Shown here: in pieces, positions 1 to 34,043 of the stretch
Position numbering within the stretch: position 1 is the stretch's first letter
Layout of the letters: each line of letters opens with the position of its first letter
Assembly: GCA_021646465.1 (NCBI GenBank)
Contig: SOET01000043.1
Span: 1-34,043, forward strand
Direction of reading: 5' to 3'
DNA: 34,043 bases
From: Candidatus Kuenenia hertensis
GTDB taxonomy: Bacteria > Planctomycetota > Brocadiia > Brocadiales > Brocadiaceae
Made by a program: the position numbers and the translations under genes
Notes under the pieces: generated by a model
The model's database searches: none
Told to the model about the DNA's origin: nothing
The model's input: only the letters and a program-made list of their open reading frames with translations

Positions 1-56
1 CAGTCCACGATGTCTTGGCACATTTTCGTGTCCACGATGTCCTGGCACTTATCACA
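1..56. repeat. Two 19-bp direct repeats at left edge, possible end of an inserted element
   Basis: GTCCACGATGTCTTGGCAC at 3-21 recurs with one mismatch at 30-48, a period of 27 bp. Recognisable HsdM sequence starts only just after this, at about nt 58 (TIYHHPEFTAF). Spaced sub-terminal repeats of this kind occur in the ends of some insertion sequences, for example the IS21 family. The complementary strand of the stretch begins 5'-TGTGATAAG, compatible with a TG...CA type terminus. No transposase is visible because the window starts here, so element identity is inference. Confidence 0.35.
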
Positions 57-627
57 TACTATTTACCACCATCCGGAGTTCACTGCATTCAGCAGGCAAA
101 TGGATAAAGTATTTAACAAGTGGAGAACCGAAACCACTACCCATTTAAGGTCATTGAGCAAGGGATTACATCCGAAACAAGTCATCCATGAAATATCCGA
201 AAACCTCCTGAAGTGCTATACCGGTAAAAAATTGACCGATAAATATGCCACGTATCAGCACCTGATGGACTATTGGGCTGACACCATGCAGGATGATATG
301 TATGAACTCTCTGCCGATGGCTGGAAGGCAGGCAATGAAGTAAGGAGAATCGTTAAGAAAACAAAAAAAGGAGAGAAGGAAATTGAAAAGCAGGTTGCAG
401 GCATTGAAGGGCTGGAAGGGAGATTGATACCGCCTTCCTTAATCATACAGGTGTATTTTGCCAAAGAGCAAAAGGCCATTGACGAGTTGAACGCCCGGAA
501 CGAAACGGCGATTGCCAAAATGGATGAACTGCGGGAAGAACACGGGGGTGAAGACGGTCTGCTTGCAAATGCCATGGACGACAAAGGCAAAATAAGCAAA
601 GGCAATTTGCAAAAAACCATTAAATTT

Positions 628-655
628 GTAGAGACGCACGGCCGTGCGTCTCCAC
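628..655. repeat. 28-bp REP-type palindrome inserted in frame in hsdM
   Basis: Left arm GTAGAGACGCACGG (628-641) pairs with the following 14 bases with a single mismatch at the outer end (CCAC instead of CTAC). It is read in the hsdM frame as VETHGRASPQ without a stop. The same palindrome, perfect, occurs at 4560-4587 inside the RAYT gene. GTAG at the foot of the hairpin is the tetranucleotide known to be recognised by RAYT transposases. Confidence 0.85.
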
Positions 656-893
656 AGGAAGACAATGCCGAAGAATACGATATGCTGCAAAATTACAAGA
701 AACTGATGGACGAAGAAGCCGAACTGCAAACGAAGATCAAAGAAACCCTGAAGGCGCTGGAAGCGGCGGTCATTAAAAAATATCCAACCCTGAGCATTGA
801 TGAAATAAAAACAGTGGTAGTGGAAAAGAAATGGATGCAGGGCATCGGGCAGCGCATAAAGGCGGAAATGGACAACATAAGCCACAGGCTGAC

Positions 894-1014
894 ACAACGT
901 ATTAAAGAGCTGGCGGAACGATATGAAACGACATTGCCGGAACTGACTGTTAAAGTCAGCGAATTGGAAAAGAAGGTAAATGCTCACCTGAAAAAGATGG
1001 GGTTTGTATGGAAA
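894..1014 (+). repeat. Direct repeat, copy 1: hsdM 3' end
   Basis: This 121-bp stretch of the hsdM 3' end recurs at 1881-2001 with no length change and, by eye, about 15 base differences, nearly all in the second half. The two copies flank the ORF6N gene. Confidence 0.85.
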
Positions 1015-1016
1015 TA

Positions 1017-1874
1017 ATGTTGTCGCAAAAAGAGATTGAAAACAGGATATTTACTTTTCAGGGTGTGCAGGTGATGATTGACAGGGATCTGGCGGAAATC
1101 TATAGCGTTGGAACAAAAGTACTAAATCAGGCAGTCAAAAGGAATATCGAACGATTTCCCGCCCAGTTTCGTTTTCAACTTACTGAACATGAAAAAAATG
1201 AACTGGTCACAACTTGTGACCGGTTTGATAAATTGAAACACTCTTCCGTGTTGCCCTATGCCTTTACCGAACAGGGCGTTGCCATGCTCTCGACAGTGCT
1301 TCGCAGTGAGACCGCTATTAAGGTGAGTATCCAAATTATGCAGGCTTTTGTAGAAATGCGAAAAATGATTTTGAACCATGTCGCTCTCTTTCAACGGTTA
1401 GACAGAATTGAACACAAGCAAATAGAAACCGACCAGAAACTTGAACAGGTATTCAAGGCGCTCGAAAGTCGCAACCAACAGCCTGAGAAGGGCATATTCT
1501 TCAATGGTCAGATGTTTGATGCCTATGTTTTCGTATCAGGTCTGATAAAGCAGGCAAAAAAATCCATTATTTTGATTGATAATTATGTTGATGAATCGGT
1601 TTTGATGCTGCTGGCTAAAAGGGCAAAAGGAATAAAAGCCACTGTATACACCAAACAAATAAGCCAACAGTTACAGACAGACCTGAAAAAGCACAACATC
1701 CAATACCCTGCAATAGATGTGAAAATTATGAAAGATAGCCACGACCGCTTTTTGATAATTGATGAGAAAGAACTTTACCACATCGGGGCTTCCCTGAAAG
1801 ATTTGGGCAAGAAGTGGTTTGCTTTTTCACGGATGAATTCGTTAACCGACACGATTGTAAAACGACTGGACTGA
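1017..1874 (+). CDS. ORF6N-domain protein with PLD-like C-terminal domain
   Basis: The N-terminus (IENRIFTFQGVQVMIDRDLAEIY ... VKRNIERFP) is the ORF6N domain, a DNA-binding-associated domain of phage antirepressor-type proteins, with the usual LPYAFTEQGVAMLSTVL segment. A coiled-coil linker (about 125-155) leads to a domain ending HDRFLIID followed by YHIGASLKDLGKKWFAF. That segment resembles the HxK motif of phospholipase D-fold proteins with Arg in place of Lys, so catalysis is doubtful. The chosen ATG forms TAATG with the hsdM stop, suggesting translational coupling; ATG 1008 in the same frame is an alternative. Proteins of this type are common passengers in type I R-M operons, and their function there is not established. 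The gene is inserted exactly between two copies of the hsdM 3' end. Confidence 0.8.
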   Translation: MLSQKEIENRIFTFQGVQVMIDRDLAEIYSVGTKVLNQAVKRNIERFPAQFRFQLTEHEKNELVTTCDRFDKLKHSSVLPYAFTEQGVAMLSTVLRSETAIKVSIQIMQAFVEMRKMILNHVALFQRLDRIEHKQIETDQKLEQVFKALESRNQQPEKGIFFNGQMFDAYVFVSGLIKQAKKSIILIDNYVDESVLMLLAKRAKGIKATVYTKQISQQLQTDLKKHNIQYPAIDVKIMKDSHDRFLIIDEKELYHIGASLKDLGKKWFAFSRMNSLTDTIVKRLD

Positions 1875-1875
1875 T

Positions 1876-2004
1876 ATGAAACAACGCATTAAAGAGCTGG
1901 CGGAACGATATGAAACGACATTGCCGGAACTGACTGTTGGGGTCAGTGAACGGGAGAAGAAAGTCAATGCTCACCTAAAGAAGATGGGATTTATAAGGAA
2001 ATGA
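1876..2004 (+). pseudogene. Duplicated 3' end of hsdM (42 codons)
   Basis: It begins ATGAAACAACGC just after the ORF6N stop (TGATATGA) and encodes a 42-residue copy of the HsdM C-terminus: QRIKELAERYETTLPEL, then KKVNAHLKKMGF. It stays open to a TGA at 2002-2004 that overlaps the ATG of the next gene (ATGA). It has no domain of its own and is best read as a recombination scar that preserves the stop/start junction for the downstream gene. A translated small peptide cannot be excluded. Confidence 0.8.
1881..2001 (+). repeat. Direct repeat, copy 2: hsdM 3' end
   Basis: Partner of 894-1014. The first ~57 bp differ by only one base between copies, while the rest is more diverged. That fits recombination between two related operon variants better than a recent simple duplication. 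Confidence 0.85.
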
Positions 2005-3101
2005 AATGTAATGCAATGAGTAGCAAGGTATTTTATAGCCATTTATTAAACGATATTAAAACCCGAATTCGTAAGGCACAGATAAAAGCAGTTCTGTCTG
2101 CCAATGCAGAAATGATTCTAATGTACTATGATATCGGGAAAATAATTATTGAAATGCAGCAAAAGGCGGGGTGGGGAAAAGGTGTTATCCCTAAATTATC
2201 AAAAGACATCCGCAACGAGCTACCAGAAATTAAAGGATTTTCAGAGCGAAATATCGGTTATATGATTCGTTTCGCGCGCGAATACGGTCATTATCAAATT
2301 TTGCAGCAAACTGCTGCAAAAAACGGGACGTCTGCAATTTTGCAACAGCCTGTTGCAAAATTGCCTCCAGTGGATTTAGTCCTGAGCATTCCCTGGGGAC
2401 ATCATGCGGTTTTAATGGAAAAAATAAAAGACCATTCAATACGGTTCTGGTATATGGAGCAGGCCGTCCAAAAAGGATGGGGCAGAGATATGCTGGGGCT
2501 GATGATAAAAAACAGAGAGCATATCCGGCAGGGAAAAGCGGTAACGAATTTCAGTCAGACTATTCCCGATCCTGAGTCTGACCTTGCCCGCCAGTCCTTA
2601 AAAGACCCCTACATTTTTGATTTTCTGACGTTGACAGAACCTTTTAATGAACGGGAACTGGAAACGGAACTAATAAAACATCTTGAGAAATTTTTACTTG
2701 AACTGGGGGGTGGCTTTGCTTTTGTAGGAAGACAATATCATCTGGCCATTAGCGACAAGGATTTTTATATAGACCTGCTGTTTTATCATCTGAAGCTGCG
2801 CAGCTTTATTGTGGTAGAACTGAAAAAAGGGGACTTCAAGCCGGAATACGCCGGAAAGATGAACTTTTACTGTTCCGCAATTGATGACCTTCTCAAACAT
2901 CCTACAGACCAGCCGACCATTGGACTTATTTTATGCCAGACCAAAGACGCTATCCTTGCCGAGTATGCATTGCGGGATGTGCATAAACCCATTGGCATAT
3001 CCGGGTATGAACTGACCCGCTCCCTGCCTGATAACCTGAAATCCAGCCTGCCAAGCATTGAGGAGATCGAGGCGGAACTATCGGGAGGCGGCAATGAATG
3101 A
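2001..3101 (+). CDS. YhcG-type PDDEXK nuclease domain protein (DUF1016)
   Basis: A DUF1016_N-like N-terminus (about 8-175) includes GWGKGVIPKLSKDIRNE, GFSERNIGYM and SIPWGHHAVLMEKI. The C-terminal nuclease core has FYIDLLFYH (Asp258) and FIVVELKKG (Glu273, Lys275), the D...ExK pattern of PDDEXK enzymes. Length 366 is usual for the family. Such genes are frequent in or beside type I R-M operons and a nuclease role on DNA is likely, but the biological role is not settled. ATG 2001 overlaps the preceding TGA and has AAGGA immediately upstream; ATG 2016 is a possible alternative. The 3' end overlaps hsdS by 8 bp. Residues 99-120 contain two ILQQ..AK units that correspond to two DNA palindromes. 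Confidence 0.85.
   Translation: MKCNAMSSKVFYSHLLNDIKTRIRKAQIKAVLSANAEMILMYYDIGKIIIEMQQKAGWGKGVIPKLSKDIRNELPEIKGFSERNIGYMIRFAREYGHYQILQQTAAKNGTSAILQQPVAKLPPVDLVLSIPWGHHAVLMEKIKDHSIRFWYMEQAVQKGWGRDMLGLMIKNREHIRQGKAVTNFSQTIPDPESDLARQSLKDPYIFDFLTLTEPFNERELETELIKHLEKFLLELGGGFAFVGRQYHLAISDKDFYIDLLFYHLKLRSFIVVELKKGDFKPEYAGKMNFYCSAIDDLLKHPTDQPTIGLILCQTKDAILAEYALRDVHKPIGISGYELTRSLPDNLKSSLPSIEEIEAELSGGGNE
2299..2321. repeat. Inverted repeat inside the yhcG-like gene (first)
   Basis: TTTTGCAGCA (2299-2308), spacer AAC, then TGCTGCAAAA (2312-2321): a perfect 10-bp stem. It is read in frame as part of ILQQTAAK. Confidence 0.8.
2334..2364. repeat. Inverted repeat inside the yhcG-like gene (second)
   Basis: GCAATTTTGCAACA (2334-2347), spacer GCC, then TGTTGCAAAATTGC (2351-2364): a perfect 14-bp stem. 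It is read in frame as ILQQPVAKL. It shares the TTTTGCA core with the palindrome 12 bp upstream. Confidence 0.85.
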
Positions 3102-4278
3102 CATTCCCAAAGGTTTTCAGAAAACAGAGGTTGGGGTCATTCCAAGTGATTGGGTTCTTTTTTCTATTGAAAAATTAACGCCAGAAAACAAACAATATAC
3201 TATTGTTGATGGCCCGTTTGGTTCTAATCTAAAGACGGTACATTATCGTAAATCTGGCATTCCAATAATTACAAGTGGATATGTTACAGATGGGAAATTT
3301 TTGGCAAAAGATTATTTGTATGTTGACTTAGAAAAATTCAAACAAGAAAAGAGGAGTGCTGTAAGGGGTGGTGATATAGTGATGGCAAAAATTGGAGAAA
3401 GGTGCGGAGCAAGTGCAATTTTGCCTGAAAATCATCAAGAAGCTATTTTATCAGGGAATGCATTAAAAATTACGATTGATGAAAATAAATTTTCAAAAGA
3501 GCTTATCTCTCAGATATTATGGCAACATCACATCAAGGGTAATTTTGAAATTTTACGAACGACTGGTGCACAGCCTGCCATTTCAATGGCAAATTTAAAA
3601 AAATACAAAATTCCCCTTCCCCCCACCAAAGCAGAGCAAACCATCATTGCCACGGCCTTAAACGATGCCGATAAACTGATTACCGAATTAGAAAAACTTA
3701 TTGCCAAAAAAAGAAACATCAAGCAAGGGGCGATGCAGGAGTTGCTCAGGCCGAAAAAGGGGTGGGTGGTGAAGAAGCTGGAAGAGGTTTTGAGGGTAAG
3801 ACATGGTAAAAGCCAAAAAGAAGTTGTTGATGAGAATGGTCAATATCCAATACTGGCTTCTGGAGGAACTATTGGAAAAGCAAAAGCATACTTATATAAT
3901 AAACCTTCTGTTTTAATAGGAAGAAAAGGTACTATTGATGAACCTCAATATATGGATACCCCTTTCTGGTCTGTAGATACCCTTTTTTATACAGAAGCCT
4001 TCGACGGCAATAATGCCAAATTTATTTTTTACATGTTTTGCCTTATTGATTGGTATTCATATAATGAGGCATCTGGAGTTCCAAGTTTGAATGCAAAAAC
4101 GATAGAACTCATTGAGCGATATTTCCCCAAAGAAGAAAAAGAACAGACCCGCATCGCCCAAATCCTTTTTGACATGGACGCCGAAATAGATGCCCTGGAA
4201 AAGAAGTTGGAGAAATACAAAATGCTCAAACAGGGCATGATGCAGAATTTATTAACGGGGAAAATCAGGCTGGTATAA
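3094..4278 (+). CDS. hsdS: Type I restriction-modification specificity subunit HsdS
   Basis: HsdS recognises the bipartite DNA target and holds HsdM and HsdR. The 394-residue product has the standard two-half layout. A first target-recognition domain follows GVIPSDWVLFSIEKL. The central conserved helix is PTKAEQTIIATALNDADKLI with a coiled coil and AMQELL. The second recognition domain follows GWVVKKLEEVL, and the distal conserved helix is KEQTRIAQILFDMDAEIDAL, ending NLLTGKIRLV. Both domains look intact and full length. ATG 3094 is chosen because family similarity starts at MNDIPKGF and it overlaps the upstream stop by 8 bp. The TAA shares a base with the RAYT ATG. Two further copies of its 3' end lie downstream. 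Without HsdM it would be inactive. Confidence 0.92.
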   Translation: MNDIPKGFQKTEVGVIPSDWVLFSIEKLTPENKQYTIVDGPFGSNLKTVHYRKSGIPIITSGYVTDGKFLAKDYLYVDLEKFKQEKRSAVRGGDIVMAKIGERCGASAILPENHQEAILSGNALKITIDENKFSKELISQILWQHHIKGNFEILRTTGAQPAISMANLKKYKIPLPPTKAEQTIIATALNDADKLITELEKLIAKKRNIKQGAMQELLRPKKGWVVKKLEEVLRVRHGKSQKEVVDENGQYPILASGGTIGKAKAYLYNKPSVLIGRKGTIDEPQYMDTPFWSVDTLFYTEAFDGNNAKFIFYMFCLIDWYSYNEASGVPSLNAKTIELIERYFPKEEKEQTRIAQILFDMDAEIDALEKKLEKYKMLKQGMMQNLLTGKIRLV

Positions 4279-4856
4279 TGGAAAAATTCAATAACACATA
4301 CCGCATACCATCGGCACGGGCAACGTGGTGGGATTATTCATGGCAAGGGTGCTATTTCATTACCATTTGTGCCGCACATAAGGAGTGTATTTTTGGCAAA
4401 ATCCACAACGGACACATGCAAACGTCGCCCATTGGTGAAATCGTTTTGCGGGAATGGGAACAATCGTTTCAAATTCGGGCGGAATTGTTTTACGATGCGT
4501 TTGTATTGATGCCCAACCATTTGCACGCCATTGTACGAATCGAAAATTCCGGTCCAAACGTAGAGACGCACGGCCGTGCGTCTCTACAAATGCCAAACAA
4601 ATCAACGTCGCCCATACAAACGGGAATTGCCAGACGTCCGTCCCGTTCCATTTCGTCGTTTGTGGCGGGGTTCAAATCGACCGCAACCAAATGCGTCAAC
4701 GAATTTCGCAATACTCCCAAAATGCCCGTATGGCAATCACGTTTTTATGACCACATAATCCGCAACGAAGATGAATACCAACGGATTGCACATTATATCA
4801 AAACCAATCCCGAAAAATGGGAAAAAGATTCATTATTTAAACAGGAAATACCATGA
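4278..4856 (+). CDS. REP-associated tyrosine transposase (RAYT, Y1/IS200-like)
   Basis: Single-strand DNA nickase of the HUH/Y1 superfamily that acts on REP hairpins. YFITICAAHK near the start, the MPNHLHAIV HUH motif (His81, His83) and YDHIIRNEDEY with candidate catalytic Tyr157 are all present. The tail IAHYIKTNPEKWEKD is typical of RAYTs; 192 residues is a normal length. Residues 95-104 (VETHGRASLQ) are encoded by a REP palindrome lying between the HUH motif and the tyrosine, in what should be a variable loop. The ATG overlaps the hsdS stop (TAATG) and the TGA overlaps the next ATG (ATGA), so it is wired into the hsd operon like an ordinary subunit gene. Activity with the insertion is untested. 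Confidence 0.92.
   Translation: MEKFNNTYRIPSARATWWDYSWQGCYFITICAAHKECIFGKIHNGHMQTSPIGEIVLREWEQSFQIRAELFYDAFVLMPNHLHAIVRIENSGPNVETHGRASLQMPNKSTSPIQTGIARRPSRSISSFVAGFKSTATKCVNEFRNTPKMPVWQSRFYDHIIRNEDEYQRIAHYIKTNPEKWEKDSLFKQEIP
4560..4587. repeat. 28-bp perfect REP palindrome inside the RAYT gene
   Basis: GTAGAGACGCACGG (4560-4573) is followed directly by its exact complement, so the whole 28 bp is a perfect palindrome starting GTAG and ending CTAC. It is read in frame as VETHGRASLQ. The near-identical copy is at 628-655 in hsdM, in the equivalent reading frame. Of the three forward frames only one begins with a TAG stop. Confidence 0.92.
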
Positions 4857-5080
4857 GCGCAATCGGTAAAAAGGAACGTGAAACACAGAACCAAGTGGTT
4901 GCATTGTTACGAAAGGAACCGGGTTATCGCTATCCCGGCAATTGGGAAGAACGGGAAGGCAACAGCAGTATTGAAAAACAAACCCGCATCGCCCAAATCC
5001 TTTCCGATATGGGCGCCGAAATAGATTCCCTGGAAAAGAAATTGGAGAAATACCCCGGCGGGTTCAGGTCTGTGACCTGA
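4853..5080 (+). pseudogene. Chimera of hsdR 5' end and hsdS 3' end
   Basis: Residues 1-41 (MSAIGKKERETQNQVVAL ... GNWEEREGNSSIE) copy the N-terminus of HsdR found at 6860. Residues 42-67 (KQTRIAQILSDMGAEIDSL, then EKKLEKY) copy the distal helix of HsdS. The last residues and the stop come from a palindrome at 5060-5084. The ATG overlaps the RAYT stop, exactly where a real hsdR would start, so an earlier operon order hsdS-RAYT-hsdR is preserved as a scar. The join falls in a GAAAAA-like stretch present in both parents. No function is expected. Confidence 0.85.
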
Positions 5081-5084
5081 ACCC
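5060..5084. repeat. Hairpin 1: GGGTTCAG-type palindrome
   Basis: GGGTTCAGGTC, loop TGT, GACCTGAACCC: a perfect 11-bp stem. The outer eight bases of each arm are shared with the palindrome at 5149-5173. Confidence 0.85.
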
Positions 5085-5100
5085 CACGTTTCATACGTGG
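5084..5100. repeat. Hairpin 2: small inverted repeat
   Basis: CCACGT (5084-5089), loop TTCAT, ACGTGG (5095-5100). It abuts hairpin 1, sharing base 5084. Confidence 0.6.
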
Positions 5101-5148
5101 TAATTTAGCCATGAAATGTATATATCGCTATTAATCACATAAACTATT

Positions 5149-5173
5149 GGGTTCAGATTACAAATCTGAACCC
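5149..5173. repeat. Hairpin 3: GGGTTCAG-type palindrome
   Basis: GGGTTCAGATT, loop ACA, AATCTGAACCC: a perfect 11-bp stem. Same outer arms as hairpin 1 with a different inner stem and loop, as in a REP doublet. Confidence 0.85.
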
Positions 5174-5184
5174 GCAAGGGGCTT

Positions 5185-5228
5185 CCATCACAATTGATGG
5201 ATTTGCAAAAACTTGGGAATGCTCCCAA
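5185..5228. repeat. Hairpins 4 and 5: two short inverted repeats
   Basis: CCATCA/TGATGG with loop CAAT at 5185-5200, then TTGGGA/TCCCAA with loop ATGC at 5213-5228. The second runs into the next hsdS 3' copy. Individually short, they are notable because they continue the chain that begins at 5060. Confidence 0.55.
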
Positions 5229-5344
5229 TCCTTTCCGATGTGGATGCCGAAATAGATGCCTTAGAAAAGAAGCTGGAGAAATACAAGAGGCTCAAGCAGG
5301 GGATGATGCAAAATTTATTAACGGAGAAAATCAGGCTGGTATGA
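5219..5344 (+). pseudogene. Second duplicated 3' end of hsdS
   Basis: The frame reading ILSDVDAEIDALEKKLEKY then KRLKQGMMQNLLTEKIRLV and TGA (5342-5344) is a third version of the HsdS C-terminus, after 4278 and 5053. An ATG at 5219 gives it a 41-codon reading frame, but no specificity domain is attached. Its TGA overlaps the ATG of the DUF4062 gene (ATGA), preserving the coupling that hsdS would have had with its downstream gene. Confidence 0.8.
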
Positions 5345-6858
5345 AGAAGATAGGTGTTTTTATCAGCAGTGTTCAAAGTGAGTTTGCAGAAGAAAGGCGC
5401 GCCTTGTATGAGTATTTGCTGTCAGATGCCTTGCTTGGCAGATTTTTTGATCCGTTTATCTTTGAAAACCTCCCTGCAACAGACCAGCGGGCTGACAGGG
5501 TTTATCTGGAGGAGGTAAGACGCTGCGACATCTACATAGGACTGTTTGGAAAAGAGTATGGCGATAAAGAGAAGAAGGGTATTTCGCCAACCGAAAGAGA
5601 GTTTGACTATGCAAGTCTTCATCATAAAACCCGATTGGTTTTTCTGAGCAATCACAAGGCTTCGGAAATCCATCCCAAAGAAGCGGCGCTTATCAAAAAG
5701 GCCGAAAACGACGTTGTCAGGAAACGGTTTGCAACCGTATCCGCTTTGAAATCGGCGGTGTACGCCGCATTAATCCGTTATCTGGAGGAAAAAGAGTATA
5801 TCAGAACCGGTCCCTTTGACGCGACACTGAATGTTTCCGCCAAATTTGACGATCTGGACCCTGATAAAATTAAGGAGTTTGTGACGATCGCAAAGGCGAA
5901 AAGAGGTTTTCCTCTACCGGTTGAATCTTCGCCGGAAACCATCCTGACTCATCTCAACTTATGGAATAACAACCGGCTTTGTAATGCTGCAATACTGCTG
6001 TTCGGCAGACAACCGCAGCGCTTCTTTATCAGTTCCGAGGTAAAATGTGCCCATTTTCACGGAATTGAAATTGCCAAGCCTATTCCATCACATCAGGTGT
6101 ATAAAGGGGATGTATTTCAACTGGTTAATCAGGCGGCTGATTTTGTATTATCCAAAATAGACGCATCGGTGGGCACACGGGAAGTAAGCGCTCAGGCTCC
6201 GGTAGAGTATGAACTTCCCCGTGCGGCAGTTATCGAGGCCATTGTTAATGCTATTGCCCATAGAGATTACACCAGCAATGGAAGCGTGCAGGTGATGTTG
6301 TTTAAAGACCGTCTCGAAATATGGAACCCCGGAAGCCTGCCCTACGGATTGACTACCGCCAAACTTCGGGAACCGCATAGCTCTATTCCTGCGAATCCAT
6401 TGTTGGCGGAACCGATGTATCTGGCCGGTTATATAGAACGCATGGGCACAGGAACAGGCGACATTATCAGACTGTGCAGGGAAGCAGGTTTAAAAGAACC
6501 GGAATTTATTCAGGAAGAAATTTTTAAAACAATTATCTGGAGAAAAACACAAATTACCGGACAAGTTACCGAACAAGTTACCGAACAAGTTACCGGACAA
6601 GTTACCGGACAAGTTTCTGAACCGGTTAACAGGCTTGTGCTGGCTACAGAAGGAGAAATGAAAAGAGCAGAAATTCAGGAAATACTTGGTTTAAAACACA
6701 GAGAACATTTTCTTGAGAATTATTTGACCCCTGCTATAAGTCACGGCCTAATAGAAATGACGCACCCTGAAAATCCTAACCATCCTTACCAAAAGTATAG
6801 ATTGACGGCAAAAGGGAAAAAATTAAAAGAAGCATTAACATCGGGAGGCCGCAAATAA
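5341..6858 (+). CDS. DUF4062 protein with RecG-like Bergerat-fold ATP-binding domain
   Basis: N-terminal DUF4062 (KKIGVFISSVQSEFAEERRA; RVYLEEVRRCDIYIGLFGKEYG; SPTEREFDYA), a TIR/NTPase-adjacent fold seen in signalling and defence genes. Next comes an HATPase_c_4-type domain: IEAIVNAIAHRDY (N box), RLEIWNPGSLPYGL and ERMGTGTGDIIRLC (glycine boxes). A repeat ITGQVTEQV... and a C-terminal winged-helix-like tail (EIQEILGLKHREHF) follow. Proteins of this plan are frequent in type I R-M operons, with undefined roles. ATG 5341 is chosen because DUF4062 starts there and it overlaps the hsdS-tail stop. The frame is open upstream to 5194, but that sequence is out-of-frame hsdS remnant. Confidence 0.82.
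   Translation: MKKIGVFISSVQSEFAEERRALYEYLLSDALLGRFFDPFIFENLPATDQRADRVYLEEVRRCDIYIGLFGKEYGDKEKKGISPTEREFDYASLHHKTRLVFLSNHKASEIHPKEAALIKKAENDVVRKRFATVSALKSAVYAALIRYLEEKEYIRTGPFDATLNVSAKFDDLDPDKIKEFVTIAKAKRGFPLPVESSPETILTHLNLWNNNRLCNAAILLFGRQPQRFFISSEVKCAHFHGIEIAKPIPSHQVYKGDVFQLVNQAADFVLSKIDASVGTREVSAQAPVEYELPRAAVIEAIVNAIAHRDYTSNGSVQVMLFKDRLEIWNPGSLPYGLTTAKLREPHSSIPANPLLAEPMYLAGYIERMGTGTGDIIRLCREAGLKEPEFIQEEIFKTIIWRKTQITGQVTEQVTEQVTGQVTGQVSEPVNRLVLATEGEMKRAEIQEILGLKHREHFLENYLTPAISHGLIEMTHPENPNHPYQKYRLTAKGKKLKEALTSGGRK
6554..6613 (+). repeat. Five tandem 12-bp units within the DUF4062 gene
   Basis: Units of TTACCGGACAAG or TTACCGAACAAG start at 6554, 6566, 6578, 6590 and 6602; a degenerate sixth follows. 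They encode repeats of V/I-T-G/E-Q in the linker before the C-terminal winged-helix region. Unit length is a multiple of three, so copy changes would keep the frame. Confidence 0.85.
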
Positions 6859-6859
6859 T

Positions 6860-7177
6860 ATGAGCGGTATCGGCAAAAAAGAAAGAGAAACCCAAAACCG
6901 CGTGGTTGCATTGTTCCAAAAGGAACTGGGCTATCGCTATCTCGGAAATTGGGAAGAACGGGAGGGTAACAGCAATATTGAAGAAGAAATGCTTATTGCA
7001 TGGCTTACCAAAAAAGGATACAGCCAAACACTTATCGGCAAGGCATTGTATAAACTTGGCAAAGCTGCCAACGATCAAAGCAAATCACTCTATGAGGTAA
7101 ATAAGGCCGTTTACACCATGCTCCGCTATGGCGTTAATGTCCAGCCGGATATTGAAAGAGACGGTATGGCTGATTGA
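6860..7177 (+). pseudogene. hsdR: HsdR N-terminal fragment ahead of a frameshift
   Basis: Encodes the start of HsdR: GIGKKERETQNRVVALFQKE, NWEEREGNSNIEEE, YEVNKAVYTMLRYGVNVQPD. Similarity leaves this frame at about 7165: PDIERDGMAD-stop here, whereas the next frame continues KETVWLIDWKNPKKNDFAIA, the normal HsdR sequence. One extra base in GAAAGAGACG (GAA-A-GAG-ACG) explains it. ATG follows the DUF4062 stop by one base. Either a true mutation that inactivates restriction or a sequencing/assembly error; the fragment alone has neither nuclease nor motor domain. Confidence 0.85.
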
Positions 7178-9992
7178 CTGGAAAAACCCGAAAAAAAATG
7201 ACTTTGCTATTGCCGAAGAGGTAACGGTAAAGGGTATCCATAACAAAAGACCCGATATTGTGCTTTATGTCAACGGCATTGCCCTGGGTGTTTTAGAGCT
7301 TAAACGAAGCACTGTTTCCCTCTCCGAAGGTATCCGCCAGAATTTAGACAACCAGAAACACATGTTCATAAAACCGTTTTTCTCAACAGTGCAGTACATA
7401 ATGGCCGGAAACGATAGTGAAGGCATTGCATACGGAGCTATTGAAACCAAAGAGAAATACTTTATGAAGTGGAAAGAGGTAAGCGAAGAACTGAATAAGA
7501 ACGATGCTTATTTATTGAAGATTACAAGGCCCGTCAGAGAAAAATCCGCAACAGCGGGTTATATGCTTGATAAGAACATCATTGAATTGCTGAATAAAGA
7601 ACGGTTTATTGAACTGCTTCATGATTTCATTGTGTATGACAGAGGCATCAAAAAACTATGCAGGCATAACCAATATTTTGCCGTAAAAGCCGCGCAGAAG
7701 TACGTAAGAAAACGGGAAGGCGGTATTATCTGGAACACACAGGGAAGCGGAAAGAGCTTAATAATGGTGTGGCTTACCAAATGGATCAGACAATACAATC
7801 CCAACGGCAGGGTACTTATCATTACCGACCGTGAAGAATTGGACGAGCAAATCGAAAAGGTTTACAACGGTGTTTCCGAAGAGATATATCGCACCAAAAG
7901 CGGAAAGGATTTGGTCAACAAACTAAATAATAATGCCCCCTGGCTTCTCTGTTCCCTGGTTCATAAGTTTGGCGGAAAAGAAGAAGGCGATGTTGATGAA
8001 TATCTGGAGGAACTAAAAGGCGGCCTGCCCGCTGATTTTAAGGCCAAGGGCGATATTTTCGTCTTTGTGGACGAATGCCACCGGACACAGTCGGGCAAAC
8101 TGCATGATGCCATGAAAACCCTGTTGCCCAATGCCATGTTTATTGGTTTTACAGGGACTCCCTTGCTGAAAAAGGACAAGAAAACCAGCCTGGAAGTGTT
8201 TGGTAAATATATTCACACCTACAAATTTGACGAAGCGGTAAGCGATAACGTGGTGCTGGATTTGCGTTACGAAGCAAGGGATATCGAGCAGAAAATCACC
8301 TCGCTTGAGAAGATTGACGAATGGTTTGAATTAAAAACCCGTGGTCTTACTGATTTTGCCAAAATAGAATTGAAACAGAAATGGGGAACATTAAAGAAGG
8401 TGTTCAGTTCTAAATCCCGTCTGGAAAAAATCGTCATCGACATAATGATGGATATGGAGAAAAAGGAACGGCTGCAAAATGGCAGAGGCAATGCCCTTTT
8501 GGTTTCTGACAGCATTTATAATGCGTGCAGATATTATGAACTGTTCCAAAATGCCGGACTTAAAAATTGCGCCATTATTACGTCTTTCGTTCCCACAACT
8601 GCAGACATAAAAGGAGAAGAAACCGGCGAAGGATATACCGAGAAGTTGCAGCGATATGAGATTTATAAAAAAATGCTTGCCGGTTATTTTAATGAAGATG
8701 CTGAAAGGGCATTAAAGAAAGTGGAGCAATTTGAAGGAGAAGTAAAGGCAAAATTTATTAACGAACCCGCGCAAATGAAATTGCTGATAGTTGTTGGCAA
8801 ACTGCTTACCGGCTTCGATGCGCCGCCTGCAACTTACCTGTACATAGATAAAGAAATGAAAGATCACGGTTTGTTTCAGGCAATCTGTCGTGTGAATCGG
8901 TTGGATGGTGACGATAAAGATTACGGATTTATCATTGACTACAAGGATTTGTTTGACAGTTTAAAGAACACCTTTAAGGATTATACCTCCGGGGCGTTTG
9001 ACGCCTATGAAAAATCGGATGTAGAGGGCTTACTGAAAGACCGCCTGGAAAAAGGGAAAGAACGGTTAGGCGAGGCGCTGGAGGCGATAAAGGCGTTATG
9101 CGAACCGGTAGAGCCGCCGAAAGATACTTTAGCCCATATCCGTTACTTCTGCGGCAAGAATACCGGGAATCCTGACGAACTGAAAGATACCGAACCGAGG
9201 CGTGTCTCATTATATAAGCTGACTATTGCGCTTATTCGGGCGTATACAAACGTAGCCGATGAAATGAAGGAAGCAGGGTATTCGGAAAACGAAACCTTGC
9301 AAATCAAAAATGACGTAAAGCATTTTGAAAACCTGCGTAAAGAAATTCAGTTGGCCAGCGGCGATTACATTGACTTGAAACAATATGAACCCGCCATGCG
9401 GCATTTGATTGACAGTTACATTGGAGCAGAAGAGAGCAGGGTTCTTTCCTCGTTTGACGATATGAGTTTGGTTGATTTGTTGGTTGAAAAAGGAAAAGAT
9501 GCAATAAAAGCTCTTCCGAATAATATTAGGGGCGACAAGGAGGCAATAGCAGAAACCATTGAAAACAATTTGAGAAGAGTAATTATTGAAGAAAGCCCAA
9601 CGAATCCGATGTACTATGAAAAAATGAGTGTGCTATTAGATGAGTTGATTAAGATGAGAAAAGAAGCCACCAAAGAGTATGAAGAGTATTTGCGGGAGAT
9701 TATAGCTCTAACGAAACAGGTCCGGAAGCCAAGCACCTCAACGGAATACCCGGATTCAATAAATACCAGCGCAAAAAGAGCCCTGTATGACAACCTCGAT
9801 AAGAACGAGGCATTGGCAAATGACTTAGACCAAAAAATACTGGCCAACAAAAGAGACCGTTGGAGAGACACAAAAATAAAACTCAAGGAAGTGGAGCTGG
9901 TAGTTAAAGAGAATTTAGAGCACTATGGCATAACAGAGGAAAGTGACATTCAGAGAATATTTGACATTGTGAAAAATCAAAGAGATTACTAA
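7128..9992 (+). CDS. hsdR: Type I restriction endonuclease subunit HsdR (main part, after frameshift)
   Basis: Homology begins at KETVWLIDW, about residue 11 of this frame; the ATG at 7128 is simply the first available and not the native start. The nuclease core RPDIVLYVNGIALGVLELKR (D...ExK) is at about 7248-7304. The motor has Walker A WNTQGSGKS, FVDECHRTQSG (DECH box, near 8065), GFTGTPLL, VVGKLLTGFDAP and FQAICRVNRLDGDD, followed by a helical C-terminus. With the fragment at 6860 the composite is about 1043 residues, normal for HsdR. It would translocate and cleave unmodified DNA with HsdM2S. As sequenced, the N-terminal ~100 residues are disconnected, so function needs a correction, a frameshift event or an internal start. 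YgjP-like gene follows by one base. Confidence 0.9.
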   Translation: MALMSSRILKETVWLIDWKNPKKNDFAIAEEVTVKGIHNKRPDIVLYVNGIALGVLELKRSTVSLSEGIRQNLDNQKHMFIKPFFSTVQYIMAGNDSEGIAYGAIETKEKYFMKWKEVSEELNKNDAYLLKITRPVREKSATAGYMLDKNIIELLNKERFIELLHDFIVYDRGIKKLCRHNQYFAVKAAQKYVRKREGGIIWNTQGSGKSLIMVWLTKWIRQYNPNGRVLIITDREELDEQIEKVYNGVSEEIYRTKSGKDLVNKLNNNAPWLLCSLVHKFGGKEEGDVDEYLEELKGGLPADFKAKGDIFVFVDECHRTQSGKLHDAMKTLLPNAMFIGFTGTPLLKKDKKTSLEVFGKYIHTYKFDEAVSDNVVLDLRYEARDIEQKITSLEKIDEWFELKTRGLTDFAKIELKQKWGTLKKVFSSKSRLEKIVIDIMMDMEKKERLQNGRGNALLVSDSIYNACRYYELFQNAGLKNCAIITSFVPTTADIKGEETGEGYTEKLQRYEIYKKMLAGYFNEDAERALKKVEQFEGEVKAKFINEPAQMKLLIVVGKLLTGFDAPPATYLYIDKEMKDHGLFQAICRVNRLDGDDKDYGFIIDYKDLFDSLKNTFKDYTSGAFDAYEKSDVEGLLKDRLEKGKERLGEALEAIKALCEPVEPPKDTLAHIRYFCGKNTGNPDELKDTEPRRVSLYKLTIALIRAYTNVADEMKEAGYSENETLQIKNDVKHFENLRKEIQLASGDYIDLKQYEPAMRHLIDSYIGAEESRVLSSFDDMSLVDLLVEKGKDAIKALPNNIRGDKEAIAETIENNLRRVIIEESPTNPMYYEKMSVLLDELIKMRKEATKEYEEYLREIIALTKQVRKPSTSTEYPDSINTSAKRALYDNLDKNEALANDLDQKILANKRDRWRDTKIKLKEVELVVKENLEHYGITEESDIQRIFDIVKNQRDY

Positions 9993-9993
9993 G

Positions 9994-10710
9994 TTGGATC
10001 ATCTCACTATTGGCAACATAAAAATTGATATTGTCCGCAAAGATATAAAAAACATACATCTTGCTGTATATCCGCCAACGGGCAGGGTTCGCATTGCCGC
10101 TCCGTTACAGGTAAATGATGATGCGATACGGCTCTTCGCCATTTCGAAATTAGGTTGGATAAAACGACGCCAACTCAACTTTAAAGAACAGGAAATAATA
10201 CCGCCAAGGGAATACAAGTACCGAGAAAGCCTTTACTTCCAGGGCAAAAGATATTTGCTGAATATTATCGAAGCAGATGCCCCGCCCAAAGTAGTTCTAA
10301 AAAACAAAACGTATATAGACCTTTACGTAAGACCTGAGACCCCCACAGCCAAACGACATAAAATCATGAACGAGTGGTATCGTGTTCAACTAAAGAGACA
10401 AATTCCTGAACTGATTGAAAAGTGGGAAAAAAAATTAAATGTAAAGCTGAATAATTGGCAGGTAAAACAGATGAAAACGAAATGGGGTTCATGTAATATC
10501 AGGAAGAAAATAATTTGGCTAAACCTGGAATTGGCAAAGAAACCCGTTAATTGTCTGGAATATATTATTGTGCATGAAATGATACATGTGTTGGAAAGAC
10601 ATCATAACGATAAATTCTTTCACCACATGAAAACCAATCTTCCAAATTGGAAACAGATGAAGAAAGAATTAAACAAATTTCCGGTAAGCCACGCAGAATG
10701 GAGTTATTAA
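9994..10710 (+). CDS. YgjP-type (DUF45) zinc metallopeptidase-like protein
   Basis: A 238-residue protein with IIVHEMIHVLERHHNDKF, the HExxH zinc motif with a third ligand downstream, and the preceding MKTKWGSCN and IWLNLELAKKP segments typical of the YgjP/M48-like family. The N-terminus (KDIKNIHLAVYPPTGRVRIAAP) is also characteristic. It starts with TTG one base after the hsdR stop; no strong Shine-Dalgarno is seen, so it probably depends on coupling with hsdR. Genes of this family are frequent last members of type I R-M operons; their substrate there is unknown. It ends the hsd operon. Confidence 0.85.
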   Translation: MDHLTIGNIKIDIVRKDIKNIHLAVYPPTGRVRIAAPLQVNDDAIRLFAISKLGWIKRRQLNFKEQEIIPPREYKYRESLYFQGKRYLLNIIEADAPPKVVLKNKTYIDLYVRPETPTAKRHKIMNEWYRVQLKRQIPELIEKWEKKLNVKLNNWQVKQMKTKWGSCNIRKKIIWLNLELAKKPVNCLEYIIVHEMIHVLERHHNDKFFHHMKTNLPNWKQMKKELNKFPVSHAEWSY

Positions 10711-10842
10711 GGAAAAAGCAACATTATTATATTTTGTATGATAGTATAATACCCCTTTTATGTTTTTATCATCATATGTTAGAATGTAGCAATGTGTAAG
10801 GAAATATATTTTTTATAATCATTAGAAAAGGAATTGATACTT
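10711..10842 (+). other. AT-rich spacer between the hsd operon and hutU
   Basis: Very AT-rich. TATAAT occurs at 10745-10750 and 10815-10820, either of which could be a -10 box, but no convincing -35 is seen at the right distance. AAAAGGA about 9 bases before ATG 10843 is the ribosome binding site for hutU. No clear terminator for the upstream operon. Confidence 0.4.
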
Positions 10843-12528
10843 ATGGCACGACCGATGTTTTATGAATTCAGACCGGAAGGTCCGATTAAGGCGCCTACCG
10901 GAACAGCCCTTAACTGTGACAATTGGGATGGTGAGGCTGCACTACGTATGTTAATGAATAACCTTGACCCTGATGTTGCCGTTCAGCCGGAAGAACTTAT
11001 TGTGTATGGCGGAAACGGACGCGCCGCGAGAAACTGGAAAGAATACCAGAGAATCATCACGGCATTAAAGACATTAAAAAAAGATGAAACCCTCTGTGTC
11101 CAGTCGGGGAAACCGGTATATGTGGCAAAAACACATGAATGGGCCCCGAGGGTGATTATCGCAAACGCTAACCTTGTTCCCGGATGGGCTAACCAGGAAG
11201 TATTCGATAATTATGATAATCTGGGGCTCACCATGTATGGACAGATGACGGCGGGGAGTTGGATTTATATTGGCACGCAGGGAATCCTGCAAGGCACCTA
11301 TGAAACCTTCGCGACATTGGCGAAAAAAACATTTAATTCCGATTCTTTAAAAGGAAAATTCGTGCTTACGGCGGGTATGGGTGGCATGAGCGGCGCCCAG
11401 CCGCTTGCGGTAACAATGAACGAGGGGATTGTCCTTTGTGTGGAAGTGCGAAGGGAAAGAATAGAAAAAAAAGTAAAAGAGGGATATTGTGATAAAATAA
11501 CAGAAAATCTGGACGAAGCGTTACAATGGATCTCTGACGCTAAATCCCGACAAGTTCCTCTTTCTATAGGTTTGGTGGGAAATGCTGCCGTTGTTCACCC
11601 TGAACTGGTAAAACGCGAAATAACCCCGGATATTGTAACGGATCAAACACCGGCGCATGATTTAATGTCCTACGTGCCGGTAGGTGATGTAAAGGAATTG
11701 GATATGCTGAAAGTGAAAAATAAACGCGTTTATAAGGAAAAGGTATTTGACGCGATTATTGATCACGTAAAGGCAATTTTGCAGATGCAGAGAAACGGGG
11801 CGGTATGCTTTGACTACGGCAACAATTTACGTTCACAGGCGGAGTTTGCAGGAGTTTCCATGCGGAACGCGAACGGAAATTACTGGTATCCCGGGTTTGT
11901 GCCCGCATTTATTCGCCCTCTGTTCTGTCAGGGGAAAGGGCCGTTTCGCTGGGCAGCTCTATCAGGAGATGCAGAGGATATCGAAAAGATTGACCAGGCA
12001 ATTATTGAAAATTTCTCCGAGGATGCTGCTCTCGTACGATGGATAAATCTGGCAAAACAAAAAGTGCCTCAAACAGGGCTTCCTGCAAGAATTTGCTGGC
12101 TGGGATATGGTGAACGCGCAAAAATGGGACTCATTATTAATGATATGGTAAGGAAAGGCATTGTCAAGGCGCCAGTCGTTATTGGAAGAGACCACCTTGA
12201 TTGCGGGTCTGTTGCATCTCCATACAGAGAAACGGAAAATATGAAAGACGGCAGTGATGCGATTGCCGACTGGCCGTTATTGAATTTTGCCCTGAACGCG
12301 GTGAATGGCGCAAGCTGGGTAAGTTTTCACCACGGAGGCGGCGTAGGGATAGGAAACTCTCTCCATGCGGGGATGGTGATCGTTGCTGACGGAACTTCAG
12401 AGAAAGATAAAAGACTTGAAAGAGTATTAACGGCAGATCCCGGTATTGGAATTGCCCGGCATGTTGACGCGGGATACGACGAATCCGTCAGGGTTGCAAA
12501 GGAAAAAGGGGTAAAAATACCGGAATAG
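10843..12528 (+). CDS. hutU: Urocanate hydratase (urocanase)
   Basis: Adds water to urocanate to give imidazolonepropionate, the second step of histidine breakdown, with bound NAD+. Landmarks along the 561 residues: [50 protein letters not shown], the urocanase signature [18 protein letters not shown] with Cys418, [16 protein letters not shown] and [12 protein letters not shown]. Length is standard. ATG 10843 is preferred over the upstream TTG 10834 because AAAAGGA sits at a workable distance and the family begins there. No hutH, hutI or other hut gene is in the window, so it may work alone in this neighbourhood or with distant partners. Confidence 0.97.
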
Positions 12529-12567
12529 TATATTTCAATATTCATATTCATCGAGAGGAGGTTCAAA

Positions 12568-12894
12568 GTGTCTGAACTTGCGTCAAAAAAGTGCGTGCCA
12601 TGTCAGGGAGGGATACCCCCTTTAAAGGGAAATGAACTTATGGAATTACAGAAACATGTAAGCGGATGGGATATTATAGAAGAACATCATTTATACAAAT
12701 CGTTTAAATTTCCCAACTTTACAACAGCGCTCGACTTTACGAATAAAGTGGGAGAAATTGCGGAAGCAGAGGGACACCATCCCCGGATATGTCTGACGTG
12801 GGGAAAAGTAGAGATTAAAATCTTTACCCATAAGATCGATGGCCTTACTGAAAGCGATTTTATTCTCGCTGCAAAGATAGATACTATTAAATAA
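12568..12894 (+). CDS. phhB: Pterin-4a-carbinolamine dehydratase
   Basis: Dehydrates 4a-hydroxytetrahydrobiopterin in pterin recycling; bacterial homologues may also act in molybdopterin metabolism. The 108 residues contain the active-site pattern GHHPRICLTWGKVEIKIFTH...GLTESD, with His70, His71, Pro72, His88 and Asp97. An N-terminal CVPCQGGIPPLKG is common in bacterial members. Start is GTG 12568 with a strong GAGAGGAGGT site just upstream (12552-12561). It follows hutU by 39 bp and precedes recG by 7 bp, so it may share a transcript with either. No aromatic amino acid hydroxylase is nearby, so the pterin substrate is not indicated by context. Confidence 0.92.
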   Translation: MSELASKKCVPCQGGIPPLKGNELMELQKHVSGWDIIEEHHLYKSFKFPNFTTALDFTNKVGEIAEAEGHHPRICLTWGKVEIKIFTHKIDGLTESDFILAAKIDTIK

Positions 12895-12901
12895 AAATAT
12901 C

Positions 12902-14968
12902 TTGAATCAACTATTAAACCAATCAATTCAATATCTGAAAGGAGTGGGGCCAAAACGAAGTAAACTTCTTGAACGGTTAGGCATTAAAACCATCTATGAT
13001 TTACTCTATTATTTCCCCCGTGATTACAATGATTTTTCAAAAGTACAGAAAATTTCCGAATCAAAAATCGGGGCGAATATTACTATTCAAGCCACTATTG
13101 ATGGTATTCAAAACAGAGTCGCCAGAAGGGGAAAATCCATCCTTGAAGTTTTCGTGAGCGATGAGACAGGCACAATCGCTGCAACATGGTTTAATCAACC
13201 GTTTCTTGTCAATAAGTTTCACGTTGGCGACCGTCTTTTTTTGCACGGAAAGGTAAATTCATACAAGTATCTTCAATTACTCAGTCCGGAATATGAAATT
13301 CTTCGCGATGGTGCATCAGATGTTAATGGATGGGGCATTATCCCTGTTTATCCTCTTACCGAGCACATAAGCCAAACCCAGTTGCGAAAAATTATCCTTA
13401 CCGTACTTCAACAGTACGCCGAGTTTGTAGAAGATGTTTTTCCCCATACTCTTACTAAAAAATATCTTTTTTCTCCTGCAGCGATTGCAATACAACATAT
13501 TCATTTTCCTCCTTCCATGGAGCAATTGAACCGCGCCAAAAACCGGCTCATCTATGAAGAATTGTTTGTCCTTGAAATAGCAATGGCACTCAGGAGGCTG
13601 AGTATTAAAGGAGAACAGGGAATTTCTTTTAAGGCGGGAGTGAATGTAGACGCCCATATTCGCAATATTATTCCTTTTACCCTTACCGGTGCGCAGGAAC
13701 GGGTGATTCGTGAAATTAAAGATGATATGAAAAATACTAAACCAATGAACAGGTTGCTTCAGGGAGATGTTGGTTCGGGGAAAACGGTTATCGCCTTATA
13801 TGCCGCCTTAATTGCTGTTGCAAACGGTTATCAGGCGGCATTCATGGCCCCTACGGAACTATTGGCGCAGCAGCATTTTCACACGGTACAAAAATTCCTG
13901 CAGAAATCACAGGTAAGACTCGGCCTGCTAACCGGCAGCAGTGATGCAAAATACAAAAAAGAAATTCTAGCTCAATTAAGCAATGGAAAAATTGATTTAA
14001 TTGTGGGAACACACGCCCTCATAGAAGAACCCATCATGTTTAAAAACCTTGGTTTAGTGGTAATAGACGAGCAACATAAATTCGGCGTATTACAGCGCCT
14101 CAAACTCAGAAAAAAGGGGATGAGTCCTGATGTACTCATCATGACTGCAACGCCGATTCCCCGGACATTGGCGATTACTTTATTTGGAGATATGGATATT
14201 TCCTTTCTTGATGAACTGCCTCCGGGGCGTATTCCCGCAATGACCTATTGGATATCAAAAAATAAAGAAACTACTGCGTATGAATTTATCCGCGGAGAAA
14301 TAAAAAAGGGAAGGCAGGTATTTGTTATCTATCCGCTTGTGGAACAATCAGAAAAACTGGAGTTGAAATCCGCCGTTACGGAAACAGAAAGATTGCGAAA
14401 CGAAATATTCCCTGAATGCAGAGTCGGATTGCTTCACGGCAAAATGAAACCGGCGGAAAAAGAGCAGGTAATGGCTGATTTCAAAGAAAAGCGGTATGAT
14501 ATTCTGGTCTCTACAATAATTATTGAAGTGGGAATTGACGTCCCTAACGCCACGATAATGGTTATTGAACACGCAGAACGGTTCGGATTGGCGCAGTTGC
14601 ATCAACTGCGCGGAAGAATCGGAAGGGGAAGCGAACAGTCGTATTGCCTGCTCTTTGGCGTTCCAAAATCAGCAGTATCGCGTGAACGGCTCAGAACGAT
14701 GGTAAAAACGTGCGATGGATTTAAAATAGCGGAAATGGATTTTAAGTTGAGAGGCCCCGGTGAATTTTTTGGCACACGCCAGCATGGTTTGCCTGAATTA
14801 AAGATAAGCAATCTCTTTCACGATTTTCCTATTCTTCAAAAAGCCAGAAAAGATGCGTTTGAAATAGTGAACAAAGATCCGTATCTTTCTTCCGAAGAGT
14901 ATCAAAAAATAAAACAACGGGTTATGGATGTATTTAAAGACAGGTTGGAACTTTTTACTATCAGGTAA
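12902..14968 (+). CDS. recG: ATP-dependent DNA helicase RecG
   Basis: Branch-migration helicase acting on stalled forks and Holliday junctions. The N-terminal wedge region begins YLKGVGPKRSKLLERLGI with an OB-fold (ITIQATIDGIQNRVARRGKS). Motor motifs: QGDVGSGKTVIALYAAL (about residue 285), MAPTELLAQQHF, IDEQHKFGVLQR (about 388), TATPIPRTLAIT, STIIIEVGIDVPNA, LHQLRGRIGRG. The RecG-specific end FFGTRQHGLPELKISNL is present. 688 residues is full length. The start is TTG 12902, seven bases after the previous stop, with no obvious Shine-Dalgarno; no in-frame ATG lies near. Confidence 0.97.
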   Translation: MNQLLNQSIQYLKGVGPKRSKLLERLGIKTIYDLLYYFPRDYNDFSKVQKISESKIGANITIQATIDGIQNRVARRGKSILEVFVSDETGTIAATWFNQPFLVNKFHVGDRLFLHGKVNSYKYLQLLSPEYEILRDGASDVNGWGIIPVYPLTEHISQTQLRKIILTVLQQYAEFVEDVFPHTLTKKYLFSPAAIAIQHIHFPPSMEQLNRAKNRLIYEELFVLEIAMALRRLSIKGEQGISFKAGVNVDAHIRNIIPFTLTGAQERVIREIKDDMKNTKPMNRLLQGDVGSGKTVIALYAALIAVANGYQAAFMAPTELLAQQHFHTVQKFLQKSQVRLGLLTGSSDAKYKKEILAQLSNGKIDLIVGTHALIEEPIMFKNLGLVVIDEQHKFGVLQRLKLRKKGMSPDVLIMTATPIPRTLAITLFGDMDISFLDELPPGRIPAMTYWISKNKETTAYEFIRGEIKKGRQVFVIYPLVEQSEKLELKSAVTETERLRNEIFPECRVGLLHGKMKPAEKEQVMADFKEKRYDILVSTIIIEVGIDVPNATIMVIEHAERFGLAQLHQLRGRIGRGSEQSYCLLFGVPKSAVSRERLRTMVKTCDGFKIAEMDFKLRGPGEFFGTRQHGLPELKISNLFHDFPILQKARKDAFEIVNKDPYLSSEEYQKIKQRVMDVFKDRLELFTIR

Positions 14969-15151
14969 TGGAACAATTTACATCTGAACAAATCTTTGTT
15001 TGATAACTTCGTTGTTCACTCATAAAATGTAAAATACATGAAGGAACAATCCATATAGATTAAGTGTTTAAAATTATCAATAAGTATAAACAACATAAAA
15101 CATTATAAATATCTATTCTAGCAGACAGGATTAATTTTACAGGAATACTGT

Positions 15152-16282
15152 ATGAACAAATTTCTTAATAGTAATTTTTTTTCTCTTACCAGACTTTTAA
15201 AAACCAAAATAATTGTTCCTGCCGGGCTCCTTATTTTTGTAATGGTTTTATCGGCAAATTGCGCGTTGCAAAAGAAGGTTGATTCAAAAGAGGCGCATGA
15301 AGTCAAAGAAACAGAACCAACAAGTACGAAGACAGTACAAACAGAAAATGCCACATGGGAAAAAGTTGAATCTTCCGGAGAAACGGTTCCAACAAATGAA
15401 AAAAACGCCTTAGAGGACGTAGAAAAAGAACTGAGCGAATCTCTGACGGGGTTTGATGAAGCATTGTCAAAAAAACTTGAAGAGGCGCGTGAAAAATTGC
15501 TGGAAAGTCAGAAACGGGAGAAACAAATTGCCGCAGAACTTGAGCGTCTCAGAAATACCGGAAATGTATCCTCAGAAACATTGGAGAAATATGAAGCGGA
15601 TCTTAATCAGGCCCGCGCCGAGGTGCATGAAATCCAGAAAGAACTGAATGAAATAAAATCAGCCGGTTCAAAATACTTGCAGACAAAAGGCACTGTTACC
15701 GGAACAAGCGCAGTAAGCACAAAACAGGAAGGCAAAGGCATCGGTTCTTCCGCAGAAGGCGTCCCCGCAGGTGCGGCACAGGATGAATTGGGCAATTTAA
15801 TAAAAGAATTAGACCAATCTCTGACAGAATTTGACGCTTTGTTACTCAAAGAAATGAATGAACTCCGGGAAAAAAAGCAGGGTAAGATAAGCGGTATGGC
15901 GGAAGACGGAACGGCAGCATCACAAGATACAGGAGGAAAAGGAACTGGAGCCGTTGCGGGAGGCTCTCCCGGAAAGGCAAGTACCGGAGGGGATGCCCAA
16001 AAGGGAAAAACGGCAGAACCTTCCGAAGGTGGCGAAGTTTCCTATGGCGAGGGATACGGAACGGTATCAGGAGGCGGTAGCCCGGGTGAATGGACGGGAA
16101 CAGAAAGCACTTCGGTTTCCGGTACACGGGGCGGCAGACCACCATATGGCAGTACCCAGGATGATGATGTTGTCGCACGCCAAATCCGTGAGGCGGCTGA
16201 AAAAGAAACCGATCCTGTGCTGAAAGAAAAACTGTGGAAGGAATATGAAGAATATAAAAAAGGCACCAGCGGGAATGAATGA
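15152..16282 (+). CDS. Probable lipoprotein or membrane-anchored coiled-coil protein, unknown
   Basis: I do not recognise a named family. Residues 18-36 form a hydrophobic signal/anchor followed by Cys37 (VLSANC). Asn at -1 makes it an atypical lipobox, so a plain membrane anchor is the alternative. Residues 87-170 form a Glu/Lys-rich coiled coil. A second segment at 213-241 repeats 87-115 (KELSESLTGFDEAL versus KELDQSLTEFDALL). Residues 245-335 are Gly/Ser/Thr-rich and probably disordered. The C-terminus DDDVVARQIREAAEKET, then LKEKLWKEYEEYKKG, looks like a conserved helical tag. AGGA lies 8 bases before the ATG. It is the first gene of the co-directional envelope cluster. Confidence 0.75.
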   Translation: MNKFLNSNFFSLTRLLKTKIIVPAGLLIFVMVLSANCALQKKVDSKEAHEVKETEPTSTKTVQTENATWEKVESSGETVPTNEKNALEDVEKELSESLTGFDEALSKKLEEAREKLLESQKREKQIAAELERLRNTGNVSSETLEKYEADLNQARAEVHEIQKELNEIKSAGSKYLQTKGTVTGTSAVSTKQEGKGIGSSAEGVPAGAAQDELGNLIKELDQSLTEFDALLLKEMNELREKKQGKISGMAEDGTAASQDTGGKGTGAVAGGSPGKASTGGDAQKGKTAEPSEGGEVSYGEGYGTVSGGGSPGEWTGTESTSVSGTRGGRPPYGSTQDDDVVARQIREAAEKETDPVLKEKLWKEYEEYKKGTSGNE

Positions 16283-16379
16283 TTACTACTTACCACATTC
16301 TCAACATATACTATTTACGCTCATTTAAAAAAACTGAGAATATATTCTATAAAAGGGGATCTCCATCAGATACGACATT

Positions 16380-17594
16380 ATGGGTATTTCAATTCGTCAT
16401 ATTTCTATAATTCTTTTTGCCCTACTTTTTCTCTCCTCATGCGCCGGTTTAAGCTCCCGCAAAACGGCTAAAACAGAGATTCTTCCGGCACAACAACAGA
16501 TCCCCGAAGATGAATTATTAGATATCGGCATTATGGTCTTTGAAAGTGAAGAGATTACAGAAAAGCAATCGAAAAAAGAAGGTACCAATCCGGATGTAAG
16601 AAAGGCAGAGAACCATTTTGTTTCCTACCATTTAAAAAATACGCTGGAACAAAGCGGTCACTGGGGTATGGTTCGTGTTACCCCGCTGGAATCCGAAACT
16701 GCGGATGTTCTGATAAAAGGCGAGATACTCGAATCAAATGGAGAGAATCTTGCTGTTAAGGTTACCGTAAGCGACTCGGGAGGCAAAGTCTGGCTGAAAA
16801 AAAAATATAAGGCGACCGTTGCTGATGGTTCTTATAAAGATAATGTTCTCGGAGAAAAAGACATTTTTCAGGGACTCTATAATGCCATTGCCAATGATAT
16901 GGCAAATTACAGGAGAAAGATGCGTCCCGAAAAAATTAAAGAAATACGCACCATTACAGAACTAAAATTTGCAAAATATTTTGCTCCCCATGCCTTTGAG
17001 GACTATTTAGAAGAAAACAGAAAAGGCAAATATACTCTGAATCGTCTTCCCGCAGATAATGATACCATGATGGCTCGTGTCCTGGAGAGCAGGGAGCGGG
17101 TGTACATGTTTGAGGATACTATTAATGAATACTATGAAGGATTTTATAATGAAATGTGGACGCCGTATGAAGAATGGCGGAAACTAAACTTAGCGGAACG
17201 TATCGCATTAAATGAGCAAAAACGGTCCGCTTTTTTACGGCAGGCAGGGGGCGCCTTGCTGGTTGCGCTTGGAATTTTGCTCGAAGTACAGGATGTGCAT
17301 GATTCAGCCATCCTAACCGGCGGTTTGGTAATCATTGGTGGTCAGGTATTTTTAAGCGGTATGAACATTTCAAAGCAGGCTCAAATGCATTACGAAACAC
17401 TTGACGAGCTTGGCGAATCTTTTGGGAGCGAAATGAAACCCGTTGTGGTTGAATTTGAGGGCAAAAAATACGAATTAACAGGGTCTGTTGAAGAGCAATA
17501 TAAGCGGTGGAAAGAGCTACTCCATGAAATTTATTACGTTGAAACCGGCTTTTCGCCTCCCGAATCCTCTGAACAAAATGACTCTCAGGAATAA
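16380..17594 (+). CDS. Lipoprotein of unknown function
   Basis: No named family recognised. Clear lipoprotein signal: hydrophobic residues 8-20 and lipobox LSSC with Cys21. The N-terminal half (about 45-170; LDIGIMVFESEE, HLKNTLEQSGHWGMVRV, ADVLIKGEILESNG) resembles a compact domain that may sense or bind partners. Two hydrophobic stretches at about 287-302 and 309-328 (GGALLVALGILLEV; AILTGGLVIIGGQVFL) could be membrane-inserting or amphipathic, unusual for a secreted lipoprotein. ATG 16380 has only a weak ribosome binding site. It lies 97 bp after the previous gene and 339 bp before the TPR gene. Confidence 0.75.
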   Translation: MGISIRHISIILFALLFLSSCAGLSSRKTAKTEILPAQQQIPEDELLDIGIMVFESEEITEKQSKKEGTNPDVRKAENHFVSYHLKNTLEQSGHWGMVRVTPLESETADVLIKGEILESNGENLAVKVTVSDSGGKVWLKKKYKATVADGSYKDNVLGEKDIFQGLYNAIANDMANYRRKMRPEKIKEIRTITELKFAKYFAPHAFEDYLEENRKGKYTLNRLPADNDTMMARVLESRERVYMFEDTINEYYEGFYNEMWTPYEEWRKLNLAERIALNEQKRSAFLRQAGGALLVALGILLEVQDVHDSAILTGGLVIIGGQVFLSGMNISKQAQMHYETLDELGESFGSEMKPVVVEFEGKKYELTGSVEEQYKRWKELLHEIYYVETGFSPPESSEQNDSQE

Positions 17595-17674
17595 TTAGTA
17601 CTACAACGACATTTTTATTTCAGATTTTGCAGCAATTTTTTTGTATACTTCTTTCGAAAATAGATTATTGTCGT

Positions 17675-17702
17675 GTAAGGGCTGAAAATCTTCAGCCCCT
17701 AC
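17675..17702. repeat. 28-bp REP-like palindrome with GTAG foot
   Basis: GTAAGGGCTGAAAA is followed by TCTTCAGCCCCTAC; the arms pair with two mismatches. On the complementary strand it begins GTAGGGGC. It has the same length and the same GTAG foot as the palindromes in hsdM and the RAYT, with a different stem. Confidence 0.75.
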
Positions 17703-17794
17703 GTTGCGATATAAATAATTGCAATAATTATTGATTTTCTTCCCCTTTTGTGAGCCGAAGGTTCGTGTGGGTTTCACCTGAAAATGAAGAAGAC

Positions 17795-17827
17795 AACCCT
17801 GACAGGGTTCCAAACCCTGTCAGGGTT
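17795..17827. repeat. Compound palindrome of two 15-bp units
   Basis: AACCCTGACAGGGTT and AACCCTGTCAGGGTT are separated by CCA. Each unit is itself a palindrome around its central base and the two are exact reverse complements, giving one 15-bp-stem hairpin or two small ones. Confidence 0.85.
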
Positions 17828-17933
17828 AACAAAGCGTAAAAATAAAATGTAGCTGTAGTGTTAGATTTGTAAATTGTAGGAAAAAGTTTTCGCATAAACA
17901 TTCAACTAAAAATGTTGCAACACACAGGAGTGC

Positions 17934-19511
17934 ATGGTGTACGACAACAGAAATCAACCAAAACAACCCGGAGAATCTTCCTGGCTATCATCAGGCGGTC
18001 CCTCTTCAGACAGCCAGGATAAATTCATAACCCCCCTCAAAGTAACGGTACATGAAGAAAAAATTGCTGACGCTCCCTTTAAACGAAACGTTTTTTTGAA
18101 ACGTGTGATACTCGCCTTCGGTGGTATAGTTCTCATTGCCGGCGTTTTCTGGTTATTCAGGTATTTGTCAGAAAAATCTGCTACGGTTTCGCAGGTGAAG
18201 ACAATGCCGGAAAGGTCATCAAAAGAACGAATAGCAACCGTTCCTTCTTCGAAGTTGGATACGGAAGAAGAGAATACACGAAACGCAGAGCAGGAAAATG
18301 AGGCAGTAAAAAATCTCTCCGGTTATTTGTTACTAAAAAAGGAATTAGATAAAAAAGGGGCGTCAGAATGGGGAGAAGAATTATATGAGGAGGCAATCAA
18401 GTTCAGTAAGGCAGCAGATGACTCTTTTATCAGAAAGGATTTTGATGATGCATCAAAAAATTATGCTGCGGCTACCGCTCTGTTAATGGAAATAAACGAT
18501 GGTATCGACGATACTTTAAACCGTATTCTTGACGAAGGAGAGTTGGCTCTCATGGAAGGGGATGGCACTCTTGCTCAAAAGCGGTTTCGTGCTGCGTTGA
18601 TGATTGATCCTGAAAGCAGTGTTACTCAGCAGAACTTCGAAAGAGCTAAAAATATTGAAAAGGTTATGGCTTTAATCGCTTCGGGCGCAAACCATGAAAA
18701 AAATAATAATCTTTCTGCTGCTTACGATGCTTATCAGGAGGCGGTAAACCTGGATCCGGAATCTGAAAAGGCGCAAACAGCATTTAAGAGAGTTAAAAAC
18801 CTGATCGCAACTGAAACGTTTCAGCAACTCATGTCAGAAGGATTTTTTGCGTTGAATAACAATGATTATGAACAAGCCCGAACCTTGTTTCTGAAAGCCG
18901 GGTCCCTGAAACCGGATTCTCATGAGGTGAAAGATGCGCTGGCACAGGCGGAGATAGCTATCCGACTGGCTCGTATTGAAGAACTGAAGCAAAAAACATT
19001 CGCCGCGGAAAAGTCTGAAAATTGGGAGGAGGCGCTCTCGTCATACCAGGAAATATTGAATATAGATGGTTCCGTGCAGTTTGCTATTCAGGGAAAAGAA
19101 CGCACTCTGCAGCGTAACAACCTGGAAAAGCTTATGCATCAGTATCTGAAGGCCCCAAATCTTTTAGAATCAGACCAAAACGTTGAAAAGGCAGAAAAAC
19201 TGATTGTTGAGGCAGAACAGATAGAACCGAAAAGTCTCCGTTTTAAGCAGTTGTTACAGGAATTAAATGAATTGGTAACGTTGGTTCAGACTCCGGTATC
19301 GGTAATTATAGAATCTGATGGTTTGACGGAGGTAACTGTATATAAAGTGGGAAAGTTAGGATTCTTTGAAACCCGGGAGCTGAAACTGAGGCCAAGGAAT
19401 TATACCATCGTGGGCGCCAGAAACGGGTATGAGGATGTGAGACTGAATTTTTCTGTAAAGCCGGCGCAGGAACCTATACGTATCACGGTGAAATGCACGA
19501 AAAAGATATAA
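17934..19511 (+). CDS. Membrane-anchored TPR-repeat protein
   Basis: A cytoplasmic-looking, Ser/Pro-rich N-terminus (1-50) is followed by one membrane helix (about 57-78, VILAFGGIVLIAGVFWLF) and a large presumably periplasmic part. Residues about 145-440 are helical tetratricopeptide-like repeats, for example LSAAYDAYQEAVNLDPES, NDYEQARTLFLKAGSLKPDS and NWEEALSSYQEILNIDG. The last ~75 residues (PVSVIIESDGLTEVTVYKVG ... LRPRNYTIVGARNGY) resemble a PEGA domain. A scaffold role is inferred. ATG 17934 with AGGAG four bases upstream decides the start. The PEGA/FGE gene follows after 18 bp. Confidence 0.82.
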   Translation: MVYDNRNQPKQPGESSWLSSGGPSSDSQDKFITPLKVTVHEEKIADAPFKRNVFLKRVILAFGGIVLIAGVFWLFRYLSEKSATVSQVKTMPERSSKERIATVPSSKLDTEEENTRNAEQENEAVKNLSGYLLLKKELDKKGASEWGEELYEEAIKFSKAADDSFIRKDFDDASKNYAAATALLMEINDGIDDTLNRILDEGELALMEGDGTLAQKRFRAALMIDPESSVTQQNFERAKNIEKVMALIASGANHEKNNNLSAAYDAYQEAVNLDPESEKAQTAFKRVKNLIATETFQQLMSEGFFALNNNDYEQARTLFLKAGSLKPDSHEVKDALAQAEIAIRLARIEELKQKTFAAEKSENWEEALSSYQEILNIDGSVQFAIQGKERTLQRNNLEKLMHQYLKAPNLLESDQNVEKAEKLIVEAEQIEPKSLRFKQLLQELNELVTLVQTPVSVIIESDGLTEVTVYKVGKLGFFETRELKLRPRNYTIVGARNGYEDVRLNFSVKPAQEPIRITVKCTKKI

Positions 19512-19529
19512 AAAGGAATATCCAGGATT

Positions 19530-21647
19530 ATGACAGGTGAAGGCATGAAAGACAGTCCGAAGGAAAAAATAATTGAACCTGTGCCATTTCATCATGGCAG
19601 CAACCTGAAGAAATCAAAGTTATTCACCCTCTTTAAACACCCCATGTGGATTTTACCGGGCATAGTGCTTATTTTCCTTTCACTCTCCACCTGGTTTGTC
19701 TTTACTGCAAAACAGGTTGAAATACTGGTAGAACCAAGGCCGGATACGATTTCTATCAAAGGCGGTTTTATAACTCCCCGGTTCGGTAAATACTACCTGA
19801 TTCGCCCGGGAAATTATGTCCTGAATATCTCAAAAAAGGGGTATCATAAGATTGAAGAACCTTTAACGGTCTCTGAGGAAAAAAGTCAAACGGTTCGCCT
19901 GGTAATGGAAAAACTTCCCGGCCTTTTAACCCTTACAACGCACGAGGAGGGGCAGCCATCCCTGATTATTGATGGAGCTGCCGTATACCTCGGCGGAGAA
20001 GAAATTGGTACGACGCCACTTTCCAACATTGAGGTGAAACCGGGTATTCGGGAGCTGGTTATTAATGCAAAAAACTATAAAGAATTACGAACGCAACTGG
20101 AGATCGAGGGATTAGGCAACAGGCAGTCGTTTACTTTTGCATTAGTACCAGGATGGGCTGAGGTAAAGATACAAACACTTCCCCCTGCGGCAAAAGTTTT
20201 TATTGACGGTGTTAATATGGGAGAAAGTCCCTTAACCCTTAAACTTGCAGAAGGTTCCTATCAACTCGAAATCAGCGCTGAGCATTTCAAGACATGGGAG
20301 ACTCAATTAGATATTCAGGCAGGCCAACCGCAGGTCTTTGATTCAATACAACTGCAACCTGCGGACGGAATCCTTTCTCTGCGAACTGAACCGGCAGGAG
20401 CGAATGTTATGGTTGACGGTACTTTTGCCGGGCGGACGCCATTAGATATTTACCTTTCGCCAGAGACCACGCATCTCCTTCAAATATCAAAAGCAGGCTA
20501 TGAAAATATGGAACAAAACGTAGCTGTTGTTTCAGATGAAACAAAAAATCTTGCTCTGGAATTAACAGCAAATACTGGAATTGTCAACTTCAGGGTCACC
20601 CCTTCGGATTCCGAACTGTTTATTAATGGCATATCATATGGAATCGTCCCGGAAAGTGTAACCCTTGTTGCAGTTGTACAAAATATCGAAATAAAGAAAG
20701 ATGGCTATGAATCGTATCAGACAGAGATTACTCCTCTTCCCGGATTTCCACAAGAAATAATAGTATCCCTGGAAAAAAAGGTTCACACCGAAGGGACTTC
20801 TCCGGGCGTAATTAAAACTTTTAATGGCTCTTCACTTACTTTAATTCATCCCACTTCCTTTACCATGGGATCATCACGCCGGGAACAGGGGCGCAGATCA
20901 AACGAAACGTTACGGAATATTGTTCTGAAACGGCCATTTTACATGGGGGTGAGTGAAGTTACCAATGAAGAATTCAGACAGTATCTGAATGAACATAATT
21001 CCGGTTCGTTCAAGGGACACAGCTTGAACCAGAAAGAGCAACCTGTGGTACAGGTGAGCTGGGAACAGGCAGCATTGTATTGCAATTGGTTAAGTGAAAA
21101 AGAAAAACTGCCGGCAGTTTACGAGAAACAGGGAGAAAAACTGGTTCCCCGAAATCCGCTTCCGACGGGTTATCGACTGCCTACAGAGTCAGAATGGGAA
21201 TATTGCGCTCGTTTTTCTGATAATAAGGCTTGGCTGCCCTATCCGTGGGGAGATATCTTTCCACCTCCTCCGAAAACCGTTAACATTGCTGACCGCTCTG
21301 CTAAAGGTGTGGTATTTCCCATACTGGATGATTACAATGATGACTTTCCTGTTGCAGCTCCGTCCGCATCGTTTAAGGCGAATGCACTGGGTATCTACGA
21401 TCTTGGCGGAAATGTTGCCGAATGGTGCCACGACTACTATACTATCTATTCGTACTCTCCGGAAGAACGGTATCAGGATCCCACAGGACCAAAGGAGGGC
21501 AAACATCATATTGTAAAAGGGTCAAGCTGGAGCCAGGCGAGTATTAGCGTATTAAGATCAGCATACAGGGATTACAGTGATGACAAACGGATTGATGTAG
21601 GATTTCGCATCTGCCGGTATGCAGATAATTTCAGCGAAAAGAAATAA
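19530..21647 (+). CDS. Membrane-anchored protein: five PEGA-like repeats and FGE/SUMF1-type domain
   Basis: One membrane helix at 39-60, then five PEGA-like beta units at about 62-127, 131-205, 209-277, 280-346 and 350-415 (VFIDGVNMGESPLTLKL, VMVDGTFAGRTPLDIYL and similar). Residues 430-698 form a formylglycine-generating-enzyme/SUMF1-type domain: FTMGSSRREQGRRS, VSWEQAALYCNWLSEKE, YRLPTESEWEYCAR, YPWGD, GNVAEWCHDYY, KGSSWSQ and VGFRICR. In the segment where true FGEs carry two catalytic cysteines, KGSSWSQASISVLRSAYR has none, so a sulfatase-activating role is unlikely and a binding role is inferred. ATG 19530 or ATG 19545 (better AGGTGA spacing) may be used. Next gene starts 2 bp after the stop. 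Confidence 0.85.
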   Translation: MTGEGMKDSPKEKIIEPVPFHHGSNLKKSKLFTLFKHPMWILPGIVLIFLSLSTWFVFTAKQVEILVEPRPDTISIKGGFITPRFGKYYLIRPGNYVLNISKKGYHKIEEPLTVSEEKSQTVRLVMEKLPGLLTLTTHEEGQPSLIIDGAAVYLGGEEIGTTPLSNIEVKPGIRELVINAKNYKELRTQLEIEGLGNRQSFTFALVPGWAEVKIQTLPPAAKVFIDGVNMGESPLTLKLAEGSYQLEISAEHFKTWETQLDIQAGQPQVFDSIQLQPADGILSLRTEPAGANVMVDGTFAGRTPLDIYLSPETTHLLQISKAGYENMEQNVAVVSDETKNLALELTANTGIVNFRVTPSDSELFINGISYGIVPESVTLVAVVQNIEIKKDGYESYQTEITPLPGFPQEIIVSLEKKVHTEGTSPGVIKTFNGSSLTLIHPTSFTMGSSRREQGRRSNETLRNIVLKRPFYMGVSEVTNEEFRQYLNEHNSGSFKGHSLNQKEQPVVQVSWEQAALYCNWLSEKEKLPAVYEKQGEKLVPRNPLPTGYRLPTESEWEYCARFSDNKAWLPYPWGDIFPPPPKTVNIADRSAKGVVFPILDDYNDDFPVAAPSASFKANALGIYDLGGNVAEWCHDYYTIYSYSPEERYQDPTGPKEGKHHIVKGSSWSQASISVLRSAYRDYSDDKRIDVGFRICRYADNFSEKK

Positions 21648-21649
21648 TC

Positions 21650-21979
21650 ATGAAAAATAAGGTAATAATAGTAATGATTCTTTTCCTGGCAAATATTTCT
21701 TATGCAATGTCTGTCCGGAAAGAGGCAAATGATATAATAAATGTGCAGGGACCGAAAAATATAAGTATTCAGGCGGGTACCACCTTGCTCACTCAAAATG
21801 ATAGTACGGACTCTTCTGAACCAAAGCAGCCGGCCGACATGAAGGAAGACGAACAAAAAAAAACACAGAAGGAAAACGATTCGCCGGAGCAGGGTAAGGA
21901 AGAACCGGATTTGAAGGAGTTTGAACCATCGGAAAAAATTGATGCGGAAAAAGCGGTTGATTTCCCGGCGGATATTTGA
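21650..21979 (+). CDS. Small exported acidic protein, unknown
   Basis: 109 residues. An N-terminal signal peptide (KVIIVMILFLANISYAM, cleavage probably near Ala19) is followed by a low-complexity tail rich in Glu, Lys, Pro and Asp (PADMKEDEQKKTQKEN, KEEPDLKEFEPSEKID), probably disordered. No family recognised. It begins 2 bp after the PEGA/FGE stop and its end is followed by the channel gene, so it looks like a genuine member of the operon. A linker or adaptor between envelope parts is a guess. Confidence 0.65.
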   Translation: MKNKVIIVMILFLANISYAMSVRKEANDIINVQGPKNISIQAGTTLLTQNDSTDSSEPKQPADMKEDEQKKTQKENDSPEQGKEEPDLKEFEPSEKIDAEKAVDFPADI

Positions 21980-22044
21980 AAAGACTTATGATATCGAATA
22001 AAAGAATACGTTTCAGGAAATATTCCAATTATAAAGAGGTCGCC

Positions 22045-22848
22045 ATGAAAAAACCATTCCCTCTGTCGTCAGAATTTGTCTATCAACTGTTTTCACTATT
22101 TATCAGCATAATTTTGTTACATGGAATTTATGTGGCAATAATCCGTCCTAAAGCAGATGCATTTTTAGCGGAGGAAGCCGCATTAATGAGAGATGATCCA
22201 ACGCATGTAGCGCGGAGATCTGCTTTTGTAGTAATCAGTGATTATGAGCAGGAAGCGTGTTTTCTGCTAATGTTATGGGCAATGTCCATAATAGGCTATA
22301 AAGCAGTCTTAACAATGAGACACCGGAAATTACTGGAATTGGACCTGGTGCCGTTGGCGGAAGGTATGCGTATTCTCCCTGAAGACACGAAAGACCTTTC
22401 CCGGCAGATTCAGGCATTGCCTCCCGACCAAAGGAAATCGCTACTTCCCCGCGCACTGCTGGCTGCCCTGAGACGCTTTAGCTCAACTCACAATATACAG
22501 GATGTTTCCGATGTTACGCACTCCTACTGCTCTTCAGAAGGAGAAAGGCTGGACTCAGAGCTGTCCATGGTCAGATATATCGCATGGGCTATTCCTTCAA
22601 TTGGATTTATTGGGACGGTACGGGGAATAGGTTTGGCCCTTGGCCAGGCTCACAAGGCAGTTCAGGGGGATATATTTGATGTTACCAGAAGCCTGGGGAC
22701 TGCTTTTAACTCAACACTTATTGCACTTTTAATCAGCATCGTTCTCATGTTTGTATTGCATCAGTTGCAACTGATGCAGGAGCGCTATGTGCTTGATTGC
22801 GAAGCATACTGTGAGGAGAAACTCACATGCCGTTTACATACACGCTAA
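22045..22848 (+). CDS. MotA/TolQ/ExbB-family proton channel subunit
   Basis: Family members form ion-conducting pentamers in the inner membrane that energise a partner with one membrane helix. The 267 residues have four membrane segments: about 11-32, 70-90, 176-201 and 217-240. The last two carry the family hallmark, IPSIGFIGTVRGIGLALG and LGTAFNSTLIALLISIVLMF, with polar Thr/Ser residues in the pore helix. A large cytoplasmic loop (about 91-175) lies between helices 2 and 3. ATG 22045 is chosen because AAAGAGGT sits just upstream; an in-frame TTG at 21976 would add a basic non-conserved leader. The VWA genes downstream lack an ExbD/TolR-type gene between them. Confidence 0.85.
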   Translation: MKKPFPLSSEFVYQLFSLFISIILLHGIYVAIIRPKADAFLAEEAALMRDDPTHVARRSAFVVISDYEQEACFLLMLWAMSIIGYKAVLTMRHRKLLELDLVPLAEGMRILPEDTKDLSRQIQALPPDQRKSLLPRALLAALRRFSSTHNIQDVSDVTHSYCSSEGERLDSELSMVRYIAWAIPSIGFIGTVRGIGLALGQAHKAVQGDIFDVTRSLGTAFNSTLIALLISIVLMFVLHQLQLMQERYVLDCEAYCEEKLTCRLHTR

Positions 22849-22858
22849 AGGATAGATT

Positions 22859-24277
22859 ATGCCGTTGCTGGGTCTGGAACTGAGTGACGCCGGAATTATG
22901 GCGGCGGGGGGAGAACCTGCCCGGCTTCTGGAAATCGAGGGGAGTGAAAAAGAGAGCCCTGGTTTTGCAATCCCCCAAAATGGCCAACTGATTGTTGGCA
23001 ATGACGCCCGGAGCAAAGCGCGCCTTTATCCGCGTTTATATACCAATCATTTTTGGGATGAGTTAAGTGCGGAACCGTTAAAGCAATTGGGACTGGAAGA
23101 TAAAAATAATGCGGAACTTGCTTACCATCATCTGTCAAAAATCTGGAATGTCATTAAAAAGCAAGGAAATGAACTCGTTATTGCGGTTCCGGGATATTTT
23201 ACGCAGCGGCAACTTGGCCTTATTCTGGGCATTGCCAGGGAATTGTCCATACCCCTGAAAGGCTTTGCTGCAATAGCAGTCGCCGCATCATCAAATCCTT
23301 ATCCTGATAAACTTCTGTTCCATCTTGATATTCATCTGCACCGCATAGAGATTACCTTTCTTGAACAGAATAATTATCTGCTTCATAAAAATACGGAAAC
23401 ACTTCCTGGAAAAGGTCTCAACTATCTTTATGCTGAATGGGTAAAAGCCGTTGCGGATGAATTTGTTCGGACAACACGTTTTGATCCGTTTGACAAGGCT
23501 ATTTATGAACAGGAGTTATACACTCGTATGCCCCAAATATTGAAAGACATTCAGCGGAATTCATCCGTATTGTTTTCGATGAAAGCAGGATCGCAAACCT
23601 ATCACGTAACCTTGACCTATGATCTTTTTGCAAAAATCGGTCAATCGGTTTTTCGTGAGGTGTTCCGGACCATTGAGACAATGGCCGGAAAATATCATGC
23701 AACGGAAAAACTTTTAGTTGTTGAAGCTACACATCGTGTTGGCCTGTTGCCCGGTTATAAAGACGAAGCAGGTATGATGTCCAATATACAATGTGTGGAA
23801 CTTATACCGGGGTCGGGCGCTTTGGGTATTCTTCAGTTGAAAGAAAGATTTACCGGCCAAACTTCTGACCATGGAGTGGCATTTATCACCAGCCGCCCCT
23901 GGAATATATCTCACCAGTCTCCTGGTTTAAGCACCGGGACTTCTTCGTCCGTTATTTCTCTTTTGCCCACCCATATTCTTTACGGCGCCCTTGCGTATCT
24001 TATTACTGCCAAACCTCTCTTCATCATACAGGGGAGTACAGGTGATATTCATATCAGTACGGATGATAAAGAAAAAGAGAATCTTCCGGGGTATTGCACT
24101 GTTCAGCTTGAAGATGACGGCGTTTTACTTACTGACTACGGAATCGACGGTGGTGCGTTTGTTGATAACAAAAAGGTTCAGGGTAAGATTATAGTAAAAC
24201 GCGGTCAGACAATTCGTATAGGAACTTCAGGAGAAAAACTACAACTTATTACCTGCGTGGAATCCGATGAAGCGTAG
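22859..24277 (+). CDS. Hsp70/actin-like protein with FHA-like C-terminus
   Basis: Residues 1-350 follow the Hsp70 ATPase fold order. The clearest match is VIAVPGYFTQRQLGLILGIARELSIP (107-132), the counterpart of the Hsp70 segment after the first lobe. The phosphate loops are altered: GLELSDAGIM where Hsp70 has a G-D-G-T-T loop, LDIHLHRIEI where it has D-GGGT, and VVEATHRVGLLPG where it has GG-SR-P. ATP hydrolysis is therefore doubtful. Residues about 390-472 resemble a forkhead-associated domain (GDIHIST, VLLTDYGIDGGAFVDN, IVKRGQTIRIG) without the usual GR and SxxH phosphothreonine-binding residues. AAGGA precedes the ATG. It overlaps the first VWA gene by 11 bp. It is presumably a cytoplasmic regulator or scaffold of the complex. 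Confidence 0.72.
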   Translation: MPLLGLELSDAGIMAAGGEPARLLEIEGSEKESPGFAIPQNGQLIVGNDARSKARLYPRLYTNHFWDELSAEPLKQLGLEDKNNAELAYHHLSKIWNVIKKQGNELVIAVPGYFTQRQLGLILGIARELSIPLKGFAAIAVAASSNPYPDKLLFHLDIHLHRIEITFLEQNNYLLHKNTETLPGKGLNYLYAEWVKAVADEFVRTTRFDPFDKAIYEQELYTRMPQILKDIQRNSSVLFSMKAGSQTYHVTLTYDLFAKIGQSVFREVFRTIETMAGKYHATEKLLVVEATHRVGLLPGYKDEAGMMSNIQCVELIPGSGALGILQLKERFTGQTSDHGVAFITSRPWNISHQSPGLSTGTSSSVISLLPTHILYGALAYLITAKPLFIIQGSTGDIHISTDDKEKENLPGYCTVQLEDDGVLLTDYGIDGGAFVDNKKVQGKIIVKRGQTIRIGTSGEKLQLITCVESDEA

Positions 24278-25358
24278 AACAACCAATGTATTCAGCCTTT
24301 CTTTTTTAGACGCCCTTACCTGCGGCTTAGGGGCGGTCATCCTGTTATACGTGATTATTAATGCAAGAGGCACTGCATATAAAAACGAAGTCACGAGTGA
24401 ACTTCGCGGAGAAGTTAACCGGAGGGAAAGAGAGGTGCTTCAGGGCAGAAAGAATTTAATTGAAGCCAGGAACACTTACGAACAAGTAGTCGATGAGTTG
24501 GCAAAAGCCCAGGGCCTTTCCCGTCAACTGATAAAAACCATTGAAGAAAAAAAGGTCGAACTTGCCAGTTACGAAAACGAAACCCTTGCTTTCAAAGAAC
24601 ATATCAACAGATTGAAAGCAGATATAAAATCACTGGAAGAAGGACTTAAGCGACTCGAAGGAGGAAGTACGTCTCTTGATGATTACGGATCAAGAATAAG
24701 GCGGTTTCCGGGAGAAGGAGACCGGCAGTATCTGACCGACCTTAAAATGGGGGGCGAAAGAATATTCATCCTGGTGGATACCTCGGCCAGCATGCTGGAT
24801 GATACCATTATCGGAATCATCCGAAGGAGAAATCTTGACGATGAACAGAAGATACGCTCCGCCAAGTGGCAGCACCTGGTCTCATCCGTTGATTGGCTGG
24901 TCACACAGCTTCCCCTGACGAGTAAATTTCAGATTTATACTTTCAATGAAACTGCTATGCCGCTGATGGAAGGAACGGAGGGGAAATGGCTGGAAGTTAA
25001 TGACGCCCCGCAACTCAATAATATGATTTACCGCCTTCGCCGGGTAGTGCCGCAAAAAGGGACAAGTTTGGTGAATGCTTTTCTTGCCGCACGCGGGATA
25101 TCCCCTCAGCCTGATAATATTTTTTTGCTTACTGACAGTTTACCAACCATGGGGAGGGAAAAATCCTGGAAAAACAAGGTTTCCGGAAAAAAACGGCTAA
25201 GCCTGTTTTCCGAGGCCGTGAGTGTTCTTCCTCCAAACGTTCCGGTGAATATCATTTTATATCATATGGAGGGAGATCCTGCCGCAGCCAGTTCTTACTG
25301 GCAGCTGGCAATGATAACCAATGGGTCGCTCTTTTCTCCTTCCCGCGACTGGCCTTAA
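24267..25358 (+). CDS. Single-TM coiled-coil VWA-domain protein 1
   Basis: An N-terminal segment VFSLSFLDALTCGLGAVILL (8-27) is a membrane helix with Asp15 near its start. A coiled coil covers about 40-135. The von Willebrand A domain spans about 163-360 with an intact MIDAS metal site: DTSAS (171-175), Thr266 and Asp290 (LLTD). Topology suggests the VWA domain is periplasmic. The helix with a conserved Asp, next to a TolQ-like gene, suggests the role ExbD, TolR or MotB play as channel partner; that is inference. Start overlaps the upstream gene by 11 bp, indicating coupling. Paralogue of the next gene. Confidence 0.83.
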   Translation: MKRRTTNVFSLSFLDALTCGLGAVILLYVIINARGTAYKNEVTSELRGEVNRREREVLQGRKNLIEARNTYEQVVDELAKAQGLSRQLIKTIEEKKVELASYENETLAFKEHINRLKADIKSLEEGLKRLEGGSTSLDDYGSRIRRFPGEGDRQYLTDLKMGGERIFILVDTSASMLDDTIIGIIRRRNLDDEQKIRSAKWQHLVSSVDWLVTQLPLTSKFQIYTFNETAMPLMEGTEGKWLEVNDAPQLNNMIYRLRRVVPQKGTSLVNAFLAARGISPQPDNIFLLTDSLPTMGREKSWKNKVSGKKRLSLFSEAVSVLPPNVPVNIILYHMEGDPAAASSYWQLAMITNGSLFSPSRDWP

Positions 25359-25393
25359 TTACAAACCAGTGAAGTTTACGGAGTTTTCATGTT

Positions 25394-26395
25394 ATGAAGA
25401 GAAACCGCAAAGATATACAAGTATTCAGTTTGTCCTTTCTTGACGCCATTTGCTGTGCCTTTGGCGCCATTATTCTCTTATTTGTCCTGTCAAAATTTGC
25501 CGAACCCCTCATCATTGAAGGGATAAGCGAAGAACTTAAAGGGATGATTGAAAAGCTTGAAAAGGAACTATTTGAAATTCGCGGAGAAACACATGTGCTC
25601 AATAGGGAACTTACGGGGAAAAAAGAACAACTTTCAAGTGAAAGAGAAGGAATTGCAAGGTTGCAGGGAGATCTGTCAAAAATTGAGGGTGAGTTTTTAG
25701 CATCAAAACAAAATGCCACGGTACAGAATCTTCTTAAGGGAAAACTGGCAATTGCAAAACAGAAACTTACCGAAGAGATGGAACGTCTTTTGAGAGACAG
25801 ACCTCGGGCGCCTGATGGTTCTGTTGGGGGTATTCCGGTGGACAGTGAATACATTATCTTTATTATCGATACTTCCGGCAGCATGCAGCGAAATGCATGG
25901 AGTTTGGTACAGAAAAAAATTCAGGAAACACTGGAGGTATATCCCAGTGTAAAGGGCATCCAGGTAATGAACGATATGGGAGATTATATGTTCCCTCAAT
26001 ACAGTGGTAAATGGATACCCGATACTCCCGGCCGCAGGAAGGTAATTATCGATACATTAAGTACCTGGAAACCTTTCAGCAACAGTAGCCCTGTTGAAGG
26101 AATTACTGCGGCTATCAGCACCTATTACGACCCTGATAAGAACATAAGCCTGTATGTTTTTGGGGATGAATTCAGCAGCAGAGGTATGCAAAGTGCGATC
26201 AATGCAGTAGACCGCATCAACAAAGCAAATAAAGAGGGTACACGCAGAGTCCGTATTCATTGCGTGGGATTTCCTGTTATGCTCAGGCAACGCCTAAGTG
26301 ATGATAACACCGGCGTACGATTTGCTAATCTTATGCGTATTCTTTGCCAGAAAAACGGTGGCACCTTCGTCGGGCTTAACACTACCCGCCCTTAA
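25394..26395 (+). CDS. Single-TM coiled-coil VWA-domain protein 2
   Basis: Same plan as its neighbour: QVFSLSFLDAICCAFGAIIL (9-28) as membrane helix with Asp17, coiled coil about 45-135, VWA domain about 150-330. MIDAS has DTSGS (159-163) and an Asp in FGDEF, but the Thr position seems to be Ser (NSSPVEG). The two proteins are clearly related in the helix and diverged in the VWA part, so they could form a heteromeric partner pair for the channel protein. GGAG lies about 10 bases before ATG 25394. Last gene of the cluster before the exporter genes. Confidence 0.83.
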   Translation: MKRNRKDIQVFSLSFLDAICCAFGAIILLFVLSKFAEPLIIEGISEELKGMIEKLEKELFEIRGETHVLNRELTGKKEQLSSEREGIARLQGDLSKIEGEFLASKQNATVQNLLKGKLAIAKQKLTEEMERLLRDRPRAPDGSVGGIPVDSEYIIFIIDTSGSMQRNAWSLVQKKIQETLEVYPSVKGIQVMNDMGDYMFPQYSGKWIPDTPGRRKVIIDTLSTWKPFSNSSPVEGITAAISTYYDPDKNISLYVFGDEFSSRGMQSAINAVDRINKANKEGTRRVRIHCVGFPVMLRQRLSDDNTGVRFANLMRILCQKNGGTFVGLNTTRP

Positions 26396-26443
26396 GATAT
26401 TATAATTGCCATCCTTTGCAAATTTTATTATCTTTAGACTGAT

Positions 26444-27646
26444 ATGAAAAAATACATTTTTATTGGCATCCCATGCGTAATTGTCACAATAGTAACCATA
26501 ATTTACCTCTTCAACAGAGGAGAAACTATCCGGTTTGAAACGGCAAAAATTGATAAAGGCGATATCCAAAAATATGTAGTAGCAACGGGTACAGTAACCC
26601 CTGTCAGGACGGTAATAATTGGCAGCCAGGTCTCAGGGCTTATTTCACAACTCTTTGCGGATTTTAATTCTGAGGTACAAAAAGGACAGATTGTGGCACA
26701 AATTGATCCTGTTCCTTTCGAGCATCAGGTCAAAAGGGCTGAAGCTACTCTTGCAACAGCACTTGCCACTTTAAAAAAATCGAATGCTACCCTGAGAAAT
26801 AACAGGAGGAAATTTCTTCGTGCAAAAAAATTGTATACGAAAGAGGTCATTTCCATTGATGAATTTGATGAATCCCGCGCAACTTATGAAATATCCCTTG
26901 CAGATGTTGACCTTGCAAAAGCCGAAATATTACAGGCACAAGCATCCCTTGAGATTGCAAAAACCGATTTGGAACATACGGTAATTGTCTCTCCTTTTGA
27001 CGGTATCGTTATTTCAAGGGAAGTGGACGTTGGCCAGACGGTGGCTGCCAGTTTTCAGACCCCTACGTTATTTACTATCGCCATGGACCTTGTCAGTATG
27101 CAGGTAAATACAAGTGTCGATGAGGCAGATATCGGAATGGTTGAAGTTGGTCAAAAGGCGAAGTTTAACGTTGATGCATTTCCCGAGAGTGTATTTGAAG
27201 GTAACGTAACCGAAATCCATATGTCTCCTGTTATTTTTCAAAATGTAGTAACCTACGACACTATTATCAGTGTCGATAACTCATCTCTGAAGCTGAAACC
27301 TGGTATGACAGCAAATACCTCCATTTTAACGGCGGAAGCAAAAGATGTATTGAGGTTACCCAATGCCGCTTTGCGCTATACCCCATCAAAAACCGTAAAG
27401 GTGAAAATGGATGAAGAGACAGAAAACAATCGTAAGGAAAAAAACTTTTTTCCTGTATGGATAATGAAAAACGGAAAACCGGCAAAGGTAATGATAAAAA
27501 CAGGAATAAGTGACTACGACTACACAGAGATCATTGAAGGAGAGGTAAAAGAAGGACTGGAAGTAATCGTTGCGGAAACGACCTCGAAATCATCAACGAA
27601 AGATTCCCGGAAGATTCCCTGGACGAGAGTAGGAGGCAGGCGTTAA
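26444..27646 (+). CDS. macA: MacA-type periplasmic adaptor (HlyD/RND-MFP family)
   Basis: Inner-membrane-anchored adaptor of a tripartite efflux pump. N-terminal helix (4-22), then TGTVTPVRTVIIGSQVSGLI, an alpha-helical hairpin (about 80-160) and the second lipoyl half LEHTVIVSPFDGIVISREVDVGQTV. The beta-barrel region contains VDEADIGMVEVGQKAKF and LKPGMTANTSIL. About 400 residues is normal. It is 6 bp from the ABC ATPase gene and shares its transcript. Substrate is not predictable from sequence. The symbol is given by family resemblance and not by proven orthology. Confidence 0.88.
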   Translation: MKKYIFIGIPCVIVTIVTIIYLFNRGETIRFETAKIDKGDIQKYVVATGTVTPVRTVIIGSQVSGLISQLFADFNSEVQKGQIVAQIDPVPFEHQVKRAEATLATALATLKKSNATLRNNRRKFLRAKKLYTKEVISIDEFDESRATYEISLADVDLAKAEILQAQASLEIAKTDLEHTVIVSPFDGIVISREVDVGQTVAASFQTPTLFTIAMDLVSMQVNTSVDEADIGMVEVGQKAKFNVDAFPESVFEGNVTEIHMSPVIFQNVVTYDTIISVDNSSLKLKPGMTANTSILTAEAKDVLRLPNAALRYTPSKTVKVKMDEETENNRKEKNFFPVWIMKNGKPAKVMIKTGISDYDYTEIIEGEVKEGLEVIVAETTSKSSTKDSRKIPWTRVGGRR

Positions 27647-27652
27647 AGGCCC

Positions 27653-28342
27653 ATGCAGGAAATAATTCAATTAGAATCCATTTATAAAATTTACGAAATG
27701 GGGGAGGTTACTTTCACCGCGTTAAACGATGTTGCTCTTTCTATTAAAAAAGGCGAGTTTGTCGCTATTATGGGTGCTTCAGGTTCAGGAAAATCCACAT
27801 TAATGAATATCCTTGGATGTCTGGACAGCCCATCGAAAGGGAAATACTCTTTCGATGGTGTAGACGTTTCACGTTTTTCAAAAAATGAACTTGCGGAGAT
27901 CAGAAACAAAAAACTCGGGTTTGTATTTCAGAATTTCAACCTTTTAGGAAGAACGACTGTTTTAGAAAACATTGAACTCCCGCTCATTTATGCGAAAAAA
28001 ATGACAAAAAGTTCCATACAAAAAATATTTCAAACAATGCAGATTCTGGGCCTTGAAGGGCTCCATAAAAATTATCCCAACCAGCTTTCCGGAGGACAGC
28101 AGCAGCGCGTTGCAATAGCACGGGCAATTATTAATAACCCTTCCCTGCTCCTGGCGGATGAACCAACGGGAAACCTCGACAGTACTACCAGCAAAGAAGT
28201 AATGAGCGTTCTTAATAAACTGAACCATGAGATGAATATTACCATTGTCCTCGTAACTCATGAAGAAGATATCGCAAGATACGCGCGCAGAACGATAATA
28301 CTTAAAGACGGCAAGGTGTTAAGCGATTCGGCTTTACATTAA
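27653..28342 (+). CDS. ABC transporter ATPase, MacB/LolD type
   Basis: The 229-residue nucleotide-binding protein has Walker [10 protein letters not shown], the Q-loop FVFQNFNLL, signature [14 protein letters not shown], Walker [13 protein letters not shown] and the H-loop VLVTHEE. It powers the separate permease at 28460. In Escherichia coli MacB the two are one polypeptide; here they are split, as is common outside Gammaproteobacteria. Confidence 0.93.
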
Positions 28343-28459
28343 CCATAATAAGTAATCATACTTTCCGTTGTTCCCATCAGGAGTGGGGATAAAAGGGGAG
28401 AAATATTGTAATACGTTTAATTTTTAGATCGATTCATTGAAAAAAGGCTTTTTTGCAGC

Positions 28460-29668
28460 ATGCCGCCTCTATTAAAAATAGCATTACGCGCCATTTTAAG
28501 AAATAAATTGCGCTCTTCACTTACGATACTTGGTATTGTTATCGGAGTGGGGGCGGTAATTGCCATGGTGGGGATCGGGCAGGGGGCAAAGGATTTGATT
28601 GAGAAGCAAATAGAAAGCCTGGGAACGAACGTACTCATTATTATCCCTGTCAGCACTACCCACACTGCCGCACGGGGAACGGAAGGAACCATTACCCTTA
28701 CTGCGGAAGATGCTGCCGCGATAGAAAAAGAATGCAGGGCGGTGAGTTATGTATCTTCAAACTTACGAACGTCTTCACAGGTGGTATATGGAAATCAAAA
28801 CTGGTCAACAAGCATTACCGGCATTCATCCTGATTATGAGATTATAAGAAACTGGCAATTGAAGTCAGGCAGGTTTATAAGACCACAGGATGTTAAAACA
28901 ATGGCAAAGGTCTGTGTGTTAGGTCAGACAGTCGTTGACAATTTATTTGGCGCGCTCGATCCCATAGGGAAGTGGATACGCGTCAACAATATTCCCTTCA
29001 AAGTAATTGGTGTATTAATGGCAAAAGGGCAGTCTCCGATGGGAACAGACCAGGACGATACCGTGCTCATGCCTTATACTACCGTGCAGAGAAAGATTAT
29101 GGGGGTAACCTATATCAGCGCAGTCCTTGCTTCATCATATACAGCAGAAGGACGTCATGACGCCATCGAACAGATTACCACTCTGCTGCGCGAACGCCAC
29201 CGTTTGCGGGAAGGCGAGGAAGATGATTTCCGGATCATCAGTCAGGTCGAATACGCATCTACGATGATGGAAACCAGCCGCACAATGACCATCCTTCTTG
29301 GCAGTATTGCTTCCGTCTCCTTAATCGTGGGAGGCATCGGAATAATGAATATCATGCTGGTTTCCACCACGGAAAGGACGAGGGAGATAGGCATCAGGAT
29401 GGCAGTGGGTGCGAAAGAGAGAGATATCCTCCTTCAGTTTCTGATAGAGGCAACGGTACTAAGTTCCATAGGAGGCATTATTGGGGTAATATTCGGAATT
29501 GTGTTCTCAAAAGTCATTTCGCTCTATGGAGGATGGCCTTCAATGCTTACACCATTACCCGTAGCCGTAGCCTTTCTCTTTTCGAATATGGTGGGCATCT
29601 TTTTTGGATATTACCCCGCACGAAAAGCATCCAGGCTTAATCCCATTGAAGCGCTCAGGTATGAATAA
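28460..29668 (+). CDS. macB: ABC transporter permease, MacB/FtsX type
   Basis: A first membrane helix after RAILRNKLRSSLTILGI is followed by a periplasmic MacB_PCD domain (about 40-270) and a C-terminal FtsX domain with three helices. Its first helix begins SVSLIVGGIGIMNIMLVSTTERTREIGIRMAVGA, the family hallmark stretch. Ends ARKASRLNPIEALRYE, typical of MacB. Spacer of 117 bp from the ATPase gene with no clear promoter or terminator, and no good Shine-Dalgarno before the ATG. With the two preceding genes it forms a MacAB-like mechanotransmission pump or exporter; the outer membrane channel is not in the window. Confidence 0.9.
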   Translation: MPPLLKIALRAILRNKLRSSLTILGIVIGVGAVIAMVGIGQGAKDLIEKQIESLGTNVLIIIPVSTTHTAARGTEGTITLTAEDAAAIEKECRAVSYVSSNLRTSSQVVYGNQNWSTSITGIHPDYEIIRNWQLKSGRFIRPQDVKTMAKVCVLGQTVVDNLFGALDPIGKWIRVNNIPFKVIGVLMAKGQSPMGTDQDDTVLMPYTTVQRKIMGVTYISAVLASSYTAEGRHDAIEQITTLLRERHRLREGEEDDFRIISQVEYASTMMETSRTMTILLGSIASVSLIVGGIGIMNIMLVSTTERTREIGIRMAVGAKERDILLQFLIEATVLSSIGGIIGVIFGIVFSKVISLYGGWPSMLTPLPVAVAFLFSNMVGIFFGYYPARKASRLNPIEALRYE

Positions 29669-29715
29669 TATAGAATATCACATAATTCCTGATACATTAC
29701 ACACGCATTTGCGGT

Positions 29716-30861
29716 TCATTTTCCTGCTACTAATAACGACTGCACTTTGGATATCCCTTTCCCAAGTTCAACAGGATACCCTGCTTCATAAAGACCTTTT
29801 TCAAGCGCAGAGATTGCCAGAATAATATCAAAATCGTTGACATATCCCATGTGCCCGATGCGGATCATCTTTCCTTTTAAAGAATCCTGTCCGCCGGTAA
29901 AAGTAACACCTGTTTCGTCCCTCAATTTTTTAATAACTTTATCAACTTCAATTCCTTCCGGCGCTTTTATGGCCGTCAGAACATTGCTTGAATTATCTCC
30001 CGCAAACAATTCCAAACCTATTGCCTTTACCCCTTCCCTGGTAGCGTTTGCAAGACGGGCATGTCTTGCCCACACATTTTCAATACCCTCTTTTTTAATC
30101 ATATCCATTGCCGTTTTCATTGCCATAATAAGCGACACTGCCGGGGTGAATGGAGTTGTTTTGTTTTTAAGATTTTTACGCATCTTTCTGAAATCCCAGT
30201 AATAGCGGGGCAAATCTCCCTTCTCCACAGCTTCCCATGCTCCGCTGTTTACACAAACAAATGCCAGTCCCGGAGGCAACATACAACCCTTCTGCGAACC
30301 GGTTACCGCAACATCAATATTCCATTCGTCCATTAAAAACTGATGAACACCAATACCCGTAATAGCGTCTACTACCAATAGCGCACCATATTTTTTCACA
30401 ATATCTGATATGGTTTTTATATCATGCAGCACACCTGTTGACGTTTCGCTCTGTGTTGCAAAAACTGCTTTTATTCCGCTGTTTTCTTTAAGAGCTTCTT
30501 CCACTTTGGAAGGTTCCACAGCCTTTCCGTACTCTACACAAATTACCGTTGTTTCTATACCGAAACACTTGCACAAATCCGCCCAACGTTCTCCGAATTT
30601 ACCGGTAGCAATTACCAATGCCTTGTCCCCTTTGGATAATACGTTGGCAACACACGCCTCCATTGAGCCGGTACCCGAAGACATTAATGTATAAACCTCA
30701 CCCGTTTTCGTTTGAAACAGATATTTTAAGTCCTCACTTAACTCGTAAAATATCTGAGAAAACTGTGGCGTCCTGTGGTGAATCATTGGCTGAGCTTCAG
30801 AGAGTGAAACCTCAGGCGGCACCATTGTGGGTCCAGGTGTAAAGAGATAATTTTTCTTCAT
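29716..30861 (-). CDS. Class V PLP aminotransferase (alanine/serine-glyoxylate type)
   Basis: Fold-type I PLP enzyme of the family that includes alanine-glyoxylate and serine-pyruvate aminotransferase and the so-called 42-kDa soluble hydrogenase subunit. Landmarks: LFTPGPTMVPPEV, MSSGTGSMEACVANVL, ATQSETSTGVLHDI, LLVVDAITGIG and AVTGSQKGCMLPPG with Lys191 as the expected PLP lysine; the C-terminal KMIRIGHMGYVNDFDII is also typical. ATG at 30861 is chosen because the family starts at KKNYLFTPGP and AAAGGGA lies just upstream; the frame extends 11 codons further. It ends 47 bp from the macB-like gene, converging with it. Exact substrates cannot be fixed from sequence. Confidence 0.9.
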   Translation of the reverse strand: MKKNYLFTPGPTMVPPEVSLSEAQPMIHHRTPQFSQIFYELSEDLKYLFQTKTGEVYTLMSSGTGSMEACVANVLSKGDKALVIATGKFGERWADLCKCFGIETTVICVEYGKAVEPSKVEEALKENSGIKAVFATQSETSTGVLHDIKTISDIVKKYGALLVVDAITGIGVHQFLMDEWNIDVAVTGSQKGCMLPPGLAFVCVNSGAWEAVEKGDLPRYYWDFRKMRKNLKNKTTPFTPAVSLIMAMKTAMDMIKKEGIENVWARHARLANATREGVKAIGLELFAGDNSSNVLTAIKAPEGIEVDKVIKKLRDETGVTFTGGQDSLKGKMIRIGHMGYVNDFDIILAISALEKGLYEAGYPVELGKGISKVQSLLVAGK

Positions 30862-31040
30862 AATAAAAGTCCCTTTCTCAGAGCATTTGTACATGAATTT
30901 TCAGGTCAATAGAGAACAGAAGTTAGTTTGGAAGGAATTTTGCGATACATGATGAACTTCTTACCCTTAGTGTATGTAATAAATACTCTTCTTAGAAATG
31001 TACCAAATATATAAAAGTAATACGTAAAACGAAGTATTAT
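30862..31040. promoter_or_regulatory. Divergent intergenic region, aminotransferase / dinG-like
   Basis: The only sizeable gap from which both flanking genes are transcribed outward, so promoters for both should lie here. TATAAA at about 31009-31014 is a candidate -10 for the helicase gene. No recognisable operator is seen. Confidence 0.4.
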
Positions 31041-33677
31041 ATGAAAATAATAAAAAGAATCAAGAAAGAAAAGAGTGCAGTATTCTATGTCCGTTTTTCA
31101 TTGTATCTTTCAGTTACTTCATTTATATTTCAACTTATGAATATTACAAAGTGGTTTGCCAGAAATTTTATTACCCAGGATATAATATCTTCAATAAAAG
31201 ACGCCATTCATAATGCTGGTGGAAATGAAGTTTTTTTTATCGGCAGACCTGATAAAAATCATATGATTGCAGATGTTGAAGTATATGCAATGGGAAATAA
31301 ACGCGCGGTACCTGCTGTTTTGGAGGAGGTAAAGTTTGGAGAGGTAGTTATCCATAATCACCCGAACGGAAATCTTGAACCTTCTGATGCGGATGTTGAG
31401 CTTGCTTCGGTAATGGGTTCCATAGGTGTAGGATTTTACATAATTAATAATGAAGCAGAATATGTGTATCCTGTAGTAAAAATTGCGAAAGAACACACCT
31501 ATGAGAAACTGGATTGTTCTGTGCTTTCACAATTCTTTCAGACGGGGGGAATATTGTCTGACAGCATTCCGGGGTATGAGTATAGAGAATCGCAGGTTGA
31601 AATGTTAACATCCGTTTCAAATGCGTTTAATAATGATAAAATTGCAACCATTGAAGCAGGTACAGGTACGGGTAAATCTCTGGCATATCTTCTTCCGGCA
31701 ATATTCTGGAGTATAAAAAATAAGGAAAGAATCGTTGTATCTACAAATACTATTAACCTGCAGGAACAATTGATATACAAAGATATTCCCATGTTAAGAA
31801 TAGAAAACGTTCCTGGTTTTAAAAGCGTCCTGGTTAAAGGGAGAAATAATTATGTATGTCTGAGAAAGGCGCAAAATTTAAAAATAGAAGGGAACTCATT
31901 TGTCGGGGAAAAAGAAAAAAATCAATTGGCAAATATACTATCCTGGGTAGAACAAACAAAGGATGGAAGCAAATCAGACCTTGGTTTCATTCCTGACGAT
32001 GATATTTGGGAAATGATTCAGTCCGAAGTTGACCAATGTATGAGGTTGAAATGTAATTTTTACGATCAATGTTTTTTTTATACTGCAAGGAGAAATGCCG
32101 CAAGTGCAGATATTTTAGTTATAAATCATTATCTTTTAATGGCAGATTTAATTCTAAGAAGGGAAGTAAAGGGATTTGATTCAACTGCGATATTGCCGCC
32201 ATTTAAGAGAATCATAATAGATGAAGCACATAATTTGGAGTCCGTTGCAACAACAAACCTTGGCTTATCATTTTCAAGGATGAGAATATTAAAACCTCTG
32301 GGAAAACTTGTTAATCAGAAGGATAATAAAAAGGGGCTTTTGAATTTTCTTAAAAATAAACTTAAAGACATCAGCTCTTTATATAATAAGGATATTATAG
32401 CGGAGATTCATGAGAAAATTTATCCTCCCCTGTTTGATGCACGTTTAGAAATCTTCGAAAAGGTTAATAACACTTTTTTTGATATTTCAGAGTCTGTATA
32501 TAACTATGTCAGTAATAAGAATATTGAAACAGGAGATGAACTTAAACTACGTGTGACTGATAATCTTCTTTCTGCACCATTATGGAATGACATTATAGAA
32601 AAAAAACTTAAGACATTATGTACGGACATACACAACTTTGTAATATTATTAAATAAATTGATTGATACTTTGGAAAGATTTAATAAGGAATCGCAGGATG
32701 CTTTATCGTCTCTTTTGATAGACATCATTTCATGCAAAAAGCGTTTGAAAGTTGCAGCAAACGATATGTACACATTTATTCTTTCAGAAGTAAATCTCTG
32801 CAGATGGATAGAATTAAAGAAATATAACGGTAATTTCTCCATAAAATTCTGCACTGCCCCAATAAGTATTTCAAAGGATTTAAAGGAGTGTCTTTATGGT
32901 AATTATCAAACAATTATATTAACCTCTGCAACACTTACAACAGGTAATACATTTACCTTTTATAAAAAAAATACCGGCCTTGACCTGCTTCCGAAAAAAA
33001 GGCTGACGGAATTAATTCTCAAATCTCCTTTTGATTATAAAAAACAGTCTGTCATATGCATCCCGACAGATATTTCTGACCCTGACGGCATTCATTACAA
33101 AACAGATCTGGTAGAAAATTTACGCAAATTAATCACTATTACTGACGGACGTTCACTCGTATTGTTTACTTCATATCGTCTTCTTAACGACATATATAAT
33201 ATTCTGGAACCATATTTTACTAATCAACACTACACCTGTTTAAAACAAGGCACAGATAACAGACACAGCCTGCTGGAAACATTTAAAAACGACAAAACTT
33301 CTATATTATTTGCCACCGATAGTTTCTGGGAGGGTATTGATGTGAAAGGCGATGCGCTCGAATGCGTTATTATCACCCGCTTACCTTTTAAAGTGCCAAA
33401 TGAACCAATAATTGAGGCACGGACAGAAGCTATCGAAATGGCTGGGGGTAATTCATTTTATGATTATTCCCTGCCAACGGCGGTATTAAAATTGAAACAA
33501 GGTTTTGGAAGACTTATAAGAAGCAAAGAAGATAGAGGCGTTGTTTTTATATTTGACAAACGCATTGCAACAAAAAGGTATGGAAACTTCTTTTTGCAAT
33601 CACTCCCGGAAGCAAAATGCATAAAAGGAAGCAAGGATATAATTTTTCATGAATTAGAGGCTTTTTTCAAGAGGTAA
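31041..33677 (+). CDS. DinG/XPD-family helicase fused to N-terminal JAMM (RadC-like) domain
   Basis: Residues about 45-150 carry a JAMM metalloprotease-type motif: Glu64, then HNHPNGNLEPSDAD with His105, His107, Ser115 and Asp118, as in RadC-like proteins. Residues 180-878 form an XPD/DinG superfamily 2 helicase. Its motifs are EAGTGTGKSLAY (Walker A), NYVCLR and QCMRLKCNFYDQCFF supplying four cysteines for an Fe-S cluster, IIDEAHNLESVA (DEAH box), ATDSFWEGIDV and KQGFGRLIR. It is likely a 5'-3' DNA repair helicase. The sequence looks more AT-rich than its neighbours. ATG 31041 gives a hydrophobic, poorly conserved 32-residue leader; ATG 31137 (MNITKWFARNFIT) may be the true start. Neither has a clear ribosome binding site. 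Confidence 0.88.
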   Translation: MKIIKRIKKEKSAVFYVRFSLYLSVTSFIFQLMNITKWFARNFITQDIISSIKDAIHNAGGNEVFFIGRPDKNHMIADVEVYAMGNKRAVPAVLEEVKFGEVVIHNHPNGNLEPSDADVELASVMGSIGVGFYIINNEAEYVYPVVKIAKEHTYEKLDCSVLSQFFQTGGILSDSIPGYEYRESQVEMLTSVSNAFNNDKIATIEAGTGTGKSLAYLLPAIFWSIKNKERIVVSTNTINLQEQLIYKDIPMLRIENVPGFKSVLVKGRNNYVCLRKAQNLKIEGNSFVGEKEKNQLANILSWVEQTKDGSKSDLGFIPDDDIWEMIQSEVDQCMRLKCNFYDQCFFYTARRNAASADILVINHYLLMADLILRREVKGFDSTAILPPFKRIIIDEAHNLESVATTNLGLSFSRMRILKPLGKLVNQKDNKKGLLNFLKNKLKDISSLYNKDIIAEIHEKIYPPLFDARLEIFEKVNNTFFDISESVYNYVSNKNIETGDELKLRVTDNLLSAPLWNDIIEKKLKTLCTDIHNFVILLNKLIDTLERFNKESQDALSSLLIDIISCKKRLKVAANDMYTFILSEVNLCRWIELKKYNGNFSIKFCTAPISISKDLKECLYGNYQTIILTSATLTTGNTFTFYKKNTGLDLLPKKRLTELILKSPFDYKKQSVICIPTDISDPDGIHYKTDLVENLRKLITITDGRSLVLFTSYRLLNDIYNILEPYFTNQHYTCLKQGTDNRHSLLETFKNDKTSILFATDSFWEGIDVKGDALECVIITRLPFKVPNEPIIEARTEAIEMAGGNSFYDYSLPTAVLKLKQGFGRLIRSKEDRGVVFIFDKRIATKRYGNFFLQSLPEAKCIKGSKDIIFHELEAFFKR

Positions 33678-34008
33678 ATTTATTGTTCATTAAATAAGGA
33701 TAAAAGTGTTTATAAAAATGAATATATCTCACGTTTTTAATATGTTGTTTAATAATCACATTATTAAACAACATCTTTTTCAATAATAGACACGTTCTTT
33801 ACAATAAAAAAACAACACTAAGTTATTATTTTGTAATGATTAATAAAGAATGTACAAGAGATTTGAACAATTACTATAATTATGAATACGATTTTTTTAA
33901 AAATAAATAACTATAATAATTATATAAAATGTTATGTTGATTTATGCCATCAGATGAAAACAACACGTTGATGAATTTCTTACAAAATATTGCAAAAGGG
34001 AAAATCAA
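33678..34008. other. 331-bp AT-rich intergenic region
   Basis: Apart from the hairpin at 33742-33780 I see no gene, RNA or repeat in it. It is extremely AT-rich, with several TATAAT-like runs near 33875-33930 that could supply a promoter for the gene starting at 34009, none with a convincing -35. Confidence 0.5.
33742..33780. terminator. Perfect 15-bp AT-rich hairpin with T run
   Basis: ATGTTGTTTAATAAT (33742-33756), loop CAC, ATTATTAAACAACAT (33760-33774), then CTTTTT. It lies 64 bp after the helicase stop and fits an intrinsic terminator, although the stem is AT-rich. A binding site for a dimeric regulator of the next gene is the alternative. Confidence 0.6.
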
Positions 34009-34043
34009 ATGCTATATTTAACCCTTGAAGAAAGAGAAGTGTA
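34009..34043 (+). CDS. Start of a gene cut by the window edge
   Basis: ATG 34009 follows AAAAGGG at good spacing and reads MLYLTLEEREV to the window end. MLxLT at the N-terminus is reminiscent of CsrA-type translational regulators, but eleven residues cannot identify a family, and the EEREV part does not clearly fit. Confidence 0.45.
   Translation, partial: MLYLTLEEREV

Follow-up and report, generated by a model that had tools for sequence, protein, structure and literature searches.

The nine-gene cluster and its host

The window, i.e. the whole stretch of 34,043 nucleotides that was analysed, comes from the genome of Candidatus Kuenenia hertensis and carries nine open frames, g1 to g9, all on the forward strand between positions 15152 and 26395 (Table 1). 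The host is an anammox bacterium, since its genome (4.17 Mb, 89 contigs) encodes hydrazine synthase (PF18582), a domain found in 0/14 control genomes. In our genome scan, its closest relative is labelled Planctomycetota. g1 and g2 lie 97 bp apart, and g2 and g3 339 bp. From g3 to g9 the successive gaps are 18, 2, 65, 10, -11 (overlap) and 35 bp; the 65-bp gap between g5 and g6 is counted to the g6 ATG at 22045, the start favoured by the homolog alignment. An initial annotation, made from the sequence alone, had reported nine one-strand genes of which the last seven are closely spaced, and the frames and gaps agree with it. Its domain assignments were likewise borne out, namely: MotA_ExbB in g6, five PEGA repeats and FGE in g4, TPR in g3 and VWA_2 in g8 (3e-6; the remaining values are given in Table 1). 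Domain searches assigned no family to g1, g2 and g5.

Table 1. Genes and features of the cluster, with positions in the window.
Feature	Position	Strand	Basis
g1, lipoprotein-like, coiled-coil, Gly/Ser-rich, fast-evolving	15152..16282	+	Open frame
g2, lipoprotein with FlgT/PelC/CsgG/TolB-N-like domain	16380..17594	+	Predicted structure, fold search
g3, one N-terminal TM helix, TPR repeats, PEGA-like C-terminus	17934..19511	+	Pfam TPR, 4e-12
g4, one TM helix, five PEGA repeats, then FGE-fold domain	19530..21647	+	Pfam FGE, 3e-43
g5, small exported protein, disordered acidic linker	21650..21979	+	Open frame
g5, conserved C-terminal tail, FEPSEKIDAEKAVDFPADI-COOH	21920..21976	+	FPxDI before stop
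g6, TolQ/MotA-like channel subunit	22045..22848	+	PF01618, 5e-13; longest frame begins at 21976
g7, Hsp70-type domain with degenerate nucleotide motifs, C-terminal FHA	22859..24277	+	Profile search, structure model
g8, VWA1, putative motor B-subunit: one TM helix, coiled coil, VWA with MIDAS	24267..25358	+	Pfam, alignment
g8, transmembrane helix	24303..24359	+	Hydropathy scan; Asp15 conserved
g9, VWA2, putative second motor B-subunit	25394..26395	+	Alignment; MIDAS residues
g9, transmembrane helix	25430..25486	+	Hydropathy scan; Asp17 conserved

The putative motor core and its envelope partners

g6 matches PF01618 (MotA_ExbB) with 49 bits against a cut-off of 22.9, and is 53-72% identical to its sampled homologs. 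Counted from the frame start at 21976, two of its threonines, T214 and T247, are retained by at least 97% of the homologs; a profile match to solved TolQ chains, with the columns counted by hand, pairs them with TolQ T145 and T178. g8 and g9 share a common layout: a single helix near the N-terminus, followed by a coiled coil and a VWA domain. The helix carries an Asp in at least 97% of the aligned rows and invariantly in distant Planctomycetota too; in the homolog alignments of the two proteins, Asp15 and Cys19 of g8 and Asp17 and Cys21 of g9 are invariant. The cysteines gave a regular-expression match to a lipobox, which was rejected because each sits where the TM helix begins, ahead of the hydrophobic stretch. 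The MIDAS is intact in both VWA domains (D171/S173/S175/T266/D290 in g8 and D159/S161/S163/S231/D258 in g9). Single-sequence Pfam search detects the VWA domain of g9 only weakly (0.03), but across homologs the MIDAS residues of g9 are fully or almost fully conserved. The best 80 of 419 relatives (see below) match g9 over its length with 53-88% identity.

Pfam finds no ExbD/TolR domain among the nine proteins of the window, and PF02472 (ExbD) matches neither g8 nor g9 even at E 1; their helix resembles that of ExbD/TolR by pattern, without a Pfam match. Since each has a single helix with an invariant Asp, and no other gene in the cluster encodes such a protein, the most plausible reading of the twin VWA proteins is that they form the axle of the motor itself, in the manner of MotB, TolR or ExbD. 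The initial annotation had made them mere downstream recipients of force; the invariant Asp instead places them, in all likelihood, inside the TolQ-like pentamer. By the sequence features that can be tested, the ExbD match in Pfam excepted, the cluster is a motor.

A comparable core was predicted in 2025 (PMC12204202, section 8), where TolQ homologs lie beside heterologous pairs of ‘TPH-vWA’ genes, the predicted motor has a 5:2 composition, and the AF3 models place an Asp pair within a threonine ring. The present cluster has in common with these motors a tolQ-like gene, two different TM-VWA genes, the helix Asp and the lack of tolR or exbD; this likeness was assessed at the level of gene arrangement, the query of PMC12204202 having come from Idiomarina loihiensis. 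In most loci here, g7 lies between g6 and the VWA pair. The text of PMC12204202 offers no name or role and does not contain the terms PEGA, formylglycine or SUMF1; partner genes, whether PEGA, FGE or other, go unmentioned there for this family. The description of the set as undescribed thus has to be narrowed: the TolQ and twin helix-VWA core is already a published prediction, while for the full nine-gene set no name, role or phenotype was found in the literature searched (open-licence papers). The additions made here are the complete part list, the ring-type lipoprotein, FGE and Hsp70 domains that look non-catalytic, and the FPxDI tail.

Among the envelope parts, g1 has a collinear but weakly similar counterpart in many loci; its lipobox is atypical in the window (SANC) and normal in homologs such as those of loci L128 and L088. 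The AF2 model of g2 (pLDDT 82) comprises a FlgT/PelC/CsgG/TolB-N-like domain at residues ~31-187, long helices, and a Gly/Ala-rich hydrophobic hairpin at ~283-328 that is modelled with low confidence. A sequence search of g2 against the PDB gave nothing usable, and only fold searches gave matches: TolB is the first Foldseek match (8e-4), VIA-align Z scores over the first domain are 11.4 for FlgT, 10.6 for PelC, 9.7 for CsgG and 9.4 for TolB, and the domain is also common to PqiC. Several proteins of the FlgT/PelC/CsgG/TolB type form outer-membrane or periplasmic rings, and because of these relatives we propose that g2 likely forms a ring at the outer membrane. Such folds are common in envelope lipoproteins, so the g2 fold alone, with a Z of ~10 over one domain, is no proof of a ring.

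The PEGA-like C-terminus of g3 is seen in its L128 homolog. The FGE domain of g4 is nearest to FGE and PorK/GldK, the latter being the closest machine part (6.7e-26). The PEGA-FGE architecture originally assigned to g4 stands, whereas a catalytic formylglycine-generating enzyme was rejected, as no conserved Cys occupies the g4 positions aligned with the two catalytic cysteines of FGE. The domain looks like a non-catalytic scaffold, as in the T9SS ring. A similar picture emerges for g7, which had been called an Hsp70-FHA protein. Its FHA domain is sub-threshold in Pfam and its Hsp70 part invisible to it, but a profile search recovers the Hsp70 fold, and the structure model (pLDDT 91) matches Hsp70 nucleotide-binding domains with an FHA domain after them. 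The fold therefore holds. In the first phosphate loop Asp10 never varies; the phosphate-2 motif (DLGGGT) is replaced by HL[DE]xxLH, and the adenosine motif (GG) by non-glycine residues. With the second phosphate loop and the adenosine motif lost, ATP hydrolysis by g7 is unlikely, an active Hsp70 was dismissed, and the protein has the look of a non-catalytic scaffold.

g5 could be taken for unconserved filler, since phmmer missed it at most loci. Direct reading of the g4-g6 interval overturned this: among the best 80 of 419 relatives, a small open frame fills the interval in 55/57 loci, most of the frames inspected having a signal peptide, and the frame upstream of g6 ends in FPxDI immediately before the stop in 50/60 loci from several phyla. 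A second motif, F-x-P-[ST]-E-x-[IV], lies upstream of FPxDI in most of the g5 frames inspected, and outside the tail the sequence drifts. The small exported acidic protein of the initial annotation is therefore present, and the homologs add a hyperconserved C-terminus that was not visible from one genome. That FPxDI is fixed at the extreme end of the protein suggests a pocket that recognises the terminus itself. In other VWA proteins the MIDAS site takes up an acidic residue of the ligand, and C-terminal EEVD tails are bound by TPR clamps; by analogy, the candidate partners of FPxDI within the set would be the VWA MIDAS sites or the TPR repeats of g3.

Distribution and co-inheritance

Scanning 84,980 species genomes with a VWA-protein alignment yielded 419 relatives, of which the best 80 were analysed as loci. 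Gammaproteobacteria (e.g. Halieaceae, Pseudoalteromonas) predominate among these 80; the others belong to Planctomycetota, Desulfobacterota and other deltaproteobacterial bins, Acidobacteriota and one Kiritimatiellae bin. At 79/80 loci the genes that could be recognised follow one collinear order on a single strand, and this order is kept across at least four bacterial phyla; the nine-gene set is not a chance assembly. Counting only contigs that extend far enough, profiles detect g8 in 76/76, g6 in 68/70, g4 in 62/63, g3 in 57/59, g2 in 55/57 and g7 in 62/71 of these best 80 loci. The Pseudoalteromonas locus L128 carries the gene set. L054 retains just g8, g9 and a partial g7, L080 g8-g9 alone, and L077 lacks g1-g3. 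Eight loci lack g7 yet retain its neighbouring genes, and the first-pass absence, also in the partial L080, was upheld by a profile check.

The pairwise distances of seven genes across 40 genomes correlate with r of 0.71-0.93, a level reached in 0/500 permutations; this match shows co-inheritance rather than contact, and shared species history contributes to it. Neighbourhood conservation across genomes, which the initial annotation had named as the check on its proposal, is thus found, and co-inheritance supports its view of one trans-envelope set built on a MotA/TolQ/ExbB channel.

The distribution is patchy. The motor gene occurs in 3/33 genomes of the window's family, and g9 with its twin g8 in 18/274 sampled Gammaproteobacteria and 3/198 of the Desulfobacterota sample (the centre genome is counted in both). 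A tree of concatenated proteins joins the two anammox rows to two deltaproteobacterial rows with full support, while the planctomycetal relatives are distant from the anammox copies (22-25% identical). From the rarity within the family and this grouping away from planctomycetal relatives, anammox bacteria probably acquired the set by transfer, although bins may contain stray contigs, which tempers single cases. Distant Planctomycetota retain the motor-VWA pair only.

The flanks vary between genomes. Many Gammaproteobacteria have, ahead of g1, a gene for a secreted TPR protein that ends in a TonB-C-like manner (15/20 loci with room) and, after g9, genes for two lipoproteins (30/73 and 26/68 of all loci with room) along with one for an M48 metalloprotease lipoprotein (21/64). 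With them the cluster gains likely outer-membrane parts and a quality-control-type protease, a further pointer to the outer membrane.

A candidate trans-envelope machine and its alternatives

We consider it probable that the cluster encodes a proton-driven, trans-envelope rotary machine of the 5:2 type, Tol- and T9SS-like, which would deliver force to an outer-membrane lipoprotein ring. g6 would form a TolQ/MotA-like pentamer enclosing the paired helices of g8 and g9 as a hetero-dimeric axle. Proton flow past the aspartates of the helices and the ring of g6 threonines would rotate this axle, and the coiled coil would turn the VWA heads in the periplasm. The heads may act on an inner-membrane-anchored PEGA/TPR/FGE-fold scaffold of g3 and g4, and the scaffold in turn on the outer-membrane lipoproteins, chiefly g2, likely as a ring. 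The g5 peptide would probably serve as a tether or gate, with FPxDI bound by a VWA MIDAS site or the TPR protein, while g7 may act on the cytoplasmic side as a non-catalytic regulator or adaptor, dispensable in some lineages. At the outer membrane, the machine could serve stability, transport, adhesion or motility.

Parts of this composition recur in known systems. With Tol-Pal (TolQRA-TolB-Pal) this set shares a TolQ-type channel and, in g2, an envelope lipoprotein that has a TolB-N-like domain, whereas the axle proteins of this set end in VWA, and Pfam matches none of the nine window proteins to the Pal/OmpA domain, the TolB propeller or TolA. The Vibrio flagellar stator with its H-ring (FlgT) similarly pairs an ion motor with a FlgT-like periplasmic/outer-membrane part, but no flagellar genes lie in this cluster, and the FlgT likeness is at fold level over one domain. 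At the level of description, a TolQR-type motor combined with envelope parts that bear TPR and VWA domains also occurs in the Agl/Glt gliding machinery of Myxococcus, whose composition differs from that of our set.

The same complex could instead be a mechano- or envelope-stress sensor that gauges the envelope via ion flow or PMF and signals inward through the FHA domain of g7. FHA and kinase genes adjoin a related single-VWA pair in other Planctomycetota, and many g7 homologs keep the S-R-x-H phospho-threonine pattern of FHA domains, but the g7 of the window does not, the nine genes include no kinase, and the loci without g7 keep its neighbours; we regard a sensor as unlikely. Slightly less favoured still is secretion or export in the manner of T9SS, in which the motor and an FGE-fold ring protein would move a substrate across the outer membrane. 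The T9SS/gliding motor (GldKLMN, PorKLMN) likewise joins a proton motor to an FGE-fold protein without FGE catalysis, PorK/GldK is the machine part closest to g4, and the g2 domain is common to the secretion lipoproteins CsgG and PelC. However, GldK is a lipoprotein, whereas g4 is predicted to be anchored in the inner membrane and has PEGA repeats. Against NCBIfam cut-offs, GldK reaches 121 bits of 350 and GldL/M/N give no match; no large outer-membrane barrel gene was recognised in the cluster, and a recurring cargo gene beside it was not seen.

An operon without a joint machine, its motor pair and envelope scaffold acting separately and merely transferred together, would account for the loci lacking g7 or g1-g3 and for the solitary motor-VWA pair of distant Planctomycetota. 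It fits poorly with the matched distances and the near-universal presence of g2-g4, g6, g8 and g9, and is very improbable. Least credible is anti-phage defence of the Zorya type. ZorAB is a MotA-like channel with a modified B-subunit, g6 is weakly similar to ZorA (2.4e-4), and the distribution is patchy, yet ZorA scores 12 bits against an NCBIfam cut-off of 500 and no other Zorya gene is found. The set lacks ZorB, a ZorC/ZorD- or ZorE-type effector and a nuclease; most of its proteins are periplasmic or outer-membrane, and its flanks vary. Zorya and other defence systems were set aside, given weak or no matches in PADLOC and NCBIfam.

Within the preferred reading of a rotary machine, we put forward more tentatively, and as less likely than not, a distinct and widespread PMF-driven type in which the axle is a VWA heterodimer, its spinning MIDAS heads engage the FPxDI end of a dedicated exported peptide, and force reaches an outer-membrane lipoprotein ring. 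To our knowledge, the PMF-powered machines that span the envelope are few (Mot, Tol, Ton, Gld, Agl and Zorya), and the well-studied motor B-subunits are homodimers. The machine proposed here offers a fixed part list, invariant residues for mutation and a hetero-dimeric axle, and cultured hosts exist, e.g. in Pseudoalteromonas, Halioglobus and Parahaliea. The motor predicted in 2025 is thereby extended to a complete set of testable partners.

Acidic and cysteine residues of the VWA helices

In both VWA proteins, g8 and g9, a cysteine is conserved at position i+4 after the transmembrane aspartate, i.e. exactly one helical turn away. A cysteine in this place is unusual for a helix lining a proton path.

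Coordinates of residue pairs and associated genes (in the window unless a locus is named)
Feature	Position
g8 Asp15/Cys19 pair	24309-24323
g9 Asp17/Cys21 pair	25442-25456
MacA/MacB-type exporter genes	26444-29668
Type I restriction-like genes	3058-9992
Two further MotA/ExbB family genes	G000:C85:32384-34585
g4 frame with upstream extension	L133:8960-11413
Extended gammaproteobacterial cluster	L128:11039-13905

Genomic surroundings

The exporter genes follow g9 in the window and in the sister genome (L038); none were seen in the inspected downstream flanks from other phyla. Within the first third of the window are the restriction-like genes, which on visual inspection resemble HsdS and HsdR. 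The same genome also has the two additional MotA/ExbB family genes, situated near each other.

Variation among homologous loci

The Hsp70-type/FHA gene g7 is missing from eight loci (L070, L073, L075, L076, L078, L079, L081 and L098), while the remaining genes covered by the contigs are retained. At L054 just g8, g9 and an incomplete g7 are present, and L080, from a Kiritimatiellae bin, has g8-g9 with no g6 channel gene nearby; decay, transfer or binning error are alternative explanations for these two reduced sets. In a second anammox genus (L133), the frame of the PEGA-FGE-fold gene g4 runs further upstream, by eye into what resembles a cytoplasmic domain of FHA type. The gammaproteobacterial clusters (L128, L136, L137, L138 and L139) have an extra secreted TPR and TonB-C-like protein upstream, as well as two lipoproteins and an M48 lipoprotein downstream.

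Smaller relatives in distant Planctomycetota

A smaller cousin is found at L039-L044, in which a TolQ-like gene is followed by one longer helix-VWA gene and often preceded by genes for an FHA/trypsin-like protein and a Ser/Thr kinase. Its single helix-VWA protein is likely a homodimer.
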